DNA of 64,000 nucleotides from Rhodococcus qingshengii JCM 15477 (GTDB lineage Bacteria; Actinomycetota; Actinomycetes; Mycobacteriales; Mycobacteriaceae), in assembly GCF_023221595.1 (NCBI RefSeq), contig NZ_CP096563.1, positions 1,904,501 to 1,968,500 on the forward strand, read 5' to 3'. A program made the position numbers and the translations under genes. Below are positions 1 to 64,000 of the stretch, piece by piece (position 1 is the first letter of the stretch; the number at the start of each line of letters is the position of its first letter). Below the pieces are notes generated by a model. That model saw only the letters and a program-made list of their open reading frames with translations. It had not been told where the DNA came from and did no database searches.

Positions 1-189
1 CAGCTCGAGTGCGAAGTGGTGATCGACTGCTCGCCTCGTCTGCCGAACGAAACGCTGAAGGAAGAGGCCGACATTCAGGTGGGCGACTCGGTTGCCCCGA
101 GAACTGTTCTCGAATCCATCCGCGAAGGGCGCTTTGCAGGGTTTACTACTAGAACGAGTTTCAATTCTGCAGAGAGGGCTATCTCATGA
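1..189 (+). CDS. C-terminal end of a FadH/OYE-family flavin oxidoreductase (mycofactocin-associated type 1), partial
   Basis: The frame is open from base 1 and stops at 187-189, giving the last 62 residues of a protein that begins upstream of the window. The tail contains GDSVAPRTVLESIREGRFAG, which matches the conserved C-terminal FAD-contact segment of 2,4-dienoyl-CoA reductase/OYE-type enzymes (G-D-x-VAPR, then an EGR-x-AG helix). The next gene starts inside its stop codon (ATGA), so the two are translationally coupled. Because the neighbours are a mycofactocin-type SDR and a second OYE enzyme, I infer this is the FadH/OYE type 1 protein often found in mycofactocin loci. Only the tail is visible, so the exact family rests on context. 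Confidence 0.6.
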   Translation, partial: QLECEVVIDCSPRLPNETLKEEADIQVGDSVAPRTVLESIREGRFAGFTTRTSFNSAERAIS

Positions 190-1013
190 CACAGGGTTCA
201 GTTCGTTCGCTCGAAGGTCGCGTTGCTTTCATCACCGGCGCAGCGCGCGGTCAAGGACGTGCGCACGCGGTCAAGATGGCGCGCGAGGGAGCAGCGATCA
301 TCGCGGTCGACGTATGCGCGTCGGTGGCGTCGGACAATTCCTACGACGCAGCAACTTCCGAGGACTTTGCCGAGACGATACGTCTGGTGGAAGCGGAGGG
401 CGGGAAGATCCTCGCCCGCGAGGTCGATGTCCGTGACGGCGCAGCGCTCACCGCGGTGGTCAAGGACGGCGTCGAACAGTTCGGACGTCTCGACATCGTG
501 GTCGCCAACGCCGGGGTCTGCAACTGGAATCGATTCTGGGAAATGTCGGACGAGCAGTGGGAAACTCTGATCGACATCAACCTGACCGGAGTCTGGAAAA
601 CCCTCAAGGCCTCGGTGCCGGCGATCATCGAGGGTGGGCGCGGTGGATCGATCATCGTGGTCAGTTCGGTGGCCGGGCTCAAGGCGCTGCCCGGACAGGC
701 GCACTACGCGAGCGCCAAGTTCGGTCTCGTCGGTCTGACGCAGGCCGCGGCAAAGGAACTGGGGGAGTACAAGATCAGGGTCAACTCGATCCATCCTTAC
801 GGAGTGAATACGCCGATGGGGGTCGACCAGGGCGCGCTCGAGGTATTTGCAAAGTTTCCGCAGTACCTTCCCAACTTCACTCCGATCCTCTCCGACATCG
901 CTTTCGCCGAACCTGACGAGATCGCCGATACCGTCCTGTGGCTCGCCGGTGACGGTTCCCGCACCGTCACGGCAAGTCATATCGCGCTCGATCAAGGAAA
1001 CTCCAAGGTCTGA
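186..1013 (+). CDS. Mycofactocin-coupled SDR family oxidoreductase
   Basis: This 275-residue short-chain dehydrogenase probably oxidises a secondary alcohol or reduces a ketone using a tightly held NAD that is recycled through mycofactocin. The N-terminus has the Rossmann motif GAARGQGRAHA (about residues 19-29). The catalytic Ser lies in VVSSVAG, and Tyr and Lys in HYASAKFG (about residues 177-184). The RGQGRAHA variant of the glycine motif and the extra loop after the first beta-alpha unit (VDVCASVASDNSYDAAT) are typical of carveol-dehydrogenase-like, mycofactocin-coupled SDRs. The start overlaps the stop of the upstream OYE gene and the stop overlaps the start of the next gene, so the three form one translational unit. 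The physiological substrate cannot be read from the sequence. Confidence 0.85.
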   Translation: MTQGSVRSLEGRVAFITGAARGQGRAHAVKMAREGAAIIAVDVCASVASDNSYDAATSEDFAETIRLVEAEGGKILAREVDVRDGAALTAVVKDGVEQFGRLDIVVANAGVCNWNRFWEMSDEQWETLIDINLTGVWKTLKASVPAIIEGGRGGSIIVVSSVAGLKALPGQAHYASAKFGLVGLTQAAAKELGEYKIRVNSIHPYGVNTPMGVDQGALEVFAKFPQYLPNFTPILSDIAFAEPDEIADTVLWLAGDGSRTVTASHIALDQGNSKV

Positions 1014-2962
1014 TGACGCCGTACCCGCGCCTCTTCGCGCCACTGCGCCTGGGCAACCTGACACTCCGCAATCGGGTGGTGTTCTCCGCACACCTGACCA
1101 ATTACGCGGAGAACGGGTTGCCGACGGAGCAGCACGCGAGCTATTACGAGGCGCGGGCACGCGGCGGTGCGGGTCTGATCATCACCGAGGAACACTCGAC
1201 GCATCCTTCGGATCGACCGTACGAGAAGATGATTGCGGGCTATCGGCCCGAAGCGATCGAGGGATACCGGCGGATCACCGACGCCGTTCATGCGCATGGT
1301 TCGTCGATTCTCGCGCAGATCAACCACAATGGGGGTCAGGGCGCTGGAACCTATTCGCGATCGCCGCTGTTGGCGCCGAGCGCCGTTGCGGATCCGTTGT
1401 TCCGCGAGGTGCCCAAGGCTGTCGACGACGCGGACATCGCCGAGATTCTCGCAGGGTTCGCCCTTGTTGCGCGCAACTGCGTTGCCGGTGGCTTCGACGG
1501 GGTGGAATTGCAGGCGTCGCAGTCGTCCATCGTGCGCGCGTTTCTCGCACCCTCGACCAACCTGCGCACTGATCGCTACGGCGGGGGCGTGGCACATCGT
1601 GCACGGTTCCTTCTCGAAGTGCTCGGGGTACTGCGTAAGGCCATCGGCCCGGATCGTGCCCTCGGTGTGCGCCTGAGTGGATACGAAGGAACGCGGGGTG
1701 GCATCGAACTGTCCGACGCAGTAGCCACCGCTCAACTCATCGAAGCTGACGGTTACGTCGACTACATCAACACCACCGTCGGAATGGCCACGGAAACACT
1801 GCATCTGGTCGAAGCATCGATGGCTGTACCCACCGGCTACGCCAACTTCGTCCCGTCTGCGATCAGGGAGGTCGTCGATCTTCCAGTCGTCGGAGTCGGC
1901 CGTTTCAAGACGCCGGAGCAAGCCGAAGCCGCACTCGAGGACGGTGTATGCGATCTGGTGGGAGTAGTTCGCGGGCAGATCGCCGATCCGGATTTTGTGA
2001 ACAAGGCGCGTGCTGGTCAATCGGTACAGGTGCGAACCTGCCTGTCCTGCAACCAGGAATGCGTCGGGCGGATGGGTCTGGGACGTTGGTTGGGGTGCAC
2101 CGAAAATCCGCGCGCCGGTCGGGAATCGGTACCGCTGCCGATGCCGCGGCGACGGGGCCGCACGGTGGTGGTGGTCGGTGGTGGCCCGGCCGGCCTGCAA
2201 GCTGCGGCTACAGCGGCCCAGCGAGGTCATGCGGTGACGCTGTTCGAGCGTGAACGAAGACTTGGGGGACAGATTCTTACCGCCTCGGTGGTACCGGCTC
2301 GCCGTGAGCTCGCCGACCTCGTCCGGAATCTCGAATCTGAGTGTCGCCGAAGCGGTGTGACGATCGAGTTGGATGCTGGAGCTGATCTCGCGATCGTGGA
2401 GGAGCGCGCGCCCGAGGTGGTCGTGATTGCAACCGGAGCGCGGCCTGTGCGACCGGCGTGGGCGGGTGGATCAGAGCGTGTGGTGGGTGTTCGAGACGTT
2501 CTCGACGGCAAGATTCTGCCGAGTGGAACGGTGCTCGTCTACGACGAACTGGGATTCCATCAAGGTACGTCGGTGGCGGAGTTCCTCGCTGATCGAGGCT
2601 GTGCCGTCACGATCGCGACCAACGGCATGGTGGTCGCGCAGGACCTGAGCATCACCCTGGATTTCGAGGGGTGGAACCGCCGGGCGTTCGAGAAGTCGAT
2701 CGGTCAACGGACAGATCTGATGGTGACTTCGGTGAGCGCTGGGGCCTCGCCGCTCGTGAGCTTGGTTCACCTTCCGACGGGTGTGACCGAGGAAGTTGCA
2801 GTCGACTGGGTGGTCTTCGCGACACAGCAGGAACCTGTCGACGAGTTGTGGAACACCTTGCAGGGAAGCTGTTTCGAGAAATTTCGCATCGGTGACGCCT
2901 TGTCTCCGAGGCGTTCGCACGCGGCCGTCATCGAGGGGCATCGGGCCGCGTTGGCGATATAG
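1013..2962 (+). CDS. FadH/OYE family oxidoreductase (mycofactocin system type 2)
   Basis: A 649-residue multidomain flavoenzyme like 2,4-dienoyl-CoA reductase. Residues about 1-330 form the FMN-binding TIM barrel of Old Yellow Enzyme. The cysteines in CLSCNQECVG and the later LGCTENP (about residues 343-365) fit the 4Fe-4S ligand set of this family. A FAD-binding Rossmann motif follows (VVVVGGGPAGLQAA, about residue 385), then an NAD(P)-binding region. Proteins of this layout reduce C=C or dehydrogenate amines; in mycofactocin clusters they are thought to feed or draw electrons in the same pathway as the SDR. ATG at 1013 shares one base with the previous stop. After its stop the run of cluster genes is interrupted by the HNH gene. 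Confidence 0.85.
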   Translation: MTPYPRLFAPLRLGNLTLRNRVVFSAHLTNYAENGLPTEQHASYYEARARGGAGLIITEEHSTHPSDRPYEKMIAGYRPEAIEGYRRITDAVHAHGSSILAQINHNGGQGAGTYSRSPLLAPSAVADPLFREVPKAVDDADIAEILAGFALVARNCVAGGFDGVELQASQSSIVRAFLAPSTNLRTDRYGGGVAHRARFLLEVLGVLRKAIGPDRALGVRLSGYEGTRGGIELSDAVATAQLIEADGYVDYINTTVGMATETLHLVEASMAVPTGYANFVPSAIREVVDLPVVGVGRFKTPEQAEAALEDGVCDLVGVVRGQIADPDFVNKARAGQSVQVRTCLSCNQECVGRMGLGRWLGCTENPRAGRESVPLPMPRRRGRTVVVVGGGPAGLQAAATAAQRGHAVTLFERERRLGGQILTASVVPARRELADLVRNLESECRRSGVTIELDAGADLAIVEERAPEVVVIATGARPVRPAWAGGSERVVGVRDVLDGKILPSGTVLVYDELGFHQGTSVAEFLADRGCAVTIATNGMVVAQDLSITLDFEGWNRRAFEKSIGQRTDLMVTSVSAGASPLVSLVHLPTGVTEEVAVDWVVFATQQEPVDELWNTLQGSCFEKFRIGDALSPRRSHAAVIEGHRAALAI

Positions 2963-2984
2963 TCGTCCGTTTTGTCCCTGGTTC

Positions 2985-3001
2985 TCGAAAGTATGTTTTG
3001 A
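2985..3001 (+). promoter_or_regulatory. Degenerate LexA (SOS) box-like site before the HNH gene
   Basis: The bases TCGAAA-GTAT-GTTTTGA resemble the actinobacterial SOS box TCGAAC-N4-GTTCGA, with the left arm and GTT conserved but the right arm decayed (8 of 12 defined positions). It sits directly on the gene start. In Mycobacterium tuberculosis several 13E12-repeat genes are known LexA targets, so a site here makes sense, but the match is weak. Confidence 0.35.
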
Positions 3002-3003
3002 GC

Positions 3004-4242
3004 ATGGACAGTCGGGAAGCGTGGCAACTGGATGGCGTGGGCCTCAAGAGTGAGGTTCTGGATCTGGTGCGCGCCCGGCACGAGTTGCAGTCGCGGATGG
3101 TGTTGCTGATCGTGGAGATGTTTTCCCGTGAGGTTCTTGGCGGGAAGGGTTTTCGGGCGATCGCGCAGTGGTTGCATGGGTCGACGAATCTGGAGATCGG
3201 TGAGTGCAGTCTGCTGGTCGGGTTGGCGCGGTTGTTGATGCTCGAACCCGTGGTGGGCGATGCGTTTCATCGCGGTGACGTGGATGCGTTGAAGGCGCGG
3301 CAGGTGGCGTCGTTTTGTCAGCATCCGCCGAAGAACATGACGCCGGCGGATGTGGACAAGGCCCGCGGGATCTTGTTGGGCCTGGCGTCGAAGAACATTG
3401 CGGATTGTGATGCGGTGCGGGCGGCGATCCGGCGGATCGAGAAGCAGTACGGCAAACGCGAGGACGGGGTTCCGGTCGGGGAAGATTCGGAGCGGAACGA
3501 GTTCTACGCGTCGAAAGGCCTGTACGGCAGAGTAACTGTGAAGGGCGACCTAGATGCTGTGAACGGGGCCCGGTTGATCACATTGTTGTCGAGCCTGTCG
3601 GCTCCGACACCGGAGAAGGACGGCGCCAAAGACACCCGCACCCCGGCATTACGACGTGCGGACGGGTTCTGCGAACTGTTGCGCCGGTACGAGCGGGCGG
3701 GGTTGGGTCCGATCGAAGGCGGAGTGAAACCGCACATCACCGTTACCGCGTCCGCGAAAGACATGACCGACCTCAAGGCGTTGAAAGACCTCCTGCCGTC
3801 CACCGAAGAACTCGGATTTGCGTGGACCGATTGGGTGGGCCCGATCAGTATCGACACTGCGCGGATGTTGGCGTGCGACTGCACCGTGACGCGGATCTTG
3901 TTGGACGAGAATGGTGTTCCGCTCGACTGCGGTAAGGAAGCGAGAACAGCAACGGTGCCGCAGCGGCGGGCTCTTGCGGTTCGTGATGGTGGGTGCGCGT
4001 TTCCGGGATGTGGGACACCGCCGGGGTGGTGCGATGCCCATCATATTGTTCACTGGAACGATGGCGGCCCAACGGGTCTCGACAATCTGATCTTGTTGTG
4101 CGGTCATCACCACCGGACGATGCACCACACGGAGTGGCGGGTGGAGATCGGGCCGGATCGGAGGTCGGTGTTCTACCCACCGATGTCTGTTGATCCGCAT
4201 CAGCAGCCGATCGGCGGGAACAGCCCACCCACAGCGGCGTGA
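3004..4242 (+). CDS. DUF222 domain HNH endonuclease signature protein (13E12 repeat family)
   Basis: The N-terminal 300 residues are the DUF222 helical region. The C-terminus carries a clear HNH nuclease motif: CAFPGC (about residues 335-340), WCDAHHIVHWNDGGPT, then LILLCGHHHRTMH, giving the paired cysteine/histidine zinc ligands and catalytic His. Family members are present in many dispersed copies in mycobacteria and rhodococci and are regarded as mobile or selfish; their targets are mostly unknown. ATG 3004 is used; an in-frame TTG at 2998 is possible, and no good ribosome binding site is visible for either. The gene separates the OYE gene from mftE, is followed by its own hairpin and is therefore likely an insertion into the mycofactocin cluster. 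Confidence 0.85.
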   Translation: MDSREAWQLDGVGLKSEVLDLVRARHELQSRMVLLIVEMFSREVLGGKGFRAIAQWLHGSTNLEIGECSLLVGLARLLMLEPVVGDAFHRGDVDALKARQVASFCQHPPKNMTPADVDKARGILLGLASKNIADCDAVRAAIRRIEKQYGKREDGVPVGEDSERNEFYASKGLYGRVTVKGDLDAVNGARLITLLSSLSAPTPEKDGAKDTRTPALRRADGFCELLRRYERAGLGPIEGGVKPHITVTASAKDMTDLKALKDLLPSTEELGFAWTDWVGPISIDTARMLACDCTVTRILLDENGVPLDCGKEARTATVPQRRALAVRDGGCAFPGCGTPPGWCDAHHIVHWNDGGPTGLDNLILLCGHHHRTMHHTEWRVEIGPDRRSVFYPPMSVDPHQQPIGGNSPPTAA

Positions 4243-4259
4243 ACCGCGACAACTGACGA

Positions 4260-4293
4260 ATACGCCGGGGCACAACAAAATGCCCCGGTGTAT
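4260..4293 (+). terminator. Hairpin terminator after the HNH gene
   Basis: A 13-bp stem (ATACGCCGGGGCA with TGCCCCGGTGTAT, one G-U pair) closes an A-rich 8-base loop. There is no T-run. It would isolate the HNH gene from mftE, which then needs its own promoter. Confidence 0.55.
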
Positions 4294-4342
4294 CCGCATG
4301 CAGTGTTGCGGTGGGAGGGGCCCGCACCAATACGATCGGGGG

Positions 4343-5035
4343 ATGAGTTCTCCGCGTGACCTTGCTGCCATCCCGAGTCCTGCGCTCGAGGGCACTGCGC
4401 TCACCGTCGTGGTCCCGGTCGGTTCTTTCGAACAACACGGACCGCACCTGCCTCTCGATACCGACACTCGGATCGCGAGAGCAGTCGCACAGGCTCTGCC
4501 CGACGTCGTCGTGGCCCCGGCCATCGAATACGGGGCGAGCGGCGAACACGAAGGGTTTGCCGGCACGATTTCGATCGGTGCCGAGGCTATGGAAACCGTC
4601 GTCGTCGAATACGGAAGGTCGGCGTTCAGATGGACGAAGCGGGTGCTGTTCGTCAACGGCCACGGCGGAAATGGTCCCGCATTGGCCAAAGCGGTGGCAC
4701 TTCTGCGGTATGAGGGGCGTGATGCTGCTTGGGCGCCGTGCGCTGTTCCGGGTGCCGACGCGCATGCCGGACACACTGAAACGAGCCTATTGCTGCACCT
4801 TTCGCCCGATTTGGTGCACATGAGCCTTGCTGAGACAGGAAATTTGTCTCCTATCGCGGACCTGATGCCAGGAATGCGTTCGGGCGGTATGGTCGCTGTG
4901 TCGCAAAACGGCGTTCTCGGCAATCCAGTCGGGGCTACCGCCGAAGACGGCGCATACATCTTCGGTGAGTTGGTAGGACGCGTGACGGATGGACTGGCCC
5001 GGTGGGAGCCTGGTCCAGATGGGAGGCTTCGGTGA
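4343..5035 (+). CDS. mftE: Mycofactocin precursor peptide peptidase MftE (creatininase family)
   Basis: A 230-residue creatininase-fold metalloenzyme. In mycofactocin synthesis MftE cuts the MftC-modified precursor peptide MftA to release the C-terminal Val-Tyr-derived dipeptide (AHDP). The metal-binding signature [16 protein letters not shown] (residues about 24-39) supplies Glu, His and Asp ligands; VNGHGGNG and [10 protein letters not shown] provide the other conserved His and Glu. ATG 4343 is preferred because GGGGG lies just before it and the protein begins right at the family core; an upstream in-frame start at 4190 would add 51 residues overlapping the HNH gene. The mftF gene follows. 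The gene is complete, and its family is one of the clearest calls in the window. Confidence 0.9.
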
Positions 5036-5132
5036 CGACCACGACCGAGTGGGGGCGGACGGTCCACCTGCGACGGCTTTCGAGGCTGCGACGAGTTGCA
5101 GCACGACGGGCTACGTCCCTTACGATCATCTG

Positions 5133-6530
5133 ATGCGACCAGCAAGACTCCCCGACGGCTTCGGCATTCGGTTGGACCCCAAGGTGCGCACGTACTCGGG
5201 TGGCCGGGTACTCATCGGCGGATCTCCGACGCGGATGCTCAAGCTGGCGCCGACGGCTGCGGCGATGATCGGTGACGGCTTCCTCGAGGTGGTCGATCAG
5301 CAGAGCGCTGCGGTTGCGCGACACCTTCTCGATTCAGGTGTCGCGAATCCTCGTCCGATGTCGACGCCGTCCGCTGCCGATGTCACGGTCGTGATTCCGG
5401 TCAAGGACAACCAGGCCGGCGTCGAACGCCTATTGCCCGTCCTCAAGGATCTGACCGTCATCGTTGTCGACGACGGTTCGGAAGTGCCGGTGGAGCCCCG
5501 TCGCGCCTGCCCGGGCACCGGCACCATCACAGTGGTCCGGCACGAGAGTGCCCGCGGACCCTCGGCAGCGAGAAACTCGGGATTGCGTTCGGCCCAAACA
5601 CGTTTCGTAGCTTTCCTGGACTCCGACGTCATACCGCGTGCCGGTTGGCTCGAGTTGATGTTGGGCCACTTCAGCGATCCGGGGGTTGCCCTTGTTGCAC
5701 CCCGCATCGTCGCCCTCGATCCGTACGGGACGGCGCTGGCGCGGTACGAGAACATGCGATCGTCTCTCGACCTCGGACGCAAGGAAGCTGCGGTGAAGTC
5801 GGGCAGTCCGGTCGCCTATGTCCCCAGCGCCGCCGTGATCGTCCGGCGCGACGTGGCACTCGAATGCAACGGTTTCGACGAGAGTCTCGAAGTAGCCGAG
5901 GACGTCGATTTCTGCTGGCGACTGCAGGCTGCGGGTTGGCGACTGAGGTACGAACCGGTTGCGCATGTCGCCCACGATCATCGAGTTCAGTTCGACAAGT
6001 GGTTCGCCAGGAGAGCGTTCTACGGCACGGGTGCGGCGCCGTTGGCTGCAAGACACGAGGGTTCGGTTCCGCCGATGGCGATGTCGTTCTCGACGCTCTT
6101 CGCGTGCATCGTCGCCGCAACACTGACCCGTTCCGGTCTTGCCGGCGCACTCGGCGCTTTGCTGTTTACCGTTTACCGGCTGCGAAAGATGTTCACCGGC
6201 CTGAGTCAACCCACCCGGATCGCGGCGATCCTCACCGCGCAGGGAGTTGTCGGCGGATTCTGGCAACTCGCCTCGGCAATGTGTCGTCACTACTGGCCCG
6301 TGACGCTCCTGGCGGTGATCGCCTCCAGGCGAATTCGGCGGCTGGCCGTCGCTGCAGCAGTCACCGAAGGTTTGGTGGACTGGTATCGCCACCGTGAGCC
6401 AGGCGGGCTGGGACCGGTTCGGTACGTCTTCTTCAAACGAGCCGACGACATCGCGTATGGAGCCGGACTCTGGCGTGGCGCATTCGACGCCCGCGACTGG
6501 GCGGCGCTGAAACCTCGAATCACCAAGTGA
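5133..6530 (+). CDS. mftF: Mycofactocin glycosyltransferase MftF
   Basis: A GT2-type glycosyltransferase of about 465 residues that adds beta-1,4-linked glucose units to premycofactocin. It begins with the family-specific N-terminal segment [17 protein letters not shown] and [12 protein letters not shown], then a GT-A domain with [19 protein letters not shown], the [11 protein letters not shown] loop and the metal-binding FLDSDV. A predicted membrane-associated C-terminal part follows ([21 protein letters not shown] and [13 protein letters not shown]). The start is uncertain. ATG 5133 gives the usual family length of about 470, but has no clear ribosome binding site; ATG 5019 (GGGAG 10 bases before) or ATG 4989 (overlapping mftE) are in frame and open. 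The stop overlaps the GTG start of mftG. Confidence 0.88.
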
Positions 6531-8008
6531 CAGAAGCCGACTACGCAGATTTCCTGGTTGTCGGTGGTGGCACGTGTGGTTGCGTGGTCGCAGCCAGGCT
6601 CAGTGAAGATCCATCCGCCACGGTGATGCTCCTCGAATCGGGAAGCGGATATCGATCGGCGCTCGAACTCCCGGACGTCCTGGGTGATCCGTACCGACTG
6701 CCGGTCGGACCTGCGAGCGAATACACGTGGACCTATCCGGTCGAACTGACGCCGCGTCGGGCGTCCACAATTGCGCGGGGGCGGACACTCGGTGGATCCG
6801 GAGCCGTCAACGGTGCGTACTTCACCCGCGCGACCCGTGCTGATTTCGAGAATTGGCCGAGTTCATGGCGATACGACGACGTCTTGCCGTACTTCAAGAA
6901 GTCCGAAACGGATCGTGATTTCGAGGGCGAGTTCCACGGGACCGCCGGACCGATCCCGGTCGAGCGTCGAGCGTGGGACCAACTACATCCACTGAGCGGC
7001 GAGTTTCATGCGGCAGCGCTCGGAGCAGGCTTTCCCGACGACGTCGACAAGAATGCGCCGGACTCGTTCGGGGTGGGCCGAGTGCCACTGAACGTCTCGG
7101 ATCATCGTCGGATCAGTACGTCGATCGGCTATCTGATGCCGGCGTTGCACCGGCCGAATTTGCGGGTGGAATCCGGAGTGAACGTCATTCGCATCGCGTT
7201 CTCGGGTACCCGTGCGATCGGCGTCGACGTTCTCGACGACGGCAATGTCCGACGCATTCGTGCCGACCATGTGGTCGTGTGTTCGGGCGCGGTGGCGACA
7301 CCGCACATTCTCCTCAATTCCGGTGTTGGTCCAGCGGAACAACTTGTAGAGCAAGGAGTTTCCGTCGTTCTCGATCGACCGGGCGTCGGACAGAACTTCG
7401 TCGACCACCCGGAAGTGCTGCTGCCGTACCATTTTTCGAAGCCCCGCACGATTCGATCGCAGACTCCGGTGCTGGAGACAGCCCTCAACCTCGCTGAGAT
7501 CGAAATTCGTCCGTACACCGCATCTTTCACCGAACTGGTTCCCGGTGTGCCTCGCATGGACCACGGCGTCGGAGTGGTCCTCATGGCGCCGCACAGCCGG
7601 GGAAGCATCGAACTGGCATCGCGGGATCCCGCTGGGGCGCCGCGTATTCGGTACAACTACGTCGCGTCGGCGCACGATCGAGCTGCCATTCGGGAAGGGA
7701 TGCGGATCGCCGAGAATCTTCTCGAGTCGATCGCCGAGACGGGGTTGATCGATCGCCCCGTCGTGGAGTACACCGATGAGTGGGTCGAATCCCGCCTGGG
7801 AACGTCGCTGCATATGTCCGGTAGTTGCGTGATGGGTGCCGAGGCGGACCCGTTCGCAGTCGTCGACGGTCGGTGCCGTGTGATCGGCGCGCAAGGACTC
7901 AGTATTGTTGACACGTCAATCCTGCCGACGATCCCGACCCGCGGCCCGCATGCGACCGCGGTGATGGTTGCGGAACGAGCAAGCGCCATTCTGCTCGGTG
8001 ACGAGTGA
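6527..8008 (+). CDS. mftG: Mycofactocin-associated GMC oxidoreductase MftG
   Basis: A 493-residue glucose-methanol-choline type flavoprotein. The N-terminal FAD motif is [15 protein letters not shown], with VMLLESG at the end of the second strand; [17 protein letters not shown] is the second GMC signature, and the C-terminal part has [11 protein letters not shown] and [21 protein letters not shown]. MftG is known in mycobacteria to pass electrons from reduced mycofactocin (mycofactocinol) towards the respiratory chain during growth on ethanol. It starts with GTG overlapping the mftF stop by four bases, so the two are coupled. In this locus it is the last gene of the biosynthetic set; a GAF regulator and aldehyde dehydrogenase follow, which fits an alcohol-oxidation role. 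Confidence 0.88.
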
Positions 8009-8113
8009 CCGCGAGGGGCAGCAGGCTGGGTCGGCAGTCATACCGAATGGTCGTTCTCGCCTATGGGCTGTGATCGGCGTTACAGTGGTCCACGGAGCGG
8101 AGGAACGCAAAAT

Positions 8114-9427
8114 ATGGCACGTGAACAGGCTGTGCCCGGCAACCCGTGGGTGGCGGTCAGGCCAGGCGATGACGTCGCGTTACTCGCGCGGCGACTTTCG
8201 TCTGCCCATCAGTCGTTCATCGATGCTCGCGGCGTGCCCGGCCAGGGGCTGACCGACGACTCCCATGTCCGCTCGGTCGTACTCGAGTCCTGGATGCGTA
8301 GCCGCAACAAGGGGGTAAATCCCGATGTGGTCGGCAACCCTGAGATGCTCGAAGGGTTGGAGCTCGAAAAATATCGCTCCGCGCATCCCATGTCACTGAT
8401 CCGTCCGGTGATTCGGAAACTCCTGGTGGAAGATGCTGCCGAGACCGGACTACTGATCGCGATCAGTGACGCACACGGTCGATTGCTCTGGGTGGAGGGT
8501 GACAACTCGGCCAAGGACAAGGCGTTGTCCATGAACTTCGTCGAAGGCGCCGATTGGAGCGAAGATCGTGTCGGCACCAATGCGCCGGGAACGGCGCTTG
8601 CTCTCGATCACTCCGTACAGATTTTCGGATCCGAGCATTTCAACCGAACCGTGCACGACTGGAGTTGTTCGGCCGCACCCGTCCACGATCCCACCACTGG
8701 TCAAATCCTTGGTGCCATCGACATCACCGGTGGTCCCAGGGTTGCGGTTCCCGAAGTGCTGTCACTGATCCGTGCAACTGTCGCGGCCGCCGAATCGGAA
8801 TTGCGATTCCATCTCTTGAACTCGCCCATCCCGCTCAGTGCCACGGCTCCGCGCCTCGAAACATTCGGTGCCGGCCGGCCGATGCTGGTTCGCGGCGGTG
8901 ACCGCATCCCGATTTCGCAGCGTCACGCCGAGATTCTCCTTCTGCTTTCCGAACACCCGGAGGGTCTCAGCTCCGACCACCTTGCGGTCCTGCTCGACGA
9001 GGGGGAGCTCGACGCAGTGACCATTCGCGCGGAAATGTCGCGGCTTCGTAAGGTTTTCGGTGCCGACCGGCTGGCTTCGCGCCCCTATCGGATCATCACG
9101 GAGTTCACGACAGATGTCGGCGATGTGCGGGCAGCGTTGGACCGAGGCGACGCAGCGACGGCGATGAAACTGTATTCGGGCCCGGTGCTGGCGGGCTCTG
9201 CCTCCCCGGGAATCGAAGAGGTGCGGGAAGAACTACGCACCAGGGTCCAGGCAGCTCTGCTGCGTGGAGGTGACGCCAACCTTCTGGCCCGGTGGACCAC
9301 GTCGGTGCACGGCCGCGAAGACTCAGTCGTGTGGGAGGCCTACCTGTCCACGTTGGATCCTCAATCTCCGTTGTATTCGCAGGTCCAGGCAAGAATTGAT
9401 CTCCTCGACCGCCAATTGGGCATCTGA
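8114..9427 (+). CDS. GAF-domain transcriptional regulator with SARP-like winged helix
   Basis: A 437-residue regulator probably controlling thcA and the ethanolamine genes. Residues about 70-230 match the GAF sensor of AcoR-type activators (FVEGADWSEDRVGTNAPGTAL, FNRTVHDWSCSAAPVHDP, GAIDITGG). Instead of the AAA+ and Fis-type HTH of classical AcoR, the C-terminus has a winged-helix segment (ISQRHAEILLLLSEHPEGLSSDHLAVLLDEG, then VTIRAEMSRLRKVFGADRLASRPYRI) followed by helices reminiscent of the bacterial transcriptional activation domain of SARP/AfsR proteins. ATG 8114 is chosen because GGAGG stands 10 bases upstream; a longer open frame begins at 8063. Ligand is unknown; AcoR-type GAF domains sense acetoin or aldehydes, so a small carbonyl compound is possible. 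Confidence 0.75.
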   Translation: MAREQAVPGNPWVAVRPGDDVALLARRLSSAHQSFIDARGVPGQGLTDDSHVRSVVLESWMRSRNKGVNPDVVGNPEMLEGLELEKYRSAHPMSLIRPVIRKLLVEDAAETGLLIAISDAHGRLLWVEGDNSAKDKALSMNFVEGADWSEDRVGTNAPGTALALDHSVQIFGSEHFNRTVHDWSCSAAPVHDPTTGQILGAIDITGGPRVAVPEVLSLIRATVAAAESELRFHLLNSPIPLSATAPRLETFGAGRPMLVRGGDRIPISQRHAEILLLLSEHPEGLSSDHLAVLLDEGELDAVTIRAEMSRLRKVFGADRLASRPYRIITEFTTDVGDVRAALDRGDAATAMKLYSGPVLAGSASPGIEEVREELRTRVQAALLRGGDANLLARWTTSVHGREDSVVWEAYLSTLDPQSPLYSQVQARIDLLDRQLGI

Positions 9428-9458
9428 GAATCATCCGCGTTTCTCGCACGCAACGTAC

Positions 9459-9472
9459 TTGCAACGTTGCAA
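9459..9472 (+). promoter_or_regulatory. Perfect palindrome TTGCAACGTTGCAA in the thcA promoter region
   Basis: A 14-bp perfect dyad lies about 100 bases before the thcA start. Downstream at 9484-9495 is TGTGAATCACAC, and CCCACC/GGTGGG form a second small dyad (9495-9510). The position between the GAF regulator and its likely target makes it a candidate operator. No binding data are available. Confidence 0.4.
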
Positions 9473-9570
9473 CTCCTAGTGTTGTGAATCACACCCCACC
9501 GGGGGGTGGGATTGCAGTCACCGATTTGGTGGGTGCGCCCAGGAAGAACACGTTTACATAGGAGCTTGCA

Positions 9571-11094
9571 ATGACCGTGTACGCCCGCCCAGGTACCGCC
9601 GACGCGATCATGTCCTTCCAGTCTCGATACGACAACTGGATCGGCAACGAATGGGTTGCTCCGGTCAAGGGTCAGTACTTCGAGAACCCGACACCGGTGA
9701 CCGGACAGAATTTCTGTGATGTGGCTCGTTCCACCGCAGAAGACATCGAACTCGCTCTCGACGCAGCGCACGCAGCAGCTCCGGCCTGGGGCAAGACCTC
9801 GGTCGCCGAGCGCGCGATCATCTTGAACAAGATCGCTGATCGTATGGAGGAGAACCTCGAATCCATCGCACTCGCCGAGTCGTGGGACAACGGCAAGCCG
9901 ATCCGCGAGACCCTCAACGCCGACATTCCGCTCGCCATCGATCACTTCCGATACTTCGCGGGAGCTATTCGCGCACAGGAAGGTTCGCTCTCGGAGATCA
10001 ACTCCGACACCGTGGCGTACCACTTTCACGAGCCGCTCGGCGTAGTCGGCCAGATCATTCCGTGGAACTTCCCGATCCTCATGGCCGTGTGGAAGCTTGC
10101 CCCCGCCCTCGCTGCCGGTAATGCCATCGTGCTCAAGCCTGCCGAGCAGACGCCAGTCTCGATCCTGCACCTCATCGGCATCATCGGTGACCTGCTGCCT
10201 GCCGGTGTTCTCAACATCGTCAACGGCTTCGGCGTCGAGGCCGGAAAGCCGCTCGCGTCCAGCCCGCGTATCAAGAAGATCGCGTTCACCGGTGAGACCA
10301 CCACCGGTCGCCTGATCATGCAGTACGCGTCGCAGAACCTTATCCCCGTCACCCTCGAACTCGGTGGCAAGAGCCCCAACATCTTCTTCTCCGACGTCCT
10401 TGCCTCCAACGACGACTACCAGGACAAGGCACTCGAGGGCTTCACGATGTTCGCCCTCAATCAGGGCGAGGTCTGCACCTGCCCGTCACGTTCGCTGATC
10501 CAGGAAGACATCTTCGACGAGTTCCTGGCGATGGCAGCCATCCGCACCAAGGCTGTGCGCCAAGGGGATCCGCTCGACACCGACACCATGATCGGTGCCC
10601 AGGCCAGCAACGATCAGCTCGAGAAGATCCTCTCGTACATCGAGATCGGCAAGGCCGAAGGCGCCAAGGTCATCACCGGTGGTGAGCGAGCCGAACTCGG
10701 CGGAGACCTGTCCGGCGGTTACTACGTCCAGCCGACGGTGTTCACCGGCAACAACAAGATGCGCATCTTCCAGGAAGAGATCTTCGGACCCGTCGTCTCG
10801 GTCACCTCGTTCAAGGACTACGACGAGGCCATCGAAATCGCCAACGACACGCTCTACGGTTTGGGCGCCGGTGTCTGGTCCCGCGACGGCGGAGTTGCTT
10901 ACCGCGCAGGCCGCGACATCCAAGCCGGTCGCGTCTGGACCAACACGTACCACCAGTACCCGGCACACGCCGCTTTCGGTGGATATAAGCAGTCCGGCAT
11001 CGGCCGCGAGAACCACCTGATGATGCTCTCGCACTACCAGCAGACCAAGAACCTCCTGGTCAGCTACGCCCAGAAGGCTCAGGGCTTCTTCTGA
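9571..11094 (+). CDS. thcA: Aldehyde dehydrogenase ThcA (acetaldehyde-type)
   Basis: A 507-residue NAD(P)-dependent aldehyde dehydrogenase. It strongly resembles ThcA of R. erythropolis, the EPTC-inducible aldehyde dehydrogenase, and the ExaC/AcoD group that oxidises acetaldehyde to acetate. Visible motifs are [13 protein letters not shown] (cofactor strand), [11 protein letters not shown] (catalytic Glu) and [11 protein letters not shown] (catalytic nucleophile Cys302), with [11 protein letters not shown] and [15 protein letters not shown] near the end. The ATG has AGGAG seven bases upstream. It stands alone after a regulated promoter and is followed by a hairpin and a DUF779 gene. With eutBC downstream it would remove the acetaldehyde made from ethanolamine, and with the mycofactocin alcohol dehydrogenase that from ethanol. 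Confidence 0.88.
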
Positions 11095-11100
11095 TCTACC

Positions 11101-11138
11101 CACCGGCACCCGTGAGCCCCTCGCTGCGGGTGCCGGTG
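11101..11138 (+). terminator. Hairpin after thcA
   Basis: A 12-bp perfect stem (CACCGGCACCCG with CGGGTGCCGGTG) with a 14-base loop directly follows the thcA stop. There is no T-run, so it may attenuate rather than end transcription into the DUF779 gene. Confidence 0.5.
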
Positions 11139-11185
11139 AGCAAGACTGCAACACGCGAAACCTGCACAAACACACGGAGGTTGGA

Positions 11186-11746
11186 ATGAGCGCCACGGAC
11201 ACACCCGATACCGGCGCCGTTCCACCCCGGTTGGTGACCACCGCTGGGGCGGCTGACCTCCTGCGCCGCCTCAGCGGGACTCACGGCGAACTGATGATGC
11301 ATCAATCCGGCGGATGCTGCGACGGCTCGGCCCCGATGTGTTATCCCTCAGGCGAATTCATCGTCGGGGACCGTGACGTACTACTCGGAATCGTCGATCT
11401 CCGACTTGCTGTCGGAGAGACTCCCGAAGATCTTCCCACCGGAACCGACGCTGTACAGGTCTGGATTTCCGGATCACAGTTCGAAGCCTGGAAGCACACC
11501 CAGTTGGTACTGGACGTCGTGCCCGGCCGCGGCAGTGGATTCAGCCTGGAGTCTCCTGAAGGATTCAGATTCCTCAGTCGAGCAAGGGCATTCACACCGG
11601 ACGAAAACGAAGCACTCGGCGCGTCGAGCATTCTCGTGGGCGCTGATTGGGAAGCGGGCGTGCGTCCTTTGCCCCCGACGGTTCCCCAGGTGGTCGCCGA
11701 GGCCGTCGACGCCTGCCCGGTGCCGGGCGCGGCCGCCCGATCCTGA
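11186..11746 (+). CDS. DUF779 domain protein
   Basis: A 186-residue protein with the DUF779 signature: LRRLSGTHGELMMHQSGGCCDGSAPMCYPSGEF (residues about 29-61), rich in cysteines (GGCCDGS, PMCYP) that could bind metal, followed by DVLLGIVDL and VQVWISGSQFEAW. The function of DUF779 is not known, but it is frequently encoded next to ExaC/AcoD-type aldehyde dehydrogenases, as here. ATG has GGAGG eight bases upstream. The last 40 residues are outside the conserved core and include a second pair of residues of unknown role. The link with aldehyde metabolism is by association only. Confidence 0.8.
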   Translation: MSATDTPDTGAVPPRLVTTAGAADLLRRLSGTHGELMMHQSGGCCDGSAPMCYPSGEFIVGDRDVLLGIVDLRLAVGETPEDLPTGTDAVQVWISGSQFEAWKHTQLVLDVVPGRGSGFSLESPEGFRFLSRARAFTPDENEALGASSILVGADWEAGVRPLPPTVPQVVAEAVDACPVPGAAARS

Positions 11747-11917
11747 GAACGGCAGCCTGAAGAAGATCTGAACAGACTCGGGGCCGCTCACATGACAGCC
11801 AGTTAACAGCACGGTCATCTCCAGGCGACCTTCTCCGTACATCGCCCACATACCGTTCATTTCACGCGACGCATCCACCGTGCGTCGTCTCATTCTTGAC
11901 CGATTCAGAGGATGGAC

Positions 11918-13384
11918 ATGTCTCTTTCCGACCACGCAACCGGCAAAAACGCCGGTGCCGCGGGTGCACACCACGACGGCGCAGACTTCCATGCGGAAGA
12001 CAATTCGTATCTGGAGAAACGAACACTCCGAAAGGGAACAGCAGGGTGGGTGCTGCTTGCGGGGTTGGGTGTCAGCTATGTGATTTCCGGTGACTACGCC
12101 GGCTGGAACAACGGTCTGGCCGAAGGTGGTTTCGGTGGCCTTCTCATCGCGGCCGTCGTCATCGCGGGTATGTACCTGGCGATGGTGCTCGGTATGGCCG
12201 AGATGTCGTCGGCACTTCCTGCCGCTGGTGGTGGATACACGTTTGCCAGACGGGCCATGGGGCCCTGGGGCGGATTTGCCACCGGCACAGCAATTCTCAT
12301 CGAGTACTCGATAGCACCCGCAGCGATCGCGACCTTCATCGGTGCGTACGTCGAGTCCCTGAACCTGTTCGGGATCACCGACGGCTGGTGGGTGTACCTC
12401 GCGGTGTACGCGATCTTCATCGGCATTCACCTCACCGGCGCCGGTGAGGCACTCAAGGCGATGTTCATCATCACCGCCATTGCACTCGTCGGCCTGGTCG
12501 TGTTCGCGGTTTCGGCTGTCGGCCTTTTCGATTCGTCCAACCTCACCGATATCGCCGTCGACACCAGCGCAGTCGGATCGTCGTCGTTCCTGCCATTCGG
12601 TCTGCTCGGAATCTGGGCCGCCGTGCCCTTCGCGATCTGGTTCTTCCTTGCGGTCGAAGGTGTACCGCTGGCCGCCGAGGAAGCACGTGAGCCGGAGAAG
12701 AACGTCCCCCGCGGCATCATCATCAGCATGTTGATCCTGATCGTCACAGGCGCAACGGTTCTCTTCCTCGCCACCGGTGCGCTCGGCGCAGACGCCCTGT
12801 CCACCTCCGGAAATCCGCTCGTCGAGGCTCTGGGGGACAGCGGAGCGGCAAAGGCCGTCAACTACATCGGACTTGCCGGTCTGGTCGCGAGCTTCTTCTC
12901 GATCATGTACGCCTACTCACGCCAGACGTTTGCGCTCTCCCGCGCCGGCTACCTGCCGAAGAACCTGTCGGTGACCAACAAGCGCAAGGCCCCCACTCTC
13001 GCGCTCGTCGTACCCGGAATCATCGGCTTCGCGCTCTCACTCACCGGTGAAGGTGCAATGTTGCTCAACATGGCGGTGTTCGGCGCGGCAGTAAGCTACG
13101 TCCTGATGATGGTGAGTCACATCGTTCTTCGTAAGCGTGAGCCGAACATGCCGCGCCCGTACCGCACGCCCGGCGGTATCGCCACCACCTCGTTTGCGCT
13201 CGTGATCGCGGCAGTGTCGGTGGTGGCCACCTTCCTGGTCGATCCCGTTGCGGCATTGCTGACGTTGGTTGCCTTCGGAGTTCTCATGGCGTACTTCGGT
13301 CTCTACAGTCGCCACCACCTTGTTGCCAACTCGCCGGACGAGGAGTTTGCTGTACTTGCACAGGCGGAAGAAGAATTGGGATGA
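11918..13384 (+). CDS. eat: Ethanolamine permease
   Basis: An APC-family amino acid/amine permease of 488 residues with about 12 membrane segments. The core begins with WVLLAGLGVSYVISGDYAGWNNGL, matching the ethanolamine permease subfamily, and continues with MYLAMVLGMAEMSSALPAAGGGYTFARRAMGPWGG, the conserved APC first repeat. FSIMYAYSRQTFALSRAGYLPKNLS is the loop typical of the family. The ATG at 11918 is preferred over the in-frame ATG at 11912 because AGAGGA lies five bases before it. The N-terminal 40 residues are hydrophilic and cytoplasmic. The stop overlaps the eutB start (ATGA), and uptake plus EutBC forms a minimal ethanolamine pathway. Confidence 0.88.
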   Translation: MSLSDHATGKNAGAAGAHHDGADFHAEDNSYLEKRTLRKGTAGWVLLAGLGVSYVISGDYAGWNNGLAEGGFGGLLIAAVVIAGMYLAMVLGMAEMSSALPAAGGGYTFARRAMGPWGGFATGTAILIEYSIAPAAIATFIGAYVESLNLFGITDGWWVYLAVYAIFIGIHLTGAGEALKAMFIITAIALVGLVVFAVSAVGLFDSSNLTDIAVDTSAVGSSSFLPFGLLGIWAAVPFAIWFFLAVEGVPLAAEEAREPEKNVPRGIIISMLILIVTGATVLFLATGALGADALSTSGNPLVEALGDSGAAKAVNYIGLAGLVASFFSIMYAYSRQTFALSRAGYLPKNLSVTNKRKAPTLALVVPGIIGFALSLTGEGAMLLNMAVFGAAVSYVLMMVSHIVLRKREPNMPRPYRTPGGIATTSFALVIAAVSVVATFLVDPVAALLTLVAFGVLMAYFGLYSRHHLVANSPDEEFAVLAQAEEELG

Positions 13385-14805
13385 GTCGCGGGATGGCCAA
13401 GTATCACCAGCAGGTATCCGGAACCAACTACTCGTTCGACGGTCTCGTCGATCTGATGGCAAAAGCGACACCACTGCGGTCGGGTGATGAACTAGCCGGT
13501 TGTGCGGCAAGCTCCGACGCCGAACGTGCTGCTGCTCAATGGGTTCTGGCTGATCTTCCGTTGACGGTGTTCCTCGAAGATCTGGTGGTTCAGTACGAGG
13601 ACGACGAGGTAACCAGGCTCATCATCGACAGCCACGATCGCCTGGCCTTTGCGCCGGTGGCACACCTGACTGTCGGCGGACTACGAGACTGGTTGCTCGA
13701 GACCGCGTCGGCGCCGGAAGCTTCCGCACGGTTGTCCGCCGTAAGTCCCGGGCTCACCCCCGAGATGGTTGCGGCGGTCAGCAAGATCATGCGCAATCAG
13801 GACCTGATCGCCGTCGCGAAGGCCATCACCGTGACCGCGGGGTTCCGTACGACCATCGGACTGCCCGGCCGGCTGAGCACCCGACTCCAGCCAAACCACC
13901 CGACAGACGATCCACGCGGCATCGCGGCGGCCACATTGGACGGTCTCCTGATGGGATGTGGCGACGCCGTCATCGGTATCAACCCCGCGACGGATTCACC
14001 CCAGGCCACCTCGGATCTGCTCCACCTGCTCGACGACATCCGTCAGCGATTCGAGATCCCGACTCAGTCGTGCGTGCTCTCGCACGTGACCACCACGATC
14101 GGACTGATCGAATCGGGGGTGCCGGTCGATCTCGTCTTCCAGTCGATTGCCGGTACCGAAGGCGCCAATTCCGGTTTCGGAGTGAACATTCCGCTCCTGC
14201 GTGAGGGCAACGAGGCCGGGCGCTCCTTGAACCGCGGAACGGTCGGCAACAACGTCATGTACCTGGAGACGGGGCAGGGGTCCGCCCTCAGCTCAGGTGC
14301 CCACTACGGCACCGGCGGAGCCCCGGTCGATCAGCAGACACTCGAGACCAGGGCATACGCAGTGGCACGTGATCTCGAACCGCTGCTGGTCAACACCGTG
14401 GTCGGCTTCATCGGTCCCGAGTATCTCTACGACGGCAAGCAGATCATTCGCGCGGGCTTGGAGGATCACTTCTGCGGAAAACTCCTCGGGCTGCCGATGG
14501 GAGTGGACGTCTGCTACACCAACCACGCCGAAGCCGATCAAGACGACATGGACAACCTGCTCACCTTGCTGGGCGTCGCCGGCGCGGCGTTCGTGATCGC
14601 GGTGCCCGGCGCCGACGACGTGATGCTCGGCTATCAAAGTCTGGCGTTCCACGACGCGCTGTATGTGCGTAAGGTTCTCGGTTTGCAGCCCGCCCCGGAG
14701 TTCGAGACCTGGCTCCACAACTTGGGGATGACCGACGCAAACGGTCGGGTTCTTCCGATCGATGCCGAAATGTCGCCGTTGCGGGCTTTGACGGTGAACT
14801 CATGA
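13381..14805 (+). CDS. eutB: Ethanolamine ammonia-lyase large subunit EutB
   Basis: The 474-residue catalytic subunit of adenosylcobalamin-dependent ethanolamine ammonia-lyase, which splits ethanolamine to acetaldehyde and ammonia. The protein covers the whole family length and shows the TIM-barrel segments FRTTIGLPGRLSTRLQPNHPTDD, GDAVIGINPATDSPQAT, SCVLSHVTTTIGLIESGVPVDLVFQSIAGTEGANSGFGVN and FLIGPEYLYDG-like VGFIGPEYLYDGKQI. It overlaps the permease upstream and eutC downstream by four bases each, so the three proteins are coupled. Cobalamin must be made or imported elsewhere; I saw no B12 riboswitch before the operon, and no EutA reactivase gene in the window. Confidence 0.93.
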   Translation: MSRGMAKYHQQVSGTNYSFDGLVDLMAKATPLRSGDELAGCAASSDAERAAAQWVLADLPLTVFLEDLVVQYEDDEVTRLIIDSHDRLAFAPVAHLTVGGLRDWLLETASAPEASARLSAVSPGLTPEMVAAVSKIMRNQDLIAVAKAITVTAGFRTTIGLPGRLSTRLQPNHPTDDPRGIAAATLDGLLMGCGDAVIGINPATDSPQATSDLLHLLDDIRQRFEIPTQSCVLSHVTTTIGLIESGVPVDLVFQSIAGTEGANSGFGVNIPLLREGNEAGRSLNRGTVGNNVMYLETGQGSALSSGAHYGTGGAPVDQQTLETRAYAVARDLEPLLVNTVVGFIGPEYLYDGKQIIRAGLEDHFCGKLLGLPMGVDVCYTNHAEADQDDMDNLLTLLGVAGAAFVIAVPGADDVMLGYQSLAFHDALYVRKVLGLQPAPEFETWLHNLGMTDANGRVLPIDAEMSPLRALTVNS

Positions 14806-15575
14806 CCGAAGATCAGGCACCGATCCTCGATTTCTGGGGTCCACTGCGCAAGACCACACAATCGCGTATCGGGCTGGGGCGTGCCGGAGATTCGTTGCCC
14901 ACCAAGCGGGTTCTCGAATTCAAGGCAGCTCACGCCGCAGCCCGCGACGCGGTCCACGAGCCACTCGACTCCGAGACGCTTGCCAGTCGGGTCGAAGGGG
15001 TTGGCATCGGGGCGCCGGTGGTGGTCGCGAGCAGCGTCTCCACCCGCAGTGAGTATCTCCGGAGACCCGACCTGGGGCGCCAACCGGCTGACCTGGGTGC
15101 GATCGCGAGTTCCGACAAGGAAATCGGGTTCATCCTCGCCGACGGACTCTCGCCGCGAGCACTGATGGACCACGGCGAGCAATTACTGTCCGCGTTGGTC
15201 ACGGTGTTGGGGGAGCGGTACTCGATCGCGCCGCCCGTGATCGCCACGAATGCCCGTGTGGCACTGGGTGATCACATCGCTGCCGCGATGGGAGTGCAGA
15301 CGGCGATCGTCCTGATCGGCGAACGTCCAGGGCTCTCCGTTGCGGACAGTGTCGGGATCTATCTGACTCACCTTCCCCGCGTCGGTCGTACCGACGCGGA
15401 TCGAAACTGCATTTCCAATGTCCACCCACCCGAGGGACTCGGATACGAGCAGGCTGCTCGTGTCGTCCTGGGATTGGTGACGGGAGCGCGCCAGTTGGGC
15501 CGCTCCGGCGTCGACCTCAAGGACACCTCTCGCGCCGACGCCGTTGCGTCGGGAGAAGTGCTGACGCTCGATTAA
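14802..15575 (+). CDS. eutC: Ethanolamine ammonia-lyase small subunit EutC
   Basis: The 257-residue small subunit that forms the cobalamin-binding part of ethanolamine ammonia-lyase with EutB. Conserved stretches include TQSRIGLGRAGDSLPTKRVLEFKAAHAAARDAVH at the N-terminus, DGLSPRALMDHGEQLL, GDHIAAAMGVQTAIVLIGERPGLSVADSVGIYLTH and RNCISNVHPPEGLGYEQAA near the C-terminus. ATGA overlap with eutB. The N-terminal extension used for targeting into microcompartments in enteric bacteria is short or absent, in keeping with the lack of shell genes. A perfect palindrome ends the operon. Confidence 0.93.
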   Translation: MTEDQAPILDFWGPLRKTTQSRIGLGRAGDSLPTKRVLEFKAAHAAARDAVHEPLDSETLASRVEGVGIGAPVVVASSVSTRSEYLRRPDLGRQPADLGAIASSDKEIGFILADGLSPRALMDHGEQLLSALVTVLGERYSIAPPVIATNARVALGDHIAAAMGVQTAIVLIGERPGLSVADSVGIYLTHLPRVGRTDADRNCISNVHPPEGLGYEQAARVVLGLVTGARQLGRSGVDLKDTSRADAVASGEVLTLD

Positions 15576-15586
15576 TTGACAACTGC

Positions 15587-15622
15587 ACGGCATACCCGGG
15601 TCGATCGACCCGGGTATGCCGT
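15587..15622 (+). terminator. Palindromic terminator after eutC
   Basis: A 36-bp perfect palindrome with 18-base arms (left arm starts ACGGCATACCCGGG) lies 11 bases after the eutC stop. It lacks a T-run on the plus strand. It most likely ends the ethanolamine operon. Confidence 0.6.
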
Positions 15623-15655
15623 CGTACCCGAATCACGACGAAAACGAGGGAATCG

Positions 15656-16954
15656 ATGTTCCGTTCGCTGCATTCCCGCGCCCTGTGCGCGTTGGCGGTA
15701 GGTAGTGTCCTGTTGAGTGCAACTGCATGTAGTTCGGCCGAGAGTGCCCCGAAAGAAGATGTGGCGCAAAGGGGTTCATCCTGTGCTGCGTTGGATCCCA
15801 GTCTTGCGTGGTACGGCGACAACCGTGTGACGTTGGATGCCATGATGACGGAGTTCGGAACGTGTGGAGCTGCAGGTGATGTCGATGACGGAGCTCCGTT
15901 GGCGCTCTTCGACTGGGACAACACAGTTGTCAAGAACGACATCGGAAGCGCCACCGCATTCTGGATGATCAAGAACAACAAGGTGTTACAGCCTGCCGGA
16001 GGGGACTGGGCAACCACCAGCCGCTTCATGACGCCAGCCGGCGCTGCCGCACTTTCCGCCGCGTGCGGCTCCGAGACCGCGCCGGGGCAACCGTTGGCAA
16101 CCAGCACCGACTTGGACTGCGCGGACGAGATCGTTGCGGTACTCGAAGAGAAGACTCGCGACGGGCAGGCCGCATTCGACGGTTACGATCACCGCCGGAC
16201 AAAAGCCGCATACGCGTGGGCCGTGCAGTTGATGGCAGGGCACACCGAGGACGAGATCACCGAGTACGCTCGCGCAGCCCGTGCCGAGAATCTCGCTGCT
16301 GCAGAAGGATCCGATCAGACCGTCGGTACGACGGAAGTCGACGGCTCGGTGCGGTACTACGCGCAAATCGAAGATTTGGTGAAATCCCTCGGCGCTCATG
16401 GATTCGACGTGCGGATCATCTCCGCGTCGGCCGAACCGGTCGTTCGAGTCTGGGCGGAACAGCTGGGATTGGACGCCGATCACGTGATGGGAGTTCGGCC
16501 CATCGTCGAGGGCGGGGTTCTCACCGGGCGCCTGCGTGGGTGTGGTGGCGTTGCGGACGGCGACGACTCTGTCATTCCGTACATCGACGGCAAACGGTGC
16601 CAGGTCAACGAGGTTGTCTACGGGGTTCAAGGGCCTACGGCGTTCGAGCAGTTGGCCGCCGATCGACGTCAGGTATTTGCTGCCGGTGATTCTGTCACCG
16701 ACGTGACGTTCCTCGGAGATGCGACCGGCGCGCGCCTGGTGATCAACCGCAACAATCCCGAACTGATGTGCAATGCCTACGACAACAGTGACGGGAAATG
16801 GCTGGTCAACCCCATGTTCATCGAACCGAAGTCCCGGGCGGACGCTCCCTATCGCTGCTCGACCGATGCTTACACCGACGCGGCCGGGGCAAAAGGTGCC
16901 GTGACTCGCGCAGACGGCAGCGTGATCCCCGATCAGGCCGATACCGTCGCGTGA
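15656..16954 (+). CDS. Predicted HAD-family phosphatase lipoprotein
   Basis: A 432-residue predicted exported protein. The N-terminus has basic residues, a hydrophobic stretch and a lipobox-like LLSATAC with Cys25 as the likely lipidated residue. HAD motif I is FDWDNTVV (nucleophile Asp86, acid Asp88); the C-terminal motif AAGDSVTDVTFLGD supplies the metal-binding aspartates; IISASAEPVVRVWAEQLG resembles motif II of phosphoserine-phosphatase-like HADs. It is therefore probably a surface phosphatase, but the substrate is unknown. ATG has GAGGGAA upstream. It follows the eut terminator and is probably a separate transcript. Confidence 0.75.
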   Translation: MFRSLHSRALCALAVGSVLLSATACSSAESAPKEDVAQRGSSCAALDPSLAWYGDNRVTLDAMMTEFGTCGAAGDVDDGAPLALFDWDNTVVKNDIGSATAFWMIKNNKVLQPAGGDWATTSRFMTPAGAAALSAACGSETAPGQPLATSTDLDCADEIVAVLEEKTRDGQAAFDGYDHRRTKAAYAWAVQLMAGHTEDEITEYARAARAENLAAAEGSDQTVGTTEVDGSVRYYAQIEDLVKSLGAHGFDVRIISASAEPVVRVWAEQLGLDADHVMGVRPIVEGGVLTGRLRGCGGVADGDDSVIPYIDGKRCQVNEVVYGVQGPTAFEQLAADRRQVFAAGDSVTDVTFLGDATGARLVINRNNPELMCNAYDNSDGKWLVNPMFIEPKSRADAPYRCSTDAYTDAAGAKGAVTRADGSVIPDQADTVA

Positions 16955-17096
16955 CGGTCGACTTGTCGCGGTGACTTCACAACGATCGATCGGGGTGTGA
17001 TCTGATTCTGTCGAGCCCTTTGTCGGGCTGCGGAAACCCACGGGTGTCCGCTGTGATGCTGGAGCCGCAGAGGCGGCACGTGAGTAGGAGAAATCG

Positions 17097-17636
17097 ATGG
17101 CCTTCGCTGGCAATGTGGACGAGTTGGCACTGCTCCAGGCAGTACGTCTCAAGGAGCGGGTCGGAGCGGTCGTCCTGGCCGAGCACCTGGGCGTCAGCTC
17201 GGCTTCCGGTCAAGCTGCGTACGACGCACTTGTCGCGCAGGGCAAAGCGGTCGAAGCGGAAAACGCCATCAGCCTGACCGAGAAAGGTTTGGCAGAACTC
17301 GAAGATCAGTTGGACGCCGAGCGCGTCTCGATCGACGAGGACTCCATCGGTGAGGTGTACGAGGCGTTCCTTCCCTTGGACGAGGAGTTCGCCGCGCTCA
17401 TCGACGACGCAGATGCGGATTCCCTTGCAGAGTTGGATCGCCGGGCTGCAAACCTGTTCGACGATCTGTCGGCATTCGTTCCGCGGTTGTCTCGTTACCA
17501 GGATCTCTTCTCGGATGCTCTCGCGAAAGTGCAAGCGGGGGAGTCCAAGTGGATTTCCGAACCGATCATCGACTCCTACGCCACGGTGTGGGGCGAGATC
17601 CGTCAGGAACTGTTCGGGGCTGCCGGTAAGGCTTGA
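17097..17636 (+). CDS. Small winged-helix-like protein of unknown function
   Basis: This 179-residue protein has no name I recognise. Residues 5-65 look like a winged-helix domain (ELALLQAVRLKERVGAVVLAEHLGVSSASGQAAYDALVAQGKAVEAEN, then ISLTEKGLAEL), similar to MarR/DtxR-like DNA-binding folds. The rest is acidic and predicted helical (YEAFLPLDEEFAALIDDADADSLAELDRRAANLFDDLSAFVPRLSRYQDLF), suggesting a dimerisation or sensing part. A good AGGAGA lies before the ATG. The 142-base leader contains an AGCCC/GGGCT hairpin. It may be a regulator of the neighbouring transporter, but nothing proves this. Confidence 0.65.
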   Translation: MAFAGNVDELALLQAVRLKERVGAVVLAEHLGVSSASGQAAYDALVAQGKAVEAENAISLTEKGLAELEDQLDAERVSIDEDSIGEVYEAFLPLDEEFAALIDDADADSLAELDRRAANLFDDLSAFVPRLSRYQDLFSDALAKVQAGESKWISEPIIDSYATVWGEIRQELFGAAGKA

Positions 17637-17670
17637 TCCGTAGCGTTGCACCGTGACGCCGTTTCTCGAG

Positions 17671-17704
17671 GGCCGTCCGATTCGTGAGAACGAATCGGAC
17701 GGCC
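17671..17704 (+). terminator. Hairpin terminator
   Basis: A 15-bp perfect stem starting GGCCGTCCGATTCG with a 4-base GAGA loop, 34 bases after the stop of the winged-helix-like gene. No T-run follows. Confidence 0.6.
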
Positions 17705-17767
17705 TGCGGCATGTCGAGGGTCGTGAAACTCGTTACCATTGCATACAAGTGGTGACCGAGATCACTC

Positions 17768-17787
17768 CTACCCCCTTTCGGGGGTAG
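17768..17787 (+). promoter_or_regulatory. GC-rich hairpin in the leader of the MHS transporter gene
   Basis: An 8-bp perfect stem (CTACCCCC with GGGGGTAG) closed by a TTTC tetraloop lies 84 bases before the transporter start. It could be an operator or an RNA control element; there is no T-run, so a terminator is less likely. Confidence 0.35.
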
Positions 17788-17871
17788 TGCGGGGGTGAGC
17801 CACATCACTACCTTTCTTCCTATCGACGGTGATGCCCACAGGGCGACACCACGGGACCACGGAGGAATCGA

Positions 17872-19245
17872 GTGACCACAGTCTCTCCCACAGGCGGCAC
17901 CAGTGCCGCCGGCGCCGGGGGTGCGAGTGCCGCAGGTGCGACGCAGCCCCCGCAGAACACCACCAGTGTGCGGCGCGTTGCAATCGCGAGTTGTATCGGC
18001 ACGACTATCGAGTTCTACGACTTCTTTATCTACGGAACCGCTGCGGCACTTGTCTTTCCGACGGTGTTCTTCCCCGCGCTCGGTGCCACTGCGGGAACTG
18101 TCGCATCGTTTGCGACTTTCGCAGTCGCATTCATCGCCCGGCCCGTCGGCGCAATGTTGTTCGGACACTTCGGTGATCGCATCGGTCGCAAGAAGACGCT
18201 GATCTCGACGCTCCTGCTCATGGGTATCTCGACGCTCCTGATCGGCTTGCTGCCGGGTGCTGCAACCATCGGTGTCGCGGCCCCGATCATCTTGGTGCTC
18301 TTGCGATTCGGCCAAGGTTTCGCGGTCGGTGGTGAGTGGGCAGGCGCAACCTTGCTCACCGCGGAATACGCTCCACCGGGCAAACGTGGTCTGTATGCGA
18401 TGTTCCCGCAGCTCGGCCCTGCAATCGCCTTCGTTCTCTCGAGTAGTACCTTCCTCATCACCGGCGCAGTTCTCGGCGACACCAACCAGGCTTTCCTCGA
18501 TTACGGCTGGCGTATCCCGTTCCTGTTCTCCATCGTGTTGGTCGGCATCGGCCTCTACATGCGACTCGCTATCGAGGAGACTCCCGTCTTCAAGGCGGAG
18601 CAGGCAGAGCGCGTCGCGGAGCAGAAGAACGAAGCACCGCGCACCCTTCCGTTCCTGGATGCTTGGCGGTTCCAGACCAAGGAGATCCTGCTCTCGGCAG
18701 GCGCCCTGGCTTGCCTGTTCGCGTTTTTCTACATGGGCACGGCTTTCCTGACGAGCTACGGAACAAAGACCCTCGGCTTCTCCCGTCCGTTCGTCCTGTC
18801 GGTCGGTATCGCTTCCGCGGTTGTCTTCGGTGCGGCGATCGTCGTTTCCGCTCTGTACTCGGACCGCATCGGGCGCCGCAAGGTCATCATGATCTCGTGT
18901 GGTCTGGCCGTCGTCTGGGCGCTGGTGCTGTTCCCGCTCCTCGACACGGGATCGCCGATCGCGTTCATCATCGGGATGTTCGGCACGCTCATGATCTTCG
19001 GAATCGCCTACGGCCCCTGCGGTGCGCTGCTTCCGGAAATGTTCCAGACCCGCTACCGCTACACCGGTGCCGGCCTCGGCTACAACCTCGCCGGAGTGCT
19101 CGGTGGGGCAGTGCCGCCGCTGATCGCCGCACCGCTGGCCTCGGCCTACGGGAGTATGGCCATCGGAGTCATGCTGGCGATCCTGGGTGTGTTGAGCCTG
19201 ATCTGCACCTGGGCACTCGTCGAGACCAAGGACCACGCGCTGTAA
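17872..19245 (+). CDS. MFS transporter, metabolite:H+ symporter (MHS) type
   Basis: A 457-residue major facilitator. The start of the conserved domain, RVAIASCIGTTIEFYDFFIYGTAAALVFP, and the loop GHFGDRIGRKKTLI are diagnostic of the MHS family (alpha-ketoglutarate, proline/betaine and shikimate permeases). A second A-like motif, YSDRIGRRKVIMIS, sits at the start of the second half, and about 12 membrane segments are visible. The first 35 residues are low-complexity Gly/Ala/Thr and cytoplasmic. GTG 17872 is preceded by GGAGG at nine bases. The substrate is probably a carboxylate or amine, but cannot be fixed by sequence. A large palindrome follows the stop. Confidence 0.85.
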   Translation: MTTVSPTGGTSAAGAGGASAAGATQPPQNTTSVRRVAIASCIGTTIEFYDFFIYGTAAALVFPTVFFPALGATAGTVASFATFAVAFIARPVGAMLFGHFGDRIGRKKTLISTLLLMGISTLLIGLLPGAATIGVAAPIILVLLRFGQGFAVGGEWAGATLLTAEYAPPGKRGLYAMFPQLGPAIAFVLSSSTFLITGAVLGDTNQAFLDYGWRIPFLFSIVLVGIGLYMRLAIEETPVFKAEQAERVAEQKNEAPRTLPFLDAWRFQTKEILLSAGALACLFAFFYMGTAFLTSYGTKTLGFSRPFVLSVGIASAVVFGAAIVVSALYSDRIGRRKVIMISCGLAVVWALVLFPLLDTGSPIAFIIGMFGTLMIFGIAYGPCGALLPEMFQTRYRYTGAGLGYNLAGVLGGAVPPLIAAPLASAYGSMAIGVMLAILGVLSLICTWALVETKDHAL

Positions 19246-19248
19246 CCA

Positions 19249-19292
19249 CTGTGCGCCTTTATTAACCGCCGGCGGTTAATAAAGGCGCACAG
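19249..19292 (+). terminator. 44-bp perfect palindrome, copy 1
   Basis: Two 22-base arms (core TGCGCCTTTATTAACCGCC and its complement) meet without a spacer just after the transporter stop. The arms are almost identical to those of the element at 25536-25587. Long symmetric arms containing TTTATTAA on both strands fit a bidirectional terminator or REP-like element. Confidence 0.6.
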
Positions 19293-19320
19293 CAGGCGGG
19301 TGGGGTGTCCGGACTCTGAA

Positions 19321-19363
19321 CAGTTACGGCCACCCCGCACCGGGAAGTATGTCGTGCATCACA
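19321..19363 (+). promoter_or_regulatory. Conserved promoter block upstream of the acyl-CoA synthetase
   Basis: CAGTTA (19321-19326) and, 22 bases on from its start, GAAGTATG-T-CGTGCATCACA are repeated at the same spacing before the aldehyde dehydrogenase gene at 22871 (22797-22839), with one mismatch in the 21-base block. This suggests a shared operator or promoter for both transcripts. Confidence 0.5.
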
Positions 19364-19384
19364 CCGAATCGAGTAAATTCGTAG

Positions 19385-19416
19385 ATGAGAGGGTCCGCTG
19401 CGGCGGCCCCTCTCAT
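19385..19416 (+). promoter_or_regulatory. Leader hairpin before the acyl-CoA synthetase
   Basis: A 9-bp perfect stem (ATGAGAGGG with CCCTCTCAT) encloses a 14-base GC-rich loop, 37 bases upstream of the start codon. It may stabilise the leader or act as an attenuator. Confidence 0.35.
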
Positions 19417-19452
19417 AGGTGCCTGAACAGGTAACCGGAGAGGACAGAACAC

Positions 19453-21090
19453 ATGAGTACGCCGCTGCCCAGCTATACGTCCGGAGTATGGGACGGTCCG
19501 ATGCTGGGCGACACCATCGGAGACAACCTCGATCGCACGGTTGCCGCACACGGCGACCGCGATGCGTTGATCGACCACGCCAGCGGTCGACGATGGACGT
19601 ACCGGGAGTTCGCCGAGCAGGTGAACGGGCTCGCTGCCGGACTACTTTCCCGTGGTGTGGGGAAGGGTGATCGGGTAGGAATCTGGGCTCCCAACTGTCC
19701 GGAATGGACGTTCACTCAATACGCGACGGCAAAGATCGGCGCGATCCTGGTCAACATCAATCCGGCGTACCGCTCGCACGAGTTGCAGTACGTACTCGAG
19801 CAGGCCGGGATCTCGACGCTGGTGTCTGCGGCCAGCTTCAAGACCTCGGACTACGCGTCGATGATCGAGACGGTGCGGCCGCAGTGCCCGGATCTGACGT
19901 CGGTGCTCCTGCTCGGTTCACCCGAGTGGGACGCGGTGCTTGCAGACGGCTTGGCGGCGCAGGCAAGCGATCCGGCTCCGCTCGCCGCAGCCCAGGCCGC
20001 GTTGTCGGCCGACGACGCGATCAACATCCAATACACCTCGGGTACTACCGGTTTCCCGAAGGGCGCGACGCTCAGTCACCACAACATCCTCAACAACGGC
20101 TATTTCGTCGGCGAGTTGTGCCACTACAGCGAGGTCGATCGGGTGTGCATCCCGGTGCCGTTCTACCACTGTTTCGGCATGGTAATGGGCAACCTTGCGT
20201 GCACCAGTCACGGTGCTGCCATGGTCATTCCGGGTCCGGCTTTCGATCCGCGTGCTTCGCTCGAAGCCGTTCAGGCCGAAAAGTGCACGTCCCTCTACGG
20301 CGTTCCGACGATGTTCATCGCGGAGTTGGCGTTGCCGGACTTCGACAGCTTCGATCTGTCGTCCCTTCGCACCGGCATCATGGCGGGCTCGCCCTGCCCG
20401 GTCGAGGTGATGAAGCAGGTCATCGATCGCATGGGCATGTCGGAGGTGTCCATCTGCTACGGCATGACGGAGACCTCGCCGGTGTCGTTGCAGACCCGCT
20501 CGGACGATTCGATCGAGCAGCGCACCGAAACGGTCGGACGGGTAGGGCCGCATCTCGAGATCAAGATCGTCGATCCGGCAACCGGATTGACGGTGCCCCG
20601 TGGCGAGCCGGGTGAACTGTGCACGCGTGGTTACTCGGTCATGCTCGGATACTGGGAGAACCCGGAGAAGACCGCCGAGGCGATCGACGCTGCCCGGTGG
20701 ATGCACACCGGAGACATCGGAGTCATGGACGAGGCCGGATACGTCGCCATCACGGGACGCATCAAGGACATGGTCATCCGCGGTGGCGAGAACGTCTATC
20801 CGCGTGAGATCGAGGAGTTCCTCTACACCCACCCCGACATTCTCGATGCGCAGGTCATCGGTGTACCCGACGCAAAGTACGGCGAGGAATTGATGGTGTG
20901 GGTCCAGATGCGCGAAGGTGCAGACGATCTCGACGCCGATTCGGTCCGCGCGTTCTGCACCGGCAAGCTCGCGCACTACAAGATTCCGCGGTACGTCCAT
21001 GTCGTCGACGAGTTCCCGATGACAGTCACGGGCAAGGTCCGCAAGATCGCGATGCGAGAACAGGCGATCGAATTGATCGGTCAGGCCTGA
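19453..21090 (+). CDS. Acyl-CoA synthetase (AMP-binding, FadD35-like)
   Basis: A 545-residue adenylate-forming CoA ligase. Motifs in order: [18 protein letters not shown] (P-loop), [67 protein letters not shown] and the catalytic-lysine tail [13 protein letters not shown]. These and the length fit medium/long-chain fatty acyl-CoA synthetases of the FadD35 type. GGAGAGGA lies before the ATG. It is followed after four bases by an AcoR-like regulator, and its promoter shares a block with that of the aldehyde/alcohol dehydrogenase operon, so it probably activates the carboxylic acid produced by those enzymes. Chain-length preference is unknown. Confidence 0.85.
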
Positions 21091-21094
21091 GAGT

Positions 21095-22762
21095 ATGTCC
21101 GCGAACCCAGGGGAGCGTGAGCCGGTACGCCCCGAGATCGCGCTCTCCTGGAAGCGTTCTCGACTCAGTGGCCTCGACCCGTCGTCGGCCATCGCCGTGG
21201 ACACCGAGGAGCAGGACGGTGAGTCTCGTCTGCTCCGGGCAGCCGCACCCGTGCTCGACGAAGTTTCGCAACAGATCGCGGGCACCGGTTTCTGCGTGCT
21301 GCTTGCCGATCGAGAATGCCGCGTCGTCGCTTCGGTGTACTCCGACAGTCGCGTCGAGCGAACGATCGAGCGGTTGGGCGTCGTCAACGGTTCACGCTTC
21401 GGCGAAGAGCACGCCGGCACCAACGCGCTCGGTACGCCCCTCGAGGTCGGACGAAGCGTGGTGATCCACGGTGACGAGCATTTCCTCGACAGCCTCAAGG
21501 GTTTGAGCTGCTATGGACAGCCGATCCTGCATCCCGTCACACGTCGTGTCGAAGGCATTCTCGACATGACCGGCGTTGTCTCGCAGGCCAACCCACTGTT
21601 CGCGCCCTTCCTTGCGCGTGCTGCAGCGGACATCGAGAAACGGCTGCTCGAAGGCTCGAAAGCATCGGAGCAGCGGCTGGTCGACGCATTCCAGCGAGTT
21701 TCACATCAGCGCCACATTGCCGTCGCGGCCATCGGCGACGACATCCTGCTGAGCAACCGAACCGCTTTGGATTTGCTCGACACCGCAGACCATGTATCGC
21801 TCCGTTCCTTGATTGCCGACCTGAATCCGGACCAATCACGATTGGTGACAGTCGAATTGGCGTCCGGCGCTCTGGCGCGAGTTCAAGCCGACCGGATTTC
21901 CGGGGCTGACGGTGGTGCGCTCTTCCTGGTCGAACCACTCCAACGGGAACGGGCACCGATCCGCAGAACGCACGAGCGGGCACCGTCTCCGGGCGAACGA
22001 CTGCGGCGCGACCTGATGCGGGCGCGGGCAACCTCTGCCGCCGTGGCGATCTCTGGTGAAGCGGGATCCGGCCGAACCTCGGCAGCATCGGATGTCGTCG
22101 GCAGTGTCGATGCGAGTTGGCTCGATGCCACGCGAATCGCGTTCGACGGCCGTGAGCAGTGGGTCACCGATCTCGTGCGAGCAGCCCGTAAGCGTTCGGG
22201 CGTGGTCGTGATCGAACAGGTACAACTCCTTCCTGACTCGGTGTTGCCGCTGGTCGCAGACCTGATCGACGCCAGCGCCGAGGGGCCGAAAATCGTACTG
22301 ACCAGCGGAGCGGCAGTTGATCTTCCGCCGACCATCGCCGCGCTGCTCTCACGATGCGCCTCCCGGGTTGTCATCACCCCACTGCGCGAGCGACAGGCTG
22401 AGATCGCCGAGTTGGCACAAGTCATGTTGGAGGGGATCTCGCCAGAACTGAGGTTGACCGCCAGCGCTGCCGAAGCACTCGCGGCGGCCAACTGGCCGGG
22501 CAACCTGGCCGAATTGCGCGTCGTGTTGAATCGCGCCTCGGATGAACGCTCGAGCAATCGCATCGACGTCGCTGATCTGCCCGAGGACTATCGCACCACG
22601 ACCAAGGTGTCGCGGTTGGCAGGGCGGGAGAAAGCCGAGCGCCAGGCGATCATCGGAGCGTTGAAAGACTGCGGCGGCAACAAGGTTCACGCGTCGGCGC
22701 AACTCGGAATCAGCCGAAGCACTCTCTATACACGGATGCGGGCGCTCGACATCACTGTGTAG
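21095..22762 (+). CDS. AcoR-like GAF/AAA+/Fis-type regulator with degenerate AAA+ domain
   Basis: A 555-residue regulator. The N-terminal GAF half has RFGEEHAGTNALGTPLEVGRSVVIHGDEHFL and LSCYGQPILHPVTRRVEGILDMTG, typical of AcoR. The middle domain keeps the AAA+ outline but is degraded: Walker A is GEAGSGRT rather than GESGTGKE, Walker B is VVVIEQVQ rather than LFLDEI, and the GAFTGA loop that contacts sigma-54 is absent. ANWPGNLAELRVVLNRA and the C-terminal Fis-like HTH (AIIGALKDCGGNKVHASAQLGISRSTLYTRMRAL) remain. It therefore cannot be a normal sigma-54 activator and probably works with sigma-70-type polymerase. It lies four bases after the acyl-CoA synthetase and upstream of the aldehyde dehydrogenase, its likely target. 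Confidence 0.82.
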   Translation: MSANPGEREPVRPEIALSWKRSRLSGLDPSSAIAVDTEEQDGESRLLRAAAPVLDEVSQQIAGTGFCVLLADRECRVVASVYSDSRVERTIERLGVVNGSRFGEEHAGTNALGTPLEVGRSVVIHGDEHFLDSLKGLSCYGQPILHPVTRRVEGILDMTGVVSQANPLFAPFLARAAADIEKRLLEGSKASEQRLVDAFQRVSHQRHIAVAAIGDDILLSNRTALDLLDTADHVSLRSLIADLNPDQSRLVTVELASGALARVQADRISGADGGALFLVEPLQRERAPIRRTHERAPSPGERLRRDLMRARATSAAVAISGEAGSGRTSAASDVVGSVDASWLDATRIAFDGREQWVTDLVRAARKRSGVVVIEQVQLLPDSVLPLVADLIDASAEGPKIVLTSGAAVDLPPTIAALLSRCASRVVITPLRERQAEIAELAQVMLEGISPELRLTASAAEALAAANWPGNLAELRVVLNRASDERSSNRIDVADLPEDYRTTTKVSRLAGREKAERQAIIGALKDCGGNKVHASAQLGISRSTLYTRMRALDITV

Positions 22763-22766
22763 TTTG

Positions 22767-22799
22767 CTGTCCGACTTCAGTTGTACAAAGTTCGGACAG
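22767..22799 (+). promoter_or_regulatory. Inverted repeat upstream of the second aldehyde dehydrogenase
   Basis: CTGTCCGA (22767-22774) and TCGGACAG (22792-22799) form 8-base inverted arms around a central TTGTACAA dyad. It lies right after the regulator stop and before the conserved promoter block, so it is a candidate operator for the AcoR-like protein; a weak terminator for that gene is the alternative. Confidence 0.45.
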
Positions 22800-22839
22800 T
22801 TAGCACCCCTGGAAGCGCGGAAGTATGGCGTGCATCACA
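22797..22839 (+). promoter_or_regulatory. Conserved promoter block upstream of the aldehyde/alcohol dehydrogenase operon
   Basis: CAGTTA followed at the same distance by GAAGTATG-G-CGTGCATCACA, matching 19321-19363 with one mismatch in the 21-base block. The spacing to the ATG at 22871 leaves about 30 bases, consistent with a promoter or an operator near it. Confidence 0.5.
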
Positions 22840-22870
22840 TTCGCACCTCACTACTTCAGGGGAGTTTCCG

Positions 22871-24370
22871 ATGACGGCAGTAGCCGAACACACCATCAGT
22901 TCCGCGGTACAGGGTTTCCTGAACGGACCGAAGAAGCTCTACATCGGCGGCGAATTCGTCGACGCCGCTTCGGGTCAGACCTTCGCGACGTACAACCCGG
23001 CTGACGGACAGAAGCTCGCAGACGTGGCACACGGTCAGGCCGAAGACATCGACCGCGCGGTACGTGCCGCTCGAACGGCTTTCGAGGACGGCCCCTGGTC
23101 ACGTATGAAGGCAAACGAGCGCGAGCGGATGATCTGGCGCGTCGGCGACATTCTCAGTGCTCGTGCCGAGGAATTCGGTCAGCTCGAAGCTCTCGACAAC
23201 GGCAAGTCCGTTGCCATCGCCACCGCCGTCGACGTGGCTTGGGCCGCAGACGTTTTCCGCTACTACGCGGGTTGGGCCACCAAGATCGAAGGCAGCACCG
23301 TCAACGTGTCGATGCCCTTCTCTCCGGGCGGCGAGTTCCACGCCTACACCCTGCGTGAGGCGATCGGCGTCTGTGGACTGATCGTGCCGTGGAACTTCCC
23401 GCTGCTGATGTCGTCGTGGAAGCTCGCCCCCGCGCTCGCCGCCGGCAACACGGTGATCCTCAAGCCCGCTGAGCAGACCCCGCTCACCGCACTGCTTCTC
23501 GCGGAGGTCTTCGAAGAAGCAGGCTTCCCGCCCGGCGTCGTCAACATCGTTCCCGGCTTCGGCGATGCAGGTGCTGCTCTGTCCGGCCACGACGACGTGG
23601 ACAAGGTTGCGTTCACCGGTTCCACCGAGGTGGGTAAGAAGATCGTCGACGCCGCCAAGGGCAATCTGAAGAAGGTTACGCTCGAGCTCGGTGGCAAGAG
23701 CCCCAATATCGTGTTCGCCGACGCCGATTTCGATTCCGCGGTGGAGGGTTCGCTCAACGCGTGGCTGTTCAACCACGGACAGTGCTGCGTTGCGGGTACT
23801 CGTCTGTACGTCGAGGACACCATCTTCGAGAAGTTCACCGAGGCCGTCGCGCACGCAGCGAGTCAGGTCAAGATCGGACCCGGCCTCGATCCCACCACCC
23901 AGCTCGGACCCCTGGTCTCGCAGGAGCAGTTCGACAAGGTGACCGGCTACCTGCGTGAGGGAATCGCCGACGGCGCACGTGCACTGACGGGCGGCAACCG
24001 CTGGGGCGATCAGGGCTACTTCGTCGAGCCGACCGTCTTCGTTGACGTCAAGCCCGAATTCTCCATCGTTCAGGAGGAGATCTTCGGACCCGTCGTGGCG
24101 GCGCTGCCGTTCAATGCGGACGACGGACCGATCACTGCCGCAAACGATTCCATCTACGGCTTGGCCGCCGGCATCTGGACCCGGGACATTTCCAAGGCTC
24201 ACCGCACGGCGAAGCGCTTGAAGGCCGGTTCGGTGTGGATCAACCAGTACAACGGCTTCGACACTGCAATGCCCTTCGGTGGATACAAGCAGTCCGGCTG
24301 GGGCCGCGAGCTCGGCGCTTCGGCTATCGATCTCTACACCCAGACCAAGGCCGTCAACATCGCTCTCTGA
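22871..24370 (+). CDS. NAD-dependent aldehyde dehydrogenase
   Basis: A 499-residue class-1/2-like aldehyde dehydrogenase. [53 protein letters not shown] (catalytic Glu) and FNHGQCCVAGTR (nucleophile at the Cys305/306 pair) are all present, with [15 protein letters not shown] at the end. ATG 22871 is preferred over an upstream in-frame ATG at 22781 because GGGGAG precedes it and the protein then starts at the family N-terminus. It is only about 40% like ThcA by eye, so it probably serves a different aldehyde. The alcohol dehydrogenase gene follows 47 bases later in the same operon. Confidence 0.88.
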   Translation: MTAVAEHTISSAVQGFLNGPKKLYIGGEFVDAASGQTFATYNPADGQKLADVAHGQAEDIDRAVRAARTAFEDGPWSRMKANERERMIWRVGDILSARAEEFGQLEALDNGKSVAIATAVDVAWAADVFRYYAGWATKIEGSTVNVSMPFSPGGEFHAYTLREAIGVCGLIVPWNFPLLMSSWKLAPALAAGNTVILKPAEQTPLTALLLAEVFEEAGFPPGVVNIVPGFGDAGAALSGHDDVDKVAFTGSTEVGKKIVDAAKGNLKKVTLELGGKSPNIVFADADFDSAVEGSLNAWLFNHGQCCVAGTRLYVEDTIFEKFTEAVAHAASQVKIGPGLDPTTQLGPLVSQEQFDKVTGYLREGIADGARALTGGNRWGDQGYFVEPTVFVDVKPEFSIVQEEIFGPVVAALPFNADDGPITAANDSIYGLAAGIWTRDISKAHRTAKRLKAGSVWINQYNGFDTAMPFGGYKQSGWGRELGASAIDLYTQTKAVNIAL

Positions 24371-24417
24371 CCGACCCCATCGCTCATTCTCTCGTCCGAC
24401 AATCAAGGAGATCACCA

Positions 24418-25530
24418 GTGAAGACCAAAGCTGCTGTACTGCTCGAGCCCGGAAAGCCTTTCGAGATCATGGAACTCGACCTCGACGGCCCGGGTGTGGG
24501 TGAGGTACTGATCAAGTACACCGCTGCCGGACTGTGCCATTCGGATCTGCACCTGACCGACGGTGATCTCCCGCCGCGTTACCCGATCGTCGGCGGACAC
24601 GAAGGCTCGGGCATCATCGAAGAGGTCGGCCCAGGCGTCACGAAGGTCAAGCCGGGCGACCATGTCGTGTGTAGCTTCATCCCCAACTGCGGCACCTGTC
24701 GCTACTGCTCGACCGGTCGCCAGAACCTCTGCGACATGGGTGCCACCATCCTCGAAGGCTCGATGCCCGACGGTTCCTTCCGTTTCCACGGCAACGGAAT
24801 GGATTTCGGCGGAATGTGCATGTTGGGAACGTTCTCCGAGCGCGCCACCATTTCTCAGCACTCGGTAGTCAAGATCGACGACTGGCTTCCCTTGGAGACA
24901 GCGGTGGTCGTCGGCTGCGGCGTGCCTTCGGGTTGGGGAACGGCAGTAAATGCCGGTAACCTTCGCGCCGGTGACACCGCTGTGATCTACGGCATCGGTG
25001 GTCTCGGCATCAACGCCGTCCAGGGCGCCGTTTCGGCCGGCTGCAAGTACGTCGTTGTGGTCGATCCGGTTGCTCTCAAGCGTGAGACCGCACTGAAGTT
25101 CGGTGCAACCCATGCCTTTGCAGACGCCGAGAGCGCTGCTGCCAAGGTCAACGAGCTGACGTGGGGACAGGGTGCCGACGCTGCGCTCATCCTTGTCGGC
25201 ACCGTCGACGAGGACGTGGTCAGTGCAGCGACGGCAGTGATCGGCAAGGGTGGCACCGTGGTGATCACGGGACTCGCCGACCCCGCCAAGCTGACCGTTC
25301 ACGTGTCGGGTACCGACCTGACGCTGAATCAGAAGACGATCAAGGGCACGTTGTTCGGGTCCATGAATCCGCAGTACGACATCGTGCGACTGCTGCGTCT
25401 CTACGATGCCGGTCAGCTCAAGCTCGACGAACTGATCACCAACACCTACAGCCTCGAAGACGTCAACAAGGGCTACCAGGATCTACGTGACGGCAAGAAC
25501 ATCCGTGGCGTGATCATTCACGACAAGTAA
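24418..25530 (+). CDS. NDMA-dependent (mycofactocin-associated) zinc alcohol dehydrogenase
   Basis: A 370-residue medium-chain dehydrogenase. Catalytic zinc ligands are Cys40 (GLCHSD) and His61 (GGHEG); the structural zinc is held by Cys91, 94, 97 and 105 (CGTCRYCSTGRQNLC). VIYGIGGLGINAVQGA binds the cofactor. The sequence FRFHGNGMDFGGMCMLGTFSE and the tail NIRGVIIHDK mark the Rxyl_3153-type NDMA-dependent alcohol dehydrogenase family, whose non-exchangeable NAD is recycled by mycofactocin (or artificially by N,N-dimethyl-4-nitrosoaniline). Start is GTG 24418 with AAGGAG nine bases before; the open frame extends further upstream into the aldehyde dehydrogenase. It would feed the aldehyde dehydrogenase encoded just upstream. 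The mft genes in the same window support this electron partner. Confidence 0.87.
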   Translation: MKTKAAVLLEPGKPFEIMELDLDGPGVGEVLIKYTAAGLCHSDLHLTDGDLPPRYPIVGGHEGSGIIEEVGPGVTKVKPGDHVVCSFIPNCGTCRYCSTGRQNLCDMGATILEGSMPDGSFRFHGNGMDFGGMCMLGTFSERATISQHSVVKIDDWLPLETAVVVGCGVPSGWGTAVNAGNLRAGDTAVIYGIGGLGINAVQGAVSAGCKYVVVVDPVALKRETALKFGATHAFADAESAAAKVNELTWGQGADAALILVGTVDEDVVSAATAVIGKGGTVVITGLADPAKLTVHVSGTDLTLNQKTIKGTLFGSMNPQYDIVRLLRLYDAGQLKLDELITNTYSLEDVNKGYQDLRDGKNIRGVIIHDK

Positions 25531-25535
25531 CCCCA

Positions 25536-25587
25536 AGTGCTGTGCGCCTTTATTAACCGCCCGCGGTTAATAAAGGCGCACAGCACT
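25536..25587. terminator. Bidirectional terminator palindrome, copy 2
   Basis: Two 25-base arms around a CC spacer, with a core nearly identical to the palindrome at 19249-19292. It lies between two convergent genes and its right arm runs into the stop codon of the minus-strand hydrolase, so it can end transcription from both sides. Confidence 0.7.
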
Positions 25588-27034
25588 ATTTCTTGGCTTT
25601 CGACAAAATCTGCATCAACTGAAGTAGCGCCGAGAACTTCGCGAACACCGAGCGCGAGACCACCGGACCGAAAGCCGCGGTGTCGGTTGCGTCGAAGGCG
25701 TCGAGCAGATCGCGGAAACTTTCGACCTGTTTGACCATCGCGTCGAGATCGACGTGCGTGACTGTGTCGGCGTCACGCAGAGCGAGCAGGTACTGCGGCG
25801 CCGTCACCAAGGCGACCGCCGGTATCTTCCGCTCGAACAACGGTTCACCCTCACCGAAATGAATGACCGGTCCTGGCGCCACGATTCGGCGATCGCCTGC
25901 CCCGATGTCGCGCCACAGCGGTGCAACGATGTCGTGTACTTCCCGACTCGTCGCGTAGAGCAGTTCCGGTTCCGGAGTGGTCTCCAACGAATAGCTGCCG
26001 ATCGAGGTGTTCTCGGTATCGCCCAGTGCGCCGAGGTGTTCGATTGCGATCCCCGCTACTGCGCGCGCCTGACCGTCTTCGCCCTTCCACATCTCGGGGT
26101 GTGCTTCGAGCCAGGTGGACGTTGCCTGTCCGTGCTTGGACACCGCTGGAATGCGAAGGTGGCCGGTCGTCAGCACAAAAACGTACGACCGTCGATGCGG
26201 CTGCGCGACGGCGTGCCGCGCCAAGGCCAACATTCCCAGATGCCCGTTCTCCTCGACGCCGTTGGTTCCGTCGCTGTGAGTGATGAGCAGAATCGTCTCT
26301 TCCGGTGATGTCCCCGGGGATACCGCCCACACCGTGTCGGTCCGGGTGTCCGGATGCAGAGTTGCATCCAGAACCAGAGTGGCCCGCTGGCCCGAACGAG
26401 CTGCAGCGACAACCTTCCTGCCCTCGTCGCCGGCCACCCAGACGGCGGGGATGTCGTGGTACGGCTGCGTGAACGGAAGATATTGTCCCAGCGCGTTGTC
26501 CGGAGCGATGTCACGCCACACCGCGATCACGCCGAGCACTCCGGCTTTGCGGGCCTTGTCGAGTTTCGGGCCAAGAAGAGTCGCGGAGAGAACCGGATTT
26601 CGAAGAGTCTCGTCGGTGGCGATCGGACCCCACTCGCTGACCAGTAGTTTGCGGGGAAGATCGATGTGCGGGACCTCGATCACTGCGATCGCGCCCTTGG
26701 CCAAGGACCACTTGGGGCGTCGCGCGCTGACGTGGACCAGGGGAGCGGAGATTCCCTGAGGGCCGGTCAATCCCGAGTAGGGGAATGCGGACGAAACCTT
26801 GATCGGCCCCGTGGGCAATTCGATGCGAAGTCCGTCAGACGTTGCCGGTAGATCCCAGCGTTCGAAAGTGTGTGAATCACGCCGGACTTCGAGGCCCAGT
26901 TCGGTCAGTTCGTTCGCGACTTCCTCCACCACCGCGTGGTGCGAAGGTGATCCCGTCAATCGTGGCCCCCGCGCGTCGAGTCGCTGTTGGCCTGCAAGGA
27001 GGAGATCGCGATCGACGGCCTGGCCGTGATTCAT
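25586..27034 (-). CDS. M28-like metallopeptidase/hydrolase
   Basis: A 482-residue protein. Residues about 100-190 resemble a PA (protease-associated) insertion (APLVHVSARRPKWSLAKGAIAVIEVPHIDLP). The second half begins with ILLITHSDGTNGVEENGHLGMLALARHAV, where HSD and EENG positions match the zinc-ligand pattern of M28 aminopeptidases, and continues with VLTTGHLRIP. The expected downstream Glu/His ligands are not clearly recognisable, so activity is uncertain. There is no obvious signal peptide. The start at 27034 has AAAGG upstream; a longer frame to 27241 exists but lacks one. It is transcribed towards the palindrome at 25536 and away from the MMPL transporter gene. Confidence 0.65.
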   Translation of the reverse strand: MNHGQAVDRDLLLAGQQRLDARGPRLTGSPSHHAVVEEVANELTELGLEVRRDSHTFERWDLPATSDGLRIELPTGPIKVSSAFPYSGLTGPQGISAPLVHVSARRPKWSLAKGAIAVIEVPHIDLPRKLLVSEWGPIATDETLRNPVLSATLLGPKLDKARKAGVLGVIAVWRDIAPDNALGQYLPFTQPYHDIPAVWVAGDEGRKVVAAARSGQRATLVLDATLHPDTRTDTVWAVSPGTSPEETILLITHSDGTNGVEENGHLGMLALARHAVAQPHRRSYVFVLTTGHLRIPAVSKHGQATSTWLEAHPEMWKGEDGQARAVAGIAIEHLGALGDTENTSIGSYSLETTPEPELLYATSREVHDIVAPLWRDIGAGDRRIVAPGPVIHFGEGEPLFERKIPAVALVTAPQYLLALRDADTVTHVDLDAMVKQVESFRDLLDAFDATDTAAFGPVVSRSVFAKFSALLQLMQILSKAKK

Positions 27035-27258
27035 GGGATTGCCTTTCGTGCTACGCGACGTCTGCTCTGGTGAGGCGCCTGCCCGTGTCGTGTCCACGGT
27101 ACCGAGCGGTCTGAAAAGGACTCGGAGAGCGCGCCGGATATGCCGTTTTCGCAGATATACCAGGTGCCAACGAGCCGGTCGGTCCGTACCGTATGACCTT
27201 GGCACCGAAAGACTCCGTGTTCTTCGGACAGACCAGTCCACGGCGAGAGAGGCCTACG

Positions 27259-29505
27259 TTGGCTACGTATCTTTACAGGTTGGGGAAGTTCGCTTTCCGC
27301 CACAAGTATCTTGTGGTGGCCGCGTGGATTATCGTGATCGCGGTGGTGGGGGGCGCTATCAGCGCCACAAATCCGACGTTCTCCAAAGAATTCAATCTTC
27401 CGGGCACTGATTCACAGCGTGCGACCGAGTTGATGAACGAGAACTTTGCAGCGGCAGCGGAGCAGCAAACTCAGGCGTCGACCAGCATTCTCATCGCGGC
27501 AGACGACGGGCTTGCCGCGCACAGCGATCAGATCGATCAGTTGATCGCGCAGGCGAAGACGTTGCCGGACATCGTCGATCCCGAGAAGATCGTCAATCCG
27601 GTCACTCTCGCGGAGGCAAATCCAGCGGTGGCGTCGGCCGTTCTCGGCGACAACGGCAAGGTCGGGCTGATCCAGCTCAATCAGTCGATTCGCATCGAGG
27701 ATCAGACGCAGGCCAACAAGACCGCGTTCCTGGACTTGATGGCAAAGTTCCGCACCGGCGGCTTGCAAGTCGAAGGAACCGGCTCGATGATGCAGGTGCA
27801 GGCCGCGGGCGGTCTGTCGGAGATGCTCGGCTTCGCGGTGGCGTTCATCGTGATGATCGTGGCGTTCGGTGCACTCATCGCGGCGTTCATCCCGTTGTTC
27901 ACTGCAATTCTGGGAATTGCGCTGGCCACTCTGACTGTCACCCTCGGCTCGGGCTTCTTCGACATCAACGAAGGCGTCACGGGAATCGTCACGATGATCG
28001 GCATCGCAGTCTCGATCGACTACGCGTTGTTCATCGTGTCGCGCTACCGCAGTGAGCTCAACCTGGGCGGAACCAGGGAAGCCGCCGCCGGACGCGCAGT
28101 AGGTACTGCCGGTTCGTCTGTCGTATTCGCAGGCCTGACAGTGGTGGTTGCGCTGGCGGCCCTGGCGGTGGTCGGGGTTCCGATGATCACGCAGATGGGA
28201 ATCTCGGCAGCGGTTGCCGTCATCATCGCTGTGCTCGGCGCAATCACATTGATCCCAGCGGTTCTGGGTATCTTCGGCCGATTCGCGTTCTCGCCTCGTA
28301 TCCCCGGGCTGCGCCACGGTGACGAGCCCGAGACGATGGAATCCAACGGACATCGCTGGGCCAAGATAGTCACCAAGTACCCGTGGCCGATCGCGGGTGC
28401 TGCGCTGGTGCTTCTGGTGATCGCGGCTATTCCGATGACGAAGCTCGAACTCGGACTCTCGTTCACTCAGGACGAAGAGCGGCCGGCACTTGCCCTGCTG
28501 CAACGTGGGTTCGGTGAAGGCGTCAATGGCGAATTGTTCGTCGTGCTCGACGCGCCTGACGGCACCGACATCACCGCGATTGCCGAAGGCACTGTCGCGC
28601 ACATCAAGGGCCTCGACAACGTCGCAACTCCGGATCAGTTGATGTGGGTCGGAAACGGACCGGACGCAGCAAACCCGATGGCGGGCGCCAACTCTGCGCT
28701 GATCGCGGTCACCCCGCAGATGTCACCGAGCGGCCCCGAAACCCACGAGCTGATGAATCAGATCCGGGATTACGGATCGACGGTGAAATCGGAAGGCGCA
28801 GAACTCGGTGTAGCGGGGCAAACCGCGATCGTTGCCGACATGTCGTCGAAGCTCAGTTCCGCGCTCATCCCGTATCTCATCGTGGTTGTGGGGCTGGCGT
28901 TCATCATCATGATGGTCGTCTTCCGCTCGATCCTGGTGCCGCTGACCGCAACTCTCGGATTCCTGTTTTCCGTCTGTGCGACCTTCGGCGCCACGGTGGC
29001 CATCTTCCAGGAGGGCGACTTCGGGCTGATCGAGCACACACAACCCATCATCTCGTTCCTGCCGATCTTCATGATCGGTGTGGTCTTCGGGTTGGCGATG
29101 GACTATCAAGTGTTCCTCGTGACGCGAATGCGCGAGGAATACGTGCACGGATTGTCGGCCAAGGACGCCATCATCTCCGGCTACACCCATGGTGCTCGCG
29201 TGGTCGCGTCGGCGGCCATCATCATGATCTCCGTGTTCGGCGCATTCATGCTGTCCTCGGAGACGACAAGCAAGATGATGGGCTTCGGCCTCGCGGCTGC
29301 AGTCTTCTTCGACGCCTTCATCATCCGCATGATCGTGATCCCTGCGGTCATGTCGATTCTCGGTGATTCGGCATGGAAGTTGCCGGCGTGGCTCGACAAG
29401 ATCCTGCCGAACGTCGACATCGAGGGTGAAGCGATTCGACGGATTCCGATCGAGCAGGATCCGGATTCCGATCCAGACCCGAATCAGGTGCCTGTGAGGG
29501 TGTAA
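27259..29505 (+). CDS. MMPL family transporter (RND superfamily)
   Basis: A proton-driven exporter of about 748 residues with two repeated halves: one membrane helix, an extracytoplasmic domain, then five or six helices. The proton-relay Asp-Tyr pairs are in GIAVSIDYALFIVSRYR and GVVFGLAMDYQVFLVTRMREEY. Start choice is uncertain: TTG 27259 has GAGAGG before it and gives the usual MATYLYRLGKFAFRHKY beginning; ATG 27193 would add 22 residues without a ribosome binding site. Related MmpL proteins export lipids, siderophores or drugs. The cargo here is unknown, and the NRPS at 45414 is too far away to call a partner. A strong hairpin follows the stop. Confidence 0.85.
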   Translation: MATYLYRLGKFAFRHKYLVVAAWIIVIAVVGGAISATNPTFSKEFNLPGTDSQRATELMNENFAAAAEQQTQASTSILIAADDGLAAHSDQIDQLIAQAKTLPDIVDPEKIVNPVTLAEANPAVASAVLGDNGKVGLIQLNQSIRIEDQTQANKTAFLDLMAKFRTGGLQVEGTGSMMQVQAAGGLSEMLGFAVAFIVMIVAFGALIAAFIPLFTAILGIALATLTVTLGSGFFDINEGVTGIVTMIGIAVSIDYALFIVSRYRSELNLGGTREAAAGRAVGTAGSSVVFAGLTVVVALAALAVVGVPMITQMGISAAVAVIIAVLGAITLIPAVLGIFGRFAFSPRIPGLRHGDEPETMESNGHRWAKIVTKYPWPIAGAALVLLVIAAIPMTKLELGLSFTQDEERPALALLQRGFGEGVNGELFVVLDAPDGTDITAIAEGTVAHIKGLDNVATPDQLMWVGNGPDAANPMAGANSALIAVTPQMSPSGPETHELMNQIRDYGSTVKSEGAELGVAGQTAIVADMSSKLSSALIPYLIVVVGLAFIIMMVVFRSILVPLTATLGFLFSVCATFGATVAIFQEGDFGLIEHTQPIISFLPIFMIGVVFGLAMDYQVFLVTRMREEYVHGLSAKDAIISGYTHGARVVASAAIIMISVFGAFMLSSETTSKMMGFGLAAAVFFDAFIIRMIVIPAVMSILGDSAWKLPAWLDKILPNVDIEGEAIRRIPIEQDPDSDPDPNQVPVRV

Positions 29506-29519
29506 GCACTCAGGCAGTC

Positions 29520-29560
29520 AGAACGGGGTGCCGGTTGCACAGCAACTGGCACCCCGTTCT
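29520..29560 (+). terminator. Terminator after the MMPL gene
   Basis: An 18-bp stem starting AGAACGGGGTGCC with one G-U pair and a 5-base loop, followed by TCTGT rather than a long T-run. It stands 15 bases after the stop codon. Confidence 0.7.
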
Positions 29561-29709
29561 TCTGTGTTCATACGGAGCCCGCGCGATAGGAAACCATCCG
29601 GTTGGTAACAGAAATTGCTGTGATCGCGACAGGAATTCCAGAGGCGACGCGCATCGGGGGCGAGCCGTGACGGTGACTGCGAGGGTACGTGTCGAAGGAG
29701 CAAACCGAT

Positions 29710-31134
29710 TTGAAGCGGGCCGAGAAGTGGACCTTCGCGCTGACGGTCGTCTCCCTGATCGCCGGCGGGACAGTGGTTGCCGGGCTGGTGGATCGGTGGA
29801 GCAGTTCGCCGTCCGATGACATCTCGGTAGCTGCGACTTCGTCGATCAGCATGACGTCCACACCGGAAGAGATGGCGCCGGAGGACCTGCCTGAATTCTC
29901 GTACGTCACGCCGAGCGCGGTGTACCCGACCACGATTCCGGGTTGTGAAAGCGTCGAAGCGCCGGACGACGAACACGGAATCTCGATCTTCACATCGACA
30001 GGTGGCGACGACGCGTACGACGACCCACGTTTTCCGTGGTTTTCCGGCGCCAAAGCTGTATCGATGTCGGATGCGGTCGCCGATGCGATTCCGGACGGCG
30101 TCGAGATCAAGTTCGCCAGTCCGAGCCGATCACTCCAGTTCGGTCCGATCTCGGCACCGTCGACCTCGGACGAGTTACCCGAGGGATGGACGATCGAGGA
30201 TCTGGCGTCCACTGATGCGTCGGCGACAATACTTCGAGGCGAGGCCAGTGGTGGACTGTCGGTCTCGGTCAACAGCAGTAAGGCGCCGGTTCCTCCGTGC
30301 ATTGCCGGTTCTCTCGTCGAACGTCGCTCACTCGCGGATGGTTCAGTTGTGGACGTGCAGGACTCGTGGAGTGAAATCAACGGACAACGCACTCTCTCTC
30401 GTTCGGCGTTCCTTTACGGCATCGATGGCACACGAGTTCACGCCTATCTCGATGACACTGCCGATCGAGTCGGCGCCGAGGTTCAGGCAAGCGGCGCGCT
30501 TCCACTGACCATCGACGAACTGGTGTCCTTGGTCAGCCTGCCGCAACTGCGAATCACGACGCCTGCTCCGCCGGGTACGGCACCGCTTTCGCCCGGGTGC
30601 CACGGGATCCCCCGAGACTCTGGCGACGTGGCCGAACTCGATCGCGCGACGATCGAACGTCTCAACGCGGTACTCGAAGTCAGATGGCGCGCTGTACCTC
30701 CGGGTTTTCCGATTCTTGATACCGGACCGGGCACTCTGACGGTGGCGGAGAATGACAAGTCCACTGCATGTCAGAGACTTCTCACCCGGACGGGAGACAG
30801 CGAGTCGACGCTCAACATGACAATTACCGGCGGACAACCACTCCCTACGGAGCCCAACAAATACGACCCTTCCTACGACGGGCACCCCTTGGAGGTCGTG
30901 ACGCGACCGGATGGATCCGTGATCGAGCGAGACGAACGGAACTACGCGACCGTGCCCATGACAAATGACGGCTCGAAAGCAGAATCGACGCAGGAAACGA
31001 GCAGGTCGGTGGTCGTCACCCGCCCGAATGGGACCCAAGTCTCGGTTTCGTCGTCGGCTGCGATCCCGAACGATCCGATGACGTTCGCGCAGTTGGAGTT
31101 TCTCGCGACGACCGAAGGCTTGGAGATTCGATGA
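29710..31134 (+). CDS. Membrane-anchored exported protein of unknown function
   Basis: A protein of about 474 residues with one N-terminal membrane segment (KWTFALTVVSLIAGGTVVAGLVDRW) and a large predicted extracytoplasmic part rich in Ser, Thr, Asp and Pro. I do not recognise a domain. TTG 29710 is preferred because AAGGAG lies nine bases before it; GTG 29689 is an alternative that would add seven residues. Its stop overlaps the next start (ATGA), so it is coupled to the beta-propeller protein, and both are single-pass anchored. Conserved Cys residues (CESVEAP, PPCIAGS, PGCHGIP, STACQRL) suggest disulfides outside the cell. Confidence 0.65.
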   Translation: MKRAEKWTFALTVVSLIAGGTVVAGLVDRWSSSPSDDISVAATSSISMTSTPEEMAPEDLPEFSYVTPSAVYPTTIPGCESVEAPDDEHGISIFTSTGGDDAYDDPRFPWFSGAKAVSMSDAVADAIPDGVEIKFASPSRSLQFGPISAPSTSDELPEGWTIEDLASTDASATILRGEASGGLSVSVNSSKAPVPPCIAGSLVERRSLADGSVVDVQDSWSEINGQRTLSRSAFLYGIDGTRVHAYLDDTADRVGAEVQASGALPLTIDELVSLVSLPQLRITTPAPPGTAPLSPGCHGIPRDSGDVAELDRATIERLNAVLEVRWRAVPPGFPILDTGPGTLTVAENDKSTACQRLLTRTGDSESTLNMTITGGQPLPTEPNKYDPSYDGHPLEVVTRPDGSVIERDERNYATVPMTNDGSKAESTQETSRSVVVTRPNGTQVSVSSSAAIPNDPMTFAQLEFLATTEGLEIR

Positions 31135-32495
31135 CCACCAGATTCTCCCCGAAATCGCGACTTCGGATCGCGGCCGCCGCAGCCGTAGTCACCGTCACTG
31201 CCGCCATCGCCACGGTGGTCACGTCGACGAGTTCCGAACCGACAGCGATCTCGTCGCCGCTATGGAGCGTCGAGGCCTCCGAGATTCTCGGGCGCGAGTT
31301 CGCGATCTTCCGGAGCCCACTTGTTGGAACCGAATTCAACATGGACATGGGCGGATTCATCGACGCCGGATCACTCGTGGTCACGATGATCGGTATGCCG
31401 GATCGTCAGGCGTATTCGTTGGACGACGCAGAATTGGTCGGATTGGACGCCGAAGATGGCACAGTTCGTTGGCGCACGTCGGCGGTCGACATCGGTGGTT
31501 GCTCCGAGACTCTGCTCGGCAGTTCGGTGCTGTGTTTCTCCGGGCCGTACGTATCCGGTGGTTCGTACTCGCTGTTCGACATCGAGACGGGAGAGCGGCG
31601 AGACATCAAGACACCGTGGTCGCCGATCGTCGCGGTTGTCTCGGGCGACACCGTACTCGCGCTCGAAGGTGATATCGAGAGCAACGACGTTCGCGTGCAC
31701 AGCGGAACCGTCGACGATCCGGAAGCGAACTGGTCCAAAGCGTTCGACGTCGGTGGATCGTGGGAAGCCGGATACGTCGATCCGGTGATGTCGGTTCACG
31801 GCGACCTGGGCGTGATCGCTCTCGACGAGTCCTTGGGATTCGACGTGAAGACCGGCGAACAGCGGTGGGTACACGGTTACTCCACCTGTTCGACCGCGCA
31901 CACATCGTCCGACGGGGTGACATTGGTGTCGGATGGCGGTTGCGAAGGCAATTGCCGTCCGACAAGTGAGTACGCGCTCGATCAGTACGGGCGCGAGTTC
32001 GCCAGGACGGACGAACTGCCTTCGGAGTCCTCGTACTACGGCGGACGATACAGCCGAGATGATCCGGCGGGAGGATCGACTCCGATCATTCTGGGACACA
32101 GCGGTTTCGACCGGACTTCGGGCGAGAAATTGTGGTCCAACAGTGAAGTCTTCGACACCGCACAGTCGTTGGCGGTGATCGGCAACGTGATCGCCGTGAC
32201 CCGCTCCGGTTCCGAGCCCGAGGTCCAGTTCGTGGACCTGCTCACCGGGGAGGTCCTGTGGCGCTCGAACGCCGAGCGCGCCGGAGAGATCGCCTGGCAC
32301 GGGGATGTCGTTATCGACGAGGGCAACGTCTACGGAACAGATGTCAGGACCGGCCAACGGAGTTGGGAGGTCCAAGTCGTCCAGGACGGGGACGACGAGT
32401 TCACGCCTTGGGTGATGCCGCGCGAGCTGTGGGCGGGGGAGAAGGTGCTGTTGCGTTCCAGTGAAGACCGCATCACGGCGTTGAAACTGTCGTGA
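31131..32495 (+). CDS. Anchored PQQ-like beta-propeller protein
   Basis: A 454-residue protein with an N-terminal membrane segment (LRIAAAAAVVTVTAAIATVVT) and repeats of the PQQ/beta-propeller type: LVGLDAEDGTVRWRTS, LGFDVKTGEQRWVHGY, FDRTSGEKLWSNSE, FVDLLTGEVLWRSNA and YGTDVRTGQRSWEV. Each repeat has the Gly-x-x-x-Trp pattern of propeller blades. Such proteins often act as scaffolds rather than quinone enzymes; no PQQ ligands are evident. It is translationally coupled to the preceding anchored protein, so they probably act together at the cell surface. It ends 45 bases before the convergent glycosyltransferase. Confidence 0.75.
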   Translation: MTTRFSPKSRLRIAAAAAVVTVTAAIATVVTSTSSEPTAISSPLWSVEASEILGREFAIFRSPLVGTEFNMDMGGFIDAGSLVVTMIGMPDRQAYSLDDAELVGLDAEDGTVRWRTSAVDIGGCSETLLGSSVLCFSGPYVSGGSYSLFDIETGERRDIKTPWSPIVAVVSGDTVLALEGDIESNDVRVHSGTVDDPEANWSKAFDVGGSWEAGYVDPVMSVHGDLGVIALDESLGFDVKTGEQRWVHGYSTCSTAHTSSDGVTLVSDGGCEGNCRPTSEYALDQYGREFARTDELPSESSYYGGRYSRDDPAGGSTPIILGHSGFDRTSGEKLWSNSEVFDTAQSLAVIGNVIAVTRSGSEPEVQFVDLLTGEVLWRSNAERAGEIAWHGDVVIDEGNVYGTDVRTGQRSWEVQVVQDGDDEFTPWVMPRELWAGEKVLLRSSEDRITALKLS

Positions 32496-32540
32496 AATTC
32501 GGTGGCTGCGAACCTTCGGCGATTAGCGAAATTCGATGGG

Positions 32541-33425
32541 TTACTGGTGAACTGGCATGATTCGACCTTTCGACATGCCGAACAAGCGCCTGAACTCCAG
32601 GCGCTCCTGCTCGAAGTTGTAGATGCGGTAGACGGGCCACACGAGCGCATGGAGCATCGAGTCGCCCCAGATGGTCAGTTTGAGGCGCCAATTCATGATG
32701 TTGTGAAGGTGCAGAACCGATTCGGATGCTTGGTTGTACTTCAGGTACTCCAACGGAGGGGTTTCACCGCGTCGACCGGACGTTTCTGCTCGCATGTCGG
32801 CGATCTGACCGATCGTCATCCCTTCCTCCCGAAGGCACAGTGAAAGGTCGATATCTTCGTGGATGTCCGGCCGGTCACTGACTTGCTCGCGGACCGACAA
32901 CCATGCGCTTTTTCTGATCGCCATGTTCGCTCCGGCGACAGCGAGTACTTGACGTTCGCAATCGAACTTCCCCTGCTTCACCTGCCTGTCCAGTGCGTAG
33001 CGGTGGATTCGAGCAAACGGCGATTCGAAGAGGTAGGTGAGTCCGGCAACTGCTGAATGAGCGGTGCTGCGTTGGAAGAAACCCTTGACCGCATCTGCCC
33101 ATCCCGGTTGTACCCGTGTGTCCGCGTCGATACGACCGATGATGTTGCCGGTCGAGGCGTCGAAGCCCGCGTTCCGGGCGTGTACGACGCCTTGGCGGGC
33201 CTCGAAGACATATCTGACTTTGTCGTACTTCTCGGCGAACTCCTGGATGATCGATGCAGTACCGTCCGTCGAGTTGTTGTCGACAATCAGAATCTCATCG
33301 ATTTCCGACTCGGTCAGTAGACGCTCGATGCAGCCGGAAACCGCGTTCTCTTCGTTGAATACCGGAACAACCACCGAAAGTCGATTAGTGGACAAGTGTT
33401 CAATATCCTGCATGGATGCGGTCAC
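32541..33425 (-). CDS. Family 2 glycosyltransferase
   Basis: A GT2 enzyme of 294 residues. RLSVVVPVFNEENAVSGCIERLL is the nucleotide-binding beginning, ILIVDNNSTDGT the second strand, RQGVVHARNAGFDASTGNIIGRIDADTRVQPGW contains the DxD-type metal site (DAD), and DRPDIHEDIDLSLCLREEGM includes the acidic catalytic segment. No membrane segments are clear. GTG 33425 is chosen because AAAGGA lies six bases before it; the ATG at 33413 lacks a site, and the open frame continues to 33524. Acceptor unknown. It faces an A/T-richer stretch without neighbours. Confidence 0.8.
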   Translation of the reverse strand: MTASMQDIEHLSTNRLSVVVPVFNEENAVSGCIERLLTESEIDEILIVDNNSTDGTASIIQEFAEKYDKVRYVFEARQGVVHARNAGFDASTGNIIGRIDADTRVQPGWADAVKGFFQRSTAHSAVAGLTYLFESPFARIHRYALDRQVKQGKFDCERQVLAVAGANMAIRKSAWLSVREQVSDRPDIHEDIDLSLCLREEGMTIGQIADMRAETSGRRGETPPLEYLKYNQASESVLHLHNIMNWRLKLTIWGDSMLHALVWPVYRIYNFEQERLEFRRLFGMSKGRIMPVHQ

Positions 33426-33945
33426 TGTATTCCTTTGCTGGGCAATTGGGTCCAGTCCTTCGCAAAGGTTACGATAGCAATAGGTGACCATTCGGACAAT
33501 TTGAACCGAGGGCCATATGATCAATCCCGCAACAGCTTATTGCGGGAAACTATCAGCATAAGTGCAGCTGGCACGGCATAAATGCATGCAGAATAAGGCT
33601 TTCGGAGCTGATTGATTTTTACCCGCTCGAGTCTATTCGTCGGTCGAACACCGGACTTTAGTCCTTCTAATTCCGGCAAATATAATGCTGCCCGTTCGCT
33701 GAATTGTGAATCGCCACTGCGGCAACCGTCGGGCAATATCTAGATGTCGCAAGTTGCTTTTCAGCGAAGTGGAGTCGGTGCAGCGCAAGTGCCATATTTG
33801 TAGATTCAACGGACCCTTGACGGCAAGGTTGCCGCCATCTGCAAATATTTGCTTTTGTAGCTGTCGGTCTGGATTTTCCAGTGAAGTCTGCCCCCGCGAC
33901 TTTTCAGCACCGATTTCCGATGTGCAAACAGCAGCCGGCACCTAC
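33426..33945. other. A/T-richer gene-poor stretch
   Basis: About 520 bases between the glycosyltransferase and dctA. It is visibly richer in A and T than its surroundings (for example AATATAATGC and AGCATAAGTGCAG). Short frames on both strands show no recognisable domain. The 5' leader of the glycosyltransferase is inside it. A small inverted repeat, CCCGCAACAG-CTTATTGCGGG, lies near 33526-33546. I see no convincing gene. Confidence 0.5.
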
Positions 33946-35343
33946 CTATCGGGTCAGGATGCCTTCGGTTTCGGGTGCCGGAACGGTTTTCCCCGTGATC
34001 GGATCGACTTCCTCGAGCGGTGGAACGTCTTCTCCGTCGAGCACTCGGCGCATGCGCTCCTTGTCGAGCTGCCCCTCCCAATTGGCGACCACGAAGGTTG
34101 CGACACAGTTCCCGAGCAGGTTCACCGACACCCGCATCGAATCCATGATTCGATCGGCGCCCAGTAGGAGAGCGACTGCGGCAACTGGAATTGCGCCGTG
34201 ACCGATTGCGGCCACGGTGGCCGACAGCGCCAGAAATGACGATCCCGGCACGCCGGCCATTCCCTTCGAGGTGAGCATCAGAACCAGGACGGCAGTGATC
34301 TGTTCACCGAGTGTCAGGTCCACGCCGAGTGCCTGCGCCAGAAACAGCATGCAGATCGACAGGTACAGCGTTGCGCCGTCGAGATTGAACGAGTAGCCGG
34401 TAGGCACCACCAATCCTGTTGTAGTGCGCGAGCATCCGGCGTTGGTGAGCTTGACCATGATTCGGGGCAGAACTACTTCGGTCGACGCCGTTCCCAAAGC
34501 GAGGAAGAGTTCGTCCTTGATGTACTTGACGAATTTCCACAGGTTCACGCCCGCGAAGTACCTGACTATCGCGGCCAGGATGAGGATGAACAGGACGGCG
34601 GCGAGATAGCATGCGGCGATCAGCTTTCCGTAACTTCCGAGCGAAGCGATCCCGTACTGACCGACGATGTACGCCATCGCGCCCAAAGCGCCCAACGGCG
34701 CCAGTCTCATGATCCAGCCGATGATCGTGAAGAACAGATGGCTCAGACGATCGACGAGTTCGAACACGATCGGTGGTCCACTCTCACCCGCCTTGGCCAA
34801 TGCGAGCCCGAACAGTACGGCGAAGAAGAGGACTTGGAGGAGTGCGTTCTCGGCGAAGGCCGAAACTATCGACACCGGAATGATATTGAGCAGGAATTCG
34901 ACGGTGTGGGGAAGTTCGCCACTTCCGGTCTTGGCGGCCACGGCGTCCGCACCGTTCGCCAGCGTCTCCGGATCGATGTTGAATCCCGCACCCGGCTTCA
35001 TCAGATTTCCGATGAGCAGCCCGAACAACAGGGCGAAGGTGGTCACGACTTCGAAGTAGATGAGTGCTTTGACGCCGATACGCCCCACGGCCTTCAGATC
35101 CCCGACGTGGGCGATCCCGATCACAACGGTGCAGAAGATGATCGGCGCGATCAGCATTTTGATCAGCTTGATGAACCCGTCGGCGAGGGGCTTGAGGTTC
35201 GCGCCGAATTCCGGCCACAACCAGCCGATGAGAACACCGATGACGATAGCGGCGATCAATTGCACGAACAGTGATCGGTACCAGGGCGGCTTGTTGGCGA
35301 GTCGCGCGAGCTCGCTGTTCGGCAGTTTTACGGAAGTTGGCAT
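33946..35343 (-). CDS. dctA: C4-dicarboxylate:cation symporter (DctA type)
   Basis: A 465-residue DAACS-family sodium/proton:dicarboxylate symporter importing succinate, fumarate or malate. The first helix YRSLFVQLIAAIVIGVLIGWLWPEFGANLKPLADGFIKLIKMLIAPIIFCTVV is diagnostic, and the substrate-binding region is intact: GTASTEVVLPRIM, VVPTGYSFNLDGATLYL, TSKGMAGVPGSSFLAL and LLGADRIMDSMRVSVNLLGN. ATG 35343 begins at the family N-terminus, though no strong ribosome binding site is seen; an upstream ATG at 35511 is open but would overlap the divergent gene. It is divergent from the small stress protein gene. Confidence 0.88.
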   Translation of the reverse strand: MPTSVKLPNSELARLANKPPWYRSLFVQLIAAIVIGVLIGWLWPEFGANLKPLADGFIKLIKMLIAPIIFCTVVIGIAHVGDLKAVGRIGVKALIYFEVVTTFALLFGLLIGNLMKPGAGFNIDPETLANGADAVAAKTGSGELPHTVEFLLNIIPVSIVSAFAENALLQVLFFAVLFGLALAKAGESGPPIVFELVDRLSHLFFTIIGWIMRLAPLGALGAMAYIVGQYGIASLGSYGKLIAACYLAAVLFILILAAIVRYFAGVNLWKFVKYIKDELFLALGTASTEVVLPRIMVKLTNAGCSRTTTGLVVPTGYSFNLDGATLYLSICMLFLAQALGVDLTLGEQITAVLVLMLTSKGMAGVPGSSFLALSATVAAIGHGAIPVAAVALLLGADRIMDSMRVSVNLLGNCVATFVVANWEGQLDKERMRRVLDGEDVPPLEEVDPITGKTVPAPETEGILTR

Positions 35344-35531
35344 GGATGGGAACGGTAGGTCCGCTTGATTGCGAAAAAATAACTCGCGAATGTCGTGGAT
35401 GTAACGCGTCGAGGTTGCATCTCGGACAACAATTCGGTCAACAAGCGACAGTTGTGTGTGACTGTGGCTATTGTTTCCCTGAGCGGTGATCTTCCGTCCG
35501 CGTGCATGCACGACGTGTGAGAGGGGCTGTC

Positions 35532-35792
35532 ATGGGGCAAATTATCGGAACCATCATTTTCGGCGCAGTCATCGGAATCCTGGCTCGTCTCGTACTGCCA
35601 GGTAAGCAGCAGTACGGCATGATCGTGACCGTCGTGCTGGGTATCGCCGGAGCGCTTATCGGGTACTGGGTCTGGGGGGCGATCTCGGACAAGGGCGACA
35701 CGGGTGGAATCGACTGGATCCGCTGGATCATCAGCATCGCCGCGGCGGCCGTGCTCTCGATCGGCTACAGCGCCGTCACTGGCAAGAAATAG
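35532..35792 (+). CDS. GlsB/YeaQ/YmgE family stress-response membrane protein
   Basis: An 86-residue protein with three membrane segments (IIGTIIFGAVIGILARLVLPG, IVTVVLGIAGALIGYWVWG and IRWIISIAAAAVLSIGYSA). The LARLVLPGKQ turn after the first helix matches the transglycosylase-associated protein family. The ATG at 35532 has GAGAGGGG upstream; an upstream ATG at 35502 is less likely. These small membrane proteins are linked to envelope stress in other bacteria, with no known biochemistry. A strong terminator follows 18 bases after the stop. Confidence 0.85.
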   Translation: MGQIIGTIIFGAVIGILARLVLPGKQQYGMIVTVVLGIAGALIGYWVWGAISDKGDTGGIDWIRWIISIAAAAVLSIGYSAVTGKK

Positions 35793-35810
35793 CAAGCCGA
35801 CCCAATTCGA

Positions 35811-35847
35811 GAAGTGCGCCCTCCCGAAGTTCGGGAGGGCGCACTTC
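35811..35847. terminator. Strong intrinsic terminator
   Basis: Two 18-base perfect arms (GAAGTGCGCCCTCCCGAA and its complement) around a single G, immediately followed by TTTTTG. Its symmetry would let it act on both strands between the convergent stress-protein and alarmone-synthetase genes. Confidence 0.85.
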
Positions 35848-35880
35848 TTTTTGTTTGCCCTAGTTGTCCGACCCCAGTTG

Positions 35881-35933
35881 TGAGCGAACGGCACTTTCGT
35901 CGCCTCAGATGCGCCGAAAGGCGCGTTCGCTCA
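35881..35933. repeat. Compound inverted repeat
   Basis: Outer arms TGAGCGAACG (35881-35890) and CGTTCGCTCA (35924-35933) enclose an inner CTTTCG/CGAAAG pair. It lies 34 bases after the terminator and before the convergent gene. It looks like an intergenic repeat (REP-like) or a second terminator for the minus-strand gene. Confidence 0.5.
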
Positions 35934-35950
35934 GGGGAGGGGGACCGAAT

Positions 35951-36697
35951 TCAGAGCGCCCGTCGCTGAAGATGCAGCGCCTCGAGGAACTGCGCCGGCA
36001 GATCCTGCTCGAGGATTTCGTCGTCAGGATGCGGTAGCGCTTTGATTTTGGCGAACTCGTCGTTGAGTCGTTCCATCTTGACGTCCAGGCGGTGTGCCGC
36101 GGCTGCAGCCTCGGTGAGTTCGTCAAGGAGTTCGACGGGAACCTCGCGGTTGTACTTGTAGTAGATCTTGTGTTCGAGGCTCGCCCAGAAATCCATCGCG
36201 ATCGTGCGGATCTGAAGTTCGATCGGTACGTGCCTGACGCGGTCACTCATGAAAACCGGGACCTCGACGATCAAGTGCAAGCTCTTGTAGCCGTTGGGTT
36301 TCGGATCGGCGATGTAGTCCTCGCGCTCGATCACCCGAAGGTCCGTCTGGCTGGTGAGCATCTCGGCGATTCGGTACGTGTCGGAAATGAAGCTGCAGGT
36401 GATACGTACTCCAGCGATGTCGAAGATGTTCTTCGAGATGTCGTCGATCGTCAGCGGGACGTTCAGGCGTTGAGCCTTTCGCAGGATGCTGTCCGGTGAC
36501 TTGACCCGTGACGTGACGTGTTCGATAGGGCTGTACTGATTGATGTGAGTGAACTCGTCCTTGAGGATGTTCACCTTGGTCATAAGTTCGGAGATTCCGA
36601 ATTGGTACAACATCATGAAGCGGGAGAACTCGGTCCGCAGTTCGGCGAAATCGGCCCTGCTGACCCCACTGCTGTCTTCCACGTTCGGCACCCTCAT
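35951..36697 (-). CDS. Small alarmone synthetase (RelA/SpoT synthetase domain only)
   Basis: A 248-residue protein containing just the (p)ppGpp synthetase domain. Conserved segments are IFDIAGVRITCSFISDTYRIAEML, YIADPKPNGYKSLHLIVEVPV and HVPIELQIRTIAMDFWASLEHKIYYKY, with the catalytic Glu in ELQIRT. There is no HD hydrolase, TGS or ACT domain, so it is a stand-alone small alarmone synthetase. An N-terminal helical region and C-terminal helices could form the tetramer typical of the RelQ group, but its exact subtype cannot be settled. No strong ribosome binding site is visible before the ATG. It is convergent with the stress-protein gene. Confidence 0.85.
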   Translation of the reverse strand: MRVPNVEDSSGVSRADFAELRTEFSRFMMLYQFGISELMTKVNILKDEFTHINQYSPIEHVTSRVKSPDSILRKAQRLNVPLTIDDISKNIFDIAGVRITCSFISDTYRIAEMLTSQTDLRVIEREDYIADPKPNGYKSLHLIVEVPVFMSDRVRHVPIELQIRTIAMDFWASLEHKIYYKYNREVPVELLDELTEAAAAAHRLDVKMERLNDEFAKIKALPHPDDEILEQDLPAQFLEALHLQRRAL

Positions 36698-36745
36698 CTG
36701 TTAGCTGGTGTAACCAGTCTGCCACCGATTGTGCCGTGTCCGGTT

Positions 36746-37345
36746 TCAGTGGGTGCGCAGTGCGGCGAGCGTCATATCCCGCAGGACTCGACGCGCGCGT
36801 GCCGGCGAAGCGGGGTTGGCGCTGTGAGGGGTCGAGTTGATCAGACCGAAGGTGGCATGCGCTTTGATTCGTGCGTCCGCCTGATCGAGTTGGGGATCGA
36901 GTTGCTCGAGCACCCCGACCCAGACCTCGACGTACTTGCGCTGCGTCTGGCGTACCTGTCGACGCGCGTCGGCCGGCAAGCTTTCGAGGTCGCGGTCCTG
37001 GATGCGGATCAGGTCCGGCTCGCCCAGTGCGAAGTCGAGGTGGAACTCCACCAGTGCGTCGAGTGCGGCGCTCGGTGAGTCCGCTGCCTCCGCTGCCGCA
37101 GAACCTCCTTCGTGCAGGCGCGTGCTGATGCCGACGAGAAGTTCCACGAGGACGGCGTCCTTGTTCGGAAAGTGCCGGTACACGGCCGGGCCGCTGATAC
37201 CGACGGCCGCGCCGAGGTCTTCGAGTCGCACACTCACGAATCCGCGTTCGGCGATCAACCGTGCGGCGGCGTCCAAGAGCTGACGTCGACGGTCGGCCTT
37301 CATCTGATCGCGTCGCGTCGGAGCTGCTACCTGCTCAGAGGTCAT
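36746..37345 (-). CDS. TetR family regulator of the leucine/itaconate cluster
   Basis: A 199-residue TetR protein. The DNA-binding domain is RRRQLLDAAARLIAERGFVSVRLEDLGAAVGISGPAVYRHFPNKDAVLVELL (residues about 18-69). The C-terminal part fits the TetR ligand-binding fold. It is divergent from accD1 across about 98 bases, like Rv2506 next to the accD1-accA1 genes of M. tuberculosis, so it is likely the local repressor responding to a branched-chain acyl-CoA or similar ligand. GAGAG lies before the ATG. Its ligand is inferred only from neighbours. Confidence 0.83.
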   Translation of the reverse strand: MTSEQVAAPTRRDQMKADRRRQLLDAAARLIAERGFVSVRLEDLGAAVGISGPAVYRHFPNKDAVLVELLVGISTRLHEGGSAAAEAADSPSAALDALVEFHLDFALGEPDLIRIQDRDLESLPADARRQVRQTQRKYVEVWVGVLEQLDPQLDQADARIKAHATFGLINSTPHSANPASPARARRVLRDMTLAALRTH

Positions 37346-37382
37346 TCTCTCGATCTTTCTTCGCTTGTGTTCTGGACAACTC

Positions 37383-37425
37383 AGTTAATCATAGTTAATC
37401 TAGTTTCAGTTATCGAGCATTAACT
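37383..37425 (+). promoter_or_regulatory. Repeated AGTTAAT half-sites between the TetR gene and accD1
   Basis: AGTTAAT occurs at 37383 and 37393 in direct orientation, AGTTAT at 37408 and the inverted ATTAACT at 37419-37425. The cluster sits in the divergent promoter space and is a plausible operator for the adjacent TetR protein. Confidence 0.5.
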
Positions 37426-37443
37426 CATGGCGAAGGCGGCGGG

Positions 37444-39033
37444 ATGACTCCCAGTGGAATCACGCAAGGATCGGGCTACCGGTCCGATCACACCGTTCTG
37501 GTGGACGAACTGAAGAAGAAACTGGCGCAAGCAGCGCTGGGTGGCAACGAGCGCTCTCGCGAGCGTCACGTGAGCAGAGGGAAGTTGCTGCCGCGAGATC
37601 GCGTCGACTCGCTGCTCGACCAGGGCAGCCCCTTCCTCGAGCTGTCCCCACTGGCGGCCAACGGCCTGTACGACGACGAGTGCCCGGGCGCCGGCGTCAT
37701 CACCGGTATCGGCCGTGTGTCGGGTCGCGAGTGCGTCATCGTTGCCAACGACGCGACGGTCAAGGGCGGCACCTACTACCCGATGACGGTGAAGAAGCAC
37801 CTGCGCGCGCAGGAAGTTGCGCTGCAGAACAACCTTCCCTGCATCTACCTCGTCGACTCCGGCGGCGCCTTCCTGCCGCGCCAGGACGAGGTCTTCCCGG
37901 ACCGTGAGCACTTCGGCCGGATCTTCTACAACCAGGCGACCATGAGCGCCAAGGGGATTCCCCAGATCGCCGCAGTTCTCGGTTCATGCACCGCGGGAGG
38001 CGCCTACGTGCCCGCGATGAGCGACGAAGCAGTGATCGTCCGCAACCAGGGCACCATCTTCCTCGGCGGACCGCCGCTCGTGAAGGCTGCCACCGGTGAG
38101 ATCGTGACGGCCGAAGAGCTCGGCGGCGGCGACCTGCACTCCAAGGTTTCCGGCGTCACCGATCACTTGGCCGAGGATGACCGCGACGCACTTCGGATCG
38201 TGCGCAACATCATTGCCACGCTCGGCCCCCGCTCCGAGCGCCCGTGGGACGTCATCTCCACGGTTCCGCCCGTCGCCGATCAGAGCGAGCTGTACGACGT
38301 CGTTCCGACTGATCCCCGTACTCCGTACGACGTGCACGAGGTCATCACCAAGCTCGTTGACGGTGGCGCGTTCCAGGAGTTCAAGGCTGAATACGGCAAG
38401 ACGCTCGTCACCGGTTTCGCCCACATCGAGGGCCACCCGGTCGGCATCATCGCCAACAACGGCGTGCTCTTCGGCGAATCCGCCATGAAGGGAGCACATT
38501 TCATCGAACTGTGCGACAAGCGCAGTGTGCCGCTGCTGTTCCTGCAGAACATCGCAGGCTTCATGGTGGGACGCGACTACGAGGCCGGCGGCATCGCCAA
38601 GCACGGCGCCAAGATGGTCACGGCAGTCGCGTGTGCACGGGTCCCCAAGCTGACAGTCGTCATCGGCGGCTCGTACGGCGCCGGCAACTACTCCATGTGT
38701 GGACGCGCGTATTCACCTCGCTTCCTGTGGATGTGGCCGAACGCGCGCATCTCGGTCATGGGCGGCGAGCAGGCCGCGTCGGTGCTCTCGACGGTTCGTA
38801 GTGACCAGCTCGACAGCGCGGGTAATCCGTGGTCGGCCGAGGACGAAGAATCCTTCAAGGCGCCGATCCGCGAGCAGTACGAGGCTCAGGGCAATCCGTA
38901 CTACTCCACTGCGCGGCTGTGGGATGACGGTGTCATCGATCCCGCAGATACCAGAACTGTTCTCGGCCTGGCCCTTTCGGTGTGCGCGAACGCGCCGATC
39001 GAGCCGGTCTCCTACGGCGTCTTCCGGATGTGA
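37444..39033 (+). CDS. accD1: Acyl-CoA carboxylase beta (carboxyltransferase) subunit, methylcrotonyl-CoA type
   Basis: The 529-residue carboxyltransferase subunit. It moves carboxyl from biotin to an acyl-CoA. Crotonase-fold segments include [63 protein letters not shown] and [27 protein letters not shown], which provide the oxyanion-hole glycines. The sequence and gene order match AccD1 (3-methylcrotonyl-CoA carboxylase) of M. tuberculosis, the leucine-degradation step. The start codon is 98 bases from the divergent regulator. The biotin-carrying partner follows with its GTG overlapping the stop. Confidence 0.87.
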
Positions 39034-41078
39034 GCGAAATGACTGAGTTGCGCACTATCGATACTGTTCTCGTGGCCAACCGCGGTGAGATCGCGGTTCG
39101 CGTGATCCGCACGTTGCGTGAGTTGGGAATTCGCAGCGTCGCCGTCTACAGCGACGCCGACGCGAATGCTCGCCACGTCCGCGAGGCCGACACTGCCGTC
39201 AACATCGGACCGGCCGCGGCGCGTGAAAGCTACCTCGTCATCGACAAGGTCATCGACGCTGCCAAGTCCACCGGTGCTCAGGGTATTCACCCCGGTTACG
39301 GCTTCCTGTCGGAGAACTCGGCGTTCTCGGCTGCCTGTGCGGCTGCCGGAATCGCCTTCCTCGGCCCCTCCGAGCACGCCATCGAGGTGATGGGTGACAA
39401 GATCACCGCGAAGAACGCCGTTGCCGCGTTCGACGTACCGGTGGTCCCGGGTATCGCTCGCCCCAATCTGACCGACGAAGAACTGATCGCAGCGGCCGAG
39501 GACATCGGCTACCCGGTGTTGGTCAAGCCTTCGGCCGGCGGAGGCGGCAAGGGAATGCGTCTGGTCGAGGATCCGGCCAATCTGGCCGAGGCTCTTCGCA
39601 GTGCCCGCCGTGAGGCCGCGTCGTCGTTCGGCGACGACACCCTGTTCCTCGAGCGATTCGTCCTGCGGCCCCGGCACATCGAGGTCCAGGTTCTCGCCGA
39701 CCAGCACGGCAACGTCGTTCACCTCGGTGAGCGCGAATGCAGCCTGCAGCGGCGTCACCAGAAGGTCATCGAAGAGGCTCCGTCGCCGCTGCTCGATCAG
39801 GTGACCCGTGACCGGATCGGCGCGGCAGCCTGCAACACCGCTCGAAGCGTCGATTACACCGGCGCCGGCACCGTGGAGTTCATCGTCTCCGCCGACAAGC
39901 CGGACGAGTTCTTCTTCATGGAGATGAATACCCGACTGCAGGTCGAGCATCCCGTCACCGAAATGGTGACCGGACTGGATCTGGTCGAATGGCAGGTCCG
40001 TGTGGCAGCAGGGGAGAAGTTGGCCTTCTCCCAGAGTGACATCACGCTGACCGGGCACGCCATCGAAGCTCGTGTGTACGCGGAGGATCCGGGCCGTGGA
40101 TTCCTGCCGACGGGCGGCCGCGTCGTCGATCTGGTCGAGCCGTCAGGTTCCGGCGTGCGCGTCGATTCCGGACTGCTCGCGGGCACCGTCGTCGGCAGTG
40201 ACTACGACCCGATGCTCAGCAAGGTCATCGCCCACGCTCCCGACCGCGCGGGCGCACTGCGCAAGCTCGATCGCGCACTCGGTGACACCGCAGTGCTCGG
40301 AGTCGTGACCAACATCGAATTCGCACGGTTCCTCCTCGCTGATCCGGATGTGATCGCGGGCAACCTCGACACCGGTCTGCTCGATCGTCGCGTCGAAGAC
40401 TTTGTCGCAGCCGACGCCTCCGACGAGGTGCTCATTGCTGCCGCGGCGTATCGCTGGCTCTCGCGGTGGACAACTTCGGAATCCGTTGATCCCTGGGACG
40501 TCCCGAGTGGGTGGCGCGTCGGAACTCCCGCTCCGACCAGCATCAGGCTCTCCGCCGGCACCCGAACGGCGCACGTTGCGATCGTCGGCGTTCCCGCGGA
40601 TGCAAAGGTCGAGGTCGAAGGTTCACAGCCTCGCGCATTCAGCGCGACCCTGACGGGATCCGAACTGGCGGTGGTGATCGACGGACGTCGACGCACGTTT
40701 GTCGTCGCCCAGACCGATGGCGGTCTGTGGCTGGCAGGCGGCGGAACCTGGCACGTGCGCGAGGTAGCCGAAGTCAGCGTTCGCGGTGAGGACAAGCATG
40801 CCGGTGACGCCGAAATCGCCAGCCCCATGCCCGGTGCCGTCATCGCAGTCAACGTCGAGAACGGCGCGGCAGTGAGCGCGGGACAACCACTCGTCGTGGT
40901 CGAGGCCATGAAGATGGAGCACTCCTTGACGTCCCCGATCGACGGGATCGTGGAAGTGCTTGTCCGTCAGGGCGATCAGGTGATGGTGGATCAGGTTCTG
41001 GCCCGCGTGGTACCTGTCGCGGACGAAGAGACTGCAGAAGTAAAGACCGAGAACACGACGCAGAAGGAAGACGCCTGA
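39030..41078 (+). CDS. accA1: Acyl-CoA carboxylase alpha subunit (biotin carboxylase/BCCP), methylcrotonyl-CoA type
   Basis: A subunit of about 682 residues with biotin carboxylase and carrier domains. [22 protein letters not shown] begins the carboxylase; [14 protein letters not shown] is the ATP-grasp glycine loop; [38 protein letters not shown] and [20 protein letters not shown] are catalytic. The biotin carrier near the C-terminus has EAMKMEHSL with biotin attached to Lys628. GTG 39030 overlaps the accD1 stop; ATG 39039 is an equally possible start. With accD1 it should carboxylate methylcrotonyl-CoA to methylglutaconyl-CoA. Confidence 0.9.
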
Positions 41079-42241
41079 TGTCCGATTACCTTGCCACCGG
41101 AGCGCTTCCGGACGAATACCAGCAGCTCGCCAAGACGGTTGCGGATTTCGCGAAGACCGTAGTGGCACCGGTTGCTGCCGAGCACGACGCCAACCACACC
41201 TTCCCGTACGAGGTAGTGGCCGGGATGGCCGACATGGGACTGTTCGGCCTGCCGTTTCCCGAGGAGTACGGCGGAATGGGCGGCGACTACTTCGCACTCT
41301 GCCTGGCGCTCGAAGAGCTGGGCAAGGTCGACCAGAGCGTCGCGATCACTCTCGAAGCTGGTGTGTCCCTTGGTGCCATGCCGATCTACCGTTTCGGTAA
41401 CGAGGCACAGAAGCAGGAGTGGCTTCCGCAGCTCACCAGCGGCAAGTCGTTGGCTGCCTTCGGCCTGACCGAACCCGGTGCGGGTAGCGACGCCGGCGGA
41501 ACCAAGACCACCGCGAAGTTCGACAGCGGTGAGTGGATCATCAACGGCAACAAGCAGTTCATCACCAACTCGGGCACCGACATCACCAAGCTCGTGACGG
41601 TCACCGCGGTCACGGGTGTCAAGGACGGCGGCAAGAAGGAGATCTCGACGATCCTCGTGCCGACCACGACGCCCGGCTTCACGGCCGAACCGGCGTACAA
41701 CAAAGTCGGTTGGAACGCATCCGACACCCATCCGCTCACGTTCGCCGATGTTCGTGTCCCCGAAGAGAATCTGCTCGGTGAGCGCGGCCGCGGCTACGCG
41801 AACTTCCTGCGCATCCTCGACGAAGGCCGCATCGCTATTTCCGCGTTGAGCGTCGGTGCCGCCCAGGGCTGCGTCGACGAGTCGATCAAGTACGCCAAGG
41901 AACGCGAGGCGTTCGGTCGCCCCATCGGACACAACCAGGCCATCGCGTTCAAGATCGCGCGTATGGAGGCTCGTGCCCACGTCGCACGTACCGCGTACTA
42001 CGACGCGGCCGCACTCATGTTGTCGGGCAAGCCGTTCAAGAAGCAGGCCTCTATCGCCAAGCTGATTTCCTCCGAAGCTGCCATGGACAACGCCCGTGAC
42101 GCCACGCAGATCCACGGCGGATACGGCTTCATGAACGAGTACGCCGTCGCGCGCCACTACCGTGACAGCAAGATCCTCGAAATTGGTGAGGGAACGACCG
42201 AGGTGCAGTTGATGCTCATCGCTCGTGAGGCAGGGCTGTGA
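41078..42241 (+). CDS. fadE19: Acyl-CoA dehydrogenase, isovaleryl-CoA type (FadE19-like)
   Basis: A 387-residue FAD acyl-CoA dehydrogenase. GLFGLPFPEEYGGMGGDYFALCLALEELGKVD, AFGLTEPGAGSDAGGTKTTA and the C-terminal DATQIHGGYGFMNEYAVARHYRDSKILEIGEGTTEVQ are family signatures; the Glu in IGEGT is the usual catalytic base. It would remove two hydrogens from isovaleryl-CoA (or another branched acyl-CoA) before the carboxylase step. The gene position corresponds to Rv2500c/fadE19. Start overlaps the accA1 stop by one base (TGATG). The exact chain preference is inferred from context. Confidence 0.87.
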   Translation: MSDYLATGALPDEYQQLAKTVADFAKTVVAPVAAEHDANHTFPYEVVAGMADMGLFGLPFPEEYGGMGGDYFALCLALEELGKVDQSVAITLEAGVSLGAMPIYRFGNEAQKQEWLPQLTSGKSLAAFGLTEPGAGSDAGGTKTTAKFDSGEWIINGNKQFITNSGTDITKLVTVTAVTGVKDGGKKEISTILVPTTTPGFTAEPAYNKVGWNASDTHPLTFADVRVPEENLLGERGRGYANFLRILDEGRIAISALSVGAAQGCVDESIKYAKEREAFGRPIGHNQAIAFKIARMEARAHVARTAYYDAAALMLSGKPFKKQASIAKLISSEAAMDNARDATQIHGGYGFMNEYAVARHYRDSKILEIGEGTTEVQLMLIAREAGL

Positions 42242-42726
42242 CGAACCCCAAGAAGATCACTCAGCGCGGGCTCTGGTTCGAGGAGTTCGAGGTCGGCGCG
42301 ATCTACGAGCATCGCCCAGGCCGGACGGTGACCGAGGCTGACAACGTCCTGTTCACGACTTTGACCATGAACACGCAGGCGTTGCATCTCGATGCCGCGT
42401 ACAGCGAGGACACTCAATTCGGTGTGCGGCTGGTCAATTCGATGTTCACCCTGTCGACCATCGTCGGCCTGTCCGTCGCGCAGTTGACGCAGGGCACCAT
42501 CGTGGCGAACCTCGGTTTCTCCGAGATCAGCTTCCCGAAGCCGCTCTTTCACGGCGACACCTTGTATGCCGAGACGCTCATCGCGGACAAGCGCGAGTCG
42601 AAGAGCCGTCCAGGTGAAGGCATCGTGACGCTCGTGCACACCGGGCGTAACCAGCACGGTGACGTCGTCGCATTGGCCACGCGCAAGACACTGGTGCAAC
42701 TGCGTCCGGCAGAGGTGTCCTCATGA
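42238..42726 (+). CDS. MaoC-like hydratase (methylglutaconyl/itaconyl-CoA hydratase type)
   Basis: A 162-residue hotdog-fold hydratase. RTVTEADNVLFTTLTMNTQALHLDAAYSE gives the catalytic Asp and His region, and SEISFPKPLFHGDTLYAET the second half. Its counterpart in M. tuberculosis, Rv2499c, hydrates itaconyl-CoA and methylglutaconyl-CoA; here it would make hydroxymethylglutaryl-CoA or citramalyl-CoA for the adjacent lyase. GTG 42238 overlaps fadE19 by four bases; the stop overlaps the lyase start. Its length fits a single hotdog domain, so it probably works as a dimer. Confidence 0.85.
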   Translation: MTNPKKITQRGLWFEEFEVGAIYEHRPGRTVTEADNVLFTTLTMNTQALHLDAAYSEDTQFGVRLVNSMFTLSTIVGLSVAQLTQGTIVANLGFSEISFPKPLFHGDTLYAETLIADKRESKSRPGEGIVTLVHTGRNQHGDVVALATRKTLVQLRPAEVSS

Positions 42727-43550
42727 CGTGGACACCGCCGGGGCCGGCGTGGTTGTTCTGCCCGGCGGATCGTCCCGAGCGCTATGCGAAGGCCGCGGCT
42801 GTTGCCGACGTCGTGATCCTCGATCTCGAAGACGGTGTGGCTCCGGCCGACAAGGAAGCCGCACGTGCAGCCCTGATCGACACGCCTCTCGATCCGGAGC
42901 GGACGGTCGTGCGCGTCAATCCGGTCGGTACGCCTGATCACGAACTCGATCTGATCGCGCTGGACGGCACACACTATTCGCGTCTCATGCTGTCCAAGTG
43001 CGAATCGGCCGAGGACGTCCTCTCGCTCGCACCGGCGGACGTGGTTGCGCTCGTCGAGTCCCCGCGAGGAGCCCTCGCCGTGGCCGACATCGCGCTTGCT
43101 GCGAACGCCATCGGTGTCATGTGGGGAGCCGAGGATCTTGTTGCCGGTCTCGGCGGCAACTCGAGCAGGCACCCGAACGGTTCGTACCGCGACGTTGCCA
43201 AGCACGTCCGATCGACGTCTCTCCTGGCCGCGAAGAGCTACGGCCGGTTGGCTGTCGATTCCGTGTACCTCGACATCAAGGACCTCGTCGGCCTGGGCGT
43301 CGAGTCCGCTGATGCCGTCGCAGTCGGCTTCGACGTGAAGGTTGCGATCCATCCGAGTCAGGTCGAGGTCATCCGCGGGGCCTTCGCACCTTCGGAAAAA
43401 GAGATCGACTGGGCCACACGAGTGCTTGCCGCGGTGTCTACTGAACGTGGTGTGTTCGCGTTCGAGGGCAAGATGGTCGACGCTCCCGTTCTTCGGCACG
43501 CCGAGAAGCTTCTTCACCGAGCCGGAATCTTTCAGCAGAAGGAGAACTAA
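42723..43550 (+). CDS. citE: HpcH/HpaI-family CoA-ester lyase (CitE-like)
   Basis: A 275-residue TIM-barrel lyase of the CitE type. LFCPADRPERYAKAAAVADVVILDLEDGVAPADKEAAR contains the metal-binding Glu and the conserved Arg region; VVRVNPVGT, ALVESPRGALAVADIA and VMWGAEDLVAGLGG follow. Rv2498c, its homologue, is established as a bifunctional lyase cleaving citramalyl-CoA (itaconate dissimilation) and (R)-hydroxymethylglutaryl-CoA (leucine breakdown), not citrate. The genes around are the same, so I call this the same enzyme. It has no citrate lyase alpha or gamma partner. ATGA overlap with the hydratase. Confidence 0.87.
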   Translation: MTWTPPGPAWLFCPADRPERYAKAAAVADVVILDLEDGVAPADKEAARAALIDTPLDPERTVVRVNPVGTPDHELDLIALDGTHYSRLMLSKCESAEDVLSLAPADVVALVESPRGALAVADIALAANAIGVMWGAEDLVAGLGGNSSRHPNGSYRDVAKHVRSTSLLAAKSYGRLAVDSVYLDIKDLVGLGVESADAVAVGFDVKVAIHPSQVEVIRGAFAPSEKEIDWATRVLAAVSTERGVFAFEGKMVDAPVLRHAEKLLHRAGIFQQKEN

Positions 43551-43553
43551 CGG

Positions 43554-44309
43554 ATGAGCAAAGTCGTGAATACGGCAGCTGAGGCAGTTGCCGACATCGC
43601 GAGCGGATCCAGGCTCGCAGTGGGCGGCTTCGGGCTGTGCGGTATTCCCGACGCACTGATCGCGGCGATCGCCGACGGCGACGCCACCGATCTCGAGGTG
43701 TTCTCCAACAACTGCGGTGTCGACGACTACGGTCTCGGCATTCTGCTCGGCGCGCACCGGATCGCCAGGGTGACGGCGTCGTACGTGGGGGAGAACAAGG
43801 AGTTCGCGCGCCAGTATCTCGCCGGTGAGCTCGAAGTGGAGTTGACGCCGCAGGGGACGCTGGCCGAGCGGCTGCGAGCAGGCGGTACCGGCATCCCGGC
43901 GTTCTACACTCCGGCCGGCGTCGGCACCCCGATCGCCGAGGGCGGCTTGCCGTGGCGATACAACCCGGACGGTTCGATCGCCGTGGCGTCGCCACCGAAG
44001 GCGACGGCAGTGTTCGGTGGCCGCACGTATGTATTGGAAGAGGCGATCACCGCTGACTTCGCGCTCGTGCACGCGGACTACGGCGACACCGAAGGAAATC
44101 TCGTCTTCAACAAGACGGCGATGAACTTCAACCCGCTTGCTGCCATGGCCGGCCGGATCACCATCGCGCAGGTGGAGAACCTCGTCGAGCCGGGCGACAT
44201 CGACCCCGCGCACGTGCACCTACCTGGAGTGTTCGTCGCGCGGGTCGTGCACACAGGCCCACAGGAGAAGCGGATCGAGAAGCGGACCGTCTCAGGAGGC
44301 ACCAAGTGA
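43554..44309 (+). CDS. scoA: 3-oxoacid CoA-transferase subunit A
   Basis: The 251-residue alpha subunit of succinyl-CoA:3-ketoacid CoA-transferase. [21 protein letters not shown] is the CoA-binding signature, and [46 protein letters not shown] is the conserved core. The transferase moves CoA between succinyl-CoA and acetoacetate (from leucine) or possibly itaconate. AAGGAG precedes the ATG, three bases after citE. The stop overlaps the scoB GTG. Confidence 0.92.
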
Positions 44310-44956
44310 CCAGTGCAGAGGAAACCCGTATCGGTTGGACTCGCCACGAGATGGCCGCTCGCGCTGCCGCCGAGATGCGGCCGGGGGAGTACGTCAACCT
44401 CGGCATCGGCCTGCCGACGCTGATCCCCAGTTACCTGCCCGAGGGCGTCAAGGTGGTCCTCCACAGCGAGAACGGCATCCTCGGTACCGGACCGTATCCG
44501 ACCGATGATCAGGTCGATGCTGACCTCATCAATGCCGGTAAAGAAACCGTCACCGTCAATTCAGGCGCCGCGTTCTTCGACTCGGCTCTCTCCTTCGGCA
44601 TGATCCGCGGTGGTCACATCGACACCGCGGTGCTCGGCGGGATGCAGGTATCGAAGACCGGTGACCTTGCCAACTGGATGGTGCCGGGCAAGATGGTCAA
44701 GGGCATGGGCGGGGCGATGGACCTGGTCCACGGTGCCCGCCGCGTCATCGTCGTGATGGAGCACACCGACCGCGACGGCAATCCCAAGATCGTCGAGGCC
44801 TGCACGCTGCCGCTTACCGGTCAGAGCGTCGTCAACCGGATCATCACCGACCTGGCAGTGCTGGACGTCACCGCGGACGGGCTGCAGCTTGTGGAGCTGG
44901 CTCCAGGGGTCAGCAGCGAGCACCTGAAGAGTGTGACTGGTGTGGGCTTTTCCTGA
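44306..44956 (+). CDS. scoB: 3-oxoacid CoA-transferase subunit B
   Basis: The 216-residue beta subunit. [20 protein letters not shown] and [16 protein letters not shown] include the catalytic Glu (SENGILG) that forms the glutamyl-CoA intermediate; [40 protein letters not shown] is the conserved C-terminal half. It completes the operon: a strong hairpin follows. In the pathway it activates acetoacetate so that the cluster ends in acetyl-CoA. Confidence 0.92.
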
Positions 44957-44975
44957 AGCTTCGTACCGTAAATCG

Positions 44976-45008
44976 AAGAACGCGCCGACCGCTGGTCGGC
45001 GCGTTCTT
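44976..45008 (+). terminator. Intrinsic terminator of the leucine/itaconate operon
   Basis: A 15-bp stem starting AAGAACGCGCCGACC with a 3-base GCT loop ends in TTC. It stands 20 bases after the scoB stop. Confidence 0.8.
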
Positions 45009-45413
45009 TCGTCGGTCTGTCGGCGAGTACCGATAGTCTCGATCAGCGACTGTCGAATCTTGTTCGAGCTCAGACACCCAGTACCCGGCGGCCCTGTAAA
45101 TTGTCCGAGGTGACTGATGTGGATTGGGGTGTAGATCGTCGGTTGCAATTGATTGTCCCAGGGGGAGAGGTGTCGCGCGCCGCGTCTGAACGGTGCGTTT
45201 CGGCAATGCGATCGGGGGGTAGATGAGCTGGGCGATTTGTAACGAATTGCAACAAAACCGTCGATACACCGGGGTATGGATTTCTCTTGTCACCTATGTA
45301 TCGGAGACAATGGGTGGTTCTGGCTCGTCGAGGTTGGATGAGGTCGGTAGCTGCTGCGAATCGGACGTTCGGCTCGCACGGGTGCGCAATGGTGTGGAAG
45401 AGAGGCTGTGGGC
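45009..45413. other. Intergenic leader of the NRPS gene
   Basis: About 405 bases without a convincing gene. A 64-codon frame (45223-45417) has no recognised domain. I could not find an IdeR-type iron box or a clear promoter. GAGAGG lies just before the chosen NRPS GTG. Confidence 0.5.
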
Positions 45414-48400
45414 GTGAATTCGCTGGGTAACGGAGAACTGGGGAGCGGCAAGCCGGAGGTCGGCAGCTCGCCGGAAGACGTTCAGCGATCCGACGCATTC
45501 CCGCTTTCCGCGGCCCAGCTCGGTATGTGGTTCGCGCAACACCTCGATCCCGCCGTTCCGGTCAACATCGCTCAGTACGTCGAACTCCGTGGTGCTCTGG
45601 AACTTGACGCCCTTCGGCAGGCCTGCGCAGACGCCGGTCGCGAAATCGGGTCGGCCTTCGTCCGGATCTTCGAGATCGACGCCCAGCCTTACCAGATCAT
45701 CGACCCCACACTCGATGATTCGGTCGGTTACGTCGACCTTCGTAGTGAAGACGACTCGCACGACGCTGCCATGCGGTGGATGCGAGCAGATCGCAGCCGG
45801 CCGATCGACATGCTCACGGACCGCTTGATCTCTGCCACGATCCTGCGGCTCGGCGAGAATCGCTACTACTGGTACACGCGGGTCCACCACACAATTCTCG
45901 ACGGATTCGGTGCGTCGACGTTCGTCACTCGTGTGGCGGAGCTGTACTCGGCGCGCGTGGAGGGCCGGGATCCGGAGCCGAGTGAGGCCTCCGATCTCCG
46001 GAACGTCTACGAGGTGGACAACAAGTACCGCCAGTCGAGTCGTTTCGAAACCGATCGCAAGTACTGGGCAGACAAGATCGAGAATCTCGACGAGATCTCG
46101 AGCCTCGCGGGTCGAAGTGCCGCGCCGGCTCCAGTCAGTCGGATCGACAGTGCAGCGCTGTCCAACCACGTCGAGGCTCTGCTCGGGCGGTTCCTCGAGC
46201 GCATCGAGAAGACCACTGTTGCCGGCACTGTCGTCGCGGCGTTTGCGGCGTACCTCGCTCAGATGACCGGGCGAGAGGACGTGTCGCTGAGTCTGCCCGT
46301 TTCCGGTCGAACAACAGCCGTGCTGCGTCGATCCGGAGGCATGGTCTCCAACGTCGTGCCGCTGCGACTGACCGTCACTGCGGACACCACCGTCCAGGAG
46401 CTTCTGGACGACGTCAGGAACGAAATGTCCGGCGCACTGCGCCACCAGCGATACCGACACGAGGACATGGTTCGCGGCGGTGACGGGCCGGGCCGGGGCG
46501 GATTCTTCGGCCCGTGGATCAACATCATGATGTTTTCCACCGAGTTGGCGTTCGGGCCCCTCGTCGGCGAACTTCACATCTTGTCCACGGGTTTGATCGA
46601 AGACCTCGGTGTCAACCTGTATCAGAGCGTCGGCGATACCCGCACACACATCGACTTCGAGTCGAATCCCAATCTGTACGCGCCCGCGGACGCCCAGCGA
46701 AATCACTCGCGGTTCGTAGAGTTTCTCGAGAAGTTCGTCTCGGCCGAAACGAGCCGCAAGGTCTGGGATCTTCCTGTCGCAACCGACGAGGAGCGAAACA
46801 AGGTTGCCTTGTGGAACCGCACCGGCTTCCACGTTGCCTCGCAGACCATCACCGAAGCATTCGAGCGTCAGGTCGAGAGAACTCCCGATGCCACCGCTGT
46901 CATTTTCGAAGGCGCCAGCCTCACGTACGCCGAATTCGACTCTCGCGCAAATGGTTTGGCTCGTCAACTCATCGCCATGGGTGTTGGGCCCGAATCGCTT
47001 GTAGGACTGTCGATCCGCAGGTCTTTGGACTTGATGGTCGGTCTGTACGCGATTGCCAAGGCCGGCGGAGCCTGGGTACCGGTGGATCCCGACCACCCAG
47101 CCGACCGCACCGCCTACATTCTCGAGTCGGCGCAGCCCACGTGTGTTGTGACCACTGCGCGGGACGACGTGGATCTGCCCTCGGGCACACGGGTCATCGA
47201 GATCGACACACTGGACTATGGGCAGCTCGACAGCAGACCGATCGTCAACGCGGATCGCCTGTCTCCCTTGCATTTCTCGAACACTGCGTACGTGATCTAC
47301 ACCTCGGGTTCGACCGGTCGACCCAAGGGTGTCGCGGTCACTCACTCGGCGATCAACAATCAGCTTCAGTGGATGAACGCCGAGTACGGGCTTTCGGCGT
47401 CGGACATCTACCTGCAGAAGACCGCTACGACATTCGACGTGTCGCTGTGGGGATTTTTCATGCCGTTGCAGGTCGGCGCCACGCTCGTCGTCGCGACTCC
47501 GGACGGTCATCGAGACCCGATCTACGTGGCGAACAAGATCGCGGAGCTCGGCGTCACGATCACCGACTTCGTGCCATCCATGCTCACGCTGTTCACTGCG
47601 AATGCACCTGCCGGATCTTGTGATTCGTTGCGCCACGTGTTCGTCATCGGCGAGGCGCTCCCGCCCGAGACGTCTTCCGCCTTCCGCGAACTCTGTGGAG
47701 CCGGACTGCACAACCTGTACGGTCCGACCGAAGCCGCGGTATCGGTCACGTACTACGAGGCCGTGGCCACGGATACTACTTCCGTGCCGATCGGTATGCC
47801 GCAGTGGAACACTCAGGCGCACGTACTGGACGGACAACTTCGCCCGACCCCCATCGGGCAGCCGGGTGAGCTCTATCTCGCCGGCGTTCAACTCGCGCGC
47901 GGATACGTTGGTCGACCGGACCTGAGCTCGGATCGGTTCGTAGCCAATCCGTACGGCACGGCCGGTGAGCGTATGTACCGGACCGGCGACCTCGTTCGTC
48001 GCCGTGAGGACGGAAATCTCGACTACATCGGGCGTACAGACTTCCAGGTGAAGTTCCGCGGGCAGCGCATCGAACTCGGCGAGATCGAGACCGTCCTTCT
48101 GGCGCACCCCGACGTTTCGCAGGCTGTCGTTTTGGTGACCGTCACCCCGACCGGTGATCAATTGGTCGGCTACGGCGTGCCGGGTCCAGGCCGAAACATC
48201 GATGCTGCGGTGCTCAGTGAGTTCGCCGGCCGAAGCCTCCCGTCGTACATGGTTCCGGCCGCGTTGATGGTGCTCGATGCGTTGCCGCTCAACACGAGTG
48301 GCAAATTGGATCGTGCCGGGTTGCCCGAGCCGGTGTTCGCGAGTGCGAAGCAGTACCGCGAGCCCCGCACCGAAATCGAACGCATCGTGGCGGACGTGTT

Positions 48401-51400
48401 TGCCGACGTTCTCGGTGTCGAGCGCGTCGGTATCGATGACGACTTCTTCGAGCTCGGTGGAAACTCTCTGGTTGCAACACAATTAGTGACGCGAGTGGGT
48501 TCGGCATTGGGAGTGCAACTCGGCGTTCGAGAGCTCTTCGAATCCACCACGGTCGCCACCCTGGCGGCCCGCGCCGAGTCGGTGGCGGGCAACGCCAGGC
48601 AGCTCACCCCGCTGATCGCCAAGCCTCGTCCCGAGGTCGTCCCGCTCTCGCTTGCGCAGCAGCGCATGTGGTTCATCAACCGTCTCGATCCGTCGACGCC
48701 CGCCTACAATCTTCCGTTCACGGTCCGGCTCACCGGTTCGGTGGACCCGTCCGCCCTGCATGCCGCGGTGATGGATCTTCTCGAGCGACACGAGTCCTTG
48801 CGGACGATCTACCCTGATGTCGACGGAACCGCGCAACAGCTGGTTCTGCCGGTCGACCGGGCCGCGGTGGAGTTGAATCCGGTCAAGATTCGGAATTCGC
48901 ATCTCGACGCGGCGCTGTTCGACGTGGCGTCTCGCGGCTTCGACGTGACGCTCGAAATCCCGGTACGGGTTGCCCTCTTCGAGGTGTCTCCGACGGACTA
49001 CGTCCTGGTGATGGTTCTCCATCACATCGCTGCAGACGGACTGTCGTTCCGTCCGCTCGCACGTGACCTTCTCGTCGCCTACTCGGCGCGAAGTGAGAAG
49101 TCTGCGCCGGCGTGGACGCCGCTGCCAATTCAGTACGCCGACTACGCCCTGTGGCAGCGCGAAGCACTGGGATCCGACGAAGACCCGCGCTCGGAGTCGT
49201 CTCGCCAGATAAACTTCTGGCGCCGGGCACTTGCCGATCTGCCGGATCAGTTGGATCTGCCGACCGACCGACCTCGTCCTGCCATCGCGTCCAATCACGG
49301 CGCCAAGCACCATTTTCAGATCAGCGAACGCACGACGCGCAAGTTGAACGAGTTGGCGCGCTCGAGGAGCGTCTCGCTGTTCATGGTGTTGCAGGCGGCA
49401 TATGCAACGCTGTTGAGCCGGCTCAGTGGTACCTCCGACATCGCGATCGGTGCCCCGATCGGTGGGCGAGGCGATCAAGCGCTCAACGACGTGATCGGCA
49501 TGTTCGTGAACACCCTGGTGCTTCGCACCGAGGTCGATCCGAACGAACGATTCGAAGAGTTGCTCGCTCGGGTAAGGGAATCGGGCTTGTCTGCCTACGG
49601 GCATGCCGATGTGCCGTTCGAGCGGTTGGTCGAAGTTCTGAGTCCGGCGCGTTCGCAGGCTCGACACCCGCTGTTCCAGGTTGCGCTCACTGCGGAGATC
49701 AGTGGACGACGCGAACTGGAATTCTCAGGTGTCAAAGCAGTTGCAGCTGAATTGGAAGTACCGGTCGCCAAATTCGATCTCGAGCTCATGGTGTCCGAGA
49801 ATCCTGAAGGCAGCGAAGACTCGGACGTCTTGAGCGCCACCTTCACCTATGCCACGGACCTGTTCGATCCGGCCACGGTGAACACTTTCGCTACTCGGTT
49901 CGTGCGCATCCTCGATGCCGTGGCTACCCGACCTGAAACGATCGTCGGCGATATCGACCTGCTCTCACGCTCCGAGCGCACCGATCTGACGGTCGTAGCC
50001 GCGGATGACACGATGCCCCGGCAGAGTCTCGTCGACATCTTCCTGTCCGGCACGGCTGAGGCGGATTCGGTTGCTGTGCGCTTCGAGGGTCGATCGATCA
50101 CCTATCGAGAGCTCGATGAGCAGTCGTCGAAGCTCGCACGGGTTCTGATCGGACGTGGCGCCGGCCCCGAGACCATTGTTGCTCTCGCCTTTCCTCGCTC
50201 GTACGAGATGGTCTGTGCAGTATGGGCGGTGGCGAAGTCAGGGGCGGCATACGTCCCAGTCGACCCGAGTTATCCGGAAGATCGTGTCCGGCACATGCTG
50301 GCCGATTCTTCGGCCGCGATGGGACTCACGTCGGGACAGTTCGTAGATCAGCTTCCTGCGGTCACAGAATGGTTGGTCCTTGACGGCCAGGCGCTGAACG
50401 GAGAACTGTCGGCGCAATCTCCAGCGCCGGTCACGGACGAGGACCGAATCGCTCCGATTCACAGTTCTCACGTTGCATATGTCATTTACACATCCGGTTC
50501 CACGGGAAAACCGAAGGGTGTCAGCGTCACTCACGGTGGACTCCGTGGGGTCAGAGACGCAGCACAGCGTCGCTACGAGGTAGAACAGTCCTCGCGCTTC
50601 CTCCATATCTGTTCACCGAGCTTCGACCCGTCGGTACTCGAATGGATGGTCGCCTTCTCCGCGGGTGCAACTTTGGTGATCGTTACGTCGACAATTATCG
50701 GTGGACACGAGTTGTCGGATCTTCTTCATTCCGAGAAGGTCACACACGCGATCATCACTCCCGCAGTACTCGGGACCATGGAGCCGGCAGAGCTGCCTGA
50801 ATTGCGAGTCGTCTCCGTCGGCGGTGACGTGACCACTCCCGAGTTGCTGGCGAAATGGGCCCCAGGGCGCGCCTACTTCAATGGGTATGGTCCGACCGAG
50901 ACCACTATCATCTCGTCGTTCGGCGATCTCGCGATCGGCCGATCGATCGACATCGGGCGTCCCGTCGAGGGCATGTCGGCACTGGTACTCGACGAGCGTC
51001 TGCATCCTGTTCCAGTCGGTACCAGGGGAGAGCTCTACTTTGCGGGCGCTGCATTGGCTCGCGGCTACCATGAGCGGCGAGGCCTTTCTGCGGAACGGTT
51101 TGTCGCCAACCCGTATTCGCCGGATGGCGAGCGAATGTACCGGACCGGCGATGTCGTGCGCTGGACCGGCGGAGACGCGCGCGGTGACGCGGGGGTTCTC
51201 GAATACGTCGGCCGCAGTGACTTCCAGGTCAAGGTTCGCGGATTCCGTATCGAACTCGGTGAGATCGACGCAGTTCTGTCCTCGCACGAGTCTGTGCGCT
51301 TCGCGGTGACGGTCGGAAGCGAAGGCGCGGCGGGTGTCACAACCCTCGTTTCCTACGTCGAACTGGCTGACGGGTCGAGTTTCGATCGGGACGTGCTCGC

Positions 51401-54400
51401 CTCGTTCGTGGCGGAGGCTCTGCCGAGCTACATGGTTCCGTCCGTCATCATGGAACTCGCTGAGGTTCCGTTGACCCCGGTGGGCAAATTGGATCGCCGG
51501 GCTTTGCCGGAGCCTGTTTTCGAGGTCCGCGAGTTTCGTGCACCCACCACGCCGGTGGAAGAGATTGTCGCGCAGGTGATTGCGGATGTTCTCGGAGTGG
51601 AACGAGTCGGCCTCGACGACGACTTCTTTGAACTCGGTGGCAACTCCCTGGTGGCTACTCAGGTCACCTCCCGATTGGGGCGGGCGCTCGACACTACGGT
51701 GCCGGTGCGAACGCTGTTCGACGTTTCCACCGTCGAGGCGCTCGCCGCACACATCGAGTCGCACGTAGGTAGCGGCGGGCAGAAGGCGCTCGTCGCACAG
51801 GTGCGTCCCGCGGAAATTCCGTTGTCGCTGGCGCAGCAGCGCATGTGGTTCCTGAACCGCTTCGACACCGACTCAGCTGCTTACAACATCACTTTTGCTC
51901 TGCACCTGACTGGTCATCTCGATACTGCCGCGATGGAAATGGCGCTGGAGGACGTACTGGCCCGGCACGAGGTGCTCCGAACGGTATATCCGGACGGGGC
52001 TTCCGGACCGAAGCAGTCGATTCTGTCGCTTTCGGAGGCGTTCGACGGGCTGACCGTGGAGTCGGTTTCGGATCCGGACGAGCTCGAAAGTCGAGTCGCT
52101 GCAATCGGATCCTCAGCGATCGACGTCACTGTCGACGTGCCGATCCGTGTCCGCCTGTTGACGGTCAGCGACACCGAGCACACCCTTGCGATCGTGGTTC
52201 ATCACATCGCCGCTGACGGTTGGTCGATGGCGCCCCTGGCTCGCGATGTCATGATTGCCTACTCGGCACGCAAGGACGGGATCGCGCCGGCGTGGCAGCC
52301 GTTGACTGTGCAGTACGCCGACTATTCGTTGTGGCAGCGTGAGGTTCTGGGGTCGGAAGACGACTCGGAATCACTGATCTCGCAGCAGATCTCGTACTGG
52401 ACCGAGACTCTGGCAGACCTACCGGATGTGATCGAGCTTCCGTCGGACCGGTCTCGGCCTGATGTGGCGTCGATGCGCGGCGAGCGATTCGCGTTCGAGA
52501 TCTCCGGGGATGTGCACCGTCGATTGGACGCGCTGGCACGGGAGAACAACGCGACGCTCTTCATGGCGTTGCACTCGGCGCTTGCCGTTCTGATGGCCCG
52601 ACTGAGCGGAACCTCGGACATCGCCGTGGGCACTCCCGTTGCCGGTCGTGGCGACGAGGCGCTCGACGATCTCGTCGGCATGTTCGTCAACACGCTTGTT
52701 CTGCGGACCGAGGTCGACCCGGCCCAGGCATTCACGGATCTGCTGGCTGCGGCGAGTGATTCTGTGCTCGGAGCGTTCGCTCACTCGGACGTGCCCTTCG
52801 AGCGGTTGGTGGACGTCTTGGCTCCCGCCCGGTCGCAGGCCAGACATCCGCTGTTCCAGGTCGTGCTGTCCTTGCAGAATCTCGCGCAAACGGCATTGGA
52901 ACTGCCGGGACTGGCGATCAAGGCCGCCGAAATCGACACGACCACTGCCAAGTTCGACCTCGAACTCGCAGTAACAGAGTCGATCGGCGAAGACGGGATC
53001 CAGCAAGGGCTCTCGGCCGAATTCACGTTTGCTGCAGATCTGTTCGACGTTTCGACGGTCGAGGGGTTTGCTCGGCGTCTGGTTCGTATCCTCGAGACCG
53101 TCGTGTCGGTTCCTTCGATTGTCGTCGGTGACATCGATATTCTCGATGCGGCCGAGCGGGGTGTGCTGGCCGATGTTCATGGAGGTCAGTCGGTCTCGGG
53201 AACCCTGGTCGAGATCCTCACAGCGGCGGCCGCTTTGGATCCGTCGGCGGATGCGATTCGCTTCGACGGTCAGTCAATCAGCTACCGCGAACTCGACGAG
53301 CGGTCGTCGCGACTCGCTCGTGTTCTGATTGAGAAGGGCGTCGGGCCGGAGGATCGGGTCGCGATCGCGATTCCGCGTTCGGCCGATTCGGTTCTCGCTC
53401 TGTGGGCAGTGGTGAAAACGGGTGCTGCATTCGTGCCCGTCGACCCGACGTATCCGGTTGACCGTATCGCCCACATGATCTCCGATTCCGGTGCGGTGCT
53501 GGGTCTTGCGCTCAGTGACGTCGAGGCAGGATTGCCGTCGGCGTTGACGTGGGTTGTTCTCGACGACGAGAAGACAGTGGCGGCGTGCGCGGCAGAATCT
53601 TGCGCGCCGGTGAGTGATTCGGATCGACGCAGTGCGATCGACGAGCGGCAGCCTGCTTACGTCATCTACACCTCTGGCACCACGGGTCTGCCCAAGGGCG
53701 TTGTGGTCACCAATGCGGGTGTGGCGAACTTCTGCGCCGAGCAGGTCGAGCGCTATGCGCTGACCGCGGATGCTCGAACGCTGCATTTCGCCTCGCCGAG
53801 TTTCGATGCTTCTGTTCTCGAGTTGCTGATGGCATTCGGAGCAGCATCGACGATGGTGATTGCGCCGACGACGGTGTACGGCGGCGCGGAATTGGCCGAG
53901 ATCTTGCGCTCGGAGGGCGTGACGCATGCGTTCGTGACGCCCGCTGCGCTGGCATCAGTGGATCCGAGCGGGCTCGACGCGTTGCGGGTGGTTGTCGTCG
54001 GTGGCGAAGCCAGTTCGCGGTCTCTCGTTGCCAAGTGGGCGGTGCCGCTTCCGGATGGCGGTGTGCGTGGATTCTTCAATGCGTACGGTCCGACGGAGTC
54101 GACAGTCGCCTCGAACATCAGCGATACGCTGACCGCGTTTGATCGTATGAACATCGGCGGCCCGATTCGGGGAATGGCCGCGCGGATCTTGGACGGCCGC
54201 TTGCAGCCCGTTCCGGTTGGTGTCGCAGGTGAGTTGTACGTGTCGGGTGTTCAGGTCGCTCGTGGATACCTGGGACAGCCGGCATTGACAGCGGGTCGTT
54301 TTGTCGCAGACCCGTTCGGGGCGCCGGGAGAGCGGTTGTACCGCACGGGTGACGTGGTCCGGTGGATCGACGGTGGCGCAGTGGAGTACGTGGGCCGCAG

Positions 54401-57400
54401 TGACTTCCAGGTCAAGATCCGTGGGTTCCGTATCGAACTCGGCGAGATCGAGGCCGCGCTGACCCGTTGCGCGGGCGTTGCGCAAGCTGTTGCTCTCGTT
54501 CGTTCCGACGATCACTTCGGAGATCGTCTCGTTGCATACGTCGTGCCGCAGGCCGGCGCCGAGGTGGATCCCGCACAGGTCATCGAGTCGGTGTCGACGT
54601 TCCTGACCGGCTACATGGTCCCCGACTCGGTACTGGTGCTCGATTCGATTCCGTTGACCACCGCGGGCAAGACGGACATCAAGGCTCTGCCCTCGCCCGT
54701 ATTCGAGTCCAAGGTGTACCAGGCGCCGATCACGACCGTCGAAGAGACTGTCGCGCAGGTGTTCTCCGAAGTTCTCGGAGTCGCACAGGTTGGCCGCGAC
54801 GACGATTTCTTCGAACTCGGCGGCAACTCGTTGATCGCGACCCGTGTCGCCGCTCGGCTGGGAGAGGCGCTCGACACAAGCGTTCCGGTTCGTGCGCTCT
54901 TCGAAGCGTCGACCGTGCAGTCACTCGCCGTCCGGCTCGAGCTGCACGCCGGTTCGGGCGCCACCGCCCCACTGGTGCAGCAGCCCCGGCCAGCTCGGAT
55001 CCCACTTTCGTTGGCGCAGCAGCGCATGTGGTTCCTGAACAGGTTCGAACCCGCGTCGGCAGTGAACAACGTCCCGGCGGCGATCAGGATTTCGGGCGCC
55101 CTCGATGTGGCAGCTCTTGACGCCGCCGTGATCGATGTCGTGGGCCGACACGAATCACTGCGAACTGTGTATCCAGACGTCGACGGCGTCGGCTATCAGG
55201 ACGTCCTCGACGTCCAAGACGTTGTCGTCGATCTCAGCCCCGTGTCGATCACGGAAGATCGCCTGGCTGCGGGCGTCGCCGAGCTGGCGACAGTCGGCTT
55301 CGACGTGACGTCCGAAGTCCCGTTGCGCGCCAAGCTCTTCAAAGTCGGCGACAGCGAATACGTCCTGGTGTTCGTCGTGCATCACATCTCGACCGACGGT
55401 TTCTCGATGGGTCCGTTGACCCGTGACGTGATGGTTGCCTACGAAGCACGTACACGAGCGTCGGTGCCGGCTTGGACGCCGTTGCCGGTGCAGTACGCCG
55501 ATTACTCGTTGTGGCAGCGTGAGGTTCTCGGGTCCGAGGACGATCCGCGGTCCGTGATCGCGAAGCAGATTGCGTTCTGGTCGGATGCGTTGGCTGATCT
55601 TCCGGAGCAGTTGGATCTGCCTGCCGATCGTCCGCGTCCCGAGGTCGCTTCAGGGCGCGGAGCCGAGGTCGAGTTCGATATCGACGCCACCCTGCACGAA
55701 GCTGTCAATTCGATTGCGCACAGCAGTAACTCGACACCGTTCATGGTTGTTCACGCAGCGCTCGCCGTCGTACTTTCTCGTTTGTCCGCAACGACCGACA
55801 TCGCGATCGGTACACCGATCGCGGGTCGCGGTGAGGCGCAGCTCGACGATCTGATCGGTATGTTCGTCAACACTTTGGTGTTGCGCACCGAGGTTGATCC
55901 GTCGATGTCGTTCACGGATCTGTTGGCTTCGGCGCGTGAGGTGGATTTGCAGGCGTTCGCGCATGCGGATGTTCCGTTCGAGCGTGTGGTGGAGGTTCTC
56001 GATCCGGTTCGTTCGCAGGCTCGTCATCCGTTGTTCCAGGTGGCGTTGACGTTCCAGAACCACGAACAGACAACGCTCGAACTGGGCGACCTCGAAGTGT
56101 CGATCGAAAGTGCCGATCTTGCGTTGGCGAAATTCGACCTCCAGTTGACCCTGACCGAACGAACCGACGAGGCCGGCGCACCCGCCGGAATGTCCGCCTC
56201 TTTGACGTATGCGACGGATCTGTTCGACGAGTCGACCGTTGTGGAATTCGGTGATCGGCTGGTAAGGACCTTCCGTGCGGTGACTGCTGATCCCACCGTA
56301 GCGGTGGGTGACGTTGACATCTTGGTCGATGGAGAACGAAACCTGCTGTCCCGCTTCAGTGCCGGCCAGATCGATCATGGTGTGGATTCGACGTTGTCGG
56401 CGTGGTTCGATGATGCTGCTGCGCGGTTTGGTGATCGGGTTGCGGTGCGGTTCGGTGGCGAGTCGTTGTCGTATGGTGAGTTGTCGGTGCGGGCTAATCG
56501 TTTGGCGCGCAGGTTGATTGCTCAGGGTTGTGGTCCGGAGTCGTTGGTGGCGGTGGCGTTGCCGCGGTCGGCGGATCTTGTGGTGGCGTTGTTGGCGGTG
56601 GTGAAGTCCGGTGCGGGGTATTTGCCGGTAGATCCGTCGTATCCGGCTGATCGTGTCGAGTTCATGTTGGCTGATGCTGCTCCGGTGGCTGCGATTTCGT
56701 GGTCCGGGCGTGAGTTGGTGTTGCCCGCTGGTTTGCCGGTGGTTGATATCGACGCGGTGGATGTGTCGGAGTTCGATGGCTCGGTGGTTTCGGATGCGGA
56801 TCGTGTTGCGCCGTTGCGGTCGTCGAATGTTGCGTATGTGATTTACACGTCGGGTTCGACGGGTCGCCCGAAGGGTGTGCAGGTTCCGCACACGACGGTG
56901 GCGAAGTTGTTTGCGAATACCGAGGGTGTGTACGGGTTCGACGAATCCGATGTGTGGACGATGTTCCACAGTTATGCGTTCGACTTCTCGGTGTGGGAGT
57001 TGTGGGGTCCGCTGTTGTACGGCGGCACGTTGGTGGTTGTGGATTATGTGACGTCGCGGTCGCCGGAGCAGTTCTTGGAGTTGCTTGCTGCTGAGCGGGT
57101 GACGGTGCTCAATCAGACGCCGTCGGCGTTCTATCAGTTGGCCGAGGCTGATCGGTTGGCGTCGGAATCCGGTCGGGCTGCTGAGTTGTCGTTGCGGTGG
57201 GTTGTTTTCGGCGGCGAGGCGCTCGAGTTGCGTCGCTTGTCGGATTGGTACGGCCGCCGCGGTGACTTCGCGCCGACGTTGGTGAACATGTACGGCATCA
57301 CGGAGACGACGGTGCATGTGAGCCATCGTGTGTTGGATGCTGCGTTGGCGGCGGATGCGTCGGCGAGTGTTGTGGGTCAGGCTATTTCGGGTCTGCAGGT

Positions 57401-60400
57401 GTTCGTGCTCGATACGCGTTTGGCTCCGGTGCCTGTTGGTGTCGCGGGTGAGATGTATGTCTCTGGTGTTCAGTTGGCTCGGGGTTATCTGGGTCAGGCG
57501 GGGTTGACGTCGACGCGGTTTGTGGCGAATCCGTTCAATGCCGGCGAGGTGTTGTACCGCACGGGTGACGTCGCGTCGTGGAACAGTGCTGGTGATTTGG
57601 AGTATCTGGGTCGCGCGGATGATCAGGTGAAGATCCGTGGTTTCCGGATCGAGATCGGTGAGATCGAGTCTGCGGTGTTGGCGGATGTGTCGGTGGCGCA
57701 GACGGCGGTGGTTGTTCGTGAGGATTCTCCGGGTGATCAGCGGTTGGTGGCGTATGTGGTTCCGGCTGCGGGTGTGAGCGTTTCGGTCGACGATCTTCGG
57801 GTGTCGGTGGGTTCGTTGTTGCCGGAGTACATGGTGCCGTCGGCGTTTGTGGTGTTGGATTCGATTCCGTTGACGGTGAACGGGAAGTTGGATCGTCGGG
57901 CGTTGCCGGTTCCGTCGTTGCAGGTTGCGGTGTTCCGTGCTCCGACGTCGGTGGTGGAAGAGGTTGTTGCGCAGACGTTTGCGGATGTTCTGGGCGTCGA
58001 GCGTGTTGGTTTGGATGATGATTTCTTCGCGCTCGGTGGTAATTCGCTGATTGCGACGCAGGTGACGTCTCGGTTGGGTCAGGCGTTGGATGCTTCGGTG
58101 TCGGTGCGGGAGTTGTTCGAGGCGTCGACGGTGGAGGCGTTGGCTGCTCGTTTGGGTTCTCATGTCGGTGGCGGTTCACGTGCGGCGTTGACTGCGCAGG
58201 TGCGTCCGGTTCGGGTTCCGTTGTCGTTGGCGCAGCAGCGCATGTGGTTCCTCAACCGATTCGACACCGATTCTGCTGTCAACAATGTCCCTGTTGCCGT
58301 TCGGCTCACGGGTGCGCTCGATCTGGCGGCCCTGAATTCGGCAGTTCACGACGTTATCGGCCGCCACGAGGTTCTGCGCACGGTCTACCCCGAGGTCGAC
58401 GGCGTCGGCTACCAGAAGATCTGCTCGGTAGAAGATGTCTCGATCGATCTCGGCGCAGAACGCGTCACAAACGACCGAATCCAGGCGGAGCTGTATTCGT
58501 TCTTCGCCCAGGGCTTCGATGTTACTGTCGAGGTTCCGTTGCGCGCCAAGCTTTTTCAGGTCGCCGATGACGACTTCGTGTTGTCGTTCGTGATGCATCA
58601 CATCTCGACCGACGGCTTCTCGATGGGCCCGTTGACCCGCGACGTCATGACCGCCTACTACGCCCGAACCAACGGCCAGGCTCCGACCTGGACGCCGTTG
58701 CCGGTGCAGTACGCCGACTATTCGTTGTGGCAGCGTGAGGTTCTCGGGTCCGAGGACGATCCGCAGTCCATGATCGCGAAGCAGATTGCGTTCTGGTCGG
58801 ATGCGTTGGCTGATCTTCCGGAGCAGTTGGATCTGCCTGGTGATCGTCCGCGTCCCGAGATTGCTTCAGGGCGCGGCGCCAATCACAGTTTCACCATCGA
58901 ACCGCAGCTGTGGTCTGAGCTGGACGAACTGGCCAAGGCAACGAACGCAACTCCGTTCATGGTTGTTCACTCGGCTCTGGCGGTGCTGTTGGCACGACTG
59001 TCCGCGACGACCGACATTGCGATCGGTGCCCCGATCGCGGGTCGTGGTGAAGCCGAGCTCGACGATCTGATCGGTATGTTCGTCAATACCTTGGTGCTGC
59101 GTACCGAGGTTGATCCGTCGATGTCGTTTGCCGAGTTGTTGGCGTCGGCGCGTGAGGTGGATTTGCAGGCGTTCGCGCATGCGGATGTTCCGTTCGAGCG
59201 TGTGGTGGAGGTTCTCGATCCGGTTCGTTCGCAGGCTCGTCATCCGTTGTTCCAGGTGGCGTTGACGTTCCAGAACCTTGGACAGAGTGCTCTCGAACTG
59301 CCCGGACTCACCGCCGCTGCTGTGGAATTCGACGCAGCACTGGCCAAGTTCGATCTGCAATTCACACTTGAAGACGCCGCTGACGCCGGTATGTCCGGCA
59401 CCCTGACCTACGCGACGGATCTGTTCGACGCGTCGACAGCGGCCGAGTTCGCTGATCGGTTCGTGTCCGTCCTCCGTGGCGTTGTCGCGAATCCGGCCGC
59501 TGCCGTTGGCGACGTGGATGTTATGAGCGCCTGTGAGTTGGATCGCGTTCTGTCATGGAGCGACACGGGTGTCGACAGTGGTGTGGATTCGACGTTGTCG
59601 GCGTGGTTCGATGATGCTGCTGCGCGGTTTGGTGATCGGGTTGCGGTGCGGTTCGGTGGCGAGTCGTTGTCGTATGGTGAGTTGTCGGTGCGGGCTAATC
59701 GTTTGGCGCGCAGGTTGATTGCTCAGGGTTGTGGTCCGGAGTCGTTGGTGGCGGTGGCGTTGCCGCGGTCGGCGGATCTTGTGGTGGCGTTGTTGGCGGT
59801 GGTGAAGTCCGGTGCGGGGTATTTGCCGGTAGATCCGTCGTATCCGGCTGATCGTGTCGAGTTCATGTTGGCTGATGCTGCTCCGGTGGCTGCGATTTCG
59901 TGGTCCGGGCGTGAGTTGGTGTTGCCCGCTGGTTTGCCGGTGGTTGATATCGACGCGGTGGATGTGTCGGAGTTCGATGGCTCGGTGGTTTCGGATGCGG
60001 ATCGTGTTGCGCCGTTGCGGTCGTCGAATGTTGCGTATGTGATTTACACGTCGGGTTCGACGGGTCGCCCGAAGGGTGTGCAGGTTCCGCACACGACGGT
60101 GGCGAAGTTGTTTGCGAATACCGAGGGTGTGTACGGGTTCGACGAATCCGATGTGTGGACGATGTTCCACAGTTATGCGTTCGACTTCTCGGTGTGGGAG
60201 TTGTGGGGTCCGCTGTTGTACGGCGGCACGTTGGTGGTTGTGGATTATGTGACGTCGCGGTCGCCGGAGCAGTTCTTGGAGTTGCTTGCTGCTGAGCGGG
60301 TGACGGTGCTCAATCAGACGCCGTCGGCGTTCTATCAGTTGGCCGAGGCTGATCGGTTGGCGTCGGAATCCGGTCGGGCTGCTGAGTTGTCGTTGCGGTG

Positions 60401-63400
60401 GGTTGTTTTCGGCGGCGAGGCGCTCGAGTTGCGTCGCTTGTCGGATTGGTACGGCCGCCGCGGTGACTTCGCGCCGACGTTGGTGAACATGTACGGCATC
60501 ACGGAGACGACGGTGCATGTGAGCCATCGTGTGTTGGATGCTGCGTTGGCGGCGGATGCGTCGGCGAGTGTTGTGGGTCAGGCTATTTCGGGTCTGCAGG
60601 TGTTCGTGCTCGATACGCGTTTGGCTCCGGTGCCTGTTGGTGTCGCGGGTGAGATGTATGTCTCTGGTGTTCAGTTGGCTCGGGGTTATCTGGGTCAGGC
60701 GGGGTTGACGTCGACGCGGTTTGTGGCGAATCCGTTCAATGCCGGCGAGGTGTTGTACCGCACGGGTGACGTCGCGTCGTGGAACAGTGCTGGTGATTTG
60801 GAGTATCTGGGTCGCGCGGATGATCAGGTGAAGATCCGTGGTTTCCGGATCGAGATCGGTGAGATCGAGTCTGCGGTGTTGGCGGATGTGTCGGTGGCGC
60901 AGACGGCGGTGGTTGTTCGTGAGGATTCTCCGGGTGATCAGCGGTTGGTGGCGTATGTGGTTCCGGCTGCGGGTGTGAGCGTTTCGGTCGACGATCTTCG
61001 GGTGTCGGTGGGTTCGTTGTTGCCGGAGTACATGGTGCCGTCGGCGTTTGTGGTGTTGGATTCGATTCCGTTGACGGTGAACGGGAAGTTGGATCGTCGG
61101 GCGTTGCCGGTTCCGTCGTTGCAGGTTGCGGTGTTCCGTGCTCCGACGTCGGTGGTGGAAGAGGTTGTTGCGCAGACGTTTGCGGATGTTCTGGGCGTCG
61201 AGCGTGTTGGTTTGGATGATGATTTCTTCGCGCTCGGTGGTAATTCGCTGATTGCGACGCAGGTGACGTCTCGGTTGGGTCAGGCGTTGGATGCTTCGGT
61301 GTCGGTGCGGGAGTTGTTCGAGGCGTCGACGGTGGAGGCGTTGGCTGCTCGTTTGGGTTCTCATGTCGGTGGCGGTTCACGTGCGGCGTTGACTGCGCAG
61401 GTGCGTCCGGTTCGGGTTCCGTTGTCGTTGGCGCAGCAGCGCATGTGGTTCCTCAACCAGTTGGATACGAGCTCGGCAGGGAACAACGTCCCGGTTGCGA
61501 TAACTCTCACCGGAGAACTGGACGTCTTGGGGCTGGAGCAAGCGGTCGCCGACGTTATCGGCCGTCACGAGGTTCTGCGCACGGTCTACCCCGAGGTCGA
61601 CGGCGTCGGCTACCAGAAGATCGTTGCACCGGCTGATGTCGACGTGAACCTCGCTGCAACCTCAGTCTCGGATTCGGAGATCGTTTCCGAGGTAACGAAC
61701 TTCGTAGCGGCAGGCTTCGACGTGACGGCCGAGGTGCCGTTGCGCGCCAAGCTTTTCCAGATCAAGGCCGACGAGCACGTTCTGGTATTCGTGGTGCATC
61801 ACATCTCGACCGACGGTTTCTCGATGGGCCCGTTGACCCGCGACGTCATGACCGCCTACTACGCCCGAACCAACGGCCAGGCTCCGACCTGGACGCCGTT
61901 GCCGGTGCAGTACGCCGACTATTCGTTGTGGCAGCGTGAGGTTCTCGGGTCCGAGGACGATCCGCAGTCCGTCATCGCGCAACAGATCACTTACTGGGCG
62001 CAAGCACTGGACGGCGTGCCCGAACAGTTGAATCTTCCGGGGGATCGGGCTCGGCCGGCGGTATTCTCCGGTCAGGGAGCGACATTCGAATTCTCGATCG
62101 GTCAGGAATTGCATGAGCGGCTGATCAGCGTGGGCCGGGAACACAATGCGTCGATGTTCATGGTGGTCCATGCGGCTCTGGCGTCGCTTCTCGCTCGTCT
62201 GTCGGGAACAACGGACATCAACATCGGTGCACCGATGGCCGGGCGAGGTGAATCCGAACTCGACGATTTGATCGGAATGTTCGTCAACACCCTGGTTTTG
62301 CGTACCGAGGTTGATCCTTCGGCGGCGTTCACAACACTTCTGGCCTCGGCTCGGGAAACCGACCTTCAGGCGTTCGCGCACTCGGACCTTCCGTTCGAGC
62401 GGCTCGTGGAAGTGCTGGATCCCGTTCGGTCGAGGGCACATCACCCGCTGTTCCAGGTGGCATTGGCATTTCAGAACCTGGGGCAGAACTCGTTGGCTCT
62501 GCCCGGTCTGACGGCGGCCGAGTTCGAAATCGACGAGACCGTGGCCAAGTTCGACCTGCAGCTCACGATCAGTGAGGTATCAGAAGGGCTGTCGGCGACG
62601 TTCACGTACGCGACGGATCTGTTCGACGAATCGACCGTCCGCGGATTCGCCGCACGATTGATGCGCATTCTGAACGGAATTGCGACGGACCCCGCAACTT
62701 CAGTGGGTGACATCGAAATCCTCGACGCGTCCGAGCGTGAGGTTCTGACGAGTCAAAGGGCTTCGTCAGGAGTAGCGCAGGCGCCGTTGGCCGAGATTCT
62801 TGCCGACGCTGCTGCGCGCTACCCGGACAACGTCGCTTTGCGCTACCCCGGCACGGCGCAGGCCGCGGCCGGTAGGTCCATGACGTATCGCGAGGTCGAC
62901 GAGTGGTCGTCGAGGCTGGCCCGCGTTTTGATCAACCGTGGTCTCGGGGCTGAAGATCTTGTGGCGGTGTCGATTCCGAGATCCGTCGAATCGGTACTCG
63001 CGGTCTGGGCAGTGTCGAAGACCGGGGCAGCGGTCGTTCCGATCGATCCGCACTATCCGGCAGACCGTATCGCGCACATGCTCAGCGACTCGGGTGCGAA
63101 GGTTGGCCTGACCCTCGACGTCGAACGTCCGAATCTCGCCGACGACGTCGAGTGGTTGGTCGTGGACGGACCGCTCGGCGAACAGATGATCGCCGGAGTG
63201 TCCGGAGCGCCAATAGATGCCGAGGAACGTGTCCGTGCACTGACGACTGCTCATCCGGCTTGGGTCATCTACACCTCCGGCACGACAGGACTGCCGAAGG
63301 GCGTTGTCGCGACCAACGCGGGACTGGCGAGCTTCAGTGTCACGCAGGCCGCGCATTACCTCGTGAAGCCCACCTCGCGGACATTGCACTTCGCGTCACC

Positions 63401-64000
63401 GAGTTTCGACGCGTCGATGCTCGAGTTGTTCCTCGCGGTGGCCACCGGCGCGACGATGGTCATCGTCCCGCCTGGCGTGTACGGCGGCGACGAACTGGCT
63501 GAGGTGTTCCGTAGCGAACGAGTCACGCATGCGTTCATCACACCCGCTGCCCTGGCGTCGATGGACCCGAGCGGCCTGGACGACCTGACGGTGGTAGGCG
63601 TGGGTGGCGAAGCGTATTCGCCGGAACTGATCAGCAAGTGGACGACAGGGGACGGATCGGCCGCGTCGGCTTCGGCTCCCAGGACATTCCTGAATGTCTA
63701 CGGCCCGACCGAGACGACGATCGTGACGAACGTCAGCGTTCCGCTTCTGCCCGGTGACCGAATGGACATCGGCGCCACGATCGGTGACATGGCAGCATTC
63801 GTCCTGGACACACGACTCAATCCAGTTCCACTGGGAGTCTCGGGCGAGCTGTATCTGTCCGGTCCTCAGGTGACCCGCGGCTATCATCGTCGTCCAGGCT
63901 TGAGTGCCGATCGATTCGTGGCAAACCCGCACGGTAATCCGGGCGAGCGAATGTACCGAACCGGTGACGTGGTGCGCTGGGTCGCTGGAACGGCACCCTC
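45414..64000 (+). CDS. Giant non-ribosomal peptide synthetase, 3' end beyond the window
   Basis: A single open frame of more than 6,195 codons with no stop to base 64000. The order is C(starter-like)-A-T, then four C-A-T modules and a sixth C-A that is cut at the window edge after its A7 motif. Every C domain has the HHxxxDG motif (HHTILDG at 45885, then HHIAADG at 49020 and 52200, HHISTDG at 55380, 58596 and 61797). Carrier serines lie at 48465, 51645, 54828, 58044 and 61245 in GGNSL. No epimerisation, methylation or thioesterase domain is visible so far. GTG 45414 has GAGAGG eight bases upstream; GTG 45408 is also possible. The product is unknown; a lipo- or acyl-peptide is suggested by the starter condensation domain. 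Partner genes must lie downstream. Confidence 0.95.
45480..48600 (+). other. NRPS module 1: starter C, A, T
   Basis: The condensation domain begins at [14 protein letters not shown] and has [11 protein letters not shown]. Having a C domain before the first A domain suggests that the first amino acid is acylated, as in lipopeptides. The A domain gives specificity positions D-V-W-D-F-I-L-V-S by aligning [24 protein letters not shown] and [11 protein letters not shown] to GrsA; I cannot assign a substrate. The carrier serine is at 48465. Confidence 0.7.
48625..51780 (+). other. NRPS module 2: C, A, T
   Basis: C begins [18 protein letters not shown]. Specificity positions by hand alignment are D-P-L-I-S-G-G-I-I (from [25 protein letters not shown] and [11 protein letters not shown]). 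Proline at position 2 is unusual and I do not know a matching substrate. The carrier serine is at 51645. The following C domain has HHIAADG, with no sign of a dual condensation/epimerisation type motif. Confidence 0.65.
51805..54960 (+). other. NRPS module 3: C, A, T
   Basis: The A domain positions read D-A-L-F-V-G-A-V-A (from [25 protein letters not shown] and [11 protein letters not shown]). This is a hydrophobic pocket, suggesting an aliphatic or aromatic residue, but not a firm call. It is a close relative of the module 6 A domain. The carrier serine is at 54828. Confidence 0.6.
54985..58180 (+). other. NRPS module 4: C, A (threonine type), T
   Basis: The A domain positions read D-F-W-N-V-G-M-V-H (from [25 protein letters not shown] and [11 protein letters not shown]), which differs from the established threonine code DFWNIGMVH by one conservative change. 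The A and T domains from 56378 belong to the 1,880-bp repeat. The carrier serine is at 58044. Confidence 0.8.
55929..56061 (+). repeat. 133-bp identical tract in C domains 4 and 5, copy 1
   Basis: Identical to 59145-59277 (offset 3,216, not that of the large repeat). It encodes [20 protein letters not shown] and the following [19 protein letters not shown] segment. The flanking sequence differs, as expected from gene conversion. Confidence 0.8.
56378..58257 (+). repeat. Direct repeat copy 1 (module 4 A-T block, 1,880 bp)
   Basis: Appears identical by reading to 59579-61458, at an offset of 3,201 bases (1,067 codons, in frame). It begins at the start of the A domain ([20 protein letters not shown]) and ends in the first motif of the next C domain ([11 protein letters not shown]). 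Both edges break sharply. Confidence 0.9.
58617..58769 (+). repeat. 153-bp identical tract in C domains 5 and 6, copy 1
   Basis: Identical to 61818-61970, at the same 3,201-base offset as the large repeat. It follows the HHISTDG motif and covers [20 protein letters not shown] onwards. It suggests the original duplication reached into the C domain and was later broken up. Confidence 0.8.
59145..59277 (+). repeat. 133-bp identical tract in C domains 4 and 5, copy 2
   Basis: Partner of 55929-56061 in the C domain of module 5; identical base by base while the sequence on both sides diverges. Confidence 0.8.
59579..61458 (+). repeat. Direct repeat copy 2 (module 5 A-T block, 1,880 bp)
   Basis: Second copy of the block at 56378-58257, identical in the stretches compared line by line and in opposite-strand translations covering most of the block. 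No intact mobile-element ends flank it, so homologous recombination is the more likely cause. Confidence 0.9.
61400..64000 (+). other. NRPS module 6: C and partial A
   Basis: The C domain has HHISTDG at 61797. The A domain positions are D-A-L-F-G-G-V-I-V (from [25 protein letters not shown] and [11 protein letters not shown]), a hydrophobic pocket similar to module 3. The window ends just past the YRTGD motif, before the A8-A10 region and carrier domain. Confidence 0.6.
61818..61970 (+). repeat. 153-bp identical tract in C domains 5 and 6, copy 2
   Basis: Partner of 58617-58769, within the C domain of module 6. Confidence 0.8.

What the first reader, a model, noticed from the sequence alone, without database searches (positions are those of the whole stretch)
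56378..61458. 1,880-bp apparently identical duplication of an A-T didomain in adjacent NRPS modules
The copies lie 3,201 bases apart in frame, with sharp edges at the beginning of the A domain and in the first C motif. Lack of differences implies either very recent duplication or continuing gene conversion. The natural recombination boundaries show how this enzyme adds a residue: an A-T plus C1 unit is exchanged as a block.
Basis: seen in the sequence. Interest (0 to 1): 0.7.

Follow-up and report, generated by a model that had tools for sequence, protein, structure and literature searches.

The report
Skewed, self-copying repeat in peptide synthetase
A giant bacterial peptide-making gene carries two letter-for-letter identical stretches that are most likely kept alike by copying between them, and these stretches have an extreme one-sided base composition whose direction, in the Rhodococcus loci examined, follows DNA replication.

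Summary
The repeat is real: 56378-58257 equals 59579-61458 with 0 differences in 1880 bp. It spans the A-T didomain of modules 4 and 5 of an NRPS gene, from the C-A linker to the start of the next C domain. It does not add a residue: all 6 complete orthologous genes have 8 modules, and module 4 carries one of three A-domain types among 7 genomes. They meet the sequence criteria of GRINS, described for polyketide synthases. A tracts group by genome while flanking C domains mostly group by position: concerted evolution. Two results bear on origin. One young copy pair shows 45 of 47 changes from A/C to G/T and none in reverse (mature tracts do not show this). In 38 of 38 duplicated, skewed tracts from Rhodococcus NRPS loci the G/T-rich strand follows the replication fork, including 7 tracts in 3 head-on genes. 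Most likely: inter-module gene conversion coupled to replication-strand-biased mutation.

The parts
56378..58257 (+). Repeat copy 1: end of C-A linker, A and T domains of module 4, first ~14 residues of the next C domain; 300-nt windows inside it have GC skew 0.26-0.41 and TA skew 0.36-0.58
59579..61458 (+). Repeat copy 2: the same part of module 5, 0 differences
45408..63998 (+). Gene N1 (8 modules, begins with a C domain), runs on past the window to genome C1:1978701
54999..56342 (+). C domain of module 4 (flank without intense skew)
56418..57488 (+). A core of module 4, code DFWNVGMVHK
57966..58151 (+). T domain of module 4 (LGGNSLIAT motif)
58215..59543 (+). C domain of module 5 between the copies; carries identical patches 58365-58421 and 58617-58769 shared with the C domain of module 6
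59619..60689 (+). A core of module 5, code DFWNVGMVHK
61167..61352 (+). T domain of module 5
61416..62741 (+). C domain of module 6 (flank without intense skew; patches 61566-61622 and 61818-61970)

Best explanation
[quoted passage not shown] SHOWN: the pair recurs at the same modules in three of seven genomes compared. Within those three the copies are 98.0-100% alike over the A-T block while the genomes differ by 6-13%. Flanking C domains of modules 5 and 6 follow position, not genome. Both copies carry extreme G/T enrichment of third codon positions with edges near the repeat edges. INFERRED: copying between modules keeps the copies alike and sometimes replaces the A-T of a module, changing the predicted residue. 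The skew is produced by mutation biased by replication strand (C to T, A to G, some C to G on the strand that reads in the direction of the fork), linked to recombination between repeats and spread to both copies by conversion.
For: Exact repeat. Same pair in G003 and G043. Second pair N1.7/N3-last 97-100% alike in 7 of 7 two-module relatives and 100% for N1.7/N3.6 in the window genome. Trees: A tracts pair by genome in 6 of 7 relatives (G008 unresolved); C domains before them split fully by position; one-clade tests p 1e-64 (7 N1.7 rows, those of G000 and G010 left out) and 2e-24. Skew. In the window genome's held NRPS genes 905 of 939 duplicated 150-nt windows are skewed against 193 of 3952 others. 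Of 175 A domains, 31 of 41 with G/T at third positions >0.75 have a >=95% paralogue in the held loci against 1 of 134 others (Fisher). 158 A domains of 20 NRPS genes without long repeats are unskewed. Young pair in G021: 45 of 47 changes A/C to G/T, 0 reverse, against 56:47 in two sister lineages, Fisher p 9e-10; flanks of the same gene 5:6. Fork test 38 of 38, with 7 tracts in 3 head-on genes.
Against: Conversion is inferred from sequence patterns, not observed. Only one young pair was found. In mature tracts the direction is absent or reversed: module-5 lineage changes are 35 A/C to G/T against 59 the other way, N1.7/N3 within-pair changes 3 against 9; depletion of A and C may explain this but was not modelled. 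Four relatives have the skewed block in module 5 without a >=95% partner. The head-on evidence rests on 2 independent loci. Two skewed tracts (one orthologous locus) in two genomes of another family follow the coding strand and oppose the fork; they have no >80% paralogue within their own 14-kb locus.
Confidence: 0.8

Rival explanations
1. A recent duplication added a whole module and so a residue.
For: Two adjacent identical A-T copies; true module gain does occur in the third gene of this cluster.
Against: 8 modules in 6 of 6 complete orthologous N1 genes; the sequences next to the two copies are 58% and 66% alike, and the C domains of modules 5 and 6 group by position.
Confidence: 0.05
2. 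Assembly artefact: one copy written twice.
For: Perfect identity; no reads available.
Against: 1.3 kb of other sequence lies between the copies; the same pair, with a few differences, is in two other assemblies; contig breaks at the outer edges in G010.
Confidence: 0.02
3. The skewed A-T block is a foreign cassette with its own codon usage that moved between species and modules; the skew is inherited, not made in place.
For: The module-5 block is more alike between species than its flanks (four-fold sites 79-93% against 36-74% for the C domains of modules 5 and 6, seven genome pairs) and is skewed even where no close partner was found.
Against: Several different A-domain types and, in N3, C domains too carry the same skew; in G021 the skew rose in a resident A domain since its split from close relatives; lowered diversity of third bases alone raises four-fold identity (inference).
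Confidence: 0.15
4. The skew comes from transcription (non-template strand exposed), with conversion as a bystander.
For: In 31 of the 38 duplicated tracts no conflict is seen: fork and transcription coincide in 29, and in 2 the ORF assignment is doubtful. Two unduplicated tracts of another family follow the coding strand.
Against: In 7 tracts of 3 head-on genes the coding strand is C/A-rich; the rest of the same gene is not intensely skewed, and in G021 flanks change symmetrically.
Confidence: 0.08

Closest known systems
[quoted passage not shown] 2021, as described in PMC9899208 and PMC10394414 (passages seen; the original paper is not held)
   Same: Regions of about 0.5-1 kb or more, >80% (often >90%) alike within one assembly line, with intense GC and TA skew; proposed to promote gene conversion.
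   Different: Here a pure NRPS gene, not a PKS or PKS-NRPS hybrid; the unit is A-T (or A plus half of T); partners also lie in different genes 24-37 kb apart; absolute identity; skew sign found to follow the fork in Rhodococcus.
Concerted evolution of NRPS/PKS domains (Medema et al. 2014, PMC4256081; passages seen)
   Same: Domains cluster by gene cluster rather than by position.
   Different: In the passages seen, at the level of domain trees and without nucleotide skew; here exact tracts with edges, two fixed module pairs, and positional C domains as internal control.
NRPS recombination landscape (Baunach et al. 2021, PMC8097286; passages seen)
   Same: A domains are the part exchanged.
   Different: [quoted passage not shown] these tracts carry all of A plus part or all of T, with the 5' edge in the C-A linker in 10 of 11 N1.4/5 and N1.7/N3 pairs.
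A-domain substitution in NRPS evolution (Calcott et al. 2020, PMC7486941; passages seen)
   Same: Reports a recombination hotspot between C and A domains, as at the 5' edge here.
   Different: [quoted passage not shown] no such edge in the eleven pairs here.
XUT exchange units (Bozhueyuek et al. 2024; seen only as described in a passage of the review PMC11355689)
   Same: A boundary inside the T domain; 6 of 8 N1.7/N3 tracts end at the close of LGGNSLxAT.
   Different: XUT is T1/2-C-A-T1/2 for engineering; here natural tracts run from the C-A linker to mid-T.
Wollamide A-domain recombination (Booth et al. 2022, PMC9205934; passages seen)
   Same: Intragenomic A-domain recombination; shared nucleotide skew remarked on.
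   Different: A replacement between loci; skew taken as a sign of recent divergence or duplication.

Membership tests
GRINS | Region of at least 500 bp with >80% identity to another region of the same cluster (PMC9899208) | tested here: met
   1880 bp, 100%; windows test
GRINS | Mean GC and TA skew each above 0.15 (PMC9899208) or above 25% (PMC10394414) | tested here: met
   GC skew 0.26-0.41 and TA skew 0.34-0.58 in the 300-nt windows wholly inside either copy
GRINS | Lies in an assembly-line polyketide synthase or PKS-NRPS hybrid (the setting in both descriptions seen) | tested here: not met
   Only NRPS domains in the window part of the gene; C, A, T and a thioesterase in the rest. Hence called GRINS-like, a variant, not filed as a member
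GRINS | Takes part in gene conversion | tested here: met
   Tracts group by genome, flanks by position; inferred, not observed
Concerted evolution of assembly-line domains | Paralogues within a genome more alike than orthologues between genomes | tested here: met
Tandem module duplication | Module number higher than in relatives | tested here: not met
   8 modules in 6 of 6 complete N1 genes
Threonine-specific A domain | Ten-residue code of known Thr domains | tested here: inconclusive
   DFWNVGMVHK (tenth residue K assumed) against recalled DFWNIGMVHK; no assay

The most novel reading that the evidence does not exclude
GRINS are made by replication. Wherever assembly-line modules are duplicated, recombination between the repeats at the fork leaves the strand that templates the lagging strand single, and that strand is mutated by C to T, A to G and C to G changes. 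Conversion then spreads the changes to both copies. The lowered complexity raises the chance of further conversion, so the repeat feeds itself, and the sign of the skew records the direction of the fork when it was made.
Probability: 0.4. Interest if true: 0.8.

Novelty: new variant of a known kind. Interest (0 to 1): 0.6.

Why it matters
How GRINS arise is, as recalled from the original abstract, unknown. A pure-NRPS case in which species carry the same pair in different states gives both a mutation spectrum and a strand test, and shows that the natural exchange unit here is the whole A-T, not the A core. That bears on how peptide assembly lines change residues and on where engineered fusions are tolerated.

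Tried and rejected
Module gain was tested by counting modules and rejected. Direction of the module-4/module-5 copy (gain in the window genome, or an old pair lost in relatives) could not be settled: a skewed block stands in module 5 of all 7 genomes, also in the 4 where module 4 differs; its 5' edge is alike in 6 of 7 and its 3' edge in 5 of 7. The mutation spectrum in mature tracts shows no excess toward G/T and in module 5 an excess the other way. A second young pair was sought among 410 A-domain entries (some entered twice) and none was taken up; weaker candidates at 78-80% protein identity, such as N1.3, were not pursued. The extension to two other families gave only two tracts, which oppose the fork. 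A plasmid search found 8 records with a match, none covering 80% of the repeat. Edges of the within-N3 pairs are blurred by repeated whole modules, so of the 20 pairs only the eleven N1.4/5 and N1.7/N3 pairs were used for edge counts.
Full report
1. The observation. 56378-58257 and 59579-61458 are identical over 1880 bp with no difference, in frame (offset 3201). Domain mapping places the repeat from 13 residues before the A core of module 4 through A, T and the first ~14 residues of the next C domain, and likewise in module 5. The gene, here N1, has 8 modules, begins with a C domain and continues beyond the window; two more NRPS genes follow, N2 with 4 A-T units and N3 with 7, the last ending in a thioesterase.

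2. What relatives show. N1 is complete in six genomes (G000, G003, G017, G016, G011, G008) and has 8 modules in all six. Module 5 carries the same A-T type in all seven genomes compared (86.8-96.7% between genomes). Module 4 carries that same type in G000, G043 and G003, a second type in G017 and G016 and a third in G011 and G008, 54-57% alike between types. The predicted codes printed for G000/G043/G003, G017 and G011 differ accordingly: DFWNVGMVHK, DLKNFGSDVK and DAWQFGLVQK. So the repeat is a replaced or shared A-T inside an existing module. Which state is ancestral is not decided.

3. Conversion. Within-genome identity of the two blocks is 100% (G000), 98.9% (G043) and 98.0% in G003 (2 differences in its own 1773-bp tract), while G000 differs from G043 by 6% and from G003 by 12-13%. 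A tree of the tracts groups copies by genome; holding the three module-4 copies together is rejected (p 2e-24). C domains of modules 5 and 6 group by position; those of module 4 fall into sets like its A types, with weak support at the base. A second pair joins module 7 of N1 and the last module of N3, 24 kb apart: 97.0, 97.8, 99.0, 99.9, 99.9, 100 and 100% alike in seven relatives, and N1.7/N3.6, 37 kb apart, is 100% in the window genome. Its tracts group by genome in 6 of 7 (G008 unresolved). The C domains before them split completely by position in 18 rows (G043, whose C is cut, was left out). The one-clade test gives p 1e-64 for seven N1.7 rows, with those of G000 and G010 left out. The C-domain tree carries a long-branch warning. 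Edges of the eleven N1.4/5 and N1.7/N3 pairs: the 5' edge lies 13-40 residues before the A core in 10 (one is 6 residues inside). The 3' edge lies at the close of LGGNSLxAT of T in 6 of 8 N1.7/N3 pairs (earlier in T in G000 and G021), and beyond T for N1.4/5 in two of three.

4. The skew. In 300-nt windows inside the copies GC skew is 0.26-0.41 and TA skew 0.34-0.58; in windows outside them GC skew is -0.10 to 0.17 and TA skew at most 0.29, apart from those that straddle an edge. Third codon positions are A 1, C 14, G 57, T 29% in the tracts against about A 10, C 36, G 36, T 17% in most other domains of N1. Best-fit skew edges lie within 8 residues of the repeat edges for N1.4/5 in G000 and G043, and less exactly in others. 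Duplicated windows are skewed in 905 of 939 cases in the window genome and other windows in 193 of 3952; the other nine genomes give 68-95% against 7-19%. Of 41 A domains with third-position G/T above 0.75, 31 have a >=95% paralogue among the held loci; of the other 134, one has. That one is a copy of the young pair of point 5. As a control, 20 NRPS genes of ten other genomes of the genus, with no exact repeat above 78 nt, have 158 A domains with G/T 0.37-0.55. The repeat meets both sequence criteria of GRINS as given in PMC9899208 (passages) and PMC10394414 (passages), but the gene is an NRPS and not a polyketide synthase, so it is called GRINS-like here. In the listings of searches of the open library no title or abstract start is about GRINS in an NRPS; the original GRINS paper is not held, so this is not a claim of absence.

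5. A young copy. In G021 the module-6 A domain of N1 has a 97.6% copy in another NRPS gene. Third-position G/T is 0.75 and 0.70 in the two copies, against 0.50-0.62 in six orthologues. With those orthologues as outgroup, 47 changes in the N1 copy are C>T 32, C>G 8, A>G 5, T>G 1 and A>C 1; 31 are shared by both copies. None goes from G/T to A/C. The same tract in two sister lineages gives 56 A/C to G/T against 47 the other way (p 9e-10), and the flanks of the same G021 gene give 5 against 6. The other copy, Y.1, has 34 changes, one of them G>A. The stricter count puts such changes at first and second codon positions too, which speaks for mutation rather than codon choice. It is one event. Mature tracts do not show it: lineage changes in module 5 are 35 against 59, N1.7/N3 changes within pairs 3 against 9 and shared by a genome's pair 12 against 10.

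6. Which strand. dnaA gives fork direction. In 1.51 Mb of NRPS loci from 11 genomes of the genus, 47 tracts of at least 900 bp pass the skew limits; in 47 of 47 the G/T-rich strand is the one that reads with the fork. 38 of them have a >80% paralogue in the held loci; again 38 of 38. Seven of the 38 lie in three genes transcribed against the fork (two are orthologues, so two independent loci), and there the coding strand is C/A-rich. The loci were chosen by me from search lists, part of them because they are head-on. Two of the 38 have a doubtful ORF assignment, and G002 lies near the expected terminus. In 316 kb of loci from five genomes of two other families only two tracts passed (one orthologous locus). 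They oppose the fork; a paralogue was sought only within their own 14-kb locus, where the best is 67-71%.

7. Mechanism. Conversion between A-T blocks explains identity, edges and grouping. The young copy and the fork rule point to a replication-strand-specific mutation process confined to the duplicated tract. The simplest picture is single-stranded lagging-strand template in repeat recombination, deaminated, then spread by conversion. The last steps are inference. Natural edges carry the whole A domain with the A-T interface, unlike the trend of PMC8097286 (passages). The 5' edge agrees with a hotspot between C and A in PMC7486941 (passages), and the mid-T edge recalls the XUT boundary named in PMC11355689 (passage).

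Noticed in passing
L019-L020, genome C1:1992867-2014709: Third NRPS gene has 7 modules against 2 in 7 relatives, with exact repeats up to 4467 bp: true, recent module gain in the same cluster.
   Followed up: partly
L021-L022, genome C1:3505227-3506780 and 3513081-3514634: Another NRPS gene on the minus strand holds a 1554-bp identical A-domain pair with even stronger skew (about -0.54/-0.55 on the plus strand).
   Followed up: partly
L151, first A domain of the gene starting near base 3126: Mirror skew: third positions C 0.72, A 0.15, G 0.13, T 0; best matches in G018 and G019 lie in head-on genes. This led to the strand test.
   Followed up: yes
L019:3815-4696: N2 ends in a fragment matching only the first 98 of 384 positions of the AMP-binding profile, and N3 begins with a full A domain; N1 ends in C and N2 begins with A.
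   Followed up: no
G008 C1:1057737-1071448 (L047, L048): The second NRPS gene is split into two overlapping frames of 2374 and 2377 aa; frameshift or assembly error.
   Followed up: no
N1 of G017 (L037-L039): Mosaic gene: modules 1-3 are mostly 90-99% like the window genome, but from the C domain of module 6 on it is about 70% like it, while its A6 and A8 are about 96% like G008, suggesting recombination between species.
   Followed up: partly
G000, contigs C1, C2, C5, C6: 14 equal weak matches to the DnaA family in 512-aa frames; look like copies of an insertion-sequence ATPase (inference).
   Followed up: no
window 45294-48482 and 55650-58163, minus strand: Long antisense frames (1062 and 837 aa) opposite the NRPS gene, probably a by-product of composition.
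   Followed up: no
window 2851-3400: A 550-bp stretch with GC skew 0.26 and TA skew 0.22, outside the NRPS.
   Followed up: no
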